Positions 1-64,000 of a stretch of DNA of 64,000 nt are shown here, in pieces. Location: positions 186,001 to 250,000 of the forward strand of contig JAHBVS010000001.1 of NCBI GenBank assembly GCA_019637445.1. Direction: 5' to 3'. The notes under the pieces are model-generated. The model searched no databases. It saw only the letters and a program-made list of their open reading frames with translations, and was not told where the DNA came from. Each line of letters starts with the position of its first letter. The first letter of the stretch is position 1. The stretch comes from Gemmatimonadaceae bacterium (lineage in GTDB: Bacteria > Gemmatimonadota > Gemmatimonadetes > Gemmatimonadales > Gemmatimonadaceae). Position numbers and translations under genes: made by a program.

Positions 1-485
1 CCGCCGATCATTCCGGTAGCGCCCGACGCCCGCATCAGTACGCGGACGATCTCGCCGGCGACCGCGGGCTCGACCCCGAGCTCAAGCGCGGCATCGCAGG
101 CCGCGCGCGCGGCGAGCGGCACCATTGCCATTCCTGCCGCGGTAGCTGTCGGGACGCCATACACCTTGTGCACCGTGGGTCGCCCGCGGCGCATATCGTC
201 GTCGTCCATGCACGGCAGGTCGTCGTGCACCAGCGAGTACGCGTGCACGACCTCGACGGCGGCCGCGATGCCGGAGACGTCGCTCGTGCCACCCGCAGCA
301 CGATGCGACGCCATTACGAGAATGGCGCGCAGGCGCTTGCCCTCCCCCGCCAACGCGTAGCGAATGGCCTGCGTGACCTGGTCGTCGCGGTCGCCGAGGT
401 AGCGGTCGACGAGCGCCTCAAGGGCGCGCCCCGCGGCAGCACGGTCGGCGGCGAAGTCGATCGACGAGACGTCCGTCCCGCTCAT
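1..485 (-). CDS. ispA: Polyprenyl synthetase (FPP/GGPP synthase), 3' part missing
   Basis: Isoprenyl diphosphate synthase that condenses IPP onto allylic diphosphates, giving C15-C20 precursors for quinones, carotenoids or undecaprenyl phosphate. About 161 N-terminal residues are visible; the gene continues past the left edge, so about half of a normal 290-300 residue enzyme is seen. The first aspartate-rich motif reads DDLPCMDDDDMRRGRPT, preceded by a GEGKRLRAIL segment typical of the family. The ATG overlaps the xseB stop (ATGA). It is the last visible gene of a folD-xseA-xseB-ispA run, the usual bacterial arrangement (often followed by dxs). Chain length cannot be decided from this fragment. 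Confidence 0.93.
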   Translation of the reverse strand, partial: MSGTDVSSIDFAADRAAAGRALEALVDRYLGDRDDQVTQAIRYALAGEGKRLRAILVMASHRAAGGTSDVSGIAAAVEVVHAYSLVHDDLPCMDDDDMRRGRPTVHKVYGVPTATAAGMAMVPLAARAACDAALELGVEPAVAGEIVRVLMRASGATGMIG

Positions 486-685
486 TCCTTCACCTCGAAC
501 ACGCCCTCCGCCTGTTCGAGCAGGGTGCGCACCTTGCCCTCGGCGTCCTGCAATGCGGCGCTGGCCTCGCGCAGGCGTGCGATGCCCTCCTCGAAAAGCT
601 TCAGCGCTTCCTCGAGCGGCACGTCGTCGCGGTCCAGGGCAGCGGCGATCTGCTCCAAGCGGGCGAGCGATTGTTCGAAGGTCAT
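482..685 (-). CDS. xseB: Exodeoxyribonuclease VII small subunit
   Basis: 67 residues, normal for XseB. It starts [17 protein letters not shown] and has the conserved LEEALKLFEEGIARL helix. Several small subunits bind one large subunit to form the ATP-independent, metal-independent single-strand exonuclease. The start overlaps the xseA stop (ATGA) and the stop overlaps the ispA start, so translation is probably coupled on both sides. Confidence 0.95.
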   Translation of the reverse strand: MTFEQSLARLEQIAAALDRDDVPLEEALKLFEEGIARLREASAALQDAEGKVRTLLEQAEGVFEVKE

Positions 686-1965
686 GCCTTGGACGTTCCT
701 TGCGGCAGATGGGGTGCCTTGTCGCTGACGGAGTCCGTGGTGGCCTGCACCAGCCCGTCCCGCAGCAACAAGTTGAAAGCTGTACCAGCCTTGAACGCCG
801 CGCGACCGGTCAATGGTGCCCCATCAGGGCTGCGCGCCACGACAAAGCCTCGCTGGAACACTGCCAGCGGCGATCGGGCCTCGAGGCCGGCGCCGAGCGC
901 GGCCAGTCGCGTCTTGCGGCGCTCCAGGCCGCGGGGTGCCAGTTGGGCGAGGCGATCCGCCACGCGCGCCGCGCGATTGCGCCGACGCTCCGTGACCAAG
1001 CGCGCCCGCTGCGAGAGCGCGTCGGCGCGCTGCTTCAGATCACGCGAGCCGGAAGCAATGCGATCCTCCAGCCCATCGGCCATCACGCCAGCCAGCTGCT
1101 GCACGAGTTCGCGAAGCTCAGACCGGACGGGCACCGCGTGCTCGGCGGCGACACTCGGCGTGGCGGCGCGAAGATCGGCCACCAGGTCGGCGATTGTCAC
1201 ATCGGTCTCGTGGCCGACGGCGGAGATGGTCGGAATCGGACAGGCGGCGATGGCACGCGCCACGCGCTCGTTGTTGAACGACCACAGATCCTCGCGCGAG
1301 CCACCACCGCGTCCGATGATCAGAACCTCAGGTGCGTCCAGTGGCTCGCCGGCGAATCGCCCTTCCCCGCGCACCCAGCGACCCAGCGTGTCAAGCGCGC
1401 GGTAGATGGAGTCCGGCGAGGACTCGCCCTGGACCAGTGCCGGAATCAGCACGACGTTCGTGTTCGGGTTGCGACGCCTGATCACCGCCTGGATGTCGCG
1501 CAGCGCGGCACCCTCTGAGCTTGTGATGACCGCGACCGTACGCGGAACGCGCGGCAGCTCGCGCTTGCGCGAGGCATCGAGCAGCCCTTCGGCGAGCAGC
1601 TTGGCCTTGAGCTCGTCGAATTGCTTCTGCCACAGCCCCTCGCCGTCGCCCTGCAGCTGCGAGATGCTGAACTGCATCTTGCCGTTGGCCGGCCACACGG
1701 TGAGTTGCCCGTAGGCGAAGACCATCGAGCCTTCGTCGGGCTTCGCGGGAATCTTGAAGGTCGCACCCTTCCAGACGACGGCGGCGACCTGCGCCTCGGC
1801 GTCCTTCAGGTTGAAGTACCAGTGCCCGCTGGGATACGCCTTGAAGCCCGAGACCTCACCGCGGATCCACAGCTTGGGGAACGCGCCCTCGAGCACGTCC
1901 TTCGCGGCGCTGGTCAGCTCCTTGACCGACAGCGCCTCGGCGGCGGTGGCGCCCGGGTGCGTCAC
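682..1965 (-). CDS. xseA: Exodeoxyribonuclease VII large subunit
   Basis: Catalytic subunit, 427 residues. An N-terminal OB-fold (about residues 12-105, with [14 protein letters not shown] and [20 protein letters not shown]) is followed by the catalytic core (about 110-310) carrying [30 protein letters not shown] and [20 protein letters not shown]. The C-terminal part is helical and binds XseB. The GTG start overlaps the folD stop (GTGA). Length and motif order are normal for the family. Confidence 0.96.
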
Positions 1966-2861
1966 GCCGTGGCTGTGGCCTCGAGCGAAAGCTTCGCCGC
2001 GCGCACGGTGTTGGCGAGCAGCATCGCGATGGTCATCGGGCCCACGCCACCGGGAACCGGCGTGATCTTCGACGCCACCTTGGCGACCTCGTCGTACTTC
2101 ACGTCGCCGACGATCCGATAGCCCTTCTTGGCGCTGGGGTCGTCCACACGATTGATGCCGACGTCGATCACCACGGCGCCGGGCTTCACCATGTCGGCGG
2201 TCACCATCTCCGGCTTGCCAATGGCGGCAATCAGGATGTCCGCGCGGCGCGTGTGCGCGGCGAGGTCCTTGGTGCGCGAATGGCAGATAGTCACCGTGCA
2301 GTTGGCGTCCTTCCCCGCCTGGATGAGCAGCGCGGCCATCGGCTTTCCGACAATTGTCGAGCGCCCGAGGATCACGGCGTCCTTGCCGCTGGTCTCCACA
2401 CCGGACTCCTGCAGCATCACCTGCACGCCGGCCGGCGTGCAGGGCGCGAAACCGTCGGCGTCGCCGATCAGCACCTTGCCGGCGTTCACCGGATGGAAGC
2501 CGTCCACGTCCTTCATCGGGTCGATGCGGCGGATGACCTTCTGCGGGTCCATGTGCTTCGGCACCGGCATCTGCACGAGGATGCCGTGCACCGCGGGGTC
2601 CGCGTTGAGGCGGTCGATGACGGCGAGCAGATCGGCTTCCGGCGTCGACGCCGGCATGCGGATGGTCTCGCCGTTCATGCCGGCTTCCTTGCAGGCCTTC
2701 TCCTTGGCGCCCACATAGAAGGCGGAGGCCGGGTCGTCGCCCACCAGCACGACGGTGAGCCCGGGTACGAGGCCCTTGGCCTTCAATGCAGCGGCGTCCT
2801 CGGCGACCTTCGCGCGGACCTTGGCGGCGATGGCGACGCCGTCGATTCTCTCAGCGGGCAA
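1962..2861 (-). CDS. folD: Bifunctional methylene-THF dehydrogenase/cyclohydrolase
   Basis: FolD interconverts 5,10-methylene-, methenyl- and 10-formyl-tetrahydrofolate using NADP. It has 299 residues. The substrate-site motif [13 protein letters not shown] is at about residues 50-62, the Rossmann segment [14 protein letters not shown] at about 165, and the C-terminal signature [12 protein letters not shown] at about 276. The start is TTG inside the last codons of rny, an 11-base overlap, with an AGAGG stretch upstream. It lies between rny and xseA on one strand, so it is probably co-transcribed with both. Confidence 0.95.
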
Positions 2862-4440
2862 TGTCAGTGGCCCTCTTCTCTCGGATGGCGACGACCTTGA
2901 TCTGCCCCGGATACTGCAGCTCGGATTCGACCCGACGCGCGATCTCCTCCGTCAGCGACTGCATCCGGTTGTCGTCGATGTTGTCGGGGTCAACAATCAC
3001 GCGGACCTCGCGGCCCGCCTGGATGGCGAACACGCGGTCCACGCCACGATAGCTCGAGGCGATCTTCTCCAAGCCCTCAAGCCGCTTCACATAGGTCTCG
3101 AAGGCCTCGCGACGGGCGCCGGGGCGCGAGCCGCTGATGGCATCGGCGGCCTGCACCAACACCGAGACCTCGCTCTCGTGCGGTACGTCGTCGTGGTGCG
3201 CGGCGATGCAGTTGATGACCATCGGGTTCTCCCCGTACTTGGTCGCCACCTCCACGCCCAGCTGCACGTGCGTGCCCTCGTGCTCGTGCGTCAGCACCTT
3301 GCCCACGTCGTGCAGCAGCGCGCCGCGCTTGGCCATCGCCACGTCCAGCCCCAGCTCGGCCGCCATCATGCCCGCGAGGTACGCGACTTCCTTGCTGTGC
3401 GCCAGGATGTTCTGGCCGTAGCTCGTGCGCCACTTCATGCGGCCGATGAGCTTGATCAGCTCCGGGTGCAGGCCGTGCACGCCCACCTCGTAGGCAGCGC
3501 GCTCGCCGGTCTCGACGATGCCGGCGTCCACTTCCTTCTTGGACTTCTCGACCACTTCCTCGATGCGCCCCGGATGGATGCGACCGTCGGCGACGAGCTT
3601 CTCGAGCGCCAGGCGCGCGACTTCGCGTCGCACGGGGTCGAAGCAGCTCACCACCACCGTGTCCGGCGTGTCGTCGATGATCACGTCCACGCCCGTGGCC
3701 AGCTCGAAGGCGCGGATGTTGCGCCCCTCGCGGCCGATGATGCGGCCCTTCATGTCGTCCTTGGGCAGCGCGACGGCCGAGGCTGTGATCTCCGCCGTGT
3801 GCTCGGCGGCGATGCGCTGCACCGCGAGCGCGACAATCTTCTTGGCTTCGCGGTCGGCGTTGCGCTTGGCGCTCTCGCGGATCTCGCGGATGCGATTGCC
3901 GGCGTCGGCCTGCGCCTCCTCTTCCATCCGGCGCACGAGTTCGGCCTTGGCCTCGGTGGCGCTGAGGCCGGCGAGCTGTTCCAATCGACGGCGCTCATCC
4001 TGCACAAGCTGGTCGAGTTCGCCCTGGCGCTCCTCGAGCTGCTTCTCGCGGCGGCCCAGTTCCGAGGCACGGCGGGCGACGTCCTTCTCCTTGCCGTCCA
4101 CCATCTCGAACTTGCGGTCCACCTGCTGCTCGCGCTCGACGACGCGCTTCTCCTCGCGCTCGACTTCCTCGCGGCGCTTGCGGGCCTCCTGCTCCCAGGC
4201 CTCGCGGACCTTCATCACCTCTTCCTTGCCCGAAAGCACGGCCTGCTTGCGCGACGCATCGGCGTCACGCTCGGCCTCGGCAACGATCTTCTTGGCGATT
4301 TGGTCGGCCGCCTCCCCGGCGGCGCGGCGGGCAGCGTCCTCTGTGGCGCGCCCCGACTTCTTCCCGAACACCCAGGCGATCGGCAGTCCGACGGCAGCCA
4401 CCACGCCGAGGGCGATCGCCACGTACAGTGGCACGGTCAT
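2851..4440 (-). CDS. rny: Ribonuclease Y
   Basis: Membrane-anchored endoribonuclease that starts mRNA decay. The chosen ATG gives 529 residues beginning [17 protein letters not shown], i.e. a short N-terminal membrane anchor; an upstream in-frame ATG would add 15 hydrophilic residues before the anchor. Next come a long charged coiled coil (about residues 30-200), a KH domain with [15 protein letters not shown], and an HD domain with [19 protein letters not shown] and AAHHDD. A promoter-like element lies at 4628-4656 and a structured RNA candidate sits in the leader. Downstream folD overlaps by 11 bases. Confidence 0.96.
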
Positions 4441-4448
4441 TTGTCTCT

Positions 4449-4603
4449 CGTATACGCAAGGCGGCCAGGCAGCGACCGCGTCCATTGGGAAGGCACCACG
4501 GACCGCTCGGGGCCGCCTCTGTCCGGGGGCTGGCCGGCCGGACTGGCGCCGACGAAGGGCGCGGGTCGGGACGGGCTAACTGCCGGAAGCGCTTGCACCT
4601 ACG
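4449..4603 (-). ncRNA. Structured RNA candidate, possibly 6S RNA
   Basis: The minus-strand RNA of this gap can fold into a rod. The outer helix 4603-4592 with 4460-4449 pairs 11 of 12 positions (two G-U). A second helix pairs 4586-4580 with 4472-4465 (one bulge) and a third pairs 4568-4564 with 4477-4473, leaving an 11-nt bubble on the 5' side. A GTCCGG/CCGGAC hairpin (4543-4538 with 4526-4521) lies near the tip. A promoter-like element ends about 18 bases upstream. The length (155-175 nt), rod shape and position beside zapA resemble 6S RNA, but I cannot run a covariance model. It could instead be an rny 5' UTR structure. The rest of the gap (4657-4829) shows nothing clear. Confidence 0.4.
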
Positions 4604-4627
4604 GGCCGTCGCACCTGCTCAAGTCGG

Positions 4628-4656
4628 AAGCTAGGGAGCGGGGTTCCAAAAGGCAA
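4628..4656 (-). promoter_or_regulatory. Sigma70-like promoter for RNA candidate / rny
   Basis: TTGCCT (4656-4651), 17-base spacer, TAGCTT (4633-4628). The same spacing and -10 hexamer recur before rex and infC in this window. The expected transcript start is near 4621, about 180 bases before the rny ATG. Confidence 0.5.
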
Positions 4657-4839
4657 CGCGCGACGGCCGCCCTCCGCGGCAGGGTTGCCACCTCTGCGCG
4701 GACGTGAACAAGGTCCCAGCGGCGCCAGGCCACACTGTGACGCAGAGGTTCTGGCGCATCCCTGCCGATACTGCTAGCGTGGTGTTCCGCGCCCATCGCG
4801 CACGCTTCCGTTGCAGCCGGCCTGAGCCCGGAGGTTCCC

Positions 4840-5292
4840 GTGGTCCCTCGTCCCGACAATCGGCAGCCTCCGCGAATGGCGACAACCACGGCCGCCACCC
4901 AAGGATGGCGCGGATCGGGCGAGATTCTGCTGGCTGACGACGAGGCCTACGTGCGCCGCGTCGCGCGCCGCGCCATCGAGCGCGCGGGGTTCCAAGTCGT
5001 CGAGTGTGCCGATGGAGCCGAGGCCCTGGCGATGGTCGAGGCCGAGCCGGTGCGCTTCGCCGCGGTGATGCTCGACCTCACGATGCCCCGCTTGGCCGGC
5101 GACGCCGCGCTGGAGAAGATCCGCGCGCGCAATCCTGCCCTGCCCGCCGTCCTGTACTCCGGCTATTCCGCCGAGGAGTTGAATCCGTCGCTCCGGACGC
5201 TGGCCGCCACGCGATTCCTGCAGAAGCCGTTCACGACCGACGAGGTCGCGACGGCCCTGCACGACGTCATCGACCCTAGCGCTCCGGCGTAA
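4840..5292 (+). CDS. Single-domain response regulator (receiver only)
   Basis: 150 residues holding one CheY-like receiver domain (about 26-145) and no output domain. Seen: the acidic pair ADDE after EILL, the phospho-acceptor Asp in VMLDLTMPRLAGD, the conserved Ser of LYSGYS in place of Thr, and the Lys of RFLQKPF. The GTG start is supported by GGAGG at 4830-4834; an alternative ATG lies 36 bases downstream. It is transcribed against its neighbours and its 3' end overlaps the zapA 3' end by 17 bases. No histidine kinase is nearby. It probably acts by phospho-dependent protein contact, partner unknown. Confidence 0.85.
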   Translation: MVPRPDNRQPPRMATTTAATQGWRGSGEILLADDEAYVRRVARRAIERAGFQVVECADGAEALAMVEAEPVRFAAVMLDLTMPRLAGDAALEKIRARNPALPAVLYSGYSAEELNPSLRTLAATRFLQKPFTTDEVATALHDVIDPSAPA

Positions 5293-5593
5293 GCGCCTGC
5301 GCGGCGCTGGCACGGCGCGCCGGCGGCAGCCAGCGCCGCAGTTCGGCCGACAGCGACCGCATCTGCTCCCCCACGGCCTCGCCGCGGCCGCGCTCGTCAA
5401 ACAACTCCGCGGTGATGCTCATGGCCGCGAGGATGGCGGCCTTGCCCGGGTCCGTGATGGCCGGGTTCTCCAGCACCTTCCGGATGGCCGCGTCCACGTG
5501 TGCGGCGATGGCCTGCGTGTGTTCCGGCGGGACGTCGGAGCGAATCGTGTACTCCTCGCCCACGATCTTCACGCGCGTGGAGTGCACGCTCAC
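5276..5593 (-). CDS. zapA: Cell division protein ZapA
   Basis: 105 residues with the ZapA pattern: an N-terminal strand region VKIVGEEYTIRSD followed by helices including AAHVDAAIRKVLE and KAAILAAMSITAELF. ZapA crosslinks FtsZ protofilaments at mid-cell. GTG start overlapping the stop of the upstream coiled-coil gene (GTGA). The C-terminus extends a little beyond the family core and is Ala/Arg rich. Confidence 0.85.
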   Translation of the reverse strand: MSVHSTRVKIVGEEYTIRSDVPPEHTQAIAAHVDAAIRKVLENPAITDPGKAAILAAMSITAELFDERGRGEAVGEQMRSLSAELRRWLPPARRASAAQALTPER

Positions 5594-5892
5594 GGTTCAC
5601 CTCCGAGCACGTGTTGCTGTCGCAGGAAGCGCGCGCGATCGAGCATCCCGCGGGTCTTGGTCGCCGCCTCCTCGAGCCGCTCGCGCAGCCTGGCGTTCTC
5701 CTCTTCGAGCGCCGACACGCGTTCCTCCGCCGTGGCGTCGCCCGGGGCGTTCGCACCCAGCGCCTTCAGCCGCGACTCGGCCGCCTGCGCGCGCTTGCGG
5801 AAGCTGGCGAGCTCCTCGCCAAGGTGCCGCACGTGCGCCTCCAGTTCGGCGAAGGCGAGCGCAGCGACGTCAGGCCGTGCGGGGTCGGACAC
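5590..5892 (-). CDS. Small coiled-coil protein, ZapB-like
   Basis: About 100 residues, nearly all predicted heptad coiled coil: LEAHVRHLGEELASFRKRAQ, then a short Gly/Ala linker, then VSALEEENARLRERLEEAAT. GTG start within the last codons of pheT (23-base overlap); a TTG one codon upstream is possible. It lies directly before zapA with a 4-base overlap. From size, coiled coil and position it may act with ZapA at the divisome, as ZapB-type proteins do. The assignment is by context and composition, not by a diagnostic motif. Confidence 0.6.
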   Translation of the reverse strand: MSDPARPDVAALAFAELEAHVRHLGEELASFRKRAQAAESRLKALGANAPGDATAEERVSALEEENARLRERLEEAATKTRGMLDRARFLRQQHVLGGEP

Positions 5893-8344
5893 CAAGTTCT
5901 CCTTCGAGCGCCTTCAGCAGTTGGTTGCGGCGGCCCTCGAGTTCCTTGTCGCGGAGCGTGCGCTCCGGATGCCGGAACGTCAAGCGCCAGGCCAGCGATC
6001 GCGTGCCGTCCGGCACGCCGGCACCACGGAACTCGTCGAACAGGACGCAGCGTTCGAGCAAGTCACCACCCGTCTTCTTGAGCAGCGCCTCGACGTCGCC
6101 CGCCGGCGTCGACTCCGGCACCAGCAGCGCGAGGTCGAACTCCGCCGCCGGCTGCGTGGGAATCGGCTTGAAGCGCTGCGGGCTGCGCCGCGTCTCCTTC
6201 TCCACGCCCTTGAGCACGCCGCTGTCGCGTCGCTTGGCGCCGTGCGCGTGCTGGCCCTTGGGCGCGACGGCGTTGCTGTTCATCTCGCCGAGCGTGAGCT
6301 CGACGCCGAAGGCCGCGCTGGCCCACACCGGTGCGTCGAGCGAGAGCTTCAACACGCGGCCCACGCGCGCCGTGCCCGCCACCAAGTGCCAGAGCACGGC
6401 GCCGCCATCGCCCGCCTCAAGCTCGATCTTCTTGCCGGGTAGGGAGACCTCGGCCAGCGAGAGCGCGAGGGCCTTCGCATCCCAGGCGTCGAAGACGGGT
6501 GGCTGCGGTTCGGTGAAGTGCGGCGGCCGGCGCTGTCCCATCACGACCAACGCGGCGTGTACTTCCTCCAATGGCGTGCCGCCGGCGCGGGCGCTGAACA
6601 CGCTACCGACCTCGAACAGCCGGACATTGCCCTGCATGCGGTTCAGGTTGTACTCGGCGCGCCGCGCCAGCGTGTCGAGGATGCTCGTCCGCAGGAACGG
6701 CTCGTCCTCGGCCAACGGGTTCTGCACCCGCACCAGGTTGACGCGCGACTCGCGCGCGCCGCGACCCGACGTGAACGGCAGGGGGCGCACCTCGTGCAGG
6801 CCAGCGGCCACGAGTGCCTGGCGCACACGTAGGTACGCCGTCCAGAGCGGATGGTCGGGCACCGTGCCCGGACGCACCGCCGCCAGCGTGTCAGGGAGTC
6901 GATCGAAACCACGAAGCCGCGCGATTTCCTCGATCAAGTCGACGTCGCGCAACACATCGTGTCGCCAGCTGGGCGGCACCGCGCGGATGAGCTCGCCGTC
7001 CACCGTGATGGCGAAGCCAACACTTGCCAGCAGCTTGGCACAGTCGGCGGCGGGCACGGGCTCGCCGAGCACGCGTGCGACGCGCGGCACCTTGAGCGAG
7101 ACGGCCGCGCGAGGCTTGGGCGCACGCCCCACCTCAAGCAGTGCGTCCACGTGCCCGCCGCTGACCTGCGCGATCAGCGCGGCACCGAGCTGCAGGGCCT
7201 GCACGACCATCGCATCGTCGATGCCGCGCTCAAAACGATAGCTGGCATCCGTGGAGAGCCCCACACGCCGACGTGTGGCCCGCACGCGCTGCGGGTGGAA
7301 GCTGGCGACCTCCAGCACGATGTCCGTCGTCGTGTCCGTCACCTCGCTTGCCTTCCCGCCCATCACGCCGGCAAGCGCCGTCGCGTGTTCGGTGTCGGCG
7401 ATGACCAGCATCTCGGGGTCCAGCGCGCGCTCCACGCCATCGAGCGTGACGAGCTTCTCGCCGGCCTTGGCGCGACGCACGATGATGCCCGGACCCGCCA
7501 GCTTCGCCTTGTCGAAGGCGTGCATCGGCTGGCCGAAACCGTGGAGCATGTAGTTCGTGGCGTCGACGATGTTGTTGATCGAACGGCCACCTACGGCCTC
7601 GATCGCCTGCCGCAACCAGTCGGGGCTGGGGCAGACGGTCACACCGGAAATCACTGCGGCGGTATAGCGCGGGCAGTCGGCTGTATCGTCGATGTGCACG
7701 CTGAGTCCGCCGCCGCTGGCCTCCTTGGCGCCCTGCGCCGCTTTCTCCGGCACGGGCGGCAGGTTCGCCAATTCCGACGGCCCGGCCAACTTCACGCCAG
7801 TCAGCGCCGAGAGCTCGCGCGCCACGCCGAGATGCGAGAGCAGGTCCGGACGGTTGGGTAGCACGTCGAGGACCAGGCGCACGTCACCCAGCGGCAGAAC
7901 ATCGAGCAGCGCGGTGCCATTCGCGGCATCCGTCTCCAGCGCGAGGATACCGTCGTGGTCCTCGCCCAAGCCCAGTTCCTTGGCCGAGCAGAGCATGCCG
8001 TTGGAGGTGAAGCCGCGAATCTTCCTCTTGGCGATCGTCAGGCCGGCAGGCATCACGGTGCCCGTGCGCGCGAAGGGATACTTCGCACCCACCGTCACGT
8101 TCGGCGCGCCACAGACGACCTCGAGGATCTCCCCCGAGCCGTCATCCACCTTATTGAACGAGAGCTTGGTGTCGGGGATCTTCTCGCTCTCCAGCACCGT
8201 CGCCACGACGAACGGCGCGAGGTCGGCGCGCAGGCGCTCGAAGCCCTCCACCGTCGCGACGTGCGCGGTGAGCAGGTCGCGCACCGCCTCCGGATCCTTG
8301 CCGTGCGGGACGAAGCGGGCCAACCACTCGTGGGAGAGATTCAT
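5870..8344 (-). CDS. pheT: Phenylalanyl-tRNA synthetase beta subunit
   Basis: 824 residues, full length. It begins MNLSHEWLARFVPHGKDPEA. An EMAP-like tRNA-binding domain follows (about 40-150, with GMLCSAKELGLGEDHDGI), then B3/B4 editing (about 200-380), B5, the catalytic-like core, and a C-terminal ferredoxin-fold anticodon-binding domain (last ~95 residues, with RSLAWRLTFRHPERTL). With PheS it forms the (alpha-beta)2 enzyme charging tRNA-Phe. It lies 28 bases after pheS in one transcript. Confidence 0.97.
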   Translation of the reverse strand: MNLSHEWLARFVPHGKDPEAVRDLLTAHVATVEGFERLRADLAPFVVATVLESEKIPDTKLSFNKVDDGSGEILEVVCGAPNVTVGAKYPFARTGTVMPAGLTIAKRKIRGFTSNGMLCSAKELGLGEDHDGILALETDAANGTALLDVLPLGDVRLVLDVLPNRPDLLSHLGVARELSALTGVKLAGPSELANLPPVPEKAAQGAKEASGGGLSVHIDDTADCPRYTAAVISGVTVCPSPDWLRQAIEAVGGRSINNIVDATNYMLHGFGQPMHAFDKAKLAGPGIIVRRAKAGEKLVTLDGVERALDPEMLVIADTEHATALAGVMGGKASEVTDTTTDIVLEVASFHPQRVRATRRRVGLSTDASYRFERGIDDAMVVQALQLGAALIAQVSGGHVDALLEVGRAPKPRAAVSLKVPRVARVLGEPVPAADCAKLLASVGFAITVDGELIRAVPPSWRHDVLRDVDLIEEIARLRGFDRLPDTLAAVRPGTVPDHPLWTAYLRVRQALVAAGLHEVRPLPFTSGRGARESRVNLVRVQNPLAEDEPFLRTSILDTLARRAEYNLNRMQGNVRLFEVGSVFSARAGGTPLEEVHAALVVMGQRRPPHFTEPQPPVFDAWDAKALALSLAEVSLPGKKIELEAGDGGAVLWHLVAGTARVGRVLKLSLDAPVWASAAFGVELTLGEMNSNAVAPKGQHAHGAKRRDSGVLKGVEKETRRSPQRFKPIPTQPAAEFDLALLVPESTPAGDVEALLKKTGGDLLERCVLFDEFRGAGVPDGTRSLAWRLTFRHPERTLRDKELEGRRNQLLKALEGELGVRPRTA

Positions 8345-8372
8345 CGGGGAGCCCCCGGGATCGCGCGGTCGG

Positions 8373-9407
8373 TCATCGGCCGAACTGCTCCAGGAAGCGC
8401 ACGTCGGAGTCGTAGAGGATGCGAATGTCGGGGATGCCGTGGCGCGAGATGGCGGTGCGCGCCGGTCCCATGCCGAAGGCCCAGCCGGTGTAGCGCTCGC
8501 TGTCGAGCCCCGCGGCCTCGAGCACGGCCGGATGCACCATGCCGGAGCCGAGGATCTCCACCCAACCCGACTGCTTGCACACCGCGCAGCCGTCGCCGCC
8601 GCAGACGCCGCACTGCACGTCCATCTCGGCGCTGGGCTCCGTGAACGGGAAGTAGCTGGGGCGGAAGCGCGTCTTCGTGCGCGCGCCGAAGTAACGGCGC
8701 GCGAAATGGCTCAGCGTCGCCTTGAGATCGGCGAAGCTCGTGTGCTCGTCCACCACGAGGCCCTCGATCTGCGCGAACATCGGCGCGTGCGAGGGATCGA
8801 AGAAGTCGCGGCGATACACGTTGCCCGGCGCGAGGATGCGCACCGGCGGCGGATACTGCTGCAGCGTGCGCACCTGCACGGGTGAGGTGTGCGTGCGCAG
8901 CACCTGCTCGGCGCCGAGGTAGAGCGTGTCGTGCAGGTCCATGGCCGGATGGTCGGCCGGGAAGTTGAGCGCGCCGAAGTTGTACCAGGCGTGCTCGGCC
9001 TCGGGCCCGAGGGCGATGGTGAAGCCCAGCTCGCGGAAGATCTCGACGACCTCGTCGATGACCATCGAGACGGGATGCACGGTGCCCTTCCAGCGCTCGC
9101 GGGCGGGCATCGTCGGGTCGAGCTTGGGGCCGGACTCGGCGGCGGCCTTGAGCAGCTGCGCCTGTCGCACCTCGAGCGCTTCCTCGATGCCGACCTTCAC
9201 CTGGTTTGCACGCGCCCCACCGTCGCGCCGGTCCTCCTTGGCCAGCTCACCGAGCTTGGACATCAGGCCCGTGACCTCGCCGGCCTGCCGGCCGATGAGG
9301 GCGTTGCGGACGGCGGTCCAGTCCTCAAGCGTGGCGGCGCCGGCGATCTTGGCGGGCGCGCCCTGCTCGATGTGGGCGAGTTTTTCGAGGTAGGTGCGGA
9401 GGTCCAT
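8373..9407 (-). CDS. pheS: Phenylalanyl-tRNA synthetase alpha subunit
   Basis: 344 residues from the ATG giving MDLRTYLEKLAHIEQ, the normal N-terminus; longer in-frame starts would add repeat-derived sequence. N-terminal coiled coil (about 1-95), then the class II core with motif 2-like FDPSHAPMFAQIEG and motif 3 GMGPARTAI. It carries the Cys-rich insertion CGVCGGDGCAVCKQSGW (two CxxC pairs) seen in one PheS subgroup. A -10-like TAGCTT lies at 9474-9469. The leader contains three GACGGAG heptads. Confidence 0.96.
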   Translation of the reverse strand: MDLRTYLEKLAHIEQGAPAKIAGAATLEDWTAVRNALIGRQAGEVTGLMSKLGELAKEDRRDGGARANQVKVGIEEALEVRQAQLLKAAAESGPKLDPTMPARERWKGTVHPVSMVIDEVVEIFRELGFTIALGPEAEHAWYNFGALNFPADHPAMDLHDTLYLGAEQVLRTHTSPVQVRTLQQYPPPVRILAPGNVYRRDFFDPSHAPMFAQIEGLVVDEHTSFADLKATLSHFARRYFGARTKTRFRPSYFPFTEPSAEMDVQCGVCGGDGCAVCKQSGWVEILGSGMVHPAVLEAAGLDSERYTGWAFGMGPARTAISRHGIPDIRILYDSDVRFLEQFGR

Positions 9408-9423
9408 TCTTGCGAGGACGAAA

Positions 9424-9447
9424 GACGGAGGACGGAGGACGGAGGCC
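9424..9447. repeat. GACGGAG heptad tandem repeat in the pheST leader
   Basis: Three consecutive copies of the 7-base unit GACGGAG (plus strand), just upstream of the pheS ATG and downstream of its -10-like box. Related GGACGAA units sit at 9461-9469 and 9598-9620. The same vocabulary recurs near the tRNA genes at 45.8-46.1 kb. Confidence 0.75.
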
Positions 9448-9557
9448 CAGCCAGGTCTCGAAGGACGAAAGCTAACGGCGAGGCGAGGGCTGCGGGATGC
9501 TGGTGCCGGCGCGGGGGAGCAGGCCGCCGGCACATGGACCGGAGTCGCCGTGGCCGC

Positions 9558-9597
9558 AAAGAAAAGCGGCGGGCGAAGAGAACTCTCCGCCCGCCGC
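9558..9597 (-). terminator. Rho-independent terminator after rplT
   Basis: A perfect 10-bp GC stem (9597-9588 with 9575-9566), inner AGAG/CTCT extension, then TTTTCTTT on the minus strand. It lies 27 bases after the rplT stop and separates the infC operon from pheST. Confidence 0.88.
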
Positions 9598-9623
9598 CTT
9601 CGTCCCTCAACCTTCGTCCTGAA

Positions 9624-9986
9624 TCAGCTCTTCGCGAGCGCCGCCCGCGCCTTCTCGGCGAGCTGGCTAAACGCCGCCGCATCGTGCACGGCGAGGTCCG
9701 CCATGATCTTGCGGTCCACTTCGATCCCGGCCGCCTGCACACCGCTGATGAAGGTGGAGTAGGACATCCCATTCAGACGCGCGGCGGCGTTGATGCGGAT
9801 GATCCAGAGCTTGCGGAAATCGCGCTTCTTGGCCTTGCGGTCCCGGTAGGCGTATACCCAGCCCTTCTCGACCGTCTCCTTCGCGGCCTTCCAGAGCTTG
9901 GAGCGGCCACCGAAGGCGCCCTTGGCGTGCTTGAGGATCTGCTTCTTGCGCTTGAGGCGCACCGGATTCGACTTGACGCGTGGCAT
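9624..9986 (-). CDS. rplT: 50S ribosomal protein L20
   Basis: 120 residues, standard length, beginning [18 protein letters not shown] and containing [20 protein letters not shown] and [16 protein letters not shown]20 binds 23S rRNA early in large-subunit assembly. In several bacteria it also represses its own infC-rpmI-rplT operon through the mRNA leader, and such a leader with a terminator exists upstream here. Last gene of the operon. Confidence 0.98.
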
Positions 9987-9998
9987 GGTCGGATCTCC

Positions 9999-10196
9999 TT
10001 AGGCCTGCAGCAGGCGCTTGAGGTTCTTGGCCTCGCCGTTCGTCGCGACGGTCGTCGGGCGACGGAGGTTGCGCTTCCGCTTGGATGTCTTCTTGGTCAG
10101 GATGTGGCTCTTGAACGCCTTGAGCCGGCGCACCTTGCCCTTCCCCGTGACGGAGAAGCGCTTCTTGGCGCCCTTATGGGTCTTCATCTTCGGCAT
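9999..10196 (-). CDS. rpmI: 50S ribosomal protein L35
   Basis: 65 residues, beginning [20 protein letters not shown] with the basic [16 protein letters not shown] segment typical of L35. It lies 12 bases before rplT and 13 bases after infC in the conserved infC-rpmI-rplT order. Confidence 0.98.
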
Positions 10197-10209
10197 TAGT
10201 CCGCCTTTC

Positions 10210-10728
10210 TCACTTCGGCGTGAGGATCATGGTGAGGGCCTTTCCTTCGAGCTTGGCGGCAGTCTCGACTTTCGCGACATCCGCCAACGCCTGGGCGACC
10301 CGGTCTACGACGGCCATACCGATCTCCGGATGGGCGATCTGTCGGCCGCGGAACATCAACGTCACCTTCACCTTGTTGCCGTCTTCGATGAACCCACGAG
10401 CCTTGTTGGTCTTCGTGTCGAAGTCGTGCTTCTCGATGCCGGGACGGTACTTCACTTCCTTCAGCTGAATGACGTGCTGGTTCTTCCTCGCCTGCCGCTG
10501 CTGCTTGGCCATTTCGAACTTGTACTTCCCGTAGTCCATGATGCGGACGACCGGGGGACGGGCCGCGGCCGCGACTTCCACGAGGTCGAGCCCCGCTTCG
10601 TCGGCCATGCGCAACGCGACATCCACCTCAAGCACCCCCAACTGCGCGCCATCGGCGCCAATGACACGAACCGGGCTCAGACGGATCTGACGGTTGATGC
10701 GGGGGCCTCTCTTCGTGGTATCCTGGAT
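10210..10728 (-). CDS. infC: Translation initiation factor IF-3 (AUC start)
   Basis: 172 residues. N-domain from about [16 protein letters not shown], linker with [20 protein letters not shown], and C-domain [17 protein letters not shown]. No ATG, GTG or TTG sits at a sensible N-terminus in frame. The codon at 10728-10726 is ATC, preceded by AGGAG (10740-10736) with a 7-base spacer, and gives a family-length protein. IF-3 proofreads non-AUG starts, so an AUU/AUC start lets it repress itself; this is known for E. coli (AUU) and Myxococcus (AUC). An upstream attenuator adds a second control. Confidence 0.93.
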
Positions 10729-10750
10729 ACGACAACTCCTGTGACGAGGG

Positions 10751-10788
10751 AAAAACAGAACGCGGACCCCGCATTCGGAATCCGCGTC
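10751..10788 (-). terminator. Attenuator hairpin in the infC leader
   Basis: The minus-strand RNA forms GACGCGGA/TCCGCGTT (10788-10781 with 10766-10759), a 14-base loop, then CTGTTTTT. It lies about 22 bases before the infC start and about 125 bases after the predicted transcript start, so it can stop transcription early. Two more leader hairpins precede it: GACCGGGCG/CGCCCGGTC near 10885-10904 and CCACAC/GTGTGG near 10800-10821. The regulator may be L20, by analogy with the Bacillus infC leader. Confidence 0.65.
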
Positions 10789-10918
10789 AAACACACGACA
10801 CCACACCGCGCGCGCAGTGTGGGGTGGCCTGTCGGGACTCCTGCAGCACAACCGTCACGGGGACGGAGGCCAGAGGGTGGACCGGGCGCCCGCCCGGTCG
10901 CTTGCTGAACTTCGGATA

Positions 10919-10947
10919 AAGCTATTGGGGATGCGGGCTTAGGACAA
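10919..10947 (-). promoter_or_regulatory. Promoter of infC-rpmI-rplT
   Basis: TTGTCC (10947-10942), 17-base spacer, TAGCTT (10924-10919). The predicted start is near 10912, giving a leader of about 185 nt before the AUC start codon. Confidence 0.6.
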
Positions 10948-10980
10948 GGGGGACGGCGGATGCGGGAGGGGCAACGGCAG

Positions 10981-11081
10981 TTGTGAGTCATGAGTGGTGA
11001 GTTGTGAGAGGATGGATGCGGGTTGCGGTCCCCGCGGCCCGCATCCCAAGCACTCACGACTCACAACTCACAACTCACGAC
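10981..11081. repeat. Palindromic intergenic element of GTGAGTY heptads
   Basis: The left arm 10981-11008 is built from GTGAGT-type heptads, and the right arm 11051-11081 from their complement. Inside lies a perfect GGATGCGGG (11014-11022) / CCCGCATCC (11038-11046) inverted repeat. The whole can form one long hairpin between the MBL-fold gene and the infC promoter. No other feature is seen in 10948-11091. Confidence 0.8.
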
Positions 11082-11091
11082 TGCTGTTCAA

Positions 11092-11970
11092 TCAACCGGC
11101 CTGAAACTCCACCCCTTTCTTCCCCTCCACTATCCGCCCCCAAGCGTTACTCGCGTCGTGCTCAAACACGACCAGCCACTCCCCCTCCACGACCTCCTTC
11201 CACAGCCGCCGCTTGGTCTCCAGCGACACCAGCGGCTCCACGTCGTAGCCCATGATCCACGGCAGCGGCACGTGATGGGCGGTCGGGCAGACATCCCCGA
11301 GGAAGATCGCGGTCTCGCCACCGCTCTCGAGCACGATGCTCTGGTGCCAGGGCGTGTGGCCGGGCGTGTGGTGCATCCGGATGCCTGAGAGGAGTTCCCC
11401 GGAACCGTCCACCAACTCCATCTGCCCCGTCTGCCGCAGTGCATCCCAGTTGCGAGGGAAGTAGCTCGCGGCGGTACGCTCATTGGTGTGGGTGGCGTAG
11501 TCCAGCTCGCGACCGTGCATCAGGTAGCGGGCGTTCGGAAAGCTGGGGACCACCTGCCCCGCCTCATCGATTGCCGTGTTCCCGCCCGCGTGGTCAAAGT
11601 GCAGGTGCGTGTTGATCACCACCTTCACGTCGGCGGCGGTGAAGCCCGCGGCCGCCAGCGCCGCCTCCAGCATCGTCCGGTGCCCGGGCACCGACGCCTC
11701 GATGCCGTAGATATCCGTGAACTTGGCGTCCTCCTTGTTGCCGACGCCCGTATCAATGAGCACCAGCCCCTCGGGATGCTCCACCAGCAGGCAGCGCATT
11801 CCCATCGGGATCCGATTCCTCGCGTCCGCCGGAATGCGCCGCTCCCACAGCGTCTTGGGCACCACGCCGAACATTGCGCCGCCATCGAGTTGCTGCCCAC
11901 CGGCCTGGAGGGCGTGGATGCGCCACGCCCCGAGCGTGCGCGCCTGATGCAAGGGAGTCGGAGCCGCCAT
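11092..11970 (-). CDS. Metallo-beta-lactamase-fold hydrolase
   Basis: 292 residues from the ATG giving MAAPTPLHQARTLGAWRI. It has the metal-binding HLHFDHAGGN motif (about residue 120), MHHTPGHTPWHQS and FLGDVCPTAHH, so a dinuclear-metal MBL fold. The layout resembles lactonase-like or uncharacterised hydrolases; the substrate cannot be read from sequence. TAGATT lies 7 bases before the ATG with no Shine-Dalgarno, suggesting a leaderless mRNA. Divergent from the kefB-type antiporter. Confidence 0.85.
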   Translation of the reverse strand: MAAPTPLHQARTLGAWRIHALQAGGQQLDGGAMFGVVPKTLWERRIPADARNRIPMGMRCLLVEHPEGLVLIDTGVGNKEDAKFTDIYGIEASVPGHRTMLEAALAAAGFTAADVKVVINTHLHFDHAGGNTAIDEAGQVVPSFPNARYLMHGRELDYATHTNERTAASYFPRNWDALRQTGQMELVDGSGELLSGIRMHHTPGHTPWHQSIVLESGGETAIFLGDVCPTAHHVPLPWIMGYDVEPLVSLETKRRLWKEVVEGEWLVVFEHDASNAWGRIVEGKKGVEFQAG

Positions 11971-11977
11971 GTCGGGG

Positions 11978-11983
11978 AATCTA
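11978..11983 (-). promoter_or_regulatory. -10-like box, leaderless start (MBL hydrolase)
   Basis: TAGATT ends 7 bases before the ATG at 11970. No clear -35 and no ribosome binding site. Confidence 0.4.
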
Positions 11984-12009
11984 CATCTCCCCCGCGAGTG
12001 CACCGGCGT

Positions 12010-12015
12010 TAGCTT
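12010..12015 (+). promoter_or_regulatory. -10-like box, leaderless start (antiporter)
   Basis: TAGCTT ends 6 bases before the ATG at 12022. No Shine-Dalgarno is present. Confidence 0.4.
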
Positions 12016-12021
12016 CGGCGA

Positions 12022-13770
12022 ATGGGCCACGACACGGCACTCATCGGTACCATCGCCACCGGGTTCATCCTCGCCTTCGCGCTGGGATTCCTGGCGCAGC
12101 GGCTGCGGATTCCGCCGTTGGTGGGATACCTCGCAGCAGGCATCGTGTCGGGTCCCTTCGCCCTCGGACCTGAGGCCGACCTCAGCCTCGTGCAGCAGCT
12201 GGCCGAGGTCGGCGTGATCCTGCTGATGTTCGGCGTCGGCATCCACTTCTCCTTCGCGCAGCTCATGGCGGTGCGTTGGGTCGCCGTTCCCGGCGCACTG
12301 GCGCGCATCGCGATCGTGACGACGCTCGGCACCTTCCTCGGGATGTGGTGGGGCTGGGGCCCGATGGCCGGTGCGGTGTTCGGGCTCACGCTGTCGGTGG
12401 CGAGCACGGTGGTGCTGCTACGCATCCTCGACGAGGAAGGCGCCGTCGCCTCCGCCGAAGGACGCATCGCGGTCGGCTGGCTGATCGTCGAGGACATCGC
12501 GATGGTGTTGGCGCTGGTGCTGCTGCCCGCGCTGGCCGCACCGCTCACCGAGGCGCCGCTGCTCGTCGCCCTTGCCGATGGCGACGTCTGGATTGCCGTT
12601 CTCGTCACGCTCGGCAAGGTCGCGCTGTTCCTCGCCGTGATGCTCATCGCGGGGCGACGCTTCGTGCCCTGGCTGTTGGCCGAGGTCGCGCGCCAGGGCT
12701 CGCGCGAGCTCTTCACGCTGGCCACGCTGGCGATCGCCATCGGCGTGGCGATCGGCGCCGCCGCCATCTTCGGCGTCTCCTTTGCGCTCGGCGCCTTTTT
12801 CGCGGGTGTGGTGATTAGCGAGTCGGACCTGAGCCACCAGGCGGCCGCCGACGCGCTGCCACTGCAGGATGCATTCGCGGTGCTGTTCTTCTTCTCGGTG
12901 GGCATGCTGTTCGAGCCGCGCATCCTGTGGACGGAGCCGCTCAAGCTCGTCATCGTGCTGTTGCTCGTGGTCCCGGTGCGCCTGATGATCGTGAGCGGCC
13001 TGATGTTCGCGTTTGGACACCCCGCGCGACGCGCCTTCCTCGTGGCCGGCGGACTGGCGCAGATCGGTGAGTTCTCGTTTATCCTCGCGGCGCTGGCCAT
13101 CTCGCTCGGTGTGCTGCCGCGCGAAGGCCAGACGCTGATGCTCGCCGCCGCACTGTTCAGCATCACCGTGAACCCGCTGATGGTGCGGATGATGATTCCG
13201 CTCGAACGCTGGGTGCGCGCCCGGCCCAAGCTGATCGATGCGCTGGAACGCGCCGACCCCGGCGATCCCCTACGCGAGCTGCCCGTACCCGGCGGGACGC
13301 CGCTTGAGGGCCACGCCGTGCTGATCGGACACGGCCGCGTCGGGCGTACCGTGGCCCAGGCGCTGCGCGAGGCGGGCATCCCCTACGTGGTCATCGATCA
13401 GGACCGCAGCACGGTGGAGGCGCTCCGCGAACAAGGCATCCTCGCGATCTTCGGCGACGCCACGCGCGCCGCCGTGCGTGAACGCGCCTTCGCGCAGCAC
13501 GCGCGGCTGTTGATCATCTCGACCCCCGACCCCTTCCAGGCGCGGCACATCGTGCGCGAGGCGTACAAGATCAAGCCGGACATCCACCTCGCCGTACGTA
13601 CGCACTCGGAGGCGGAGTTCACGCGCCTCAAGGCCGACGAGCGCGTGGGGCGCGCGGTGATGGGCGAACGCGAACTGGCGTACGGGCTGGCGCACTACTC
13701 CATCCAAGCGATGGGTCACAGCAGCGACGAGGCGGATATCGCGGTGATGGACCTGCGGGCCGAGGACTAA
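12022..13770 (+). CDS. KefB/YbaL-type cation:proton antiporter with TrkA-N domain
   Basis: 582 residues. The first ~390 form a CPA2 antiporter domain with about 12 membrane segments (for example PPLVGYLAAGIVSGPFAL and QIGEFSFILAALAISLG). From about residue 427 a Rossmann domain follows (VLIGHGRVGRTVAQALREAG), which binds nucleotide and gates K+ or Na+/H+ exchange. No glutathione-gated KefF partner is nearby. The 3' end overlaps the exonuclease stop by 4 bases, tail to tail. Confidence 0.92.
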   Translation: MGHDTALIGTIATGFILAFALGFLAQRLRIPPLVGYLAAGIVSGPFALGPEADLSLVQQLAEVGVILLMFGVGIHFSFAQLMAVRWVAVPGALARIAIVTTLGTFLGMWWGWGPMAGAVFGLTLSVASTVVLLRILDEEGAVASAEGRIAVGWLIVEDIAMVLALVLLPALAAPLTEAPLLVALADGDVWIAVLVTLGKVALFLAVMLIAGRRFVPWLLAEVARQGSRELFTLATLAIAIGVAIGAAAIFGVSFALGAFFAGVVISESDLSHQAAADALPLQDAFAVLFFFSVGMLFEPRILWTEPLKLVIVLLLVVPVRLMIVSGLMFAFGHPARRAFLVAGGLAQIGEFSFILAALAISLGVLPREGQTLMLAAALFSITVNPLMVRMMIPLERWVRARPKLIDALERADPGDPLRELPVPGGTPLEGHAVLIGHGRVGRTVAQALREAGIPYVVIDQDRSTVEALREQGILAIFGDATRAAVRERAFAQHARLLIISTPDPFQARHIVREAYKIKPDIHLAVRTHSEAEFTRLKADERVGRAVMGERELAYGLAHYSIQAMGHSSDEADIAVMDLRAED

Positions 13771-14408
13771 ACCCCTTCGCGCCCGTCCGTCCAAGTCGGC
13801 AGCGAGGTCCGCTTCTTCGCCCGCGCCGTGCGCCGCGCCAGCAGCGCGTCGAGATCGCCCCAGGTGTGCACGCCCTGTCGCGACGCATCGCGCAGGAGTC
13901 CGCGCAGCACCTCCGCCGTAGCCAGCGCATCGCCACTGGCCCGGTGCCGGTCCTCGATGGACACGCCGTAGTGCGCGGACACCGCGTCGAGATTCCGCCG
14001 CGGCAGGTGCGCGAGCAGCCGCCGTGCCAAGCGCACGGTGCAGAGCTGCCCCGCGATGATCGCGCCCAGCGGCGTCGGTGCGACACGCGAAAACTCCGCG
14101 TCGAGGAAGCCGAAGTCGAAGCGGGCGTTGTGCGCCACGAATACGCGACCCACCAGCGCGGCCGCGAACTCACCCGCGATGTCCGCAAAGCGCGGCGCCC
14201 CACGCACCATCGCGTCGTCGATGCCCGTCAGCCGCGTGATATGCCAGGGAATCGGCCGGCCCGGATTGACCAGCGAGTGGAAGGCCAGCTCGCTGCGGTC
14301 CCCTTCGACGTGCACCGCGGCCACCTCGGTCACACGGTCGCTGCCAAACGCCTGCCCGCCGGTCGTCTCGACGTCCACCACCACATACGGGAGCGTGTGC
14401 AGGTCCAT
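13767..14408 (-). CDS. DnaQ-like 3'-5' exonuclease (DEDDh)
   Basis: 213 residues. Exo I is YVVVDVETTGG (DxE), Exo II lies in AHNARFDFGFLDAEF, and Exo III is HRASGDALATAE, giving a DEDDh active site. It is a stand-alone domain of the Pol III epsilon / PolC type. The last ~35 residues are basic and lack the epsilon polymerase-binding tail, so a repair or RNA-trimming role is also possible. TAGATT lies 6 bases before the ATG. Divergent from rex. Confidence 0.85.
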   Translation of the reverse strand: MDLHTLPYVVVDVETTGGQAFGSDRVTEVAAVHVEGDRSELAFHSLVNPGRPIPWHITRLTGIDDAMVRGAPRFADIAGEFAAALVGRVFVAHNARFDFGFLDAEFSRVAPTPLGAIIAGQLCTVRLARRLLAHLPRRNLDAVSAHYGVSIEDRHRASGDALATAEVLRGLLRDASRQGVHTWGDLDALLARRTARAKKRTSLPTWTDGREGV

Positions 14409-14414
14409 CTGGCC

Positions 14415-14420
14415 AATCTA
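14415..14420 (-). promoter_or_regulatory. -10-like box, leaderless start (exonuclease)
   Basis: TAGATT ends 6 bases before the ATG at 14408, with no Shine-Dalgarno. Confidence 0.4.
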
Positions 14421-14457
14421 TCCGATTGGGTCGCGGATACACTCGCGAGGACCGAGG

Positions 14458-14536
14458 GCCCCGCCCGTTGCACACACCCGCATAGGCGTAGAGCCCCGCC
14501 CTTCGAACTCACGCTTGAAGACGTCAGGCCCCGCCC
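14458..14536 (+). repeat. GCCCCGCCC repeated at exact 35-bp spacing upstream of rex
   Basis: GCCCCGCCC occurs at 14458-14466, 14493-14501 and 14528-14536, i.e. every 35 bases. The first two 35-base units share further positions (an AC.CAC core and CGT). The third copy ends 2 bases before the rex -35 box. It could be a set of activator sites or a decayed tandem duplication. Confidence 0.65.
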
Positions 14537-14538
14537 TA

Positions 14539-14567
14539 TTGAGCGAAGCGCCAAGCTTGGCTAGCTT
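14539..14567 (+). promoter_or_regulatory. rex promoter
   Basis: TTGAGC (14539-14544), 17-base spacer, TAGCTT (14562-14567). The -10 box overlaps the Rex palindrome, so Rex binding should block RNA polymerase. Confidence 0.65.
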
Positions 14568-14585
14568 GTGAACGATTTCACAAGC
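14564..14585 (+). promoter_or_regulatory. Rex operator (autoregulation)
   Basis: Perfect 9-base arms GCTTGTGAA and TTCACAAGC around CGAT. The core TTGTGAA-N4-TTCACAA matches the known Rex (redox-sensing repressor) operator. It lies over the -10 box and ends 2 bases before the rex ATG, so NADH-free Rex should repress its own gene. Confidence 0.93.
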
Positions 14586-14587
14586 AT

Positions 14588-15223
14588 ATGACGAACCAGA
14601 CCAAGCCGATCGCCGAATCCACCGTCCGACGCCTCTCGCTCTACCTCCGCTTCCTGGAGGACTTCGAGCAGCGTGGGCACTCCACCGTCTCGTCGGGCGA
14701 CCTCGCCCGCTTTGGTGGCACCACGTCGGCGCAGGTGCGCAAGGACCTCTCGTTCTTCGGCTCCTTCGGCAAGCGCGGGCTCGGCTACAGCGTGAAGGAC
14801 CTCATCACGTCCATTCGCGAGATTCTCGGCTTGGACAATCCTTGGCCCGTGGTGATTGTCGGCGCGGGCAAGATCGGCGCGGCCCTGGCGCAGTATCGCG
14901 GCTTCACCTCGCGCGGGTTCCACGTCGTCGGCGTCTACGATCGTGACCCGGAGAAGGTCGGCACCGCGCTTGGTCCGCTCAAGGTGCAGCTCGACACCGA
15001 ACTCGAGCGCGGCATCGCAACCCACAAGCCGCGCATCGTCGTGCTCTGCGTCCCCGCGGAAGCCGCGCAGCCGATCGTGGATCGGGTCGTCGCGGCCGGC
15101 ATCAAGGCAATCCTCAGCTTCGCGCCCGCGCCGCTCCACGCGCCGTCCGACGTGACGCTGCGCGCCGTGAACATGGCTACGGAACTCGAGATACTCGCGT
15201 ACTCACTGACGCACTCGAAGTAG
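14588..15223 (+). CDS. rex: Redox-sensing transcriptional repressor Rex
   Basis: 211 residues. N-terminal winged helix (about 1-80) with SSGDLARFGGTTSAQVRKDL, then a Rossmann NAD(H)-binding domain with VIVGAGKIGAALAQY, and the domain-swapped C-terminal helix. Rex represses respiratory and fermentation genes when NADH/NAD is low. It sits behind its own perfect operator, so autoregulation is expected. The 3' end overlaps the rsmA 3' end by 21 bases, tail to tail. Confidence 0.97.
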   Translation: MTNQTKPIAESTVRRLSLYLRFLEDFEQRGHSTVSSGDLARFGGTTSAQVRKDLSFFGSFGKRGLGYSVKDLITSIREILGLDNPWPVVIVGAGKIGAALAQYRGFTSRGFHVVGVYDRDPEKVGTALGPLKVQLDTELERGIATHKPRIVVLCVPAEAAQPIVDRVVAAGIKAILSFAPAPLHAPSDVTLRAVNMATELEILAYSLTHSK

Positions 15224-15997
15224 CCGCAGGAAGTCCGCCGGCGCCAAGGTTTCCGGTCGCGCCTCGGCGCTGATCGCCGCCGCTTCCAAAAGCGCATCCG
15301 CCCGCGCGGCGTCGAGCGCCCAGAGTGTGCGCAGCACGCGGCGCATCTGTTTCCGACGAAGACCGAACGCGCCCTGCACCAGGAGCCTGAACGGCTCTTC
15401 CTCATCAGGCGTGAGCAGCGGCTCCGCCCGCGGCACAATGCGCAACACTGCGCTCTCGACCTTTGGCGGTGGCGTGAACGCGCGCGCCCCGACCGTGAAC
15501 AGCAGCTTCGCCGTCGCCAGTGCCTGCACGTTCACGCTCAGCGCGCCGTAGTCCTCGCTGCCTGGCGCAGCCACCACGCGCTCGGCCACTTCCTTCTGCA
15601 CGAGGTAGATGGCGCGCGTCGGCCGCGGCCGTTGCATCGCGTGGAAGAGGATCGGCGTGGTGATGTTGTACGGCACGTTGCCGGCGAGCAGGTAGGGGCC
15701 GCCGGCCAGCGCCCCGAGGTCCTGCTCCAGCACATCGCCCTCGACCATCGTGAAGCGCGGTTCGTCGCGCCACCGCTCGGCGAGCAGCGGCGCCAACTCG
15801 CGATCCAACTCGATGGCGATCACCCGGCCGGCCCGCTGCAGCAGATGCTCGGTGAGCGCTCCCCTGCCCGGGCCAATCTCGATCACCGTGTCAGCGCGCG
15901 TGGCCTCCAGCGCGTCGGCGATGCGGCCGAGCAGCTTGGGGTCGGTGAGGAAGTGCTGGCCGAGCCGCTTCTTCGGGCGCGGCAGGCGCTCGGTCAC
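15203..15997 (-). CDS. rsmA: 16S rRNA dimethyladenosine transferase (KsgA)
   Basis: 264 residues from a GTG overlapping the rsbU stop (GTGA); the N-terminus PKKRLGQHFLTDPKLLGRIA is diagnostic. SAM motif EIGPGRGALTEHLL and catalytic NVPYNITTPILF are present. It dimethylates two adjacent adenines in helix 45 of 16S rRNA late in 30S assembly. It closes a long minus-strand run that began at rpsU, so its expression may be tied to the Rsb genes just upstream. Confidence 0.96.
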   Translation of the reverse strand: MTERLPRPKKRLGQHFLTDPKLLGRIADALEATRADTVIEIGPGRGALTEHLLQRAGRVIAIELDRELAPLLAERWRDEPRFTMVEGDVLEQDLGALAGGPYLLAGNVPYNITTPILFHAMQRPRPTRAIYLVQKEVAERVVAAPGSEDYGALSVNVQALATAKLLFTVGARAFTPPPKVESAVLRIVPRAEPLLTPDEEEPFRLLVQGAFGLRRKQMRRVLRTLWALDAARADALLEAAAISAEARPETLAPADFLRLLRVRQ

Positions 15998-17595
15998 GCG
16001 TTCCTCAGGACCACCACCGCCTGGTCGTCGTGCGGCAGCGCGCGGCCGAGATGGCCCTCGACCAGCGCGAACACCCCGTCGACGATGCGCGAGGGTACCT
16101 CGTTGCGGCGCGCGACGAGCACGTCCACGACCGCTGCCTCGCCGAGCGCCTCGCCGCGCGCGTTGCGCGCGTCGCTGACGCCGTCGGTGAACAACACCAG
16201 CAGGTCGTTGGCCGGGTCCCAAGGCCGTGACGACACGTGCAGCGTCTCGCCACCCAAGCCGAGCGGCGGGTCCGTCGCCTCGAGCCGCGCGGCCACGCCG
16301 TCGGCGCCGATCACGAACGCGTGCGGGTGCCCGGTGTTGGTCCAGCGCAGCTGCCGGCGCTCACGGTCCACCACCGCGTAGCAGAGCGAGAGAAACATCT
16401 CGGTTTCGCGCAGTTCTTCCTCAAGCGTGGCCAAGAGCGCGGTCACGGTCTCCGCCGGATCCGCCGTCGTCTGCGCGTGGATCGCCGTCGCGCTCATCAC
16501 GAGGGCCATGATGAGCGCGGCACGATAGCCGTGGCTCGACACATCGCCGACCAATACGCCGGTGCGCCCATCACCGAGTCGGAACAGGTTGTAGAAGTCA
16601 CCGCCCACGCCTTCCGCCGGTTCCACGCGCACCGCACAGGCCGCTTCCGGCAGCACGACCTCGCCACTGGGCAGCAGCTTCATCTGCAGTTCGTGCGCGA
16701 GGCGCATCTCGCTGGCCAACCGTTCCTGATCGAGACTGGCGCGCACGAGGCGCGCGTTCTGGATCGCCGTGCCGATCTGCGAACCCACGGCAGCGACGAG
16801 CTTTTCATCGCCCGCCGTGAAGTTCTCGCCGCTGCGCCGGCCCGACAGACAGACCACACCCAGCGGCACGCCACCCTCGGGCGTCGTCCAGGTGATGGGC
16901 ACGCAGAGCATCGCGCCGCTACGGAAGGGCTGCTCGTAGCCGCTCTCCAGCACGCCGGCGTTCACCAGCAGCGCGTGCCGCGTGCGGAACACGCGAGCGG
17001 CCACGCTCACCGGGTCGTCGATCGGGATCGGCGTCGCCGGCGGCGCCGACGCCGCGCGCAGTGACGTCACGGGCCGCAGCAGGCCGGCCGCCGGATCGTG
17101 CACCAACAGAGCGCCGTAGTCCGAGCCCACGGTGTCTGCGACCTCAAGCAGGATCGTGCGCGCCGCTTCCTCCAGCGTCACCGTGCGGCCGAGGATCTCG
17201 CTGATCGAGTAGAGGAGATTGATCTCCTCGTAGCGCTCCATCAGCTCGTCCGCCGCGTGGGAGGCTTCCCAGCGGCTCTGCAGCACCTCGCCGACAATCG
17301 GCGTGAGCACGCCGAGCCAGCGGCGCGGCTCGGGATCGTCGTCGCGCACGGGCCCCAAGGCCAGCCAGGCGCGCGTGCGGCCGGGCAGTCGGACCACCAA
17401 CTGTGCGCCGAGCGCGGTCTCGCGCGTCACGATCTCACCGACCTCGAGCCGCGCGAAGCCATCGGGTGGCGTCACATCGCCGCCGGACGTCGCCGCGACA
17501 TCGAGCGGCGCGCCGGGCGCGGCCTGCGTCCACACCACCGCCCCGCAGCCGTAGGCTCCGGAGAAGGCGTCGAGCGCGCCGCCGAGGTCGCTCAC
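15994..17595 (-). CDS. GAF-domain PP2C/SpoIIE phosphatase (RsbU-like)
   Basis: 533 residues. An N-terminal unassigned region (1-120), a GAF sensor domain (about 135-295), a short helical linker and a SpoIIE-type PP2C domain (about 320-530) with GGDFYNLF, VGDVSSHG, NTGHPHAF, LFTDGVSDARN and DDQAVVV. It should dephosphorylate the STAS protein encoded two genes upstream in response to a GAF ligand. GTG start overlapping the rsbW stop by 4 bases. The GAF ligand is unknown. Confidence 0.9.
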   Translation of the reverse strand: MSDLGGALDAFSGAYGCGAVVWTQAAPGAPLDVAATSGGDVTPPDGFARLEVGEIVTRETALGAQLVVRLPGRTRAWLALGPVRDDDPEPRRWLGVLTPIVGEVLQSRWEASHAADELMERYEEINLLYSISEILGRTVTLEEAARTILLEVADTVGSDYGALLVHDPAAGLLRPVTSLRAASAPPATPIPIDDPVSVAARVFRTRHALLVNAGVLESGYEQPFRSGAMLCVPITWTTPEGGVPLGVVCLSGRRSGENFTAGDEKLVAAVGSQIGTAIQNARLVRASLDQERLASEMRLAHELQMKLLPSGEVVLPEAACAVRVEPAEGVGGDFYNLFRLGDGRTGVLVGDVSSHGYRAALIMALVMSATAIHAQTTADPAETVTALLATLEEELRETEMFLSLCYAVVDRERRQLRWTNTGHPHAFVIGADGVAARLEATDPPLGLGGETLHVSSRPWDPANDLLVLFTDGVSDARNARGEALGEAAVVDVLVARRNEVPSRIVDGVFALVEGHLGRALPHDDQAVVVLRNA

Positions 17596-18023
17596 GCGGC
17601 GTGGCCCTTTCGGCGCAGCGTCAGCCGCACCACGTTGCCGTCCGCGCGGTACCGCTCCACGCGGTCCACCAAGGCCTGCATCAGGAACAGCCCGCGGCCG
17701 TCCTCGCGTTCAAGGTTTTCTGGCGTCGTCGGGTCCTCGGTGCAGGCCTCAAGGTCGAAACCCGTCCCCTCGTCCTCCACCTCGACGACGATCTCGCGTT
17801 CCGAGAACTCCACGCGCACGCGCACCGTCTTGGCGGCGTCCTCACCATTGCCGCGGAGGATTGCATTGCTCAAGGCCTCCGTCAGCGCGACGGGGATGTT
17901 TAGCGAGAGCTGCCGCGCGTCCCAGGCGTGGGCGGCGCAGCGATGCACCACCTGCGCCACCACTGCCTCGATCTGCCGGACGTCGCTCGGGATGCGCAGG
18001 TCCAGCGCGCCAATCCCGGCCAT
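17592..18023 (-). CDS. Anti-sigma factor kinase, RsbW-like
   Basis: 143 residues, a GHKL/HATPase domain with N-box VALTEALSNAILRGN, G1 box VEDEGTGFD and G2 box GRGLFLMQ. It should phosphorylate the adjacent STAS protein and sequester a sigma factor or another target. The start is adjacent to the STAS stop, with no gap. No sigma factor gene is in the window, so the target is unknown. Confidence 0.9.
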   Translation of the reverse strand: MAGIGALDLRIPSDVRQIEAVVAQVVHRCAAHAWDARQLSLNIPVALTEALSNAILRGNGEDAAKTVRVRVEFSEREIVVEVEDEGTGFDLEACTEDPTTPENLEREDGRGLFLMQALVDRVERYRADGNVVRLTLRRKGHAA

Positions 18024-18356
18024 TCAGAAGGCGGCGAGTGCCTGCTCGCGGCTGTCGGCGATCTGGAACAGCGTGTCGAGCTTTGTGAGCTCGAACAGGG
18101 TGCGCAGGTCGTCGTTCAGGTTGGCCAGGCGCAGGTCGCCACCCAACTCGCGCATCCGCTTGGCCAGCGAGACCAACACGCCGAGGCCCGCCGAGTCGAT
18201 GTAGCCCGTCTTCGCGAAGTCGACGAGGATCTTGCGCGCGCCTCCCTCGGCCTCGTCCAACACCCGCTGCTTCAACTCCTGGCGGTTGCTGACGATCAGT
18301 TGGCCCTCGACTTCCACGACGACGACGTCACCCGAATGGGAGAGATGCAGGCTCAT
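18024..18356 (-). CDS. STAS-domain anti-anti-sigma factor, RsbV-like
   Basis: 110 residues, a single STAS domain. The phosphorylatable serine is Ser55 in YIDSAGLGVLVSLAKRM. When dephosphorylated it should bind the RsbW-like kinase and free the target. ATG overlapping the coaD stop (ATGA). It forms a V-W-U cassette with the two genes downstream. Confidence 0.92.
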   Translation of the reverse strand: MSLHLSHSGDVVVVEVEGQLIVSNRQELKQRVLDEAEGGARKILVDFAKTGYIDSAGLGVLVSLAKRMRELGGDLRLANLNDDLRTLFELTKLDTLFQIADSREQALAAF

Positions 18357-18871
18357 TGGCGATCCGTAGGGGGGTTCGCAGGGAAAGATGATGCCGGGAA
18401 CTTCTTCCGCAACGCCTCGGCCACCGCGGGATGCACGAGCTTGTCGATGTCACCGTTGAAGCGAGCCACCTCGCGCACCAGGGAGGAGCTCAGGTAACTG
18501 ACCTCCAGCGACGGCACCATGAACATCGTTTCCAGCTGCGGGGCGAGATGGCGATTCATCAGGGCCATCTGGTACTCGTACTCGAAGTCGGCCACGGCGC
18601 GCAGGCCACGCAGGATGACCTTGGCGCCGGCCTCCTTGGCGAAGTTCACGACCAGCCCGCGGAAGGCGCGCACCTCGACACGGGGATCGTCCTCGACCGC
18701 GGCGCGGATCAACGCGACCCGCTCGTCCTCGGTGAACAACGGCTGCTTGGACACGTTGACCGCCACGCCCACGACCAGTCGGTCGACGAACGTCAACGAG
18801 CGCCGGATCAGGTCGGCGTGGCCGTTCGTGATCGGATCGAAGCTGCCGGCGTACAGGGCGATCTTCGGCAT
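18353..18871 (-). CDS. coaD: Phosphopantetheine adenylyltransferase
   Basis: 172 residues. The nucleotidyltransferase motif is GSFDPITNGHADLIRRS (TxGH), and the second signature is SYLSSSLVREVARFNGD. It makes dephospho-CoA from 4'-phosphopantetheine and ATP. It follows rsmD by 2 bases, the common bacterial rsmD-coaD pair, and overlaps the STAS gene by 4 bases. Confidence 0.96.
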   Translation of the reverse strand: MPKIALYAGSFDPITNGHADLIRRSLTFVDRLVVGVAVNVSKQPLFTEDERVALIRAAVEDDPRVEVRAFRGLVVNFAKEAGAKVILRGLRAVADFEYEYQMALMNRHLAPQLETMFMVPSLEVSYLSSSLVREVARFNGDIDKLVHPAVAEALRKKFPASSFPANPPTDRQ

Positions 18872-18873
18872 CG

Positions 18874-19431
18874 TCAGTCGGTGGTCCGGTAAAGGGTCAA
18901 CGCAGTGTCTCCGTAGACTCGGCGTTCGCTGCCCGCGCTGCCGCTGGCCTCGGGCAAGGTCAGCGTGGCCTCGTGCTCCACCCCAAAGATTGCCGCGAAC
19001 GGCGCCGCGAGCCAGCGGGCAGCCAGTGCCTCGGCGATTCCCTCGCGGTACGGCGGGTCGGCGAACGCCAGCTGCCAGGTGGGCGCGTCACCCACCTGCA
19101 GCGATGCGCTCTCGAGGAATCGCAGCGCCTCGGCGCGGTGGACCCGTGCGGTTTCGCCAGCGCCGAGCGCAGCGATGTTGGCGTCCAGGACCTGGAGGGT
19201 CCGCGCGTCCTTCTCGACGAAGTCGCAGGAGACCGCGCCGCGCGACAGGGCCTCAAGGCCCAGGGCGCCCGACCCGGCGCAAAGGTCGACCACCGCGGCG
19301 TCCGGGATGTCGCGCTGCACGATGCTCATCCAGGCCTCGCGCACGCGGTCTGCGGTGGGCCGCACACCCTTGGGCGGTACCTTGATGCGGCGCCCGCGCC
19401 AGGCGCCGGCCACGATGCGGAGTTCAGCCAT
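18874..19431 (-). CDS. rsmD: 16S rRNA (guanine966-N2)-methyltransferase
   Basis: 185 residues from ATG (MAELRIVAGAWRGRRIKVPP); longer in-frame starts read intergenic sequence. SAM-binding DLCAGSGALGLEALSRGA and catalytic FADPPY are present. It methylates G966 of 16S rRNA. The 38-base gap from recJ holds two small hairpins without U-runs. Confidence 0.94.
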   Translation of the reverse strand: MAELRIVAGAWRGRRIKVPPKGVRPTADRVREAWMSIVQRDIPDAAVVDLCAGSGALGLEALSRGAVSCDFVEKDARTLQVLDANIAALGAGETARVHRAEALRFLESASLQVGDAPTWQLAFADPPYREGIAEALAARWLAAPFAAIFGVEHEATLTLPEASGSAGSERRVYGDTALTLYRTTD

Positions 19432-19469
19432 CGCACCGCCGCGTGCCTGTAGGCACGATGCTGCCTGAC

Positions 19470-21338
19470 TCAGGCATCGCTCTTCCGAAGGTCGAGGATC
19501 GTCGCCTGCAGGGTTCGCGCGCCGCGATACTCGTTCACGTCGAGGCGGTACACGAGATCCAACCGCGCATCGCGCCCCACCTCCGCGGCCCGCGCCGCCA
19601 TCCCCCAACCCACGGCCTCGCGCGGACCGTCACCGGCATCCAGCTGCAGCTTGAGACCGTCGCTACCCACCTTGCGCGGCCCGCCGACCACCGAGACGCC
19701 GCGTGAGACCAACACCGGGCCGGGATTGCCCACACCGAAGGGCTCGAGATAGCGAATGGCCGCAAGCAGCCGCTCGTTGGCCGACCCGATCGGCAACTCG
19801 AGGTCTGGCCGCAGTTCGGGGACCAACTGCTCGTCACTGAGCCGCGAGCGCGCCTCCGCGTCAAAGCGTTCGGTGAACTCGTCGATGCGCGCGGCATCGA
19901 TGGTCAGCCCCGCCGCCGCGCGGTGTCCCCCGTACTTGATGAGCAGGTCACCACAGGCCACCAGCGCCGCGTGCAGGTCGAATCCCGACACGGAACGCCC
20001 ACTGCCCTTCCCGATGCGCTGCCCGCCGTCCTCCGCGACGGCAATCATGAATGTCGGGCGATGCGTGAGCTCCACCACCCGCGACGCGACGATCCCGATC
20101 ACGCCGGGCTCCCAGCCGTCTCCAGCGAGCACCAAACCGCGCGCCGCGTCGAGATCGATGTCGTCCAGTCGCCGCTGCGCCTCCTCGAGGATGCGCCGGT
20201 CCAACTCCTGCCGCTCGGCGTTCGCCTCGTTGCACTTGGCGGCGAGGTCCATCGCTGTCGTCTCGTCCTCGGCGAGCAGCAGGTCCACGCCGAGCAGGGC
20301 CTGCCGGATGCGGCCCAACGCATTGAGACGCGGCGCCACGACAAACCCGAGTCGACCGGCGGTCAGGCGCTTCTCATCGAGGCCCGCCGAGCGGAGCAAT
20401 GCGCGCAGGCCAAGGTTCCGCGGCGCCGGCTGCGTCGGGCTACGGGGCGTCGTCATGCGCTTGAGCCCCTCGGCCACGAGGATGCGGTTGTCGCCCGTCA
20501 GCGGCGCAACGTCCGCCACCGTGGCAAGTGCGACCAGCTCGAGTTGGTCGTCGACCACCTGCGGATCACCACCACAGAGCTCGCTCACCACGGAGGCGAG
20601 CTTCCACGCGACGCCGACGGCGGCGAGGTGCTGGTCGGCGCGAGTCGAAGTAGTCGCGCTCGCGCTCGACATCGCCGCACCGTTCGAGCCCACGGTCACG
20701 CCACGCCCGCTCGTGCCCTCCGCCAACCGGGTCAGATCCCGCTGCGGATTCACCAAGGCAACGCAGGGCGGCAGTTCCGCCCCCGGCTGGTGATGGTCCG
20801 TGATGATCAGCGCGATGCCTGCGGCCTCGAGCGCTCGCGCTGGTTCCACTGCGGTCGTCCCGCAATCGCAGGTGACGACCAGCTTGGCCCCGGCTTCCAC
20901 CGCCGCGCGCACGCCTGCCGGCCCAAGGTCATAGCCATCCGTCTTGCGATCCGGAATGAACGGCACGACGTCGCCCCCGACACCGCGCAGCACCCGCGTC
21001 AGCAGCGCGGTCGAGCAGATGCCATCCACGTCGTAGTCGCCGTGCACCACGATGCGCTCGCCGGCGCGGATTGAAGTGGCAATTCTCTCCGCGGCGCGAC
21101 GGAGGTCCCCGAGCGCTTCGGGGGGCGTCAGGTCGCCCAGCGAGGGCCGCAGGAAGCCCTTCGCGACCTCCGGATCGTGCACGCCGCGCACGGCAAGGAG
21201 AGCCAACAGGCTCTCCGGCAGCGGCGATTTGTGTGCGTGCTCGCCACGCGGGGCAAGCGAGTCGGACAGCGCGCGTACAATGTCCGCCGGCACGGCCGGC
21301 GCCGTGCGCCAGCGTGCCGGCGGACGGATGCGGCTCAC
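19470..21338 (-). CDS. recJ: Single-stranded-DNA exonuclease RecJ
   Basis: 622 residues from a GTG that overlaps the zinc-ribbon stop (GTGA). DHH motifs: VVHGDYDVDGICSTALL, DCGTTAVEPA and ITDHHQPG; DHHA1 includes GKGSGRSVSGFDL and YGGHRAAAGLTI. It degrades ssDNA 5' to 3' in RecF repair. Odd: between VNPQRDLTRL and LAAVGVAWKL there is a Ser/Thr/Gly/Ala-rich insertion of about 30 residues (about 238-270) where most RecJ proteins are short. Confidence 0.95.
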   Translation of the reverse strand: MSRIRPPARWRTAPAVPADIVRALSDSLAPRGEHAHKSPLPESLLALLAVRGVHDPEVAKGFLRPSLGDLTPPEALGDLRRAAERIATSIRAGERIVVHGDYDVDGICSTALLTRVLRGVGGDVVPFIPDRKTDGYDLGPAGVRAAVEAGAKLVVTCDCGTTAVEPARALEAAGIALIITDHHQPGAELPPCVALVNPQRDLTRLAEGTSGRGVTVGSNGAAMSSASATTSTRADQHLAAVGVAWKLASVVSELCGGDPQVVDDQLELVALATVADVAPLTGDNRILVAEGLKRMTTPRSPTQPAPRNLGLRALLRSAGLDEKRLTAGRLGFVVAPRLNALGRIRQALLGVDLLLAEDETTAMDLAAKCNEANAERQELDRRILEEAQRRLDDIDLDAARGLVLAGDGWEPGVIGIVASRVVELTHRPTFMIAVAEDGGQRIGKGSGRSVSGFDLHAALVACGDLLIKYGGHRAAAGLTIDAARIDEFTERFDAEARSRLSDEQLVPELRPDLELPIGSANERLLAAIRYLEPFGVGNPGPVLVSRGVSVVGGPRKVGSDGLKLQLDAGDGPREAVGWGMAARAAEVGRDARLDLVYRLDVNEYRGARTLQATILDLRKSDA

Positions 21339-22036
21339 GCCTCGTGGTACATCAGGACGCCGCAGACCTCGCAGAGCTCGATGGCGTTGGTATTCACCAT
21401 CGCGTGCCGACGCTGCATCGGGATCGCCGTGTCGCAGGCGCCGCAAGAGAGGCCGTTGAGCGCGACCACCACGTGCACGCGCTTCTTGTTCCGGATGCGG
21501 TCATAGCGCTGGCGCAGCGAGTCCTCGACGCCCTTCGCGGCCTGCTCACGCTTGGCCTCCGCCGCCTTGAGCTCGGCGGTCAACGAGGCGCGCTGCTCCT
21601 CCACCTCGCCGCGTGCCGACGCCTGCTCCTCTTCGAGGGCGGCCAGGTCGGCCTTGGCGCCGTTCATCGCGCCGCGCATCTCCTCCAACCGTCGGTTCAG
21701 CGCCAGCAGGTCGCTCTCCTCGCCCGCCACGATGCGCTTGGCCTGCTCCATCTGTGCCGCCGCCGCGGTGGCCTGCCGCATTGTCTTCACGGCGTCCAAC
21801 TGGGCCTGGTTCCGATCGATCAGCTCGCGATGCTCGGCGATCTTGTCGCGCAGGAAGGCCTGCTTCTTCTCCTCTGCGGCCACCAGCCCTTCCTGTCGCT
21901 CCACCGCGTCGGCCAGGCGTCGTCGCCGCGCGTCCAGTTCCGCAATTCGGGGTTCCAGCGCGTCGAGCTTGGTCTCGATCTCGTGGATCGCGAGGTCGTC
22001 GGCCTGCAGGGCGAGCAGTGGCGTGATATCGGACAT
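21335..22036 (-). CDS. Coiled-coil zinc-ribbon protein (CT398/DUF164-like)
   Basis: 233 residues. Residues ~10-175 form a long antiparallel-type coiled coil rich in Glu/Arg/Ala. The C-terminus has a C4 zinc ribbon: CGACDTAIP then CEVCGVLMYHE. Proteins of this design are often found near replication and repair genes but have no agreed function. The ATG chosen starts MSDITPLLALQADDLAIH; upstream in-frame sequence looks non-coding. Overlaps recJ by 4 bases. Confidence 0.8.
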   Translation of the reverse strand: MSDITPLLALQADDLAIHEIETKLDALEPRIAELDARRRRLADAVERQEGLVAAEEKKQAFLRDKIAEHRELIDRNQAQLDAVKTMRQATAAAAQMEQAKRIVAGEESDLLALNRRLEEMRGAMNGAKADLAALEEEQASARGEVEEQRASLTAELKAAEAKREQAAKGVEDSLRQRYDRIRNKKRVHVVVALNGLSCGACDTAIPMQRRHAMVNTNAIELCEVCGVLMYHEA

Positions 22037-22100
22037 TGGCGGAGCGGAAGGTGGCGAGGGAGTGACTGAACGGTAAACGGTTTGCGTCGGAAATGCGGCC

Positions 22101-24020
22101 TCAGGTCCTACTACGCACGGCGCCCCACTTTCCGGCGCCCAAGGCATTGCGCTCGGCCGTGAGCTGCCGGATGCGCAGGTTCAGGCGGTCCTTGTCAGCA
22201 TCGTCGGCCAGGGGCAGCAGCGACTTCAGCTCTGCCACGCGGGCGTCCAGCGACCGCCCGCGCAACTGGCGGATGGCGTCGCTGACCGTCCGCGGGGCAT
22301 TCAGCACGGCGTCGGCCTCGCCGCGCAGCGTTTCATAGACGTGAATCGCCAGCGGATCGAGATACGACGCGAAGCTCTCAGCGTCCGCCTCGGCCCCCAC
22401 CTGCTTGGCCGCCTCGTAGATCGCGGCGAACACGGGGTCGCGGAGCACGCCCGCCATCTCGTCCGCAAGCGCGTCGGCCTCGCCATCGCCCGGCGATTCC
22501 TCGGCCTCTAGCTTGCCCAGTTCCTCGACGATGAGGTCCTGATGCGCCGGGTGCGTGAGCAGCACGCGGATGAGCGACTGCTCGGCGTTCCCCTGCTCCA
22601 CCGTCGAGCGATACGGCCCGCGCGGCACGTATGGCGCGGCCTCCTCGCCCGGCGGCGGCGCGTCCGCATCGCGGTACTCGCCGTCGGGATCCGCGCGCAT
22701 CGGCCGTACCGCGGGACCGCCGCGCGCCGGCGTCCGCCCGCGGCGCACCGCGTGCAGTTCCTGCAACAACACCTCGCGCGCGATGCCGGCGGCCTCCGCG
22801 GCCCGCGCCAGGTACAGGTCCCGAGTGATGGGATCGCTGGCCGCACGAATCGTCGGCAACAGACGATCCAAGGCCCGCCGCTTGTGCTGTAGGTCCGCGA
22901 ACCAGCCGGCACGTTGGAGCAATTGCACCTTGCGATCGAACACGTCCATCGCATCGAGGATCAGCGGTTCCACGCCGGCACGTCCTTTGGCCCGCGTAAA
23001 GGTGTCCGGATCCTCGCCTTCCGGCAGCGTCACGACACGCACCTCGAGCCCCTTCGCCAACAGCACATCGGCCGCGCGGAAGGTGGCCTTCTGGCCGGGT
23101 CCGTCCGAGTCATAGAGCAACACGACCTGCTTCGTGTATCGGCCGAGCAGTTCCGCCTGTGACTCCGTCAGCGCAGTGCCCATCGGGGCCACGACGTTCT
23201 CGATGCCCGCGTCCACCAAGCGCAGGGCGTCGAAGTAGCCCTCGACGATGATCACGCGCTCCTCGCGGCGGATCGCGTGCCGTGCGCTCCCGAGGTTGTA
23301 GAGCAGCCGACCCTTGGAGAAGATCTCCGACTCGGCGGAGTTGAGGTACTTCGGCTCGCCTGGACCGAGCAAGCGCCCGCCGAAACCGACGGTGTGTCCG
23401 CTCGGATCGAGAATTGGAAACATCAGCCGGTCGCGAAAGCGGGGACGCGGCTCGTCGTAGCCCTCGCGCTGCACGAGCAGGCCTGCGGCGAGCGCGCGCG
23501 CGTCTTCCACCCCGAGACCGCTGAAGTGCGAACGAAGCGCCTGCGGATCACGCGGCGCATAGCCCAGCCCAAAGCGGTCCGCCGTCTCGCGCGACACCGC
23601 ACGCTCGGAGAGGTAGTCGCGCGCCTGCGCCCCGGCCGGCGAATCCCAGAGAGCCTTGGTGAAGAACTCGGCCACGATGCCGTGCAGCTCCCACATCGGC
23701 TCGCGCGGGTCCGGCCCCTCGTGGCGCCGCTGCACTTCCACGACCTCGATGCCCGCCTTGGCGCCCACGTACTTCACCGCTTCGGGGAAGCTCATCCCCA
23801 GCCGCTTCTGCACGAAGGTGAACACCGAACCTTTCTCATGGCAGACAAAGCAGGTGTAGCCGCGACCGGGGACCACGGAGAAGTTGGGTCCGGTGCCTCC
23901 GTGGAACGGGCAGGGCCCACGCCACACCGAGCCGGTCTTCTTGAGCTTCACGTGCTCGCTGATCACTGCAACGATGTCCGCCTGGTCGGAGACCTGCGCG
24001 ACGACTTCGTCGGGGATCAC
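22101..24020 (-). CDS. dnaG: DNA primase
   Basis: 639 residues. The GTG start is backed by GGAGG five bases upstream; an ATG 36 bases upstream lacks this. The N-terminal CHC2 zinc finger has CPFHGG and CFVCHEKG. The TOPRIM core carries VIIVEGYFDALRL and LYDSDGPGQKATFRAADVLL. The C-terminal DnaB-binding region is Pro/Gly-rich at first (about residues 440-480) and then helical. It lies in the rpsU operon like the E. coli rpsU-dnaG unit, but mutS2 and yqeY intervene and rpoD is absent. Confidence 0.96.
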   Translation of the reverse strand: MIPDEVVAQVSDQADIVAVISEHVKLKKTGSVWRGPCPFHGGTGPNFSVVPGRGYTCFVCHEKGSVFTFVQKRLGMSFPEAVKYVGAKAGIEVVEVQRRHEGPDPREPMWELHGIVAEFFTKALWDSPAGAQARDYLSERAVSRETADRFGLGYAPRDPQALRSHFSGLGVEDARALAAGLLVQREGYDEPRPRFRDRLMFPILDPSGHTVGFGGRLLGPGEPKYLNSAESEIFSKGRLLYNLGSARHAIRREERVIIVEGYFDALRLVDAGIENVVAPMGTALTESQAELLGRYTKQVVLLYDSDGPGQKATFRAADVLLAKGLEVRVVTLPEGEDPDTFTRAKGRAGVEPLILDAMDVFDRKVQLLQRAGWFADLQHKRRALDRLLPTIRAASDPITRDLYLARAAEAAGIAREVLLQELHAVRRGRTPARGGPAVRPMRADPDGEYRDADAPPPGEEAAPYVPRGPYRSTVEQGNAEQSLIRVLLTHPAHQDLIVEELGKLEAEESPGDGEADALADEMAGVLRDPVFAAIYEAAKQVGAEADAESFASYLDPLAIHVYETLRGEADAVLNAPRTVSDAIRQLRGRSLDARVAELKSLLPLADDADKDRLNLRIRQLTAERNALGAGKWGAVRSRT

Positions 24021-24081
24021 AACTGCCTCCGCGATGGGCCACGCAGCCTGACGCAAGGCACCTGCACGGCGCCTGCCGCGC

Positions 24082-26670
24082 TCACAGCTCCGCCACGGTC
24101 ACGCCCGCGCCGCCCTCGTTCCACGCGCCCAGCCGGAAGCCCTTCACCCGCGCATCCCCCTTGAGCAGCTGGGTCACGCGTTCGCGCAGTGCGCCGGTGC
24201 CCTTGCCGTGGATGATACGCAGTTGGTGCAAATCCGCACGGATCGCCGCGTCCAGCGCCTGCAGCAGCGCGTCGTCGAGCTCGTGCACGCGCATGCCGCG
24301 CAGGTCCACCTCGGTCTTCGCGTGGATCTCCGGCACGTCGACAATCGCCACCGGCACCGAGGCCTCGCGCAGATGCCGCTGCGACACGCGACGCAGCGAG
24401 GCGAAGGGCACCGTGAGCTTCAGTGCCCCGACGCTCACCACCGCGTCGTCGCCGCGGCGCTCAAGCAGCTTGCCGGTTTTCCCGCCCAGCGTCGCGACCT
24501 CGACGGCGTCGCCAAGTTCGAGCACAACGCCGCGCTTGTCGCGCGTGGGCTCCGCGCCCTGCTTCGCCTTCCAGGCCGCCTCCTGCGCCACCTTCTCGGC
24601 GACGTCGAGCGCCTCGAGCACCTCTCGCTCCTCCGCCGCGCGCTGTTCGAGCGCGCGACGGGCGGCCGCAGCCGTCTGGTCAATGCTCGCCGCACCCGCC
24701 TCCTTCAGCGCCTTGATCGTCGCCTCAACCTCCTGCCGCGCCTCCAGCAAGTAGCGCCGCGAGCCCTTCCGCGCCTCCCGCTCCAGCTCACGCTCCTGCG
24801 TGCGCACCGCCTGCTCGCGCTCAGCGATGCGCGACGCGCGCGACTGCAGATCCTCCTGCTGCGCCGCGACTTCGCGCTCCCGCGCCGCCAAGGACTCGGC
24901 GCGCGCCTCAACGTCCGCGAGCAACGCACTCAGATTGCGCTCCATCTGCGGCACGCGCTCCTCGGCGCGCGCGAGCACCGCCTCGCTCATCGAGAGCCGC
25001 CGCGCGATGGCCAAGCCGTACGAACGCCCCGGCACGCCCTTGATCAGGCGATAGGTCGGGGCCAGGCGCTCGGCGTCGAATTGCAACGAGGCATTCACCA
25101 CACCAGCGACCTCACCCGCCAGCTCCTTGAGCGCGCCGAGGTGTGTGGTCGCGATGGTCGTCGTACCGCGACCGGTCAGCGACTCGAGAATCGCGCCGCC
25201 CAGCGCCGCGCCTTCGAGCGGATCCGTGCCCGAGCCCAACTCGTCAATCAGTACCAGCGAGTCGGCGCCGGCGTGGTCCACGATTTCCTTGAGGTGCTTG
25301 AGGTGCGCCGAAAAGGTCGAGAGCGAGGCCTCGAGCGACTGCTCGTCGCCGATGTCGGCGAAGACGTCGTCAAAGCAGGGGATGCTCGACTCCGCGCCTA
25401 CTGGTGCGGGAATGCCGCTCTGCGCCATCAGCGCGATTAGCGCGAGCGCCTTGAGCAAGACGGTCTTGCCGCCGGTGTTGGGGCCAGAGACGAGCAGCGT
25501 GCGCTCCTCCGTCGACATCGCGAGGTCGAACGGCACGACGGCGACGCCCTGCGCGAGCAGCAGCGGGTGGCGACCGTCGTGGATGTGCCAACCTGACGCC
25601 GGCAGCGCCGCGTTCGCAGCGTCACGCGCATCGTCCGCGCCGACACCGCGTGCCGCGACAAGCGTCGCATCCGTGCACTTGGCGGCCAGCGCATACCGCG
25701 CCCTGCCGTACAGCGAGTCCAACTCCACCAGCGCGTCCCAGGCATCCGCGAGCGCCTCGCGCTCGGGGCGAATCAGGTCCGTCAACTCACGCAGGATCCG
25801 TTCGATCTCCGCGCGCTCCTCCGCCTCGAGCTCACGCAGGCGATTTCCCGCCTCCACCGCGGCCGGCGGCTCCACGTACAGTGTCTGCCCTGTCTGCGAG
25901 CTGTCGTGCACGATCCCACCGACCGCGCCCTTCCCTTCGCGGCGCACTGGAATGACCCAACGCCCGTTGCGCAGTGTCACCGAGGCATCGTCGACGCGAT
26001 GGTGCGGCTCCAGCTTGGCCATCAGGCGCTCGAGCAGCCGGACAATCTCACCCTCCGCGCCGCGCAGCTCCTTGCGGATGCGCCGCAGCGCAGGCGAGGC
26101 GTCGTCCCTAAGCTCGCCTTCGTCGGTCAACACACGCTCGAGCTGCTGCTCAATCTGCGGCCGCGCAATCAATCGATCGGCAAGCGCGGCCAAAGGGGCG
26201 CGCGCCGCCGGATGCCGCGCCTCGTCGCGCAACGCGGCCTGCGTGAGCCGCGCCGAGCGCAGCAGCGTGACCACGCTGCGGAGTTCAGGGCCACTCCAGA
26301 TCGTGCCGATGACGCGCAGTCGCTGCAGCGGCTGCTCAAGCTCCGGGATGGCCTCGGAGCGATACGGGTTCTCGCCGCCAATGAGCAGGCGCATCGCCGC
26401 CACGCGGGCGTGCTCCGCGTGCAGGGCATCGAGCGCGTCGCCTCGGTCGAGGTGCGTCCCGCCGACACGAAGCGGGCGCAGCGCGCGAATGCGTGCGGCA
26501 CCCGGACTGGAGGACGCGTGACGGGCGACGAAGTCGAGCAGTCGCGCGAATTCGAGGACGTCCAGGGCGTGCGTCTGGATCGACGCGCGCTGGTTGGTGC
26601 CGCCGAGCGCCTGAGTATGGACCGCGTCGTGCTGGCCCAGGGTGCTGGCCGCCTCCGACGCGTCGCTCAC
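24082..26670 (-). CDS. mutS2: MutS2 endonuclease / ribosome-rescue ATPase
   Basis: 862 residues. MutS core and clamp (about 40-300), ATPase with Walker A SGPNTGGKTVLLKAL and Walker B LVLIDELGSGTDPLEGAA, a long coiled coil (about 530-650), and a C-terminal Smr domain with VDLRGMRVHELDDAL and IIHGKGTGALRE. No mismatch-recognition domain. MutS2 limits recombination and, in some bacteria, splits collided ribosomes. GTG start overlapping the yqeY stop by 4 bases. The first ~37 residues are an extra low-complexity extension. Confidence 0.95.
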   Translation of the reverse strand: MSDASEAASTLGQHDAVHTQALGGTNQRASIQTHALDVLEFARLLDFVARHASSSPGAARIRALRPLRVGGTHLDRGDALDALHAEHARVAAMRLLIGGENPYRSEAIPELEQPLQRLRVIGTIWSGPELRSVVTLLRSARLTQAALRDEARHPAARAPLAALADRLIARPQIEQQLERVLTDEGELRDDASPALRRIRKELRGAEGEIVRLLERLMAKLEPHHRVDDASVTLRNGRWVIPVRREGKGAVGGIVHDSSQTGQTLYVEPPAAVEAGNRLRELEAEERAEIERILRELTDLIRPEREALADAWDALVELDSLYGRARYALAAKCTDATLVAARGVGADDARDAANAALPASGWHIHDGRHPLLLAQGVAVVPFDLAMSTEERTLLVSGPNTGGKTVLLKALALIALMAQSGIPAPVGAESSIPCFDDVFADIGDEQSLEASLSTFSAHLKHLKEIVDHAGADSLVLIDELGSGTDPLEGAALGGAILESLTGRGTTTIATTHLGALKELAGEVAGVVNASLQFDAERLAPTYRLIKGVPGRSYGLAIARRLSMSEAVLARAEERVPQMERNLSALLADVEARAESLAAREREVAAQQEDLQSRASRIAEREQAVRTQERELEREARKGSRRYLLEARQEVEATIKALKEAGAASIDQTAAAARRALEQRAAEEREVLEALDVAEKVAQEAAWKAKQGAEPTRDKRGVVLELGDAVEVATLGGKTGKLLERRGDDAVVSVGALKLTVPFASLRRVSQRHLREASVPVAIVDVPEIHAKTEVDLRGMRVHELDDALLQALDAAIRADLHQLRIIHGKGTGALRERVTQLLKGDARVKGFRLGAWNEGGAGVTVAEL

Positions 26671-27110
26671 GCCTGGGGCCCGAGCTCCTCGCGCGCGATG
26701 CGATTCAGCACGCTGCCGTCGAGGCGACCCTTGAACTGGGGCATCACCTTGCCCATCACCGCGCCGATCTTCGACGCGCCCGCGGCGACGGCCGCGCGGA
26801 CCGCTGCGCGTACCTCGTCGTCCGAGGGTGCGGCCGGGAGGTAGACCTCGAGGGCCTCGGCCTCCCGCCGCTCCGCGGCCGCCTGTTCCGCGCGGCCGCC
26901 TTGCTCGTACATCTCCACCGACTCCCGCCGCCGCTTGATCGCCTTGCGCAGCACCTCGACGACATCGTCGTCGGTGATGCTGCGCTTCACGGCAATCTCG
27001 TGGTTGCGGATGTCGGCCAGCACGGTGCCGAGGAGCAGGACCTGGGGCTTGTCCTGCGCCTTCCGGGCAGCGTTCAGCTCACCCTGCAGCCGTGCCGCCA
27101 ACTCCGACAT
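26667..27110 (-). CDS. yqeY: GatB/YqeY domain protein
   Basis: 147 residues, beginning [21 protein letters not shown] and containing AVMGKVMPQFKGRLDGSVLN, the GatB C-terminal-like helical domain. It may bind tRNA; the role is not settled. It shares one base with the rpsU stop (TGATG) and is a common neighbour of rpsU. Confidence 0.93.
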   Translation of the reverse strand: MSELAARLQGELNAARKAQDKPQVLLLGTVLADIRNHEIAVKRSITDDDVVEVLRKAIKRRRESVEMYEQGGRAEQAAAERREAEALEVYLPAAPSDDEVRAAVRAAVAAGASKIGAVMGKVMPQFKGRLDGSVLNRIAREELGPQA

Positions 27111-27298
27111 CAGTGTGTCCGCGTACGGCGATTCTTCCGCTGCGCCGCGTTAAGCTTGCGCTTCCGCTTCTCGCTGGGCTTCTCGTAGTGACGATGCTTG
27201 CGCAGATCGGCGAGGATTCCGGCCTTCTCGCACTTCTTCTTGAAGCGCTTGAGCGCACGCTCGAAGTTCTCGTCCTCGTGGATGACGACTTCCGACAA
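27110..27298 (-). CDS. rpsU: 30S ribosomal protein S21
   Basis: 62 residues: [20 protein letters not shown] and the basic C-terminal [17 protein letters not shown]. The start is TTG, with a G-rich GGGGGGAA stretch upstream. S21 acts in 30S initiation. First gene of the collinear run down to rsmA, with a good promoter about 65-90 bases upstream. Confidence 0.96.
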
Positions 27299-27361
27299 AC
27301 TGACTTCCCCCCTTGAGTGGCGTGTCTGCGCCGGCTGGGGTTCTGGTTGGGTTAGCCTTGT

Positions 27362-27390
27362 AAGTTAGGCCCGGTTGGGCATTTGGGCAA
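27362..27390 (-). promoter_or_regulatory. Promoter of rpsU operon
   Basis: TTGCCC (27390-27385), 17-base spacer, TAACTT (27367-27362). The expected start is near 27355, a leader of about 57 nt. Confidence 0.6.
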
Positions 27391-27420
27391 TGGTGGGACT
27401 GCAGAGGGAGGACGGAGGAC

Positions 27421-27448
27421 AAAAGAGGCGAGGCCGTTCGGCCTCGCC
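27421..27448 (-). terminator. Terminator after the glycosyltransferase operon
   Basis: Perfect 9-bp stem GGCGAGGCC/GGCCTCGCC (27448-27440 with 27435-27427) with a 4-base loop, followed by TCTTTTG on the minus strand. It lies upstream of the rpsU promoter. Confidence 0.8.
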
Positions 27449-27600
27449 CCCGCATCCTCCCCCGCATCCTCCCCCGCATCAAGTCCCTCACCCCGCATCA
27501 TCCCGCATCCCGTTCCCGCTTCCCTCTGCGCAGGTCCAACCCGCATCGCCGTTCGCATCCACTAGCCGCATCCGGCATCCGGCATCACCCCCGCATCCCC
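27446..27600. repeat. CCGCATC-rich repeat array
   Basis: At least ten copies of CGCATC-type units, including CCCCGCATCCTC twice in tandem. It includes an 87-bp block (27474-27560) that recurs at 30842-30928 with 6 mismatches. The array overlaps the last codons of the glycosyltransferase gene, whose final residues and stop come from repeat sequence. Confidence 0.85.
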
Positions 27601-28709
27601 GCTACCACCCGCTCCACGCCCGCCAGAAATTCTGCCTCGGAGAACCGCTCCGCCTGGGCGCGGCAGGCGGCGTCCGCACCCCGCATCGAAGCATCCGCCT
27701 CGAACCGCATCACCGCATCCCGGATCCCCTCCACGGTCTGCGACTCAAACAGCACGCCACAGTCGCCGTCCGGAACCGTCTCCCGCACCCCACCCCGACC
27801 GTAGCCGATCACCGGCGTCCCGCAGGCCATGGCCTCCACCGGCACGATGCCAAAGTCCTCCTCGGCCGCGAACACAAACGCTGCCGCCCGCCGAAACCAG
27901 TCCCGCATCCCCTCCCGCCCAACCCGTCCGAGGAACGTGACATTCGGTGCCCCCACAGCCTGCGCCCGCGCCAGATCTGGCCCCTCCCCAATCACCACCA
28001 ACCGCCGCGTGGGCATGGCTGCGAACGCCTCCACGATCAACGGCATCCGCTTGTACGGCACCATCCGCGACGCCGTGACATACAGATCCGCCTCGCGGAC
28101 CACGGTAGCAGACGGCGTGAAGAACCCCGTATCCACCGGCGGATACACGACCGTCGAATCCCGCCCCCAGACCCGCCGAATCCGCTCCGCAATGAACTGC
28201 GAGATGGCGATGATCTCCGTCGGCCGCGACGCCGTTCGCGCATCCCACGCCCGCATCCGAGCGAGCAAGCGCCGCGCGAGAAACCCCTTCAGGCCCGACG
28301 ACAGCCCCGACTCCACCAGATACTGCTCCTGCAGGTCCCACGCATACCGCATCGGCGAACACACGATGCTCAGGTGCGGCTGCCCCGGCGCCGTGCGCAC
28401 GCCTTTCGCCACCGCGTGCGACACACTGATCACCAGGTCATAGCCCGAAACGTCAAGGGACTCAATCGCCCGCGGCATCAACGGCAGCAACCGCCGATGT
28501 GAGCGCTTCGCCGTCGGAATCCGCTGCAGGAACGACGTGATAACGCGCCGATCGCCGATCAGCTCGCGCAGCGAGGGGACCGGGTCGGCAATCAGCGTGA
28601 AGAGATCCGCCTGCGGATAGAGGCGGCAAAGCTGTCCCGTGATCTCCTCCGACCCACCGTGCGTGAGGAGCCACTCGTGGACGATCGCGACCCTCAGCCC
28701 GGCGGCCAC
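27585..28709 (-). CDS. Glycosyltransferase family 4
   Basis: 374 residues. GT4 fold: N-terminal VAIVHEWLLTHGGSEEITGQ, C-terminal donor site with FAAEEDFGIVPVEAMACGTPVIGYGRGG (E-x7-E type). It transfers a sugar from a nucleotide donor onto a cell-surface glycan; the substrate is unknown. It overlaps the HIT gene by 16 bases. The last codons (AGMRG) and stop lie inside the CCGCATC array, and the gene itself is rich in GATGCG words, so the 3' end may have been reshaped by repeat invasion. Confidence 0.88.
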   Translation of the reverse strand: MAAGLRVAIVHEWLLTHGGSEEITGQLCRLYPQADLFTLIADPVPSLRELIGDRRVITSFLQRIPTAKRSHRRLLPLMPRAIESLDVSGYDLVISVSHAVAKGVRTAPGQPHLSIVCSPMRYAWDLQEQYLVESGLSSGLKGFLARRLLARMRAWDARTASRPTEIIAISQFIAERIRRVWGRDSTVVYPPVDTGFFTPSATVVREADLYVTASRMVPYKRMPLIVEAFAAMPTRRLVVIGEGPDLARAQAVGAPNVTFLGRVGREGMRDWFRRAAAFVFAAEEDFGIVPVEAMACGTPVIGYGRGGVRETVPDGDCGVLFESQTVEGIRDAVMRFEADASMRGADAACRAQAERFSEAEFLAGVERVVAGMRG

Positions 28710-29032
28710 GTCATCTGGCGACCACCCAGGATGTGCATATGGATGTGCGGCACCGTCTGGCCGCCGTTCTCGCCCGTGTTGATCACCGCGCGATAGCCCG
28801 ACTCGGCCAGGCCGAGCTCCTTGGCGACGGAGCGCGCCAGCATCGCCATTGCACCCAGCACGCTGCCATCCGGCATCTCAGTCATCGACGTGTAGTGCTT
28901 CTTCGGCACCACCAGCACGTGCACCGGCGCCTGCGGCGCGATGTCCTTGAACGCGATGCAGTAGTCGCTCTCGCCGACCACGTCGGCGGGAATCTCACCT
29001 TTGACAATCTTGCAGAAGAGGCAGTCGCTCAT
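28694..29032 (-). CDS. HIT-family nucleotide hydrolase
   Basis: 112 residues with DCLFCKIVKGEIPADVV near the N-terminus and the histidine triad HIHMHILGG at about residue 95. It belongs to the Hint/HinT branch that cleaves AMP-linked phosphoramidates. TAGGTT lies 7 bases before the ATG with no Shine-Dalgarno. Confidence 0.94.
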   Translation of the reverse strand: MSDCLFCKIVKGEIPADVVGESDYCIAFKDIAPQAPVHVLVVPKKHYTSMTEMPDGSVLGAMAMLARSVAKELGLAESGYRAVINTGENGGQTVPHIHMHILGGRQMTWPPG

Positions 29033-29039
29033 CGCGCGA

Positions 29040-29045
29040 AACCTA
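29040..29045 (-). promoter_or_regulatory. -10-like box, leaderless start (HIT)
   Basis: TAGGTT ends 7 bases before the ATG at 29032. Confidence 0.35.
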
Positions 29046-29077
29046 ATGCCTGGCGGAGACCGGGGCTGTGGGGACGA

Positions 29078-29818
29078 TCAGACGAACGCGTCGAGTGCCG
29101 CGCGCACCGCCGCCATCCCGGCGACGGCTGCCGTCTCGAACCGGAGGACGCTCGCACCGAGGGCCACCGGATGGAAGCCCCCGGCGCGAAACAGTTCGAG
29201 CTCGCTGTCCTCGAAGCCGCCTTCGGGCCCCACCGCGATCGTGACGCCACCGAGGCCGCTGAGCGCTTGACGCTGCTCGAGCAGATGCGCCAGCAAGGGC
29301 GCGCCGCCCGCGTCGAGCACCACGGCCACCCCGTCCGGTCTCGCGGCAATGGCCGACTCCACCGTGGCCTCCGGGTACGCCATCGGCAACCAGGCACCAC
29401 CACTCTGCCCCAGGGCTCCCCGCATCCGCGCGGCCACCTTCTGTTGGAACGTCGTGCCTTCGCCGCGCGGGTTCACGTGCTTGGAGCGCCGGTACATCAC
29501 CGGACGCCAACTCGCGGCACCAAGCTCGGTCGCCTTCTCCGCCAGCCAGAGCATCCGGTCCTTGTCCGCCACGGGCACGAGGAGATGGATGGGCGACACC
29601 GGCTCCACCGACTCCGATTGCTCGATGCTCACCGTGGCGTGCCGCTTCGCGAGCGAGGTCAGCACGCCCTCGCCGCGCGTGCCCTGGCCGTCCAGAAGGC
29701 GCACCCGCGCACCCGTCTCCAAACGGCGCACGCGCAGGTGATGGGATTCGTCCTCGCCCAGCGTGACTGTCGCGGGCGCGCTGAAGGGTTCGTCGGTAAC
29801 GAAGGTGGGCAGGCTCAC
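29078..29818 (-). CDS. rsmE: 16S rRNA (uracil1498-N3)-methyltransferase
   Basis: 246 residues from GTG (VSLPTFVTDEPFSAPA); sequence further upstream is Arg-rich and non-coding in look. An N-terminal PUA-like domain is followed by a SPOUT knot with VGPEGGFEDSEL and LGASVLRFETAAVAG. It methylates U1498 of 16S rRNA. It follows prmA, a common pair. A 20-bp palindrome lies just upstream. Confidence 0.94.
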   Translation of the reverse strand: MSLPTFVTDEPFSAPATVTLGEDESHHLRVRRLETGARVRLLDGQGTRGEGVLTSLAKRHATVSIEQSESVEPVSPIHLLVPVADKDRMLWLAEKATELGAASWRPVMYRRSKHVNPRGEGTTFQQKVAARMRGALGQSGGAWLPMAYPEATVESAIAARPDGVAVVLDAGGAPLLAHLLEQRQALSGLGGVTIAVGPEGGFEDSELELFRAGGFHPVALGASVLRFETAAVAGMAAVRAALDAFV

Positions 29819-29828
29819 GCGGGACAAT

Positions 29829-29848
29829 CTCGCGTCGGACGACGCGAG
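29829..29848. repeat. Perfect palindrome upstream of rsmE
   Basis: CTCGCGTCG and CGACGCGAG arms around GA. No U-run follows on either strand, so it is not a clear terminator; it may be an operator or RNA hairpin. The rest of the 29819-29924 gap is GC-rich and shows nothing else. Confidence 0.55.
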
Positions 29849-29924
29849 GCGCGAGTCAGTGCGACGAGATATCCGCGTCTCGCGACCCTCGCTGCGCGCG
29901 CTGCGCGCGGAGCGGCCGGGGCGC

Positions 29925-30761
29925 TCAGCCCGCCAGTCGCGCGCGCACGCTCCACCACTGCTCCTCGCGGTCCTCGGCCTCCACGTCCCAGCCGGCGCTC
30001 CCAAGCGCCGCGAGCATCCGTTCGCGCTCCTCGAGCAGGATCCCACTGAGGATGATCACGCCATCCTCGGCCAGCGTCAGCGCCAGCAGCGGCAACAGTT
30101 CGACCAGCACCGACGAGATGATGTTCGCGAGGATCACGCGCACGGGTGCGACCAGCGGCAGCAGCACCGCCGCATCGCCCTCCAACACCGCGACGCGCTC
30201 AGAGACGCCGTTGCGCACGACGTTCTCTTCCGCATTCGAGATCGCGTCCGGATCGATCTCGATTGCATACGCCCGCGCGGCGCCAAGCTTCGCCGCGGCA
30301 ATCGCCAGCACCGCCGAACCTGCGCCGAGATCCGCCACGCTATCCCCCGCGCGCACGACGCCCTGCATCAGGCGCACCACGCCACGCGTGGTCGGATGCT
30401 CTCCAGTACCAAAGGCCATCGCCGGCTCGATGACGATGGTGGTCGCCGGGTCGCGGCCCGCGGCAAGCCACGGCGGCGTGACCGTGAGCGAACCCAGCGC
30501 GTGCGCCGTGATCCGCTCCTTCCATTTCTCCGCCCAATCCGTGTCATCGAGCGGCGCAATGTCCGCACTCAGCCCCGCATCCGCCGCCCGCACGCGTGCG
30601 ACAAACCCCTCCGCATCCACCCCCGCAGAGAGATGCGTCACAAACGAGGCGCCGAGGTCCTGAATCCCCTCTGCGCCCGCCTCGAACATCGCCGCCGCCA
30701 CCGCATCCCGCAGCGTCTCGGTCGACGGCCGCAGTTCCACTCGAGTCCAAGCACTCGTCAA
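29925..30761 (-). CDS. prmA: Ribosomal protein L11 methyltransferase
   Basis: 278 residues from TTG (TSAWTRVELRPSTETLRD), preceded by GGGAG five bases upstream. Signatures EPAMAFGTGEHPTT, DLGAGSAVLAIAAAKLGA and ILANIISS are present. It trimethylates L11. The reading frame stays open 165 bases further upstream, through a 12-bp tandem repeat that would encode DAGR units, so a longer, repeat-encoded N-terminus is possible but unlike the family. Confidence 0.92.
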   Translation of the reverse strand: MTSAWTRVELRPSTETLRDAVAAAMFEAGAEGIQDLGASFVTHLSAGVDAEGFVARVRAADAGLSADIAPLDDTDWAEKWKERITAHALGSLTVTPPWLAAGRDPATTIVIEPAMAFGTGEHPTTRGVVRLMQGVVRAGDSVADLGAGSAVLAIAAAKLGAARAYAIEIDPDAISNAEENVVRNGVSERVAVLEGDAAVLLPLVAPVRVILANIISSVLVELLPLLALTLAEDGVIILSGILLEERERMLAALGSAGWDVEAEDREEQWWSVRARLAG

Positions 30762-30768
30762 CGGCTCT

Positions 30769-30840
30769 CCCGCATCCCGTCCCGCATCCCGTCCCGCATC
30801 CCGTCCCGCATCCCGTCCCGCATCCCGTCCCGCATCCACC
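30769..30840. repeat. 12-bp tandem repeat (CCCGCATCCCGT x5 plus one degenerate)
   Basis: Five perfect copies followed by one with a changed end. The unit length is a multiple of three and the repeats stay in frame with prmA. It lies 8 bases upstream of the chosen prmA TTG start. The number of copies is probably unstable by slippage. Confidence 0.95.
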
Positions 30841-30841
30841 C

Positions 30842-30928
30842 CCGCATCAAGTCCCGAGCCCCGCATCATCCCGCATTCCGTTCCCGCTTCCCTCTGCGTA
30901 GTTCCAACCCGCATCGCCGTTCGCATCC
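30842..30928. repeat. Second copy of the 87-bp dispersed repeat
   Basis: Same length as 27474-27560, with 6 mismatches (about 93% identity) and the same orientation. Contains CCGCATC words. It fills most of the gap between dnaJ and the prmA tandem repeat. Confidence 0.9.
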
Positions 30929-30932
30929 CGCA

Positions 30933-32066
30933 TCACCCATTCAGCGCCTCTTTCATTTTTGCCCAGAACCCTTTCTCCCGCTTCTCCGGCGGCTTCGCCT
31001 GCACCTCGTGCAGCTGCTCAATCAGCTTCTCCTCATCCTTGGAGAGCTTAGCCGGCGTCCACACCTGCGTCCGCACGTGCAAGTCCCCCGTCCCGCTGGC
31101 ATTCACCCGAGGCAACCCCCGCCCCCGCAGCACAAACACCTGCCCACTCTGCGTCCCCGGCGGCACGCGCAAAGAGAGCGGCCCCGCCACCCCGGGCACA
31201 TCGATATCCGCCCCGAGCACCGCCTGCGGATACGTGATCAGCACCTCGCAGTAGAGATCCTCCCCGTCGCGCTCGAAGCGCTCGTCCTCGATCACCTCAA
31301 AGACGACAATCACATCGCCACGCGGCCCACCGCGCACTCCCGCATTCCCCACGCCACGCAGGTGCATGTACTGCCCCGTCGCCACGCCGGCCGGGACCTT
31401 GAGGTCAATCGTGTGCTCGCCCCGCTGCCGGCCCTCACCGCGGCACTCCTTGCAGGGCGAAGCGATCATCGTGCCTTCACCGCGGCAGGTCGGACAGGGC
31501 GCCACGCTCACGAATTGTCCAAAGAAGCTCTGCTGCGCCCGCCGCACCTCGCCCTGCCCCGCGCAGGTCGTGCAACGCTGCGGCTTCGTCCCCGCCTCGG
31601 CGCCCGACCCACTGCAGCGCTCGCAGGGATCGAGCAGCTTGAGCTTCACGGACTTGGTGACGCCCGTCGCGACCTCGGCCATCGTCAGCTCGAGGTCGAC
31701 CTTGACATCCGCGCCGCTGCGCGGCCCCTGGGACTGCCGACCTCCACCCCCGGCGCCGCCGAAGAGGTCGCCGAGCCCGAAGTCGCGCATGAAGATGTTC
31801 AGCGCCTCGGAGAGGTCCACGTGATGGAACCCGGCGGCCCCGCCGCCGCGCAAACCGGCCTCGCCATAGCGATCGAAGGCCGCGCGCTTCTGCGGGTCGC
31901 GCAGCACGTCGTAGGCCTCGGTGATCGCCTTGAACTTCTCCTCGGCGTCCTTGGCGCCCCCGTTGCGGTCGGGGTGGTACTGCATCGCCAACTTGCGATA
32001 CGCCTTCTTGATATCGTCGTCGCTCGCCGTGCGCGGGACGCCGAGCGTGTCGTAGAAATCAGCCAT
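30933..32066 (-). CDS. dnaJ: Chaperone protein DnaJ
   Basis: 377 residues from ATG (MADFYDTLGVPRTASDDD). J domain with YHPDRNG, a short Gly-rich linker, and a four-repeat zinc centre (CERCSGSG, CTTCAGQG, CPTCRGEG, CKECRGEG), then substrate domains. It stimulates DnaK ATPase. No dnaK or grpE is in the window. hrcA lies upstream, but no CIRCE operator (TTAGCACTC-N9-GAGTGCTAA) is found near either gene. Confidence 0.96.
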   Translation of the reverse strand: MADFYDTLGVPRTASDDDIKKAYRKLAMQYHPDRNGGAKDAEEKFKAITEAYDVLRDPQKRAAFDRYGEAGLRGGGAAGFHHVDLSEALNIFMRDFGLGDLFGGAGGGGRQSQGPRSGADVKVDLELTMAEVATGVTKSVKLKLLDPCERCSGSGAEAGTKPQRCTTCAGQGEVRRAQQSFFGQFVSVAPCPTCRGEGTMIASPCKECRGEGRQRGEHTIDLKVPAGVATGQYMHLRGVGNAGVRGGPRGDVIVVFEVIEDERFERDGEDLYCEVLITYPQAVLGADIDVPGVAGPLSLRVPPGTQSGQVFVLRGRGLPRVNASGTGDLHVRTQVWTPAKLSKDEEKLIEQLHEVQAKPPEKREKGFWAKMKEALNG

Positions 32067-32179
32067 TTCGGTGCTGTGATGTGCGGGACGCGGCCGCGTC
32101 CCTGCCACTGTGGCGGGTTCTCGTGAAGCTAATGCCTAGAGTGGCAAGCTCGGTGCCGTTCTGGATCTGCCTGGCGAGG

Positions 32180-32430
32180 TTTTGCCACAGAGGCACGGAG
32201 GCACAGAGAACCACGCATGCGGGAGCAACGGCGGATGCGGGACAACGGCGAGAGGCGATTCGGAAACAGCAACTGCTTGCTACGGGCTGCGCGTCTCACT
32301 GATCTACCCGAGGGCCCCCTTCAACCTGCGGTTTCTGTTTCAGTCCCTGCATCGCAGTTCGAAGTGGTCCCGCATTCGCCGTTCAGCCCGCATCCGCAGT
32401 CCTCTGTGTCTCCGTGCCTCTGTGGCAAAG
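32180..32430. repeat. 250-bp composite palindrome between hrcA and dnaJ
   Basis: Outer arms 32180-32208 and 32402-32430 match in 27 of 29 positions and carry TTTGCCACAGAGGCACGGAG. Inside are GCGGATGCGGGA and its complement TCCCGCATT. The spacer (about 32255-32340) shows no reading frame of note. A related smaller palindrome lies at 43665-43735. It fills nearly all of the gene-free stretch 32067-32434. Confidence 0.9.
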
Positions 32431-32434
32431 CAGT

Positions 32435-33478
32435 TCACGCCAGGAGATCAGTGACCAGAGAAGAGGTGTGCGTGACAAGCGCGATGACCTTTTCATACGG
32501 CATCCGCGTCGGCCCGATGACGCCGATCACGCCGCTCAGGCTGCCGGAGCGATACTCGGCCGTCACGAGCGTCAGGCCACCGAGCAGCTGAGAGCCGTGC
32601 TCGTCGCCGATCGTGATCGACACGCCAGGCGTGTGCGCGCGCTTGCGCAGCAACTCGGCGAGCTGTGTGCGTGTGTCGGTGAGCGCAATCAGCTGCTTCA
32701 TCCGCTCTCCGCTCGAGAACTCCGGCTTGTCGGCCAGCACCGAGGCCTGGCCGAGGAGCACCGACTCCTCTGCCTCTGGGCCGGAGACGTCGAACAGTTG
32801 CTCGCCTTCCTGCACGAAGATGTTGAGCAGTTCGGTCGCGCGGCCGCCCGTTACGGCGTCGCGCAGGCGCGCCCCGAGGTTTGCCCGGATCTCCGCGAGC
32901 GAGAGCCCGCCGAGACGCTCGTTCAGCACCCGCTCCACCTCGGCGATGGCGTCGTCCGCGATCTCGCCTGCGACTTCAATGAAGATCGTGCGGACCGCGC
33001 CACCGCGGAGCGTCAGGACCAGGATCAGCCGCTCGCTGTTCATCCGCACGAGTTCAAGGCGGCTCAGGATCGTCTGGTCGAGGCGGGGACCCAAGGCCAC
33101 GCCCAGTTCCTGCGTCAGCACTCCCAGCGACTGGGCTGCCCGCCGCAGGATGGTCTCGATCGCCGAGCCGCGCTCGCCGAGCTGCTCCGCCAGCCGCTCA
33201 CGCTCGGGAAGGGCCAGGGGCTCGAGGCGCATCAGGCCATCGACATAGACCCGGTAGGCCTTCTCGGTGGGGATGCGCCCGGCCGACGTGTGCGGGTGGA
33301 AGAGAAAGCCCTTCTCTTCGAGGTCCGCCATCGTATTGCGAATGGTGGCAGGCGAGACTCCAAGCCCGAACCGCCGGCTGATTGTGCGCGAACCCGCCGG
33401 CTCCGCGGTCTCCACATACGAACGGATGACTGCCTCAAGCACCTGCCGTTCGCGGTCGGAGAGCTCCTGATGCGCCAT
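32435..33478 (-). CDS. hrcA: Heat-inducible transcription repressor HrcA
   Basis: 347 residues. N-terminal winged helix with LSDRERQVLEAVIRSYVETAEPAGS and GVSPATIRNTMADLEEKGFLFHPHTSAGRIPT, then GAF-like dimerisation domain. HrcA represses groE and dnaK operons at CIRCE sites. A strong promoter overlaps the end of hemW, and the ATG lies 9 bases after the -10 box, so the mRNA may be almost leaderless. Confidence 0.96.
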   Translation of the reverse strand: MAHQELSDRERQVLEAVIRSYVETAEPAGSRTISRRFGLGVSPATIRNTMADLEEKGFLFHPHTSAGRIPTEKAYRVYVDGLMRLEPLALPERERLAEQLGERGSAIETILRRAAQSLGVLTQELGVALGPRLDQTILSRLELVRMNSERLILVLTLRGGAVRTIFIEVAGEIADDAIAEVERVLNERLGGLSLAEIRANLGARLRDAVTGGRATELLNIFVQEGEQLFDVSGPEAEESVLLGQASVLADKPEFSSGERMKQLIALTDTRTQLAELLRKRAHTPGVSITIGDEHGSQLLGGLTLVTAEYRSGSLSGVIGVIGPTRMPYEKVIALVTHTSSLVTDLLA

Positions 33479-33487
33479 AAGTGTCTG

Positions 33488-33515
33488 ATTATGAACGACT
33501 TCGGAGCGAAGTCAA
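33488..33515 (-). promoter_or_regulatory. hrcA promoter
   Basis: TTGACT (33515-33510), 16-base spacer, CATAAT (33493-33488). It overlaps the hemW stop codon. The start codon follows after 9 bases. Confidence 0.65.
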
Positions 33516-34687
33516 GCGCGCTCTCGCGCGGCGATCAGTTCGGTGGCCAGCGCATCCATCCGTAGCCATCCGGAGGGGCTCAGTCGGAGCCGGCGCTGCT
33601 TGTCCAACCGGCCCCACCCCTCCCGCACCCACCGAGTAACCATCTCAACCTCAGAATGATGGATACTCAGCCCTCCAGAGGCTCGAAGCCCGAGATAAAC
33701 CTCCTCCGCCCTGCGGCCGTCGTCGCCGGGATCTTCGGAGCCGGCGAAGGGGTCGGCGCCCTGCTCCACCAGCTCGAGCCACTTGGCGTACGCCGCCACG
33801 TTCCAACGACGGGTTCGACCATCGAAGCCGTGCGCGGAGGGCCCGAGCCCCAGGTAGGGGACACCCGTCCAATAGGAGGAGTTGTGGCGTGAGCGCCGGC
33901 CGAGCTTGGCGTAGTTGGAGACCTCGTAGTGCTCGAATCCCGCCTCTCCAAGCCTGCGGTCGGCGAGGAGGAACTCCTCCTCATAGGACTCCTCCGGGGA
34001 TTCCCGAACCTCGCCCGCGGAAGCCCAGCGACCCAGCGGAGTCTGGGGTTCGATCGTGAGTCCGTAGACCGAGAGATGGCTGGGCTCCAGGGCCAGCGCC
34101 GAGTCCAGGTCGCGCTGCCAGTCTCGGTTCAAAGTCTTGGGAAGCGCATAGATGAGATCGAGGGAAATGTTCTGGATCCCTGCACCTCGGAGCGCCTCTA
34201 CCGCCACAGCCGCCTGGTCAGGACTGTGTTCCCGGTGCATCCATTCCAGCACGGAAGCGTCAAAAGACTGGACACCAAGCGATACCCGGTTCACGCCAGC
34301 TTCGGCCCAAGCGTGTGCGACTATTGCGGTCAGGTCCTCCGGATTCGCCTCGACCGTGACTTCGATGTCTTCGTTGAATGTGGATAACTTAGCCACACCA
34401 AGCCGGCGTGAAACAGAGTCAAGGAGGCGCGCCACGCCGTCCCCGCCGAGCTTCGAGGGCGTTCCGCCACCCAGGTAGATGCTCAGAGGCGCTGCGCCGA
34501 GCGGCCCTATGGAGCGTGTTACCATCTCCGCCATAATGGCGTCAATGAACCGGTTGACCGGTACCTCTCGCCGCACGGCGATCGAGAAATCGCAGTACGA
34601 GCACCGGCGACCGCAGAACGGCACGTGGATGTAGACGTGCCGCGGATCAGCATCTGAGCCGGTGCTTGAAGCGACAGTGCCGCTCAT
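33512..34687 (-). CDS. hemW: HemW-like radical SAM protein
   Basis: 391 residues from ATG (MSGTVASSTGSDADPRHVYI). The radical SAM cluster motif is CGRRCSYCDF, followed by YLGGGTPSKL and the HemW-type HNSSYW motif. Proteins like this bind or insert haem and were formerly called oxygen-independent coproporphyrinogen oxidases. A TTG 39 bases upstream is an alternative start. Codon use looks less GC-rich than the neighbours, as in dprA and the AT-rich gap beside it. Confidence 0.92.
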   Translation of the reverse strand: MSGTVASSTGSDADPRHVYIHVPFCGRRCSYCDFSIAVRREVPVNRFIDAIMAEMVTRSIGPLGAAPLSIYLGGGTPSKLGGDGVARLLDSVSRRLGVAKLSTFNEDIEVTVEANPEDLTAIVAHAWAEAGVNRVSLGVQSFDASVLEWMHREHSPDQAAVAVEALRGAGIQNISLDLIYALPKTLNRDWQRDLDSALALEPSHLSVYGLTIEPQTPLGRWASAGEVRESPEESYEEEFLLADRRLGEAGFEHYEVSNYAKLGRRSRHNSSYWTGVPYLGLGPSAHGFDGRTRRWNVAAYAKWLELVEQGADPFAGSEDPGDDGRRAEEVYLGLRASGGLSIHHSEVEMVTRWVREGWGRLDKQRRLRLSPSGWLRMDALATELIAARERA

Positions 34688-34747
34688 CCGAGAGCCAGGT
34701 GACAAGATGCCGGCTCCACCAGCCAAAGACAGCCGACCCCACAGACT

Positions 34748-34810
34748 GAGAATGACTTAAAGTAAATTCTCAAAGTATCTATTTGCTTAAGTTTATGATG
34801 CTTAGATACT
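34748..34810. promoter_or_regulatory. AT-rich patch with two inverted repeats
   Basis: 34748-34771 is a near-palindrome with GAGAAT/ATTCTC outer and ACTT/AAGT inner arms. AGTATCTA (34774-34781) and TAGATACT (34803-34810) are a perfect 8-bp inverted repeat. The stretch is far more AT-rich than the rest of the window. It may hold the hemW promoter and repressor sites or be a remnant of transferred DNA. Confidence 0.5.
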
Positions 34811-34811
34811 G

Positions 34812-34952
34812 TTACGCTTGAAGTTCCATGTGGAGAGCTGCAGCTTGTCGATTTCTAGCGAATCCGGCAGCATTAGCCGAGCGTGTTTGGCCTGCGGTCG
34901 CGCTCGCCTGCACCGTTGATGCCGCAAATAGCGACAGTGCGAGGACAATCAT
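34812..34952 (-). CDS. Small secreted-type peptide, hypothetical
   Basis: 46 residues. The N-terminus MIVLALSLFAASTVQASA looks like a short signal peptide with an AxA cleavage site; the remaining ~28 residues are Ala/Arg/Gln rich. AGGAG overlaps the dprA stop and lies 9 bases before the ATG, so it could be translated by coupling. It ends inside the AT-rich patch. It could be a decayed remnant of a larger secreted protein. Confidence 0.35.
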   Translation of the reverse strand: MIVLALSLFAASTVQASATAGQTRSANAAGFARNRQAAALHMELQA

Positions 34953-34964
34953 GCCGATCGACTC

Positions 34965-35876
34965 CTAGCCCGAGGCAATCGAGTACCCTGCCCCGTCAAA
35001 CCGGGCCAGGCCGCTGAGCTCTAGTCTCACCAGGGAATTGGCAACCTGCTTTAATGGCAGCCCAACGCTGAAGGCGAGATCGTCCGCAGCCATGGGAAGC
35101 GAGCCGAGCATACCGAGCAGGGAGCGGTCGATTGAACCGTCTGCCTCGACTGGATGGTGATCCGGCGCCTCGTGGATTCCACGCTCAATGTTGGCAAGTC
35201 CAGCTTTTCCACACAGCGCCAACATGTCCTCCACGCTGGCCACGATATGCGCTCCATCGCGGATTAGATGGTTCGCACCCGCGGAGCGCGGATCGTCTAT
35301 AGGTCCAGGAACGGCTGCGACATTTTTTGACAGTTCGTTGGCCTGAGAGGCCGTATTGATTGCGCCGGACTTGAAGCCAGCCTCCACGACGATGGTAGTC
35401 GAAGCCAAGGAAGCAATGAGCCGATTCCGGCGCGGGAAGCAGCCCGGAAAGGCACGGGTTCCCGGTTCCTGTTCTGAGATCACGGCTCCGGCGTCTTGGA
35501 TGGCCCGGTGCAGCGTCCGGTGCCCCACCGGATAGGGCACGTCCACGCCAGTGCCCAACACGGCAATGGTCCGTCCACCGGCCTCCATACAGGCCTCGTG
35601 TGCGGCGGCATCGACTCCCCGGGCCATGCCACTGACCACCACGAGGCCGGCACGTGCGGCGGCGGCGGCGAGTCGACGGGCCGTCCGAATGCCGTAGGCC
35701 GAGGCCTCGCGGGTCCCGACAATGGCCACGCAGTCCGCCGCCGCCGCGTCCAGGACCGTCCTGTCGCCCAGCAGCCAGAGCCCGTTGGGGGGCTGCCGAG
35801 TGTCACGGAGGCAGCTGGGCAGCGCCTCGCGCGGCAGGCGGAGCGGGCTCCGCTCGACGCCCGCCGGCCCAGTCAT
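34965..35876 (-). CDS. dprA: DNA-processing protein DprA
   Basis: 303 residues from ATG overlapping the obgE stop (ATGA). Rossmann-like core with VAIVGTREASAYGIRTARRL, SGMARGVDAAAHEACMEAGG, LGTGVDVPYP and PRRNRLIASLA; the C-terminal winged helix is present (about 235-300). DprA loads RecA on incoming ssDNA in transformation. GC is lower than the neighbours. No com genes are in view. Confidence 0.94.
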   Translation of the reverse strand: MTGPAGVERSPLRLPREALPSCLRDTRQPPNGLWLLGDRTVLDAAAADCVAIVGTREASAYGIRTARRLAAAAARAGLVVVSGMARGVDAAAHEACMEAGGRTIAVLGTGVDVPYPVGHRTLHRAIQDAGAVISEQEPGTRAFPGCFPRRNRLIASLASTTIVVEAGFKSGAINTASQANELSKNVAAVPGPIDDPRSAGANHLIRDGAHIVASVEDMLALCGKAGLANIERGIHEAPDHHPVEADGSIDRSLLGMLGSLPMAADDLAFSVGLPLKQVANSLVRLELSGLARFDGAGYSIASG

Positions 35877-36880
35877 CCCGTGGGGACCTCGCCGGCCGCC
35901 TTGCGGAGCTCCAGCAGCTTGCTCCACCAGGCCGACTTGAGCGGGTCCAGACCCATGCGGCCCGGCGCCGAGATGGAGTAGAGGCCGAAGGCTCCCGGTG
36001 CCTCGATGTCGGGCACGAAGTCCTCGCCCAGCAGGTCGAGCTTGGTGAAGACCACGCAGTGGGGCTTGGCGGCCAGCTCCGCGGAGTGGCTCTCGACCTC
36101 GCGACGCAGCTGGTCGTACTCTGCCTGCCAATCCATGGCGTCAATCGGGATCAGGAAGGCCAGCATCCGCGTGCGCTCAATGTGCCGTAGGAACTGCAGG
36201 CCCAGCCCCTTGCCGGTGTGCGCGCCTTCGATGATGCCCGGGATGTCAGCAACCACGAAGGTCCGCGAGCCGGACATCTGCACCACGCCCAGGTTCGGGG
36301 CGAGGGTCGTGAACGGATAGTCCGCGATCTTGGGCCGCGCTGCGGAAATCACCGAGAGCAGCGTCGACTTCCCCGCGTTCGGCTGGCCCACGAGGCCGAT
36401 GTCCGCAATCAGCTTGAGCTCGAGCTCCAGCGTGCGGATCTCGCCTTCCTCGCCCGGCTGCCACTCGCGCGGGGCCTGGTGCGTGGCGGTGGCGAAGAAG
36501 GAGTTCCCCTTCCCGCCCCGGCCGCCCTTGGCCACGACGAACTCCTGCCCGTGCTCGAGGATCTCTCCGAGCCGCTGGCCGGTGTCACGGTCGCGAATGA
36601 CGGTGCCCGGCGGCACCGGAAGGATCACGTCCTGTCCCGAGCGGCCGGTCTTGTTCGAGCCCATCCCGTGCTCGCCGCGCTCCGCTTCCCAGTGGTCGCG
36701 GTAGGTGAAGTCGAGCAGCGTGGAGAGGTTGGCATCCCCCCGGACGATGACGTCACCGCCCTTGCCGCCATCGCCCCCGTCGGGGCCACCCATGGGGGCA
36801 AACTTCTCGCGGCGGAAGGAGGTGCAGCCAGAGCCGCCGATGCCGGCGGTGACGCGAACGGTGACGAGGTCGATGAACAC
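35873..36880 (-). CDS. obgE: GTPase ObgE/CgtA
   Basis: 335 residues. Gly-rich Obg fold (about 1-158), then a G domain with GQPNAGKSTLLSVIS (G1), a TTLAPNLGVV switch region, DIPGIIEGAHTGKGLG (G3) and FTKLDLL (NKxD-like). No OCT/TGS extension. It assists 50S assembly and the stringent response. GTG start with TAGATT ending 6 bases upstream and no Shine-Dalgarno. Confidence 0.96.
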   Translation of the reverse strand: MFIDLVTVRVTAGIGGSGCTSFRREKFAPMGGPDGGDGGKGGDVIVRGDANLSTLLDFTYRDHWEAERGEHGMGSNKTGRSGQDVILPVPPGTVIRDRDTGQRLGEILEHGQEFVVAKGGRGGKGNSFFATATHQAPREWQPGEEGEIRTLELELKLIADIGLVGQPNAGKSTLLSVISAARPKIADYPFTTLAPNLGVVQMSGSRTFVVADIPGIIEGAHTGKGLGLQFLRHIERTRMLAFLIPIDAMDWQAEYDQLRREVESHSAELAAKPHCVVFTKLDLLGEDFVPDIEAPGAFGLYSISAPGRMGLDPLKSAWWSKLLELRKAAGEVPTG

Positions 36881-36886
36881 GCGCGG

Positions 36887-36892
36887 AATCTA
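36887..36892 (-). promoter_or_regulatory. -10-like box, leaderless start (obgE)
   Basis: TAGATT ends 6 bases before the GTG at 36880. Confidence 0.4.
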
Positions 36893-36939
36893 ATGGCTCA
36901 GGGGGTTGGGCCCCATCCGCGTCTTGCCGGCGTCAGCCG

Positions 36940-37578
36940 TTACTTCCCGAGCACCCGCGCCAGCAGCAGTCGCGCGCGCTGCAGCGCCTCACCCTCAACC
37001 ACGCCCTCCAAGGCATCCAGCGTCGCCGTCACCTCGGCCGCCGCCGCTCCGGCGTTGAGCGCGCCGTGCAGGTGCGAGTGCAGCTGCCGGTCCTGCCCGG
37101 TCGCCACGCAGGCCGCCACGATACAGAGCTCGCGCAGGCGCAGCTCCAAGCCCGGACGGGAGAGGATCTTGCCGTAGCCCTCGACGATCATCCACTCGTC
37201 CAGCGCCGGGTGCAGGTGCCGGATGTTCTCGCGCAGCTTCGTATAGAACTTTCCGTAGACCGTCTCGCAGGTCTGCTCGCCCTGCAGGCGCCAGCGATGC
37301 AGGTCGGGCGCCGGCAGGTCCTCGTGGGCCGGCGCAGCGATGCCGCTGACCTTTCGCCATTCGCGTGACGCGTTGAGCGCGCGCGGGAAGCCCGCGAACA
37401 GATAGGCCTGGAGGATGGCCTCCTCCACCCAAGGGGTCGGCGTGGCAGCGTCCAGCGCGTCCTGGCAGGCCGCGCGCACGTCCGCCTCCGAGCCTGCGGC
37501 GATGCGCGCCGAGAGCCGCGTCAGCGCGACGACTTCGGCCGTCAGCGGCGAGGCTGCGCCAGCCTGGCCGCCGCTCAC
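36940..37578 (-). CDS. Carboxymuconolactone decarboxylase family protein
   Basis: 212 residues, a CMD/AhpD-like all-helical domain. The core helices include RLRELCIVAACVATGQDRQL and HSHLHGALNAGAAAAEV, with two Cys three residues apart (CIVAAC) rather than the CxxC of peroxidase-active AhpD, so redox activity is doubtful. The start overlaps the asparaginase stop by 4 bases. Function unknown. Confidence 0.75.
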   Translation of the reverse strand: MSGGQAGAASPLTAEVVALTRLSARIAAGSEADVRAACQDALDAATPTPWVEEAILQAYLFAGFPRALNASREWRKVSGIAAPAHEDLPAPDLHRWRLQGEQTCETVYGKFYTKLRENIRHLHPALDEWMIVEGYGKILSRPGLELRLRELCIVAACVATGQDRQLHSHLHGALNAGAAAAEVTATLDALEGVVEGEALQRARLLLARVLGK

Positions 37579-38570
37579 GCGCTCAGCGCCCCACGCACTT
37601 CGCCCACCTGCTCCCCACGCGTGTTGCGCAGCGGGCGCGCGACGAACTCCGCGAGCCGCGGCGGCAGCTCGGCGGGCAGTACGCTCAGCTGTTGCAGCGC
37701 GTGCAGTACCGCGACGTGCTGCGCACGGATCGCCCCATCCTCGACCTTGATGGCCAAGCCCACGCCGAGCGCCGGCACCGCCACGCAGTGCACGCCTTCG
37801 GCGCCCACCTTGGCCAGCACCGCGCCCTCCGTCTCCTCTATCAGCACGGTGTCGAAGCGGTCCGTGCCGCCGAAGAGCACGGGATGCTGACGAATGGCCG
37901 CCGCCGTGCGCGCGGGCAGCTCATCGCCCGAGTGCACGGCGCGTCCCCAGCGTGCGTAGGCGAGCGCCATCCGGTCCAGCGGCAACGCCATCACGGTGAC
38001 GCCGCAGCCATCCACCGCGACCGGCATGTCATCGAGCGGGACGCCGGACCAGGCCGAGACCTCGCCGAGGCAGCCGCGCTGCACGGGATGATCGACGTGC
38101 TCGTAGCCTTTCGTCGCCCAGCCGGCGTGCTTGGCGCGGGCGAGCATCGCGGAGTGCTTGCCGGAGCAGTTGTTGTGCAGTCGTGTGGGCGGCGCACCGG
38201 ATTCGCGCAACAGCCGCGACCCGCGCGGCGACAACGGCTCGTGCGGGCCGCAGGCCAGATCGCCCTCCTCGAGCCCGAGTGACGACAGCATCCGCTGCGC
38301 CACCGCGACGTGCTCCGGTTCCCCGCCGTGCGACGCGCACGAGAGCGCCAAGGCCTCGGAGTCCCAGCCGCACTTGTCGAAGCCACCGTCGGCGAGGAAC
38401 GGCAGCACCTGGAAGGGCTTGGCGCAGGAGCGCCACATCGTAACGACCGCGGAATCGCGCGCGGCGGCGATGAGCACATCGTCCGCGCCGATGACGGCGG
38501 CGTGTACGCGATGCCGCGATTCGACGACATCGCCGCGCGTGACTTCGACGTCGAGACTGAGGGCGTGCAT
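37575..38570 (-). CDS. L-asparaginase II (Rhizobium-type)
   Basis: 331 residues of the PF06089 type, unrelated to AnsA/AnsB. Signature segments WRSCAKPFQVLPF, CASHGGEPEHV and NNCSGKHSAML are present. It should hydrolyse Asn to Asp and ammonia, although some members act on other amides. TAGCTT ends 9 bases before the ATG, inside the end of the upstream gene. Confidence 0.85.
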   Translation of the reverse strand: MHALSLDVEVTRGDVVESRHRVHAAVIGADDVLIAAARDSAVVTMWRSCAKPFQVLPFLADGGFDKCGWDSEALALSCASHGGEPEHVAVAQRMLSSLGLEEGDLACGPHEPLSPRGSRLLRESGAPPTRLHNNCSGKHSAMLARAKHAGWATKGYEHVDHPVQRGCLGEVSAWSGVPLDDMPVAVDGCGVTVMALPLDRMALAYARWGRAVHSGDELPARTAAAIRQHPVLFGGTDRFDTVLIEETEGAVLAKVGAEGVHCVAVPALGVGLAIKVEDGAIRAQHVAVLHALQQLSVLPAELPPRLAEFVARPLRNTRGEQVGEVRGALSA

Positions 38571-38579
38571 ACGCTGGGG

Positions 38580-38585
38580 AAGCTA
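38580..38585 (-). promoter_or_regulatory. -10-like box, short leader (asparaginase)
   Basis: TAGCTT ends 9 bases before the ATG at 38570 and overlaps the stop codon of the upstream glycosyltransferase. Confidence 0.3.
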
Positions 38586-39734
38586 GCGCAGCGCGCGCAG
38601 CAATGCCGCCGTGCGCGCCGCGGCGTTGGCCCAGGTGAAGGTCGCAGCGCGCTCGAGGCCCCGCCGCACGCGCACGGCGCGCGCGCCCGTGTCGTTGGTT
38701 AGCGAGGCGACAGCGTTCTCCATCGCCCGGGCGTCGTCGAATGGCACCACGATGCCGGCGTCACCGACAACCTCGGGCAGTGGCGCGCTGTCCACCGTCA
38801 CCACCGGCGTGCCGCAGGCCATCGCCTCGAGTGCAACCATCCCAAAGCCTTCCTCGCGACTCCCGATCAGCAGCGCCTCGGCGCCGGCGTAGATGTCCGC
38901 CAAGGCCTCGTCGGTCACGCCGGCAACGTCGTGCACGCGGTCCGCCACGCCAAGCAGCAGGGCCAGCGCGCGCAGCGTCTTCAGGTGAGGGAAACGCTCG
39001 CCGACCATCACCAGGTGCAGTTGCGGATCCTGTGCCGCGAGCGATGCGAATGCCTGAATCGCGGTTTCCAGTCGTTTGTGTGGCTTCTTGTTCGCGACCG
39101 TGAGCAAGTAGCGGGCGCCGGCAGGCAGGGCCAACGCCGTGCGCGCCTCGGGAATCGCGCGCATCGGCCCACCACGGTGTCCGCGCGCCAAGAATACCTC
39201 GGCGACGCCGTGCGGCACGACGTGCAGCTTCGCCGCGGCATCCGTGAACTCCTCGCGAATGCGTGCGGCGGAGCCTTCGGAGCCCGTGAGCAGCGCGCCG
39301 CTCGCGGCGATCATTCGCCCCATCCACGTGCGCGCCACGGCGCGACGTGCCGCGGCCTTTGGTCCCTGCCCTTCAAACGCGATGAGGTCGTGCAGCGTGG
39401 TCGCGCAGGGTGTAGCGGACCACGCGCCGTCCCAGTGCGGGAACCAAGTGACGTGCGGCACGCCAACGGCCTGACGCACCGCGTCCCATTGCAGCGGCAC
39501 CTGCCAAGCGTAGCGCGCGTGCGGGAGCGGGACCACGCGCGGCCTTCGCTTAAGCGTGGCGAGGAATGGCTCCAAGGCCTCGGCGTCGCCGGCAAGCACG
39601 ATTTCACGGAAGTCGTCGCGATCGAGCAGGGCGCGCACCAACTCGCGCATGTAGCGACCGAGCCCCGAGCCGAACGGAGCGCGGGAGTCGACCAGCAGCG
39701 CGCGCGGGTCGGGCGCTTCGCGCTCAGCCGCCAC
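38583..39734 (-). CDS. Glycosyltransferase family 4
   Basis: 383 residues from GTG overlapping the cca gene by 11 bases. The N-terminus LLVDSRAPFGSGLGRYMREL and donor-site region IGSREEGFGMVALEAMACGTPVVT mark a GT4 (mannosyl/rhamnosyl-type) enzyme; LLTVANKKPHKRLETAI is also typical. Substrate unknown. Translationally coupled to cca, an unusual partner. Confidence 0.88.
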   Translation of the reverse strand: MAAEREAPDPRALLVDSRAPFGSGLGRYMRELVRALLDRDDFREIVLAGDAEALEPFLATLKRRPRVVPLPHARYAWQVPLQWDAVRQAVGVPHVTWFPHWDGAWSATPCATTLHDLIAFEGQGPKAAARRAVARTWMGRMIAASGALLTGSEGSAARIREEFTDAAAKLHVVPHGVAEVFLARGHRGGPMRAIPEARTALALPAGARYLLTVANKKPHKRLETAIQAFASLAAQDPQLHLVMVGERFPHLKTLRALALLLGVADRVHDVAGVTDEALADIYAGAEALLIGSREEGFGMVALEAMACGTPVVTVDSAPLPEVVGDAGIVVPFDDARAMENAVASLTNDTGARAVRVRRGLERAATFTWANAAARTAALLRALR

Positions 39735-41040
39735 GCGCGACCTCGGCCAACAGCGCCTCGCGCGTGTTGCGCGACGGATCCGCAAGCACGAAGTCGAGGA
39801 GTCGCGCCAACGCCTTGCCCATCGCGGGGCCAGGCGCGACACCAGCGCTGCGCAGGTCGTCGCCGTCAACGGCGAGGTCGCCGATCGTCAACGGGTCGCG
39901 GAACGCCGAGCGCAGTGCGCGGCGATACAGGGCGACGCCCGCCGCCCCCTCGGCGGCCGTGACGCCCTCCGCCTTGGCCCGCGCCCAGAGCAGGCGCGTG
40001 AGCCCGGGCACCATCAGGCGCCCGACGCGCGAAATCAGGCGTCGCAGTTCGACGGCCTCGGGCTGCGTTGCGGTGGCGTTGGGAAGATCGACAGTTGCCG
40101 CACGCGCCAGACGCCGCAGCGACTCGAACGTGACGGCGCCTGCCGCCTCCGCCAGCGTCAGCGTCGCGCGCAGTTCCACGTTCGAGAACTTGAGCGCCTT
40201 CAGCGTGCGCTCCAGCTCGTGCGCGGGCGCGGCGCCGGGCTCCACGAAGAGCGCGGCCAACCGCAGCATCCGCCGATCGGGACGTCGCGTCAACCCCGGC
40301 CGTGCCAGGTGATCCAGCGCCGCGAAACGCGCCCGCGGCGCGTCGGCAATCAACGGCACGAGCGCGCGCAGGATGCCCGCGTCGCGATAGCGCTCCATCG
40401 TCGCCGCGGGGCGCGCCACCTGGTCCATCACCTTCTCGAGCTCCTGCTTCACGCGCTCCATCGACAGCCGGCCGAGATGCGGCGCGCTCCCTTCGATCGC
40501 CGCCCAGGTCGCGGGCTCGATCGCGAAGTCGAAGCGGCCGGCGAACCGCAACGCCCGCAGTGCGCGCAGCCGATCCTCGCGCATGCGCTCGGCGGGCTCG
40601 CCCACGCAGCGCAACAGCTTGGCGCCCAGGTCCGCGCGCCCATCAAACGGATCGCGGATCTCCAAGCGCTCGGCGTGCACCGCGATCGCGTTGATCGTGA
40701 AGTCCCGGCGCGCCAAGTCCTCGTCCAGCGAGGCGCCGAACTTCACCACGGCGTGGCGACCGTCCGTCTCGACGTCGTGCCGGAACGTGGTCACCTCGTG
40801 CAGCACGCCCTCGCGGTCGAGCACACCGACGGTGCCGAACAGGAGGCCGACCGGAATCGTGCGACGGAAGAGCTTCTGCACCTGCTCCGGCCGCGCACTG
40901 GTGGCGAGGTCCCAGTCCAGCGTTTCGATGCCGAGCAGCGCGTCGCGCACGGCACCACCCACGCACCAGGCCTCGTGGCCGGCACGTTCCAGCGTGCGGG
41001 TGATCTCCTTCACGCTCTCGGGGGGCTGCAATCGGGTCAT
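39724..41040 (-). CDS. cca: CCA tRNA nucleotidyltransferase / poly(A) polymerase family
   Basis: 438 residues, class II nucleotidyltransferase with GGAVRDALLG, LDWDLATSA, RRDFTINAIA and EDRLRALRALRFAGRFDF. Without a phylogeny a CCA-adding role cannot be separated from poly(A) polymerase. The tRNA(CAT) gene in this window lacks an encoded CCA, which fits a need for CCA addition. TAGATT ends 9 bases before the ATG. Confidence 0.9.
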   Translation of the reverse strand: MTRLQPPESVKEITRTLERAGHEAWCVGGAVRDALLGIETLDWDLATSARPEQVQKLFRRTIPVGLLFGTVGVLDREGVLHEVTTFRHDVETDGRHAVVKFGASLDEDLARRDFTINAIAVHAERLEIRDPFDGRADLGAKLLRCVGEPAERMREDRLRALRALRFAGRFDFAIEPATWAAIEGSAPHLGRLSMERVKQELEKVMDQVARPAATMERYRDAGILRALVPLIADAPRARFAALDHLARPGLTRRPDRRMLRLAALFVEPGAAPAHELERTLKALKFSNVELRATLTLAEAAGAVTFESLRRLARAATVDLPNATATQPEAVELRRLISRVGRLMVPGLTRLLWARAKAEGVTAAEGAAGVALYRRALRSAFRDPLTIGDLAVDGDDLRSAGVAPGPAMGKALARLLDFVLADPSRNTREALLAEVARGG

Positions 41041-41049
41041 CGCGAGCGG

Positions 41050-41055
41050 AATCTA
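41050..41055 (-). promoter_or_regulatory. -10-like box, short leader (cca)
   Basis: TAGATT ends 9 bases before the ATG at 41040. Confidence 0.35.
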
Positions 41056-41949
41056 GCCTTCGCCGCGCACGCCGAGCACGAGGCCAGCCAGGACCACCGC
41101 GCCGCCCGCCAGCACGTGCGCGGCGGGGGTCTCGCCAATGCCGGGCAGCAGATACGCCAGCAGCGCCGCGCCCACGGGCTCGGCCAGCACCGCGAGACTC
41201 ACCACATAGGCCGGGACGTGGCGCAGACTCCAGTTGAAGCCGGTGTGTCCCAGCAGCATCGGCCCCAGTGCGATGCCAGCGAACAGCAGCCACTCGCGCT
41301 GCGCGAAGGGCCAGAGATGTGTTCCGGTCGCCGCCGCGAAGACCAGCAGCGCGAGGAGACAGGTCCCATAGACGAGCCCGACATACGGCCACAGCGAGAG
41401 CCGCTGCCGCAGCGAACGGCCGGCGAGGTAGTACAGCCCCACGGTGATCGCTCCCAGCAGGGCCAGCGCGTTGCCCAATGCAGCCGAGCCGGCAGGCCCA
41501 CCTGCACTGCCCCTCATTGCATCGCCAAGGCCGATGACGGCCGCGCCGGCGAGGCTGAGCCCAAGACCCAGCACCTGCACGCGGGTCGGCCGCTCGCGCA
41601 GCCAGAGCGCCGAACCGGCGACAATCACGACCGGATGCAGGTTCACCAACAACACGCTGGCCGCCACGCTGGTCATCCCCAGCGAGGCGATCCAGCTCCA
41701 GAAGTGCAACGCGAGCAGCACGCCGGCGCCGGCGGCCACGGCGAGGTCGCGGCGCGACAGCTGCCGCCACTCGCGCCATTCGCCGGTCACGAGCAAGGCG
41801 ATGGCGATCACCGCGAGCGCCAGGGCCAGCCGCCACACGGCGATCGCCAGGGGCTCCGCCTGCGCCAATCGCGCCAGCGGTCCCGAGATGCTGATGCCGA
41901 GGATGGCCGCGAGCAGCACGGCGGGCAGGATGCGCGGGCGCGAAGTCAC
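41053..41949 (-). CDS. EamA/DMT-family transporter
   Basis: 298 residues with about ten membrane segments in two EamA repeats, for example LPAVLLAAILGISISGPLAR and VLLALHFWSWIASLGMTSVA. Ten-helix drug/metabolite exporter; the substrate cannot be assigned. GTG start with TAGCTT 6 bases upstream. Confidence 0.88.
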   Translation of the reverse strand: MTSRPRILPAVLLAAILGISISGPLARLAQAEPLAIAVWRLALALAVIAIALLVTGEWREWRQLSRRDLAVAAGAGVLLALHFWSWIASLGMTSVAASVLLVNLHPVVIVAGSALWLRERPTRVQVLGLGLSLAGAAVIGLGDAMRGSAGGPAGSAALGNALALLGAITVGLYYLAGRSLRQRLSLWPYVGLVYGTCLLALLVFAAATGTHLWPFAQREWLLFAGIALGPMLLGHTGFNWSLRHVPAYVVSLAVLAEPVGAALLAYLLPGIGETPAAHVLAGGAVVLAGLVLGVRGEG

Positions 41950-41955
41950 GCGGGA

Positions 41956-41961
41956 AAGCTA
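41956..41961 (-). promoter_or_regulatory. -10-like box, leaderless start (EamA)
   Basis: TAGCTT ends 6 bases before the GTG at 41949. Confidence 0.4.
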
Positions 41962-42078
41962 CGGCGCGGCCACGACAATGCGGACGACCGACGTGTGGGC
42001 GAGCAGCCGCTGCGCGGCGCGGGCCTGCAGGCGCTGTGCCCCTTCCCTGCAACGCGGCACACTGGCCACCTTTCCCCG

Positions 42079-43071
42079 ATGCCCAAGGCCAAGCTCGCGC
42101 GCGAACGCCTCCAGCAGTTGCTCGACCTCGTCGAGACCCGCCGCCCGCGCATCGCCGTGCTCGGCGACGCGATGCTCGACCTCTACCTGCGGGGCGACGT
42201 CGAGCGCATCAGCCCCGAGGCGCCGGTGCCGATCGTCCGCGTGCGCGACCGCAAGTACGCGTTGGGCGGCGCCGCCAACGTGGCGCAGAACGTCTTGGCC
42301 ATCGGCGCGCGCTGCGAGTTGGTCTCGGTGGTCGGCCGCGACAGCGCCGGTGCGCAGCTGCGCGAGATGCTCACGGAGCGCGGCGCGGAGTCGCGTGGCC
42401 TTGTCGATGGCGACCGCCCCACGACCACCAAGACGCGCGTCGTCGCACGCAGCCAGCAGGTCGTGCGCCTCGACGAAGAAGTGGACGCCGATCTCTCGGG
42501 TGACGAAATCACGCGCGTGCTCGACGCCGTGCGGCGCGCGCTCGAGGCTGCGGACGCGCTGGTCCTCGAGGACTACAACAAGGGCGTGCTCGTGCCGTCC
42601 GTCATCCGCGCCGCGATGGACGCCGCGCGCGAGCGTGACCTGCCAATCGTCGTGGATCCCAAGTTCCGCAACTTCTTCGCCTTTGCGGGCTCGACGATCT
42701 TCAAGCCGAACCGCCGCGAGTTGGAGTCGGCACTCGGTGCGGCCGTCGAGCTCGGCGACCTCGCCGCGCTGCCCAACGTGCTCGAGCGCCTCGACACCCA
42801 ACACCTGCTGCTCACCTTGAGCGAACAGGGCATGGCCCTGCTCGGGCGCGATGGCTCCCTGGAGCGCATTCCCACGACGGCGCGCGAGGTCTTTGACGTG
42901 GTCGGCGCCGGGGACACGGTCACCGCGTATCTCGCGACTATGCTTGCTGTCGGCGCCTCGCCGCTCGAGGCCGCCATCATCGCCAACTATGCCGCGGGCG
43001 TGGAGGTCGGCAAGGCCGGCGCTGCGACCGTGGCGCCGGAGGAAGTCCTTGCTGCCTACGATGGTCACTAG
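42079..43071 (+). CDS. hldE: D-glycero-beta-D-manno-heptose 7-phosphate kinase
   Basis: 330 residues, a PfkB/ribokinase fold with YALGGAANVAQNVLAIGA near the N-terminus and DVVGAGDTVTAYLA near the C-terminus. It covers only the kinase half of HldE (RfaE domain I); the adenylyltransferase half is absent here and may be encoded elsewhere. It makes heptose-1,7-bisphosphate for LPS core or other glycans. No clear Shine-Dalgarno precedes the ATG. The frame is open far upstream, but that part is the antisense of cca and EamA. Confidence 0.9.
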   Translation: MPKAKLARERLQQLLDLVETRRPRIAVLGDAMLDLYLRGDVERISPEAPVPIVRVRDRKYALGGAANVAQNVLAIGARCELVSVVGRDSAGAQLREMLTERGAESRGLVDGDRPTTTKTRVVARSQQVVRLDEEVDADLSGDEITRVLDAVRRALEAADALVLEDYNKGVLVPSVIRAAMDAARERDLPIVVDPKFRNFFAFAGSTIFKPNRRELESALGAAVELGDLAALPNVLERLDTQHLLLTLSEQGMALLGRDGSLERIPTTAREVFDVVGAGDTVTAYLATMLAVGASPLEAAIIANYAAGVEVGKAGAATVAPEEVLAAYDGH

Positions 43072-43651
43072 GGGATCCCTGCTCTGCGCGCTCGCCGGCG
43101 CGCTGCTCCTTCCTGCGTCCGCCAGCGCTCAGCTCGGCTGGGCGCTCGGCGTTCGTTCGGCGAAGAGCGACCCCGCGATTCCCCAGTCGGGCGACCGCCG
43201 CGGCTACGAGGCGCGCGTCACCTACGACCGTGACCTGAACGAGCTTTTCGGCCTGCGCGCGGATTTTGGCTACAACCAGATGCAGTTCCAGCGCGACGAC
43301 TCGGTGCGCTTCCAGGTGTCGGAGAACGGCTTCGAGTTCGCGCTGATGGGGCGGCTGGAGGTGAGAAACGGGGCGCTCACGGGGCTGCACTCGACCTTTG
43401 GGCCGATCGCCTCGTTCCGCTCGGCTTGTGGCTCGTCGGGCCGCTTCGATTCCAATGGCCGCGTGCTCTGCGATACGCAGGAGTCGTATCTCACTGGGTT
43501 CGGCGTGGGCGTTGGGTATCGCTGGATGGCGTTTCTCACCAGCGATGTCACGGTCGAGGCGCGGTACCTCACCAATGTCACGGCGGCGCAGGGGCGTGAC
43601 TTGGTGGCGTTCTCGATTGGGGTGCGGCGGAGGGTTTCGGGATCGCCTTGA
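43061..43651 (+). CDS. Outer-membrane beta-barrel protein, small
   Basis: 196 residues from ATG overlapping the kinase stop by 11 bases. Signal peptide MVTRGSLLCALAGALLLPAS with ASAQ cleavage, then alternating strands ending VAFSIGVRRRVSGSP, like an eight-strand OMP. One Cys pair (SACGSS and RVLCDT) may form a loop disulfide. Function unknown. Confidence 0.75.
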   Translation: MVTRGSLLCALAGALLLPASASAQLGWALGVRSAKSDPAIPQSGDRRGYEARVTYDRDLNELFGLRADFGYNQMQFQRDDSVRFQVSENGFEFALMGRLEVRNGALTGLHSTFGPIASFRSACGSSGRFDSNGRVLCDTQESYLTGFGVGVGYRWMAFLTSDVTVEARYLTNVTAAQGRDLVAFSIGVRRRVSGSP

Positions 43652-43664
43652 GAACTCGAACTGA

Positions 43665-43735
43665 TTGCCACAGAGGCACAGAGACACAGAGGGGTTCGCG
43701 ATAGGTGCCTCGACCTCGGTGCCTCTGTGTCTTCT
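43665..43735. repeat. CACAGAGGCAC inverted repeat
   Basis: CACAGAGGCAC-rich left arm (43665-43692) and GTGCCTCTGTGTC right arm (43719-43731). Same family as the large palindrome at 32180-32430. It lies between the outer-membrane protein gene and the terminator of the convergent operon. Confidence 0.8.
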
Positions 43736-43757
43736 TTCTTTGGGACCAACGATGAAG

Positions 43758-43792
43758 GCAAAGCGGGCGCGGCCAGTTGGCCGCGCCCGCTT
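43758..43792 (-). terminator. Strong hairpin terminator, probably bidirectional
   Basis: Perfect 15-bp arms 43761-43775 and 43778-43792 with a two-base gap. On the minus strand it ends in CTTTGCC, 22 bases after the stop at 43814. It can serve both convergent units, although the U-run is short. Confidence 0.75.
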
Positions 43793-43813
43793 CACGTGCT
43801 GAACCCGTGGCTG

Positions 43814-44359
43814 CTAGCGGATTGCTTGCGCGATCGCGAACCGCGCTGCCAGCAAAGCCGGCGGCGGATTGGCGCCCGCCGGAAGGCCCCGCACCGCCGC
43901 GTTGTACGCGGCGACCGCAGCACGGGCGGTGCTCACGTTCGGGCCGCCGCCAAGGGCGGCGAGCGCGCTCGAGAGCGCCGTGGCCTGCGCCGCGGGTACC
44001 GGTCCCAGTGCGCTGTTCAGCGCGGCCGACTGCGCGGCCGTCGGCTGCCCGCCGAGCACCGCGCCCAACGCCTGCGCGGCCGACTGCGGCAAGTTGAGCA
44101 CACCACCAGCCGGGTTGATGATCGAGACGCCGTCCGATGGGGCACCGGCGAAGCTGACAATCGCCCCGCCCAGGGCCTGCGACCCCGAAGGGCTCAGGGC
44201 GTTTCCACGGCCGGTCGAGGGCACGTAGGGTGCCAGCGCAGCCGTCACGCCACCACCAGCGCCCGTCGGCGAGCCGAAGTCGGACTGCGCCGGGACCAGC
44301 GCCGGCGCCGCCAACACGGCGGCGCCGAGCGCCAGCGAGCGAAGCCCGTGGCGCAGCAT
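43814..44359 (-). CDS. Secreted SDFGSP protein, paralogue A
   Basis: 181 residues. Signal peptide MLRHGLRSLALGAAVLAAPA with cleavage near VPAQ; the mature part starts QSDFGSPTGAGGG. The mature region is Gly/Ala/Pro-rich with INPAGGVLNLPQSAAQALGA and a C-terminal helical part with AVAAYNAAVRG. It is a clear paralogue of the gene just upstream (shared SDFGSP, NPAGG, AYNAA). I recognise no family. It shares one base with the upstream stop (TGATG), so the two should be made together. Confidence 0.75.
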   Translation of the reverse strand: MLRHGLRSLALGAAVLAAPALVPAQSDFGSPTGAGGGVTAALAPYVPSTGRGNALSPSGSQALGGAIVSFAGAPSDGVSIINPAGGVLNLPQSAAQALGAVLGGQPTAAQSAALNSALGPVPAAQATALSSALAALGGGPNVSTARAAVAAYNAAVRGLPAGANPPPALLAARFAIAQAIR

Positions 44360-44883
44360 CAGCGGGACCCGGCCATCGAGGCCAGTGCCGAGCGGATGGC
44401 CAGCATCGCCGGCGTTGGCGTGCCGGATCCGGCCATGATGGCAGCGTTGTACGCGGCCGTGGCGCGAATCAGCGCTACCCCGCTGCGGCCCGAACCCATC
44501 CCCTGCAACATACTGATCAGGCTGCTCGCCGCAGGACCCGTGACGCCAAGCGCACCCTGCACCGAAGCCACCTGTGCGGGAGTCGCGTCTCCGGCCAGCA
44601 TCGCAGCGATACCCTGCGCGACTGCCTGGGGCACGTTCACTGTGCCACCCGCCGGGTTCTCAACGGTCGCGCCGCCCGAACCCGCGTTCGCCAGCGCGCT
44701 GACGGCGGGTGTGGTCGCAATCGCCCCGCCAGAGGCGCCGCGGAGCGGCAGATACGGCGAAATCGAACCACCCAGCCCCGCACCCGCACCCATCGGCGAG
44801 CCAAAGTCAGACTGCGCCAGCACGGCCGTCGAGCTGACGGCCACGAGCGCCACGGCGCCCAGGATCTTCTTGATGGAAGTCAT
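44359..44883 (-). CDS. Secreted SDFGSP protein, paralogue B
   Basis: 174 residues. The ATG at 44883 is preceded by GAGG at an 8-base spacing; an ATG two codons upstream is too close to it. Signal peptide MTSIKKILGAVALVAVSSTA, mature QSDFGSPMGAGAG, then VENPAGGTVNVPQAVAQGI, and ATAAYNAAIMAG near the C-terminus. Same architecture and spacing as paralogue A. No Cys, so no disulfides. Function unknown; perhaps exported and displayed with the barrel protein encoded upstream. Confidence 0.75.
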   Translation of the reverse strand: MTSIKKILGAVALVAVSSTAVLAQSDFGSPMGAGAGLGGSISPYLPLRGASGGAIATTPAVSALANAGSGGATVENPAGGTVNVPQAVAQGIAAMLAGDATPAQVASVQGALGVTGPAASSLISMLQGMGSGRSGVALIRATAAYNAAIMAGSGTPTPAMLAIRSALASMAGSR

Positions 44884-44898
44884 AGTCATTGCCTCAAG

Positions 44899-45693
44899 TT
44901 AGAACTTCCAGGAGATGCCAGCACCGAGGGCCAGACGGCCAGCGTTGCCTGCGGCACCGGTCAGGTCGTTGATCGACGGCGTGATCACGATCGGCATCGT
45001 CGCGAAAGGCGAGAACGACATCGCGGCGTTGAGCTGCGCGCCCGTGTAGTCGAGGATCGCCGAGGAGAAGTAGTTCACGCGGATGGCCGCCGAGGCGAAG
45101 ACGCCGACGCCCGACTTGCCGTCGGCGAAGGACTCGGCCGACTGGAAGCGACCCGTGCCGAGGCCGAAGTTCAGCGTGGCCTGGTTGAAGGTCTCGGCCT
45201 CGCGGACCGGACGCACCGTCGTCGCGGCGAAGTAGATGGACGGGTCCGTGTCGAACTCGTTGCCGTTGAGGTAGATGCCCTCGACGCCGAGGCCAAGGCC
45301 CCAGTTGTTGATCGCCTTGTGCGCCTTCAGGCTGCCGACCATGCGCGAGCCGAAGCCCGAGCGCACCGTCGAGAGCGAGGTCAGCACGGCCTCGATGCCG
45401 AGCAGTTCCTGCGAGTTCATGAAGCCCGCGCCGATGGACAGCGAGCCGTCGGAGTCACCGCCCGAGGCGGTGGAGTTCTGGAAGCCCAAGCCGGCGAACA
45501 CATCGCCCTTGTTCGGGCCGTAGCCGACCGGCGACGAGGCCGCGACGCCCGGCTGGGCGCGCCCCATCGACATCATCGGGGACTCGGCGATCTCCGGCAG
45601 GAGATACACGTCACGGCCCTGGGCCTCGGCCGAAGCCGACAGCGCCAGCGATGCGACGAGCGCAACGAGGGAAACGGACAGACGATGACGCAT
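44899..45693 (-). CDS. Outer-membrane beta-barrel protein of unknown function
   Basis: 264 residues. Signal peptide MRHRLSVSLVALVASLALSA with AEAQ cleavage; the rest is strand-rich with aromatic turns and ends in LALGAGISWKF, the terminal-Phe signal of outer-membrane barrels. GGAG lies 7 bases before the ATG. It leads a three-gene operon with the two SDFGSP paralogues (15-base gap) from a consensus -35 promoter. No family recognised. Confidence 0.75.
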   Translation of the reverse strand: MRHRLSVSLVALVASLALSASAEAQGRDVYLLPEIAESPMMSMGRAQPGVAASSPVGYGPNKGDVFAGLGFQNSTASGGDSDGSLSIGAGFMNSQELLGIEAVLTSLSTVRSGFGSRMVGSLKAHKAINNWGLGLGVEGIYLNGNEFDTDPSIYFAATTVRPVREAETFNQATLNFGLGTGRFQSAESFADGKSGVGVFASAAIRVNYFSSAILDYTGAQLNAAMSFSPFATMPIVITPSINDLTGAAGNAGRLALGAGISWKF

Positions 45694-45780
45694 CGGGAAT
45701 CTCCGACTGGAGGGGTCAGCAATAGAGGCGCGGATACACGTCTCCCGACCTCAGCGGACCGAGGGCGGGGATTGAGGGGA

Positions 45781-45809
45781 AATGTCCCCCTCGGCAACAC
45801 GACTGTCAA
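45781..45809 (-). promoter_or_regulatory. Promoter of the barrel/SDFGSP operon
   Basis: Perfect TTGACA (45809-45804), 17-base spacer, GACATT (45786-45781). The leader is about 80 nt. A GTCACC/GGTGAC hairpin lies just upstream (45823-45838). It is the best -35 box in the window, suggesting strong expression. Confidence 0.65.
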
Positions 45810-45842
45810 GAGAAGCAGGTCACCTTTCGGTGACGGGGCCGC

Positions 45843-45952
45843 TGACGGAAGACGGAGGTCGAAGGTGGGAGGCCAAGGTGCCCCGCGTGGCCTAGGTCAC
45901 AGCCGACTCCCGGCAGTCGCTTTTGTCCTCCGACCTCTTACCTTCGTCCTAA
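45843..45952. repeat. GGACGAAGG/CCTTCGTCC heptad element before the tRNA
   Basis: A left arm of GACGGAGG/GAAGGTGG words (45849-45872) and a right arm with TTGTCCTCCGACCT and CCTTCGTCCT (45921-45951). The arms are roughly complementary. The same words occur between the two tRNA genes and around pheS. Confidence 0.7.
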
Positions 45953-45957
45953 GCTCG

Positions 45958-46030
45958 GGGCCTATAGCTCAGCGGTTAGAGCGGCGGACTCATAATCCGA
46001 AGTGCGCAGGTTCGAATCCTGCTAGGCCCA
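45958..46030 (+). tRNA. tRNA with CAT anticodon (Ile2 or elongator Met)
   Basis: Cloverleaf: acceptor GGGCCTA/TAGGCCC perfect, D arm GCTC/GAGC, anticodon loop CTCATAA (CAT at 45991-45993), T arm GCAGG-TTCGAAT-CCTGC, discriminator A. No CCA is encoded. The D loop AGCGGTTA and GACTCATAATC resemble tRNA-Ile2, whose C34 is converted to lysidine by TilS, but an elongator Met cannot be excluded. It is not initiator Met, since the acceptor 1-72 pair is G-C. Confidence 0.95.
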
Positions 46031-46034
46031 TTTT

Positions 46035-46129
46035 GAGGACGGAGGTTGAAGGACGAAGGTCGGTGGACTCGTGGCGAAGGTGGGTACGCGTGCCATCTCA
46101 CCTTCGTCCTATCGCCTCCGTCCTAGGAC
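46035..46129. repeat. GGACGGAGG/CCTCCGTCC element between tRNAs
   Basis: GAGGACGGAGGTTGAAGGAC on the left and CACCTTCGTCC / GCCTCCGTCC on the right form an imperfect inverted repeat around GGACTCGTGG. Same heptad family as 45843-45952. Confidence 0.7.
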
Positions 46130-46174
46130 GGCCCTTCGCTTCCCCGCCCGACCCGATTATCCTTCCCGTTCCCC

Positions 46175-46248
46175 GGGCGCGTAGCTCAGCTGGTTAGAGC
46201 GCTGCTTTCACACAGCAGAGGTCGGGGGTTCGAGTCCCTCCGCGCCCA
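46175..46248 (+). tRNA. tRNA-Val (CAC)
   Basis: Acceptor GGGCGCG/CGCGCCC, D arm GCTC/GAGC, anticodon stem CTGCT/AGCAG, loop TTCACAC with CAC at 46209-46211, T arm GGGGG-TTCGAGT-CCCTC, discriminator A. No encoded CCA. 74 nt. Confidence 0.97.
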
Positions 46249-46285
46249 TCACATTTTTGCGTGCTGCACCCGACGTCGGCGGGCC

Positions 46286-47191
46286 CTAGGGTCCGCCGAT
46301 TCGCGTTCCGGGACCTGCTGTAAGTCCCCGCCAGATTCCTGCGGCGCGACCGAAATCGAAGGTCAACACGTACTTCGCCAGCAGCAGCAGCCGCGACGGC
46401 AGGAAGAAAGCCCAGAACGCCAGGCGCTCCGAACCGCGCAGATGCAGTGCCGCGATGCGGCGCCGGTTCCGGTCGCGGTACGCGATCTTCCAGCCCGCCG
46501 GAGGCGGCTCAGGGTCCGGCACCTTGTGCACGAGCCGCGCCTGCGGCACGTGCAGCAGGCGCCATCCCGCCCGCACATAGCGCAGCGACAGTTCCACGTC
46601 CTCGGCGTAGGCCCAGAAGTCCTCGCGGAAGCCTCCACTTTCACGGATCACGTCGCCGCGAATGAGCATCGCGCAACCGCAGAGGCTGGTCACGGCGCGC
46701 GGTGGATCCTCACGCCAAGGCGCGGACTCGATCTGCTCGCCGGCGTGTTCGTGCACCGCTAGGGCGCGCATTGGCGAGAAGCGGCCGCCCGCCCACCAGA
46801 CGCGCCCCGCGGGTGTCGCGTGCAGCATCGTGGGAGACGCGGCAGCGGCCTGCGCATCGCGGTCCAGGGCGTCGTGCAGGAAGGCGAGACAATGCGCGCT
46901 GAGCTCGGCGTCGTCGTTCACGACGAAGACGCGCTCGGCGCCTTGCTCCAGTGCCCACGTGATGCCGCGGGCGTTGCCACCGGCGTAGCCGAGGTTCTCG
47001 CCGGTTTGGAGGAAGTCGTGATCCGGGAATCGCTGGCGGAGCCGCTCGCCGCTGCCGTCTGGGGAGGCGTTGTCCACGATGAGCACGCGCGGACGGGCTG
47101 TGCTGCGCTCGAGCGAGATGATGCACTCGGCGGTGAGGTCCTCGCGGCAGTAGTTGAGGACGATGGCGACTGTGGATCGCGGGGCGTTCAC
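46286..47191 (-). CDS. Glycosyltransferase family 2 (rhamnosyltransferase-like)
   Basis: 301 residues, GT-A fold: VLIVDNASPDGSGERL, NLGYAGGNARGI, DxD-like FVVNDDAEL and FWAYAEDVELSLRYVRAGW. The C-terminal part has one amphipathic membrane-associated region. Probably adds a deoxyhexose to a surface glycan. GTG start overlapping the flippase stop by 4 bases. Confidence 0.9.
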   Translation of the reverse strand: MNAPRSTVAIVLNYCREDLTAECIISLERSTARPRVLIVDNASPDGSGERLRQRFPDHDFLQTGENLGYAGGNARGITWALEQGAERVFVVNDDAELSAHCLAFLHDALDRDAQAAAASPTMLHATPAGRVWWAGGRFSPMRALAVHEHAGEQIESAPWREDPPRAVTSLCGCAMLIRGDVIRESGGFREDFWAYAEDVELSLRYVRAGWRLLHVPQARLVHKVPDPEPPPAGWKIAYRDRNRRRIAALHLRGSERLAFWAFFLPSRLLLLAKYVLTFDFGRAAGIWRGLTAGPGTRIGGP

Positions 47192-48606
47192 GCGGGCGTC
47201 CGAGCCAGCAGCGCCTGGCGCGCCTGATCAATGCTGAGGGCAAGGCCGCGACGCACGGGCGCAATGAGCAGGGGCAGCAGCGCAACGCCGGCGAACCACG
47301 CGGACCAGGCACTCCCTGCAACCGCGACCACCATCAGCGAGCCGAACATGATCTCGACGCCCTGTGGCGCGCCGGTGGCTCCGGCCTCCGCGCGAATCGC
47401 GTGGCGGAATCCGAGCCAGACCACGAGATACGCCGGCAATGCGACGAGCTCCGCGAGGCCGTAGCCCGCCACGCCAATGAGCGGCACCAGCACGACCGCG
47501 ACGCTCGCGAACAACGCCACAAAGGCCACGTGGAAGGCCGTGACGCGGATATTCAGCGCCAAGGCGTACAGCGCCGACGAGTGCAGGTTGAACATCGCGT
47601 TCGCCAGCACTCCCGCGGCCACCAGCGGAAGAATGGGCCCGGTCGCGAGCCACTCCGGTCCGAAGAGCCAACCCACCACGCGAGGACCGACAAGTGCGAG
47701 TGCGAGCAGGGTCGGACCGAGCAGCAGGATCTGCAGCCGCATGCCATCGCGAACGGCAAGGGCCAACCGCTGTCGGTCGTGCTGCAGCTTCGCCAAGCCC
47801 GGCAAGGCGAGCCGCCACACGGCAGCCTTCACGAAGCTCGCCGCCTCAACCAAGCGAATCGCCAGCGCCACGATGGCCACGCCGTCCACGCCGAGCCAGC
47901 GGCCTACGACGAGCGGATTCACGAGATCCTTGAGCTGCCAGGTCCAGATGCTCGAGGCATAGCTGAGCCCGTACCCGAGCGCCTCGCGCGCGACCGTGCG
48001 GTCAAAGGCAAACGCGAAGCGCAGCAGGCTGCGCGCCTGGAGGCGCCACAGCATCCAGGCCTGTTGGCACCACCAGCCGATGACCACCGCCTTCGGCCCC
48101 ACCCCGCGCCAGGCGAGCAGCACGCTCACGGCATACATCAGGAGCATGCCCGTCAGCTCGATCGTCGCCACCTCGCGATATCGCAGTTCGCGCTCGAGCG
48201 CCGCCAACGGAACCATCGCCATCAAGTGCAGCGGCAGGCCGGCCAACAGGCCCAAGGCCAGCTCTCGCACGCCTGCCCCGCCCAACCATCGCTCGACGAA
48301 CGGCAGGAGTAACAGCCCGAGTCCGAATCCGCCGACTCCCGCCATCCCCAACAGGCCGCGCGCAGTAGCGTGCACGCTCAGGATGTCGTCGCCGCTGCGC
48401 CGGACGAGCCAGGCGTTGATGCCCATCTGCGCGACGCCCGAGAGGTACACGAACAGCGCCAGCGCCGCTGCGAATCGCCCGTACCCGCCTGGCCCCAGCA
48501 GCCGCGTCAGCGCAATGGTGCCGCCGAGGCCAATCAGCAGGGTCGCGGCCTGGCGGGCGGCGACGTAGGCGCCGCCGCGCATCGCGGCCTGTCGTAGGGT
48601 GGGCAT
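47188..48606 (-). CDS. Oligosaccharide flippase (Wzx/MATE-like)
   Basis: 472 residues from ATG (MPTLRQAAMRGGAYVAARQA), about 12 membrane segments, e.g. LLIGLGGTIALTRLLGPGGY and MLLMYAVSVLLAW. It matches the polysaccharide synthesis flippase design that moves lipid-linked oligosaccharides across the inner membrane. Overlaps the GT2 gene by 4 bases. Confidence 0.88.
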   Translation of the reverse strand: MPTLRQAAMRGGAYVAARQAATLLIGLGGTIALTRLLGPGGYGRFAAALALFVYLSGVAQMGINAWLVRRSGDDILSVHATARGLLGMAGVGGFGLGLLLLPFVERWLGGAGVRELALGLLAGLPLHLMAMVPLAALERELRYREVATIELTGMLLMYAVSVLLAWRGVGPKAVVIGWWCQQAWMLWRLQARSLLRFAFAFDRTVAREALGYGLSYASSIWTWQLKDLVNPLVVGRWLGVDGVAIVALAIRLVEAASFVKAAVWRLALPGLAKLQHDRQRLALAVRDGMRLQILLLGPTLLALALVGPRVVGWLFGPEWLATGPILPLVAAGVLANAMFNLHSSALYALALNIRVTAFHVAFVALFASVAVVLVPLIGVAGYGLAELVALPAYLVVWLGFRHAIRAEAGATGAPQGVEIMFGSLMVVAVAGSAWSAWFAGVALLPLLIAPVRRGLALSIDQARQALLARTPA

Positions 48607-48678
48607 CGGCCGAAAGAGAACGGGGGGTGTGGAGCGGAACAAGTGGGGCCGGGGGTGCGATGCAGTCGCCCACGACGG

Positions 48679-48684
48679 TATCCT
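48679..48684 (+). promoter_or_regulatory. -10-like box, leaderless start (O-antigen ligase-like)
   Basis: TATCCT ends 7 bases before the ATG at 48692; GAGG is only 2 bases from the start, too close to act as a normal Shine-Dalgarno. Confidence 0.35.
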
Positions 48685-48691
48685 TGAGGCG

Positions 48692-49969
48692 ATGTCGTCC
48701 TCGCTGCTGATCCTGCTCTGGGTCGCCTCACTGGGCGCCGACCGCCTTGACCTGCTCGGCGGTCGCGGTCCGATCCTGCTGCTGCCCTTCCAGGTGCTCA
48801 CCGCGCTCGTGGTGTTCACGGAGTGGCGGCGGCGCCTTCGCGGCGGACGATGGCCGGCGATCAGCGCCGAGGCGTGGACGTTCATCGCCCTCGTGCTCGG
48901 CCTGCTTGCGTTGATGGCGCTGAGCGTGCTGCGCAGTGCCGACGTTGCCGTGTCGCTCGGCCGCGCCGCGCTGCTCGGCGCGACGGCCGTGGGAGTTCCG
49001 CTGGCCGTGTGGGGAATGGCGGACCGCAGCGATATGCTCGCCATCCTCGCCCGCGGCGCTCGATGGGGCCTGGTGGTCGCCGTCGTCTTCAATGCATTGG
49101 CGTTGCTGTCCCTGCTGGGCGCCGCGCCGGGCGAGTTCGTTTTCGGCGCGGCATCAGTGAATGCCGAGCCATCGATGTACGGCGTCATTCCGCGACTCAG
49201 CGGCGCGGCGAGCGACATGAACCGCGGCGGATTGATGGCATTGCTGCACGCCGTGCTCGTGGCGCTGGATCGTCCGGCCAAGCGCGGGCAGTTGGCCTGG
49301 GTGCTGCTGGGCCTCTTCCTCGCGCTTGGTTCGCTGTCGCGCTCGGTCTACCTGGCGGCCGCCCCGGTGGTCTTGCTGCTTCCGCGCTTCATGGAGCAGC
49401 GCTCGCGCGCGGCCTGGCCACGCGCCGCGGCAGTCGTGCTCGCGGCGGTCGCCGTCTTCGCGGCGGTCTTGTTGCAGCCGAACATCCGCGAGAGCGTCGC
49501 GGAGTCGGCGGCGCCGCTGGCGGCGCGCTTCAGCCTGCAGGAAGGCTCGTCGCAAGCGCACGCGTTCCTCTTTTCTCGCGCGGTCAGCGTTGCGACCAGC
49601 GATGTCACGACCACGCTGCTGGGTATCGGCGTCGGCACCAGCTTCCGTGTGCTCGCCGACTTCTTCGCGGGCAACCCGTACGGCAACTTCCACTCCACCT
49701 GGCTCACGCTGTGGGTGGAGAGCGGCATTTTCGCCGCCTTGGTCGCCTTGGCCTTGGTGCTCCTGCCCCTGCGCCGCGCGGGTCCGCTGCGCGGCGTGCT
49801 CCTCGGGCTCGCGCTCTACAACGGCTTCTACAATGGGTTGGGTGAGCCGCTCTTTTGGGTGATGCTCGCGCTCGCGTGGTTGGCGCCGCAGCTGCTCGTG
49901 CCGCCACGCGACGCGTCGCAGCAGCTCGCCGCACAAGCACCCACGACCGCTGGGGCGCCGTCCGTATGA
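48692..49969 (+). CDS. O-antigen ligase/polymerase-like membrane protein
   Basis: 425 residues, about 10-12 membrane segments and a long periplasmic loop (about residues 265-345) with LGIGVGTSFRVLADFFAGNP and NFHSTWLTLWVESGIF, the usual WaaL/Wzy region. It joins glycan repeats or attaches them to a lipid carrier. A second such protein lies at the right edge. Overlaps the lipoprotein start by 4 bases (ATGA). Confidence 0.82.
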   Translation: MSSSLLILLWVASLGADRLDLLGGRGPILLLPFQVLTALVVFTEWRRRLRGGRWPAISAEAWTFIALVLGLLALMALSVLRSADVAVSLGRAALLGATAVGVPLAVWGMADRSDMLAILARGARWGLVVAVVFNALALLSLLGAAPGEFVFGAASVNAEPSMYGVIPRLSGAASDMNRGGLMALLHAVLVALDRPAKRGQLAWVLLGLFLALGSLSRSVYLAAAPVVLLLPRFMEQRSRAAWPRAAAVVLAAVAVFAAVLLQPNIRESVAESAAPLAARFSLQEGSSQAHAFLFSRAVSVATSDVTTTLLGIGVGTSFRVLADFFAGNPYGNFHSTWLTLWVESGIFAALVALALVLLPLRRAGPLRGVLLGLALYNGFYNGLGEPLFWVMLALAWLAPQLLVPPRDASQQLAAQAPTTAGAPSV

Positions 49970-50901
49970 TGCGCGTCAGGGGACTCGCGTTGGGCGTCCT
50001 GCTGCTCGGCGGCCTCGGCAGCCTCGGCTGCGAGCAGTTGCTGACGCGTCCAATCCTCTACGGCACGGTGCGGGTCGAGGCAGTCTCGCGCAGCGGCGCG
50101 GCGCTGCCCGGCGTGCGCGTCGAGCTGTACACCAGCTTCCGACCGATGGGCTACGCCATCACGGATGCGGCGGGTCACGCGGTGTTCTCTCGTGTTCCGC
50201 GCGCCCAGTACGGCGTGGTGATGGGGCTCCCTCCCGAGTACGCGTTGGTCTCAGAGCTCCTTGGCGGCCCACCTGGAAATCGGGTGGATGGCCTCAACGT
50301 CGACGCAGGATCCGATACGACGCTGCGCTTCGTGTTCGCGCGGCGCGGCAATGGAATCGTCGAGGCAACGGTGGTGGACCAGCTCGACGTCCCAATCGCC
50401 GGCGTTACGGTCACGCTGTATCGAAGCAGCGGCGTGCTCGCGAACATCGCAACCGACCTCGCGGGCTTGGCGCGATTCACCGACGTTCCCTTTGGCCAGT
50501 ACGGGGTCCTGGTCGTGCCACCGAGCAGCCTTGGCGTGCCGGGCGCGCCCGCCGTGGTGCGCGATGGGCTCGCCGTGGATGCGGACGTCCCTGCGACGCC
50601 GCGCCTCGTCGTCCAGCGCTGTCTCGGGACGATTCGCCCGCAGGTGCTCGATCAGGACAACCTGCCGGTCGTCGGGATGCCCGTGACGCTCTACCACGGC
50701 GGCGGCGAGATGGCCACAGAGAGCACGGGTGCCGACGGCCGCACGAGCTTCACCGACGTGCCCTGCGGCAACTGGGGCGTCTACGCGAGCGGCATCGCCG
50801 GCTACACGGTCGACTTCGTGCGCAACGTCGGCTTCGTCGACGGGCTCGGCCTCACGAACGCCGCCACGTTGACGCCCACGCTCCGCGCCACGCGTCAGTA
50901 A
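49966..50901 (+). CDS. Lipoprotein with three Ig/CNA-B-like repeats
   Basis: 311 residues (or one fewer: two ATGs in tandem). Signal peptide with lipobox LGSLGC (Cys22). Three homologous ~65-residue repeats follow (about 30-95, 118-180, 205-275), each with a LPGVRVELY / IAGVTVTLY / VVGMPVTLY strand and a F..VP.G.YGV turn, like carboxypeptidase-regulatory or CNA-B folds. A surface-exposed stalk or glycan-binding role is possible. Coupled to the O-antigen ligase-like gene. Confidence 0.75.
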   Translation: MMRVRGLALGVLLLGGLGSLGCEQLLTRPILYGTVRVEAVSRSGAALPGVRVELYTSFRPMGYAITDAAGHAVFSRVPRAQYGVVMGLPPEYALVSELLGGPPGNRVDGLNVDAGSDTTLRFVFARRGNGIVEATVVDQLDVPIAGVTVTLYRSSGVLANIATDLAGLARFTDVPFGQYGVLVVPPSSLGVPGAPAVVRDGLAVDADVPATPRLVVQRCLGTIRPQVLDQDNLPVVGMPVTLYHGGGEMATESTGADGRTSFTDVPCGNWGVYASGIAGYTVDFVRNVGFVDGLGLTNAATLTPTLRATRQ

Positions 50902-50947
50902 CGCGCCCCAGTAACGCGCCCCAGTGGCGCGCCCCAGTAGCGCGCCT
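50896..50947. repeat. 13-bp tandem repeat (4 copies) between convergent genes
   Basis: Units CAGTAACGCGCCC twice, then CAGTGGCGCGCCC and CAGTAGCGCGCCT. The first unit contains the lipoprotein stop codon (TAA), and the array ends at the stop of the convergent Wzz-like gene. Confidence 0.9.
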
Positions 50948-52455
50948 CAGCTCGCGGAGAGTCTCCGCGCCGCCTGCGCCGCGGCCACAGCGCCGCCACC
51001 TGCCATCGCCAGCACCAAGCCGAGCACGAGGTTCACCAGCGGGCGCGGAAAGTACGGGTCATCGCGATGCGGCACCGTCGGTGCGTCCACGATGCGCACC
51101 TCGTCGAGCCGCAGCGCATCCTGCAGTTCGGTCTGGCGCAGCTGCTTCTGCAGCAACAGGTATCCCTCGTTGAGCACGCGCACCTCGCGAGCGAGCCGCA
51201 GGTAGCGCATCTCCGTCTCGGGGAACTCCGCTAGGCGCGCGTCGATCGCGGCAATGGCCGCCGTCGTGGGCGCAATCTGCTCGTCGAGGCTTTCGAGATA
51301 CTGCCGGCCGAGGCGCTGCAGTTGGCGCTCGAGCTCCTCGATGCGCGCCGAGAGCTGCCGCACATCCGCGTTGTCGTCGCTGCGCACGAGGCGCAGCTCG
51401 CTGCGGTCGTTCTCCAGCGTCGTCAGCGTGAGCAGCAGGTCTTGGATCGCGCGGTTGGTGATCAGTGACGGAAAGGTCGCGAGCTGCCGATACGCCTCGG
51501 AGCGAGTGGTCCCCGCCCTGCCCTCCACCAGCGCCAACAAGCGCGCCAGGGCCGCGCGTTCCACCTCAAGCGCGTCGAGCGTGCCGCGCAGCGCAGCGTA
51601 GCGCTGTACCTCCGCTGCGCCCTGCTCGCTCGGGGCCACCAGCCCGGAGGATTCCTGATAGCGGCGCTGCGCTTCCTCGGCCTGGGCCAGCCGAACGCGC
51701 TGGTCCTCGACCTGGCGTCGCAGCTCGGCGGCCGTCGTGCCGGCATCCCCACTCGCTTCGCGACGCGTGAAGCTCAGGTACTCGGCGAGGATCCGTTCCA
51801 ACACGCGCGCGGCGAGCTCAGGGTCCGGATCCTCGTAGCTGAGCGTGATCAGCTGGGCGCCCGCGCTCTGCCGACGGACCGCCAGCCGTTCCAGGAGCTC
51901 CCGCCGCGCGACGAAACGCGGCACGACGTCCAACTCGATGTCGTCAGGCAGACCCGCCGCGCCCGGTGTCGCCAGCTGCACGCGAGTGAAGCCGAGCTCC
52001 AAGTTGCCGCCGCCGGCAACCTGCGCCGGCAGCGTCAGGCCGTCGGAAAGATCCTCTCCCGTGAGCGCCCACGAGCTGCCGTCCGCGCGCAGGCGAACGC
52101 TGCCCTCCACATCCCCTGCGCTACTGCCATCGACGACGCTGGCAGTGAACACGAGCGAGCGCGCCACGCGCGGCTCCTCCACGCGCACCGTCAGGCCCAG
52201 CGAATCGATCACGGCGTCCACCACGCGACGGCTGCGCAGCACACCGATCTGCGTCTCGAGTTCGTCGTCGCCGAGTCCGAGCAGCGGTGCCCCGGGCATC
52301 GAGGCGACAGCGTCGGCGAGCCCGGACATCCCGCGGTTCGACTCCACCTGCAGCAGCGCCTCGCTGCGATAGCGCGGCGTGACCATCAGGGTCCAGGCGA
52401 GCACGAGGGCGAACAGTGCCCCGCCCATCGCGAGGGGTGCGAGGTACCGTCTCAT
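50947..52455 (-). CDS. Wzz/GNVR chain-length regulator, no kinase
   Basis: 502 residues. An N-terminal membrane helix (MRRYLAPLAMGGALFALVLA), a Wzz domain, a long periplasmic coiled coil (about 200-430), and a GNVR-like tail before a second membrane helix (VNLVLGLVLAMAGGGAVAAA). The usual C-terminal tyrosine kinase is absent. It sets polysaccharide chain length. Its ATG overlaps the Wzi-like stop by 4 bases. Confidence 0.85.
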   Translation of the reverse strand: MRRYLAPLAMGGALFALVLAWTLMVTPRYRSEALLQVESNRGMSGLADAVASMPGAPLLGLGDDELETQIGVLRSRRVVDAVIDSLGLTVRVEEPRVARSLVFTASVVDGSSAGDVEGSVRLRADGSSWALTGEDLSDGLTLPAQVAGGGNLELGFTRVQLATPGAAGLPDDIELDVVPRFVARRELLERLAVRRQSAGAQLITLSYEDPDPELAARVLERILAEYLSFTRREASGDAGTTAAELRRQVEDQRVRLAQAEEAQRRYQESSGLVAPSEQGAAEVQRYAALRGTLDALEVERAALARLLALVEGRAGTTRSEAYRQLATFPSLITNRAIQDLLLTLTTLENDRSELRLVRSDDNADVRQLSARIEELERQLQRLGRQYLESLDEQIAPTTAAIAAIDARLAEFPETEMRYLRLAREVRVLNEGYLLLQKQLRQTELQDALRLDEVRIVDAPTVPHRDDPYFPRPLVNLVLGLVLAMAGGGAVAAAQAARRLSAS

Positions 52456-54134
52456 CGCTGGACGCGTGGAAGTCGAGGCGTGAGCGTCAGGGTCAGGCTC
52501 CGGTTCAAGAGATCAACGCCTTCGGTGCGGCCGTCGGGCGTACCGAACTCGTAGGCCTGATAAAGATGGTTGAGGCGAACGCCTTCCGTGAACTCGACCA
52601 GCGCCTCCCAGGTCCCGATGGCCATCCCGCCACGCAGCGAGGCCCAGAGCTGCAGGTCCTCGCGCTTGGGCGGCAACGGGTTGAGGAAGCGGTAGTTCGC
52701 ATCGCGGCGCCAGCGGCCCAGCGAGAGACCGGCGCGCCAGTCGGGCGCGCGATAGTCCGCCGCGAAGTACTGGCTCGACGCCGCGGGCCCAATGCTGGGG
52801 CCGAGCGTCTGCCCTTGGTGCGTCCAGCCGTGGGGAACGGCCGGACTGCTGAAGCTGGTGCCGATGGGTCGAACGCGCGTGCTGGGGCTGGGCTCCAGGT
52901 AGCTGAACTCCGTTTGGAAGTGCAGCATCCCGCCCCAACGCGGCTGGGCCCACTGCGCGCCGACCGCGTAGCCCTGCATGTGCCCCGGCTGCTCGAGAAA
53001 GTCGCGCAGGCTGGCGACTTGTTCGAAGCGCGCCCATTCGACGTAGGCCTCGACGCCCTGCTCCGGAAAGCGCCAGCGCGAGAACATCGCGAAGATCTGG
53101 TCGCGCGCCTTCGCCGAGTCGGCGCTGCGCGACCAGGGGCGCCCCACGTCGCGCCAGACGTCGAGCATCGTCGCGAGGCCGGGGGCGCGGCGCGCCATCA
53201 CGCCGCGGGTCGCCCCGAGAGTCGGCCAGGGGCCTTCCCACACGGGGCGCCAGGTGACACCGAGCGCGTTGAGCGAGCGCGCGTCGTTGCGCGAATCGAA
53301 GTCGAAGAACTCGGACTCCTCGAGCCGCCCGAGGATCCACTGGTATTCAAAGGCCCCGATGCGGGTCTCGAACGGGCGCGCGGACTCCACGAAGATCTGC
53401 GCGAAGGCCGGTGCGTTCGAGGAGAGCAACATCGCGTTGCGGACACCCGGACCCCACCAGCGGTTCTCGTGCCCCACTCCCACGCGCACACCCGCGCCGA
53501 CATCCACGGCCACGCGTCCCTGGAACGTGAGCGCCCCACGCGCCTCGTCGCCGAATCGCTGGGGATAATCCATTGATGTCGGCAGCGGATAGAACGGATT
53601 CGCCCACACGTTCCGAACAGGCGGGCTTGGCTGCGGATACGGGATGGTCTGGAACGCCAGGTTGGCCTCGTAGACCAGCTGAGGCACCAGCACCGCCGTC
53701 ACGCGCCCGCGCCGCAGGGCCACGCCCGCACTCGCCAGCATGTTGCGGCCGCGTCCGGCGCGCAGCGGGCCATCATTGAAGCCCCAGGCGTGCGCGGAGT
53801 TGTAGCCGACCATCAACTCGGGCGTGAAGGCGGCGATGCCGTCTCGCTCTCCGAGCCGATCAGTCATCCGCGTGCCGACGCTGCGGAGCAGGGTGCCCGC
53901 GTCGTCGTCGAGTCCAAGCAGCTCGCGCAGGCGAAGCGTCGTTTCGGTCTCCGAGCCCGGCAGCGGGAGCGCGGAGACGCCGAGTAGGCCGCGCGAGGTC
54001 GAGTCTCGCGTCTGCGCCTGCGTTTGTGCGCGCAGCGGCGCAGCACCGGCGACAGCGACGGTCCACGCCGCAGCGGCACACACAAGCCAATGGGGTGGCC
54101 GGGGAGATCGCACGGTGGGTAACCTTACGCGCAT
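52452..54134 (-). CDS. Wzi-like capsule assembly barrel, copy 1
   Basis: 560 residues from ATG (MRVRLPTVRSPRPPHWLVCA); a GTG at 54113 would trim 7 residues. Signal peptide with PLRAQ cleavage, then beta-barrel with WWGPGVRNAMLLSSNAPAF and FEYQWILGRLEES, family hallmarks of capsule assembly Wzi. It anchors capsule at the outer membrane. Divergent from and homologous to copy 2; the two ATGs overlap. Confidence 0.82.
   Translation of the reverse strand: MRVRLPTVRSPRPPHWLVCAAAAWTVAVAGAAPLRAQTQAQTRDSTSRGLLGVSALPLPGSETETTLRLRELLGLDDDAGTLLRSVGTRMTDRLGERDGIAAFTPELMVGYNSAHAWGFNDGPLRAGRGRNMLASAGVALRRGRVTAVLVPQLVYEANLAFQTIPYPQPSPPVRNVWANPFYPLPTSMDYPQRFGDEARGALTFQGRVAVDVGAGVRVGVGHENRWWGPGVRNAMLLSSNAPAFAQIFVESARPFETRIGAFEYQWILGRLEESEFFDFDSRNDARSLNALGVTWRPVWEGPWPTLGATRGVMARRAPGLATMLDVWRDVGRPWSRSADSAKARDQIFAMFSRWRFPEQGVEAYVEWARFEQVASLRDFLEQPGHMQGYAVGAQWAQPRWGGMLHFQTEFSYLEPSPSTRVRPIGTSFSSPAVPHGWTHQGQTLGPSIGPAASSQYFAADYRAPDWRAGLSLGRWRRDANYRFLNPLPPKREDLQLWASLRGGMAIGTWEALVEFTEGVRLNHLYQAYEFGTPDGRTEGVDLLNRSLTLTLTPRLPRVQR
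54120..54125 (+). promoter_or_regulatory. -10-like box, leaderless start (Wzi copy 2)
   Basis: TAACCT ends 7 bases before the ATG at 54133. It lies inside the signal-peptide codons of the divergent copy 1. Confidence 0.35.
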
Positions 54135-55827
54135 GGCGCGAGGTGAATCAAGCGGTCGGGGAGCGATTGCACGCGCAGCGCCGCGCGCGCTGTTGGCCGT
54201 GCTCGCGATCTCCGTTCCGGTCGTCTCGGCCACGGCGCAGCAGCAGGCACGCGAGTCGGCGGGCGCAGCGCAGCAGGAGCCGGCGCGCCTCGAGTTGGGC
54301 GGTGCCATCCTCGCCGCCGGAGACCAGGCCTCGTACCTGCGGACCCTCGCACTGCTCGATTCCACGCGAGAAATCCCGTGGAGCATCCAACCCTTCACGG
54401 CGGCGCTCGAGCGTCGACTCGCCGCGCCGGCAGGTGATGGGACCACGAGTCCTTGGGCAGGCCGGTTCACGGGGAGCAGCGCGACGATCCAACTCCTCCG
54501 CCCCGACGTCCTCGCCATCCACAACAGTGCACTTCCCGTCGGCGCCAACGACGGCGTGCTCTGGGCGGGCCGCGGCAGCACGATTGCCGCGCAAGCCGGC
54601 GTCCGCGCGCAATGGGGGCGCGTACGCCTTCAGCTCGCCCCCATCATCTTCCGCGCCGCCAACGCTGACTTCGACCTGCTGCCCAACGGTCAAGCGGATC
54701 CTTGGCTTTTCCGCGATCCGCGCCGACCCACGCAGATCGACCTCCCCCAGCGTTTCGGCAGCGACCCGTACACGCGCGTCGACCTCGGCGACAGTTTCAT
54801 TGACGTCGAGGCCTTCGGCGTCGCCGCCGGGTTCAGCACGGCGCGCCTGAGCTGGGGCCCGGCCCGCGAATACCCGTTGGTGCAGAGCGTGAACGCCGGC
54901 GGATTCCCGCACATCTTCATCGGCACCGCGGCACCCGTGAACGTCGGCATCGGGACGCTGCACGTCCGGCACATCGCCGGCCGGATGGAACAGAGCGACT
55001 GGTCGCCCATCCAAACCGGCCCCCTGCACCGCTTCCACGTCGGCTTCGTCGCGAGCTTCGCGCCGAGCTTCGTGCCCGGACTAGAGGTCGGTGGGATGCG
55101 CGTGATGAACGTGCGCTGGCATGAGGGCACCCCGAGTCTCTCGCAACTCACGCGTCCGTTCCAGGGTGTCATCAACGACCAGATCGGCGACATCAACAAG
55201 AACGACGAAAACCAGTTCGCCTCGCTGTTCCTGCGCTTCTCGCCACGCGCCTCGGGCTTCGAGGCCTACGCCGAGTGGGCGCGCGAGGACTTCAGCGGCA
55301 ACTGGCGCTGGCTCGCGATGCAGCCCGACGACCTCGGGGGCCTCACGCTCGGCGTGGCGCACGCCTTCCGTTCGGATGATGGCAACCTGCATACGTTGCG
55401 CGCCGAGCTGGTGACGGCGGAGATCGGACACCACGAGCGCCTTGGGCGCACGCTGAACCAGCCCATCCCGCTGTACTGGCACGTCCGCACGCGACAGGGA
55501 ATGACCAATCGCGGGCAGATCCTTGGCGCCGCGGCGGCGTACGGCGGTGCCGGGGCGACCTTGGCTTACGACCGCTACACCGCGAACGGGCGTCTCACCA
55601 TCGCACTCGAGCGCTTCCTGATCGGCGACTGGAGCCAGACACTCGGCCCGATCGGCGGTGTCCCACAGCCTGAGGTGCGTTACGGTGCGCGTGCAGAACT
55701 ACTGCGATTCCGCGGCGACGCCGACTGGTCGCTGCAGCTCGGACCCAGCTGGACGCTGAACCACCTGCTGGTGCCGGGCCACGATGTGTTCAACCTGAAC
55801 GCGCAGCTGCGCTGGCGCGGCTGGTAG
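54133..55827 (+). CDS. Wzi-like capsule assembly barrel, copy 2
   Basis: 564 residues from ATG (MARGESSGRGAIARAAPRAL). Signal peptide (VVSATAQ cleavage) and barrel with LSWGPAREYPLVQSVNAGGF and LHVRHIAGRMEQSDW, aligning with WGPG and IL.R.E segments of copy 1. The C-terminus ends in a barrel strand (NLNAQLRWRGW). The start overlaps the divergent copy 1 start by 2 bases. The frame is open upstream only as antisense of copy 1. Confidence 0.82.
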   Translation: MARGESSGRGAIARAAPRALLAVLAISVPVVSATAQQQARESAGAAQQEPARLELGGAILAAGDQASYLRTLALLDSTREIPWSIQPFTAALERRLAAPAGDGTTSPWAGRFTGSSATIQLLRPDVLAIHNSALPVGANDGVLWAGRGSTIAAQAGVRAQWGRVRLQLAPIIFRAANADFDLLPNGQADPWLFRDPRRPTQIDLPQRFGSDPYTRVDLGDSFIDVEAFGVAAGFSTARLSWGPAREYPLVQSVNAGGFPHIFIGTAAPVNVGIGTLHVRHIAGRMEQSDWSPIQTGPLHRFHVGFVASFAPSFVPGLEVGGMRVMNVRWHEGTPSLSQLTRPFQGVINDQIGDINKNDENQFASLFLRFSPRASGFEAYAEWAREDFSGNWRWLAMQPDDLGGLTLGVAHAFRSDDGNLHTLRAELVTAEIGHHERLGRTLNQPIPLYWHVRTRQGMTNRGQILGAAAAYGGAGATLAYDRYTANGRLTIALERFLIGDWSQTLGPIGGVPQPEVRYGARAELLRFRGDADWSLQLGPSWTLNHLLVPGHDVFNLNAQLRWRGW

Positions 55828-55836
55828 CGACGTCGG

Positions 55837-56442
55837 CTAGCGGGCGACGATCAAGGTCACCACGATGCCGGCGAGCCCGACGATCGCCGAGACCATGAAC
55901 GCGGAGTTCCGGTCGAACCATCCGCGCCGGTCCACGAAGACCTCGTCCCCGCTGCGCACGTCCGCGCGCACGAGGTCCGACTCCACCGACACGCGCTCGG
56001 CGAGCACTGCCCCGTCACGACGCACGCGCACGCGGCGCAAGTCGCCGTCGGCTGAGGCGCCGCCCGCCATCGCGATGGCACCGGCGATTGTGGTGTTCGG
56101 ATCCGCCAGCAGGATGCCCGGCTGGCGCACGAAACCGAGCACGAACACGCGGCGCAGCGGGGTGATGCGCAGGTCCGGGGCGCGTAGCTCGCGCGCGTAG
56201 GCGGCGCCGAGCGAATCGCGCACGCTCGACCAGGGACGACCGGTCACGCTGCGCCGGCCAAGCAGCGGCAGGACGACGGATCCGTCGACCTCGATGGGAA
56301 AGTCGCCGCGTAGCAGCGAGTCCCGCCAATGGAAGAGCTGCAACACATCGCCCGGCCGCAGCGCGAACTCCGGCGACGCGGCCGCCTGGGCCGGGAGTGC
56401 CGGCCCAATGGCGAACAGGGCGAGGAGTAGCAAGCGACGCAT
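55837..56442 (-). CDS. Polysaccharide export protein, short (Wza/SLBB)
   Basis: 201 residues. Signal peptide MRRLLLLALFAIGPALPAQA, then Poly_export with LRPGDVLQLFHW and one SLBB-like domain with VFVLGFVRQPGILLADPNTT, and a C-terminal membrane helix (VSAIVGLAGIVVTLIVAR). Wza is normally a lipoprotein, but no lipobox is seen here. TATCTT ends 9 bases before the ATG. Confidence 0.85.
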   Translation of the reverse strand: MRRLLLLALFAIGPALPAQAAASPEFALRPGDVLQLFHWRDSLLRGDFPIEVDGSVVLPLLGRRSVTGRPWSSVRDSLGAAYARELRAPDLRITPLRRVFVLGFVRQPGILLADPNTTIAGAIAMAGGASADGDLRRVRVRRDGAVLAERVSVESDLVRADVRSGDEVFVDRRGWFDRNSAFMVSAIVGLAGIVVTLIVAR

Positions 56443-56451
56443 CACGCGCGG

Positions 56452-56457
56452 AAGATA
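56452..56457 (-). promoter_or_regulatory. -10-like box, short leader (short SLBB)
   Basis: TATCTT ends 9 bases before the ATG at 56442. Confidence 0.35.
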
Positions 56458-56470
56458 GCGTTCGACCGCG

Positions 56471-57637
56471 TCAGAGGGGGAGGCCGCTGGCGGCTGCCGC
56501 GCGAGCACGCCATCCCTCGAGCGACCAGCCGTTCGCGACGCGCGCGATACCGGCGCGCCCAAGGCGATCGACCAGCGCGTTGTCGGACATCAGGGCAGAC
56601 AGCGGCTGTTGCCAGGCGTCTACCTCGCGCGGCAGCAGAAAGCCCGTTTCGCCATCGACTACCGTCTCGGCGAAGCCGCCCTCCCGCACGGCGATCACCG
56701 GCGTTCCGCAGGCCATCGCTTCCGGCGCCGAGAGGCCGAAGGGCTCGCGGTACGCCGCACAGAGCACCGCGCGCGACTGGCGATACAGCGCGACCAAGTC
56801 GTCAGACGACACACGGTGATGAATCCGAAGTGACACACCCTGCTCCGCCGCCAGGGTCTCGAGGCGAACCCGGTCCGCGTGGTGCGCCTCGTCGCAGGCG
56901 ATGTCGAGCGCTGGGCGCTGCGATGCCGGCAGCCGACCCAGCGCGCGAATGGCGAGATCGTGCCCCTTGAGCGGAGAGAGGCGGCCCACGGACAGCACAC
57001 TGGCGCTGCGGGCCGCGACCGACGCGGGAGAGAAGCGACGGGTGTCGATACCCGGCGCCAGAACGGTGGCAGACACGCCATAGGCGCGGCGCAGCCATTC
57101 AGCGGTGAAGGCGGAACTCGTCACGACGCGCCCCGCGGCACGCACTGCCGCGGCATCGCCGCGGCGAATGCGCAGGTGCCGCGGCAGCCGCAGCAACTTT
57201 CGCAAAGGTGCGAACGAGGCGCCCGGCTCGACCGCTGGCCAGTCGAACGACGCCACAGGCGCGAGCTGTTCCAGCGCCCGCACCCGCAGCGGCTCGTGCG
57301 TGTGCAGCACCGTCGGGCGGGTCAGCATCGTGAGGATCGGCGGGTGGCCAAACAGCCGGCACTTCTCCACCCACACGGCGTCTGGCGCCCAGGCCTCGAT
57401 GCGCCGCGCCATCTCGTGTGTCGCAGCGTCGTAGCGTCGCAGTGCCCCATTTCCCTCGAGGTCGAGCGGCAGCACTTCGCGGTGGCCCTCAAGTGGCCAG
57501 GGAGCGAACGCCTGTTCCGCCGAGCCGAAGGTGAATAGCCCGACCTCGTGGCCGGCATCCGCAAGGATGCGCGCGCTTTGCGCGACCAGCGCCAGAGCGC
57601 CGCCGGACGGCAGGTGATGGAAGAGCGCGATCCTCAC
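56471..57637 (-). CDS. Glycosyltransferase family 4
   Basis: 388 residues from GTG overlapping the GT2 stop (GTGA). VRIALFHHLPSGGALALVAQ at the N-terminus, and the donor site AAYREPFGLSAPEAMACGTPVIA near the C-terminus. GT-B retaining enzyme with unknown substrate. Paired with the GT2 gene upstream. Confidence 0.88.
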   Translation of the reverse strand: MRIALFHHLPSGGALALVAQSARILADAGHEVGLFTFGSAEQAFAPWPLEGHREVLPLDLEGNGALRRYDAATHEMARRIEAWAPDAVWVEKCRLFGHPPILTMLTRPTVLHTHEPLRVRALEQLAPVASFDWPAVEPGASFAPLRKLLRLPRHLRIRRGDAAAVRAAGRVVTSSAFTAEWLRRAYGVSATVLAPGIDTRRFSPASVAARSASVLSVGRLSPLKGHDLAIRALGRLPASQRPALDIACDEAHHADRVRLETLAAEQGVSLRIHHRVSSDDLVALYRQSRAVLCAAYREPFGLSAPEAMACGTPVIAVREGGFAETVVDGETGFLLPREVDAWQQPLSALMSDNALVDRLGRAGIARVANGWSLEGWRARAAAASGLPL

Positions 57638-58716
57638 GGGGGCGTCCCCGCATCGGCGTGGCGGCCGCGCCATAGCGCGCGTAGGTGGCGATAGACCCCG
57701 ACAGGGACCACTGTTGCCAGGACCAACTGAAGCCTGCGAAACGCCCGGTGCAGCGTTGACGTCACCCACGGTGCCGGCCGCCACACGAGTGCCAGGCCTA
57801 GGGCACGCACGCGTTGGCCAGCCAGGATCGCGGCCCAAACTCCGAATTCGCCGGCGTTCGCGCGCAGTGCGCGCCGCAGTCCGCTGATATCACGCAAAGC
57901 TTTGGAGGCCAAGGACTCGGCGCTCCGGCCAAGCTCTGCATAGAGAGAGGCGCGCGCCTGCGCGATGGGCGCCGAAAACTCGTCAGCCCCCGTCCAGCGG
58001 TTAGCGCCGTGGACCCGCAGCCTTACGTGGCGCCCACCCACCGGCACCACCCGACGCGCGTGGGAGGCGATGCAGAGCTGCAGCCAGCCATCGGCGGCAA
58101 TGCGGTACTGCGCGGGGACCGGGCCCGCCGTCTCGCCCTCTACGAGGACTGCGAGAAGAGATCGGCGAACGCAGAGACCTGAAGTGGGCGGCATCCACGA
58201 CACACGCCCTGCTCCAAGCGCGTCCGACTCCCTCAGCAGGGCTTCGAGCATAGTCCAATCAAGAGGGCTCGGATCCTGCCCCAGGGGCCTGCCAGCAGCG
58301 TCCACCGTCAGCACGCCCGAGAAGCCGGCGTCGCAGTCGGGGCTCGACTCTAGCGCCGACAGGGCCGCATCGAGGTACTCAGGCCCCCACTCGTCATCGC
58401 CGTCGAGGAATGCCAGCCAGGTGCCTCGAGCCCCGGCAATCCCCCGATTCAGGGCCGCAGCCTGCCCGCCGTTCGGCTGTCGGATGACCTGGATAGCGCT
58501 GGCAAATCCGGCGAGTATCTCAGGGGTGCGATCGGTCGACCCATCGTCCACGACGATGACCTCCCCCTGCCCCTCCCGGACCGCCCGCTGGGCCAGCGCG
58601 GAGGCCACGGCGGCCGCCACGAACGGACCCTGCTCGAAGGTGTCGATGATGACGGAGACTGTGATCGGCTCGGACACTTGTAGTCGAATTGGTCGGCCAC
58701 GATTGCTGTGGGCCAC
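57634..58716 (-). CDS. Glycosyltransferase family 2
   Basis: 360 residues from GTG (AHSNRGRPIRLQVSEPITVS); an alternative GTG lies 13 codons downstream. GT-A: VSVIIDTFEQGPFV, VIVVDDGSTDRTPEIL, FLDGDDEWGPEYL (DxD), then a C-terminal basic region. TATTAA ends 6 bases before the GTG, suggesting a leaderless mRNA. Divergent from the phosphotransferase. Confidence 0.9.
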   Translation of the reverse strand: MAHSNRGRPIRLQVSEPITVSVIIDTFEQGPFVAAAVASALAQRAVREGQGEVIVVDDGSTDRTPEILAGFASAIQVIRQPNGGQAAALNRGIAGARGTWLAFLDGDDEWGPEYLDAALSALESSPDCDAGFSGVLTVDAAGRPLGQDPSPLDWTMLEALLRESDALGAGRVSWMPPTSGLCVRRSLLAVLVEGETAGPVPAQYRIAADGWLQLCIASHARRVVPVGGRHVRLRVHGANRWTGADEFSAPIAQARASLYAELGRSAESLASKALRDISGLRRALRANAGEFGVWAAILAGQRVRALGLALVWRPAPWVTSTLHRAFRRLQLVLATVVPVGVYRHLRALWRGRHADAGTPP

Positions 58717-58722
58717 ATCACA

Positions 58723-58728
58723 TTAATA
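58723..58728 (-). promoter_or_regulatory. -10-like box, leaderless start (GT2)
   Basis: TATTAA ends 6 bases before the GTG at 58716. Confidence 0.4.
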
Positions 58729-58743
58729 ACCGCGCGTTGCACA

Positions 58744-58772
58744 TTGTCGGAACGTGGTCCCGGCGGTAGGTT
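58744..58772 (+). promoter_or_regulatory. Promoter of glycosylphosphotransferase
   Basis: TTGTCG (58744-58749), 17-base spacer, TAGGTT (58767-58772). The leader is about 34 nt. It lies back to back with the GT2 start. Confidence 0.55.
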
Positions 58773-58812
58773 CTCCCTCACCCATAGGCAGTCCCACCCC
58801 TCACTTGCCCCG

Positions 58813-59886
58813 ATGACGCCTGAGCAGCAGGCCAGAGTCAGTGCCGCGCCAGCGGTACGGCGGGAGGCACAGCAGCAGGGGGAATGGCGGGGCCGCGGTC
58901 GGGCGATCGTGGTCGGGCTCGCGCCTGATGTTCCGAGGGCGCTGGAGCACCCTGCGATGTCGGCCGGGGCCGGGTTCGAAGTGGCCGGTGTGGTCACCGT
59001 GTCGGAGGATGACGCGGATGTTCGGACGCACGCTGAGCAGCTTCACTCTCTCATTCTCGAGCATCACGCCAGCGTCGTGATGGTGGCTGGGCCGTTGGGG
59101 CCTGAGACCATGCGTGCAGTGTCCGACGTATCACTGCTGCACGGCTGCCGACTGCTCGCCGTGATGCCCAGTGAGGTCGTCAGCGGCCACGAGCCATTGA
59201 TTGTCTGGGAGGGTGAGAGCCCTCTGGTCCAACTCGCGGCACATAATCGCTCGGTGACTCAGGCAGCCATCAAACGCGCTGTTGATTTTGTCGGCGCCGC
59301 GCTTGGTCTCGTGCTTCTCGCACCCGTAATGCTGCTGGTGGCGCTGCTGATTCGCCTCGAGTCGCGCGGCCCTATGTTGTTCCGGCATTGGCGCGTTGGG
59401 CGCGGCGGCAGGAGCTTCCACTGCCTCAAGTTCCGCACTATGCGGGCTGACGCCGAGGATGTGCTGCGCACAAACGCAGACCTGCGGCGTTTGTATCGCG
59501 AGAACCATTACAAGCTGCCAGACGACCTGGACCCACGCGTTACACGGTTCGGGCGGTTCCTGCGCAAGACGTCACTGGACGAACTCCCGCAGCTCTTCAA
59601 CGTGCTGGTCGGCGACATGTCGCTGGTCGGCCCACGGCCAGTGATCGAGGAAGAGCTTGAGCACTACCGCGGCTCCGAGCGGCTGCTGCTGTCCGTGCGT
59701 CCAGGAATGACTGGCGAGTGGGCGGTCAATGGCCGGCACCACGTGGGGTACCCTGCCCGTGCGGAGCTTGAACTGCGTTACGTACGGCATTGGACCGTGC
59801 GGCGGGACATGGGAATCCTATTGGGCACCGTGAGCGCTGTGATGGACCCGGGCAGCGACGTCCAGACGAACGACCGGTTGGCGTGA
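58813..59886 (+). CDS. Polyprenyl glycosylphosphotransferase (WbaP/PssY-type)
   Basis: 357 residues. Residues ~15-165 form a CoA-binding-like/WbaP linker fold (IVVGLAPDVPRAL), then one re-entrant membrane helix (FVGAALGLVLLAPVMLLVAL) and the catalytic domain with RVGRGGRSFHCLKFRTMRAD and LDELPQLFNVLVGDMSLVGP. It starts the glycan by transferring a sugar-1-phosphate to undecaprenyl phosphate. The four N-terminal membrane helices of full-length WbaP are absent, so it is a shorter form. Confidence 0.9.
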   Translation: MTPEQQARVSAAPAVRREAQQQGEWRGRGRAIVVGLAPDVPRALEHPAMSAGAGFEVAGVVTVSEDDADVRTHAEQLHSLILEHHASVVMVAGPLGPETMRAVSDVSLLHGCRLLAVMPSEVVSGHEPLIVWEGESPLVQLAAHNRSVTQAAIKRAVDFVGAALGLVLLAPVMLLVALLIRLESRGPMLFRHWRVGRGGRSFHCLKFRTMRADAEDVLRTNADLRRLYRENHYKLPDDLDPRVTRFGRFLRKTSLDELPQLFNVLVGDMSLVGPRPVIEEELEHYRGSERLLLSVRPGMTGEWAVNGRHHVGYPARAELELRYVRHWTVRRDMGILLGTVSAVMDPGSDVQTNDRLA

Positions 59887-59915
59887 CGTAACCCTTGGTG
59901 GGAGTTAGGTTTCGG

Positions 59916-59947
59916 GCGCGGTCTCGGGACCGCGCTCGCTTTGTTTC
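59916..59947 (+). terminator. Terminator after glycosylphosphotransferase
   Basis: Perfect 8-bp stem GCGCGGTC/GACCGCGC (59916-59923 with 59928-59935), TCGG tetraloop, then TCGCTTTGTTT. Confidence 0.8.
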
Positions 59948-59977
59948 TGGACCTTTTCTGCGACGCGACAAGCAACG

Positions 59978-62470
59978 ATGCGAACCTTTGTCTTGGCTCT
60001 GTTTGCCGGCCTTACTCTTGTGACGTTGACGTCCGCCGCGACCGCTCAGGCGCGGCCCTCGGCGGCCGAGGCGCAGGCACTGCTGCAAGCGCGACCAGAG
60101 CTGGTGCAGCAGCTGCGGCAGCGGATCGTGACGAGTGGCATGACGGCCGAGCAAGTGCGGGCGCGGCTGCGGGCGGAGGGGTATCCGGAAAACCTGCTAG
60201 ATGCGTATCTGCCGGGGTCGACGACATCGCCGGGGATGATAGGGGAGGACGTGCTCTCGGCGGTTCAACGCCTCGGAATCGTACCGGCGGATGAGACGCA
60301 GTTGCTGCGGACGATGATGGGTGGGGACATCCCGCGGGCCCCGATGCCGCTGACTTCGGACTCGAGTGGTTCGCGTGAACTTCCGGTCTACGGCAGGTCC
60401 CTCTTCGCTGGTACGTCGAGCGAGTTCCTGCCAGTCTTCGACGGTCCGGTTGATCCCTCGTATCGGCTGGGTCCAGGAGACCAGCTGGTCTTGCTCCTTA
60501 CGGGCGCCGTCGAGCTCGCCCACACACTAGAGGTCACGCGGGAAGGATTCGTCGTGATTCCCCAGGTCGGCCAGCTGGGTGTCGCCAACCTGACCTTGTC
60601 CCAGCTTGAGGACCTGCTGTACAGCCGTCTGGCCCGGAGCTATTCGGGCATCAGCCGAAGCGCCAACGCGACGACCAAGTTCAGCGTCACGGTGACGCGT
60701 CTGCGGGCCATTCAAGTCTATGTCACGGGTGAGGTCGCAAGGCCCGGCAGCTACCGTATCTCCAGCGCGTCGACGGCGCTCACCGCACTCTACGCCGCGG
60801 GGGGGCCGACCGAGCAGGGCTCTCTCCGCGAGGTGGTGATTCGCCGCGGTGACAGCCTCGTGGGCCGACTGGACGTCTACCAGTATGTGTTGCGAGGCAG
60901 CCAGGCTGGCGACCTTCGGCTGGAGAATGGCGACGTGGTCTTCGTCCGGAGACGGGGCCCGCTCGTCACCGTCCGAGGAGCGGTCATTCGCCCCTCGCGC
61001 TTCGAGATGCTCGTCGACGAGAACCTTCGCGATGCCGTCGCCGCCGCGGGCGGCTTTTCAGAAGACGCCCTTACCAATCGCATCCAGATCTCCCGCGTCG
61101 TCCCGCCGAGGGAGCGGCGCGGACCGAGCATGGCGAGGGTCGTCATCGACGTCGACAACCCCGGAGTCAGCGCAGAGGCCGTCCCGGAACTTCCCGTTGA
61201 GCCCGGCGACGAGATTGTCGTGTTCTCCCTTCCCGCTCGCGTGCGGCAGAGCATCACTGTGACGGGTGAGGTCTGGACGTCGGGACGGCAGGCTCTGACT
61301 GCCGGCATGCGACTGAGTGACGCACTTCGGAGCGCCGGAGGGCTTCGTCCGGATGCCTATCTGGGCACTGCCCACGTAGTTCGACGCCGAGCAGACGAAT
61401 CCCAGGTGCTTCTGCGTGCCACGCTCGCCGACTCGAGCGGGAGCGTCATTAACGACCTCGAGCTTGCGGAAGACGACTCCGTGGTCGTCTACACGGTGAG
61501 CGGATTCGTGCCCGAGCGGTACTTGGCGATCGGCGGAGCGGTCAAGCAACCGGGCCGGTACCCATACCGCGACGGAGCCACCGTGCGTGACCTTGTGCTG
61601 CTGGCCGGGGGCCTGGCTGACGGTGCATACCTGGCATCCGCAGAGATCGCTCGACGGCCAATCCCTCCATCACCGGATCGATCGGCGATCACGCTTCGCT
61701 TCGCACTCGACTCGTCCTATCTCGTGAGTGGAACCGAGGCCGCAGGTGCTGGCCCGGTGCCGGTTCGGGCCACGGCGGATTCTTCACCGGTGCTCGCTCC
61801 CTTCGACCACGTGTTGATCCTTCGTGAGCCTGACTGGTCTCTGCCACGGACGGTGCTTCTTACGGGCGAGGTCCGCTTTCCGGGACGGTACACGCTCAAC
61901 CGGAAGGACGAGCGCCTGGCGGATGTCGTGGCTCGGGCAGGCGGCCTGACGCCCGAGGCGAGTACGGAGGCAGCAGTCCTGACGCGCCTCCGAGCGGCAA
62001 GCGCATTCTCATCCCAACGCGCGGAGCTCGACGAGAGAGCCCGCATCGGCATCGATCTCGCCGAGGCACTGCGGCGTCCCAGCGGACCCGACAACATCCT
62101 GGCGCTTGACGGCGACGAGCTACACGTCCCGGAGCGACTCTATACCGTCGAAATCCGCGGATACGTCAACTCGGCAAACGCCATGACGGTGTCGCCGGGT
62201 CGCAACCTAGGATTCTATATCCGCAGCGCGGGAGGAGCATCGAGAGAGGGAGATGCCAGACACGCGTACGTCATCCAGCCGAGTGGGAAGATTGAGTCGA
62301 GGAGGCACTTGCTCTGGCTCATTCCGTTCGACCCCACGCCCCTGGCCGGCTCGACCGTGGTCGTGCCGTTGCGTGCGGAGCGTGCGCCGGCGAGCGAACG
62401 CATCGCGACCGTGGGCGTCATTGCGCAAACCCTGGCAAGCATCGCGGCAGTCGTTGCGTTGCTTCGCTAG
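59978..62470 (+). CDS. Multi-SLBB polysaccharide export protein
   Basis: 830 residues. Signal peptide MRTFVLALFAGLTLVTLTSA, a helical linker, a Poly_export domain (about 165-260, YRLGPGDQLVLLL), then about six SLBB repeats beginning VTGEVARPGSY, VRGAVIRPSRF, VTGEVWTSGRQ, IGGAVKQPGRY, LTGEVRFPGRY and IRGYVNSANAM, and a C-terminal membrane helix. No lipobox. It resembles large SLBB export proteins of gliding or EPS systems. No Shine-Dalgarno near the ATG. Confidence 0.85.
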   Translation: MRTFVLALFAGLTLVTLTSAATAQARPSAAEAQALLQARPELVQQLRQRIVTSGMTAEQVRARLRAEGYPENLLDAYLPGSTTSPGMIGEDVLSAVQRLGIVPADETQLLRTMMGGDIPRAPMPLTSDSSGSRELPVYGRSLFAGTSSEFLPVFDGPVDPSYRLGPGDQLVLLLTGAVELAHTLEVTREGFVVIPQVGQLGVANLTLSQLEDLLYSRLARSYSGISRSANATTKFSVTVTRLRAIQVYVTGEVARPGSYRISSASTALTALYAAGGPTEQGSLREVVIRRGDSLVGRLDVYQYVLRGSQAGDLRLENGDVVFVRRRGPLVTVRGAVIRPSRFEMLVDENLRDAVAAAGGFSEDALTNRIQISRVVPPRERRGPSMARVVIDVDNPGVSAEAVPELPVEPGDEIVVFSLPARVRQSITVTGEVWTSGRQALTAGMRLSDALRSAGGLRPDAYLGTAHVVRRRADESQVLLRATLADSSGSVINDLELAEDDSVVVYTVSGFVPERYLAIGGAVKQPGRYPYRDGATVRDLVLLAGGLADGAYLASAEIARRPIPPSPDRSAITLRFALDSSYLVSGTEAAGAGPVPVRATADSSPVLAPFDHVLILREPDWSLPRTVLLTGEVRFPGRYTLNRKDERLADVVARAGGLTPEASTEAAVLTRLRAASAFSSQRAELDERARIGIDLAEALRRPSGPDNILALDGDELHVPERLYTVEIRGYVNSANAMTVSPGRNLGFYIRSAGGASREGDARHAYVIQPSGKIESRRHLLWLIPFDPTPLAGSTVVVPLRAERAPASERIATVGVIAQTLASIAAVVALLR

Positions 62471-62492
62471 GCGGTGCGTCCTCGCGCGTGCG

Positions 62493-63212
62493 CTACCGAC
62501 CGGCGGCGAAGTCCACGAGAAACCAGAAGACGCCACGCGGATATGCGATCAGCACGCGGCGAAGGACATATGGTTCCTTCACGATCCGGTAAAAGGCGCG
62601 CAGATGCAGGCGATTAATCCACGTCGGGAAGTACTGGCCGCGCCGCGCCGTCTGGTGAATGAATGCTCCGCAAGTAAAGATCGAGCCCTCGAAGCCTTCG
62701 GCTCGCAGAGCGAGGGCCAAGCGGTTCTGCCGAGGGAACCCGTTGCCGAGTACCACCGCCGCGGGCTTCGCGGCAATGATTCGCGCCAGAAGGGCCGATC
62801 GCTCGGTCTCCCAGTCGAAGAACCCCGACTCGGCAAGGACACAGCGGAGACCCTCGTGACGGCCCTCCATGTACTCCGCCGCCCGACGGGCCTCCTCTGT
62901 CGTACCTCCAACCAGTGCCACCGCGCCTCGCCGTTGCGCGATCGCGTCAAAGACGGACGGAGCCAACGAGGTGTAGTCAAACGTGAGGTGCGTTCGGCGC
63001 TTGCGCCCCAGGAGCTTGAGGCACGCAGCAAACAGAATCCCATCGCTCGCGATGTAGTCAGCGCCCGCATACAGCGCGACATCGCGGCGGGCGGCAAGGT
63101 AGCTCTCGGGTCCGATGTAAAAGAACGTGAAGTTGAGCTCGCCGCGGGCGATTGCCGGACGGGGATCAGTCGGAGTCGTTCGCAGCAACTGCACGAGTGC
63201 ACCGCTACGCAT
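62493..63212 (-). CDS. WecG/TagA/CpsF-family glycosyltransferase
   Basis: 239 residues from ATG (MRSGALVQLLRTTPTDPRPA), the family length; an ATG at 63329 would add 39 residues and overlap the divergent gene. Core motifs ADYIASDGILFAACLKLLG, GNGFPRQNRLALAL and CGAFIHQTARRGQYFPTW are present. It transfers UDP-ManNAcA or a similar sugar to a lipid-linked acceptor. Confidence 0.87.
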   Translation of the reverse strand: MRSGALVQLLRTTPTDPRPAIARGELNFTFFYIGPESYLAARRDVALYAGADYIASDGILFAACLKLLGRKRRTHLTFDYTSLAPSVFDAIAQRRGAVALVGGTTEEARRAAEYMEGRHEGLRCVLAESGFFDWETERSALLARIIAAKPAAVVLGNGFPRQNRLALALRAEGFEGSIFTCGAFIHQTARRGQYFPTWINRLHLRAFYRIVKEPYVLRRVLIAYPRGVFWFLVDFAAGR

Positions 63213-63265
63213 GGGGGCCGCACGAATGATTGTGCTCGCCGGAGGCGCCCGCAGGCGTACAACCG

Positions 63266-64000
63266 TTGAAGGCGAGCTTGCTTCGCCGCCCCCCAGCCCC
63301 CGGGGATACAGCGCGTGTGGTTGGAGCATTGTTCATCGCGACTCAACTTAATTCGTTCCGCATTCCGGTGGCAGGCGCCGAGGTCGCGCCGCACGACTTT
63401 GCGTCGCTGGCAGTGGTGATCTTCGCCCTGACACGACGCCTGCGCCCCTCGGTTCTGTACGGTCCCGCCAGCGCGATGGTCGCGGTTGTTGGCGCATTCA
63501 CCCTATGGACCCTCGCTGCATTGCTCTGGTCTTCCTCCGCAACCGCCGTCGAGTTCCTCTTCACGCAGCTCCGATTCTTCCTCGTGTACGTTGCGGTGCT
63601 TGCGTTCGCCTCGACGGAGGATGATCCGCTCCTCAGCATCAGCCGCGGTCTCTGGCGCGCAACTGTGGGAGTAGCGGTCGTTGCCCTGGCACTCTATCTG
63701 TGGTCGCTCGCCACGGGAACGACGACCGTGAGCCTCGGACCTTTCCGGGACGTTCGCATCGGTGTCTTCCGGCACCTCGGAGCGCCACGAGCACTCGGCC
63801 TCGCACATGACCCCAACTTCTTCTCCCTCTGGCTCGCGCCCGGGTTGCTCATTGGAATGTCCGGGCGAGTCGCATCGGGATTCTCGAGGATCGCGGGCCT
63901 CGCGGTCATCTCGACCATGATCCTCCTCGCTCTCTCGCGAACGGTACTTGTCGCCGTTCCGGTTGCGCTGGCGGTCAGCGTGCTTTCGTACGCAGTCTTC
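63266..64000 (+). CDS. O-antigen ligase/polymerase-like protein, 3' part missing
   Basis: About 245 residues visible, running off the right edge. Hydrophobic segments (VVGALFIATQLNSF, FASLAVVIFALT, AVVALALYLWSLATG, FFSLWLAPGLLIGMSG) match WaaL/Wzy proteins. The TTG start gives a basic N-terminus before the first helix; a GTG at 63317 is an alternative. No stop before 64000. Probably polymerises or ligates the same glycan. Confidence 0.75.
   Translation, partial: MKASLLRRPPAPGDTARVVGALFIATQLNSFRIPVAGAEVAPHDFASLAVVIFALTRRLRPSVLYGPASAMVAVVGAFTLWTLAALLWSSSATAVEFLFTQLRFFLVYVAVLAFASTEDDPLLSISRGLWRATVGVAVVALALYLWSLATGTTTVSLGPFRDVRIGVFRHLGAPRALGLAHDPNFFSLWLAPGLLIGMSGRVASGFSRIAGLAVISTMILLALSRTVLVAVPVALAVSVLSYAVF

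Follow-up and report, generated by a model that had tools for sequence, protein, structure and literature searches.

A barrel gene encoding an outer-membrane protein and two genes for small exported proteins of the SDF family, here called partners, lie in tandem within the window (the whole stretch of DNA analyzed, 64,000 nucleotides) (Table 1). The barrel stop codon is separated by 9 bases from the start of the first partner gene, and the two partner genes overlap in a TGATG stop/start sequence that would couple their translation. Because of this spacing, the three genes almost certainly form one operon. Their reading frames have GC3 values of 0.80 to 0.92 and dN/dS ratios against orthologues of about 0.2 to 0.6 (with dS approaching saturation for some of the pairs), and the GC3 values together with dN below dS indicate that all three are real genes. 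An operon composed of a barrel and two coupled, exported paralogues, as described in an earlier note made from the same DNA, is borne out; that note left unstated that it lies on the minus strand.

Table 1. Features of the operon, of its surroundings in the window, and of related loci (positions without a locus prefix are those of the window)
Feature	Position	Strand	Remark
Barrel gene	44899..45693	-	264 aa outer-membrane protein
First SDF partner gene	44359..44889	-	176 aa
Second SDF partner gene	43814..44359	-	181 aa
TGATG stop/start overlap between the two partner genes	44357..44361	-	Sequence; putative coupled translation
Ribosome-binding site GGAGA, inside CGGAGA	45700..45704	-	Alignment; CGGAGA invariant across six orthologues
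Promoter TTGACA-N17-GACATT	45781..45809	-	Footprinting, six orthologous barrel genes
Second outer-membrane barrel gene	43061-43651	+	PF13505, E 1e-7; convergent with the operon
tRNA-Met (CAT)	45958-46030	+	Just upstream of the operon, opposite strand
tRNA-Val (CAC)	46175-46248	+	Just upstream of the operon, opposite strand
Polysaccharide locus	46286-63329		Glycosyltransferase-, flippase-, and O-antigen-ligase-like genes
Wzz-like protein	50947-52455		In the polysaccharide locus
SLBB/Poly_export protein	59978-62470		In the polysaccharide locus
Partner homologues carrying an additional C-terminal domain	L127:498-1673, L128:829-2538, L100:2022-3170		
Barrel-like protein with a similar-looking C-terminal end	L110:946-2406		
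Two tandem barrel genes of the same family, without partner	L106:1717-3098		Genome G258

Footprinting of the region 5′ of six orthologous barrel genes identified TTGACA-N17-GA(A/C)NTT as invariant in the alignment, with diverged 17-base spacers; the invariant upstream stretch reads CTTGACA, and CGGAGA is invariant before the start codon. The window contains a single copy of the full pattern, compared with 0.24 expected when one mismatch is allowed, and a seventh orthologue (L021) lacks TTGAC. A scan with a generic sigma-70 consensus had returned no promoter upstream of the operon, which it missed because the −10 element (GACATT) is weak, and this plain consensus result was superseded by the footprinting. 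The comparison among orthologues supports TTGACA-N17-GACATT as a real promoter with a weak, non-consensus −10 element. This bears out the TTGACA promoter of the earlier description, though not the adjective "strong".

The barrel protein consists of a signal peptide (residues ∼1 to 24), a conserved pre-barrel segment (∼43 to 64), and a predicted 12-strand barrel (64 to 263), which supports the original reading of the 264-residue product as an outer-membrane barrel. Structure predictions for the barrel and the partner took only sequences from the window and related loci. The barrel model, built from five sequences and of modest confidence (pLDDT 63.6), places twelve strands from residue 64 onward and leaves the N-terminal part unstructured, including most of the ∼40 residues between the signal peptide and the first strand. 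Residues 43 to 64, considered as a FapF-type plug, are highly conserved, yet they lie in or beside this low-confidence part of the model. The closest folds to the model are the FapF and COG4313 channels. Nothing follows the barrel in the window protein, which has no Pfam match, including to the OmpA domain (PF00691), which holds peptidoglycan in known proteins. Orthologues in G009, G013, G087, and G093 carry this domain C-terminal to the barrel (E values of 1e-14 to 1e-24), with TSP3 repeats also present in the G013 protein, and the tail of a barrel-OmpA type gene lies at a contig edge in G004. The partner and an OmpA-fused barrel coexist at loci L021, L022, L053, and L055, so the idea that the partner substitutes for a lost OmpA domain was rejected. 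Two barrel genes of the same family also occur in tandem in G258.

The two partners share 44% identity over 95 residues (BLASTP E value, 2e-18), a likeness that is not due to chance and identifies them as homologues. Both begin with QSDFGSP right after a signal-peptide-like segment, with cleavage sites assigned by eye (A-x-A before Q), and both carry NPAGG-(TVNV/VLNL)-PQ in the core and AYNAA near the C-terminal end, exactly the three shared elements first noticed. Within the genus set, only the D and the two glycines of the SDFGSP stretch are invariant, and family-wide, the mature start reads approximately Q-x-G-N-(G/Q)-S-D-(V/F)-(T/S)-G, followed by a Gly/Pro-rich stretch. Judged from these alignments, SDFGSP is the local spelling of a looser family start, N-(G/Q)-S-D-x-(T/S)-G; constraint on the mature N terminus is confirmed, but SDFGSP as a fixed motif is not. 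Paralogues of the same genome agree more closely in their first 22 to 24 residues than in the helical domain, with identities of 13/22 in the tail versus 36/88 in the helices for the window pair and 19/24 versus 33/77 for the pair in G005, although the glycine-rich, low-complexity composition may inflate part of this tail conservation. The first partner copy seems to have diverged faster than the second, since its helices match the single partner of G008 at 35/88 positions, compared with 58/91 for the second copy.

In the model of the mature partner (pLDDT 71.5), a disordered, Gly/Pro-rich tail of 34 residues opens with the tag and is followed by a short helix, the NPAGG hairpin, and five helices, with AYNAA located in the helical bundle. 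A Foldseek search of solved structures with this model gave no clear fold match (best E value, 2.9), and a profile search of solved structures returned nothing credible. The BteA membrane-localization bundle was considered as the partner fold and dropped, its VIA-align Z of 6.7 being within the noise for helical models. Partner homologues L127 and L128 (family f5) and L100 (family f6) carry an extra C-terminal domain of ∼130 residues, which was Pfam-negative in the two tested (L127 and L100), and a similar-looking C-terminal end is found on a barrel-like protein (L110).

Searches with the single proteins and with all homologues placed neither the barrel nor the two partners in a Pfam or NCBIfam family, and the hits to a characterized family that the earlier note named as grounds against its proposal did not appear. 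Sub-threshold matches, such as those of two partner homologues to Pilus_CpaD, were taken as chance, and none of the 34 barrel homologues matched a COG4313/Phenol_MetA_deg-like Pfam model at an E value of 0.05. The fold of the barrel is known; the partner family is new to the libraries searched. Single-sequence searches recovered the partner only within the Gemmatimonadaceae genus to which the window belongs and found the barrel in 7 of its 17 genomes, while profile searches recovered the barrel in 29 and the partner in 15 of the 179 family genomes. A contig scan of genomes gave nothing with the single barrel sequence; the barrel alignment led to four metagenome-assembled genomes deposited as Gemmatimonadota, Gemmatimonadetes, or Gemmatimonadaceae. 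There were no matches among plasmids, and a search of one literature library found no paper on the module or on Gemmatimonadota outer-membrane proteins.

To count how often the two genes are paired, both profiles were broadened and the DNA adjoining every barrel was inspected. A partner lies immediately downstream on the same strand at 29 of the 34 barrel loci in the window's family and at all five loci in family f6, with a further borderline case at L062 (start NMSDVTG). In family f5, a partner is present at L127 and L128, and most barrels have none; barrels without a partner also include L054, L056, L071, and L076. Every strong partner match adjoins a barrel or sits at a contig end, and matches to SDF at L107 to L109 were dropped as mainly signal peptides or unrelated proteins. 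Most genomes have one partner per barrel, and G025, G166, and G369 each contain two complete barrel-partner pairs. The earlier note had read the matching architecture as a sign of duplication and paired function and had made conservation of the pairing in relatives its own test; the barrel-partner pairing is conserved at these loci, but two partners per barrel is not the rule.

A direct connection between the two proteins is seen at L102 (G325, family f5), where one reading frame encodes a signal peptide, a short leader, the partner helical domain (HMM E value, 2.7e-11), and the barrel (E value, 9e-33) before it runs off the contig end. The partner domain sits between the signal peptide and the first strand, whereas in L126 (G383) this leader is joined to the barrel with no inserted domain. 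Insertion is the simplest reading of this single case at a contig edge, because the sequence on either side of the domain matches that of an unfused barrel. Distances among barrels correlate with those among partners (r of 0.67 versus 0.00 ± 0.04 for permuted labels), a value that includes the contribution of species relatedness. The fusion, the adjacency, and the co-duplication make it very likely that the barrel and the partner cooperate directly. By comparison of the sequences, the two constitute an outer-membrane module that is conserved in Gemmatimonadota: the gene for an exported SDF-family protein comes immediately after the barrel gene, in the same orientation, and the window operon has this arrangement.

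We favor, at about even chances, a reading in which the partner is a detached accessory domain that is tethered by its tail to an outer-membrane channel or anchor on the periplasmic side and stabilizes or gates the channel. After Sec export, the partner would stay tethered to the barrel via its disordered N-terminal tail, with the contact made by the first tail residues (SDFGSP here and GNGSDVTG elsewhere), and the helical bundle would sit at the periplasmic mouth. The complex may be part of an outer-membrane channel or anchor because some orthologous barrels carry an OmpA domain, and the position occupied in the L102 fusion is where an accessory or plug domain of a channel would be expected. 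Several points weigh against this reading. The barrel model is of modest confidence, the fusion is a single case, and glycine-rich composition may explain part of the tail conservation. Some barrels have no partner, which means that the partner is not always needed, and a passenger destined for export can likewise occupy the region before a 12-strand barrel, as autotransporters show.

The main alternative, which we consider unlikely, is that the barrel is a dedicated exporter, FapF-like or a split autotransporter, and the partner is its cargo, addressed by the N-terminal tag and ending on the cell surface. It would account for FapF and, at lower scores, 12-strand autotransporter domains as the folds nearest the barrel model, for a partner domain in the passenger position in L102, and for the one or two small exported partners per barrel that share a conserved start. 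Fold likeness among 12-strand barrels, however, shows no function, and the partner is predicted to be a compact helical bundle rather than an unfolded repeat protein. Orthologous barrels carry a C-terminal OmpA domain, and we know of no FapF- or autotransporter-type exporter that does. Judged from the open reading frames, none of fapA to fapE, including the gene for the amyloid FapC, is recognizable around the window operon, which is flanked by tRNAs, a glycosyltransferase-like gene, and another barrel. Nothing found here speaks for the secreted fibre or surface layer proposed in the earlier note, a weaker form of the exporter reading: the model shows the partner as a single helical domain of small size, and in L102 the partner is fused into the barrel protein. 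Rather unlikely as well is a system for delivery to, or tethering at, the outer membrane that is specific to this lineage; its 12-strand barrel would recognize small exported helical proteins by an address tag at the extreme mature N terminus and could be shared by several tagged paralogues.

Also improbable is a scenario in which the barrel acts as a general porin or an OmpA-like structural protein and has nothing but the operon in common with the partner; the partner would then work on its own in the periplasm, for example, as an envelope-stress factor or an assembly factor for abundant barrels. Such independence would suit the mostly partnerless barrels of family f5 and the OmpA-fused paralogues without partner (L054 and L056), but it fits poorly with the L102 fusion, the co-duplication, and the side-by-side placement of the genes at almost every locus of two families. 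L054 (in G093) and L056 (in G087) are second barrel genes of their genomes, and by eye, a dipeptidase-like gene comes next in both.

The surroundings of the operon include a second outer-membrane barrel gene, which by eye adjoins an HldE-like kinase gene, and the order kinase-barrel-partner is also found in L017 and L019. A module for exopolysaccharide or O-antigen export, with the barrel as outer-membrane conduit and the partner as periplasmic adaptor, is quite improbable: flippase- and glycosyltransferase-like genes and Wzz/GNVR and SLBB/Poly_export proteins lie within 17 kb in the window, and a polysaccharide-export-like gene was recognized by eye nearby in L022 and L126, but in other genera the pair lies among RuvB/YebC-like housekeeping genes (L129 and L132; by eye), and membership in polysaccharide loci was rejected because the neighborhood is not conserved.

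Soil and fresh water commonly harbor Gemmatimonadota. Three families belonging to one class of this phylum share the two-gene envelope module, for which neither Pfam nor NCBIfam has a family. The module offers a test case for a barrel whose accessory domain is known in separate and in fused form, and for an N-terminal tag that paralogues retain as their other regions diverge.

Several characterized systems share parts of this architecture. Type V autotransporters (NalP, EstA, and EspP) have a 12-strand barrel that aligns with the window barrel model at Z values of 13 to 15, and their passenger and barrel form one polypeptide, a state approached only by L102 with its N-terminal domain before the barrel; the window partner, in contrast, has a gene and a signal peptide of its own, and the orthologues carry C-terminal OmpA domains. 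Proteins of the OmpA/OprF type have the combination of a barrel and PF00691 in common with the orthologues of G009, G013, G087, and G093, but OmpA has 8 strands, compared with the 12 predicted for the window barrel. The COG4313 channel of Pseudomonas putida (4rl8) is the best Foldseek match of the barrel model (E value, 7.7e-5; Z of 16.6), with 13 to 14% identity and no partner named in the title of the entry. FapF, the Pseudomonas functional amyloid transporter, shares the 12-strand fold with the predicted barrel (VIA-align Z of 17.7; root mean square deviation of 2.9 over 197 residues) at ∼9% identity, and like the L102 fusion it has additional helical structure N-terminal to the barrel. It differs in its N-terminal periplasmic trimeric coiled coil, a region that the window barrel lacks, and in that the window partner is a separate helical gene product and the orthologues carry OmpA fusions. 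The N terminus of FapF lies in the periplasm, where the helical part controls a plug that precedes strand 1 (PMC5557850), and by analogy this helical part offers a precedent for the periplasmic accessory role proposed for the partner.
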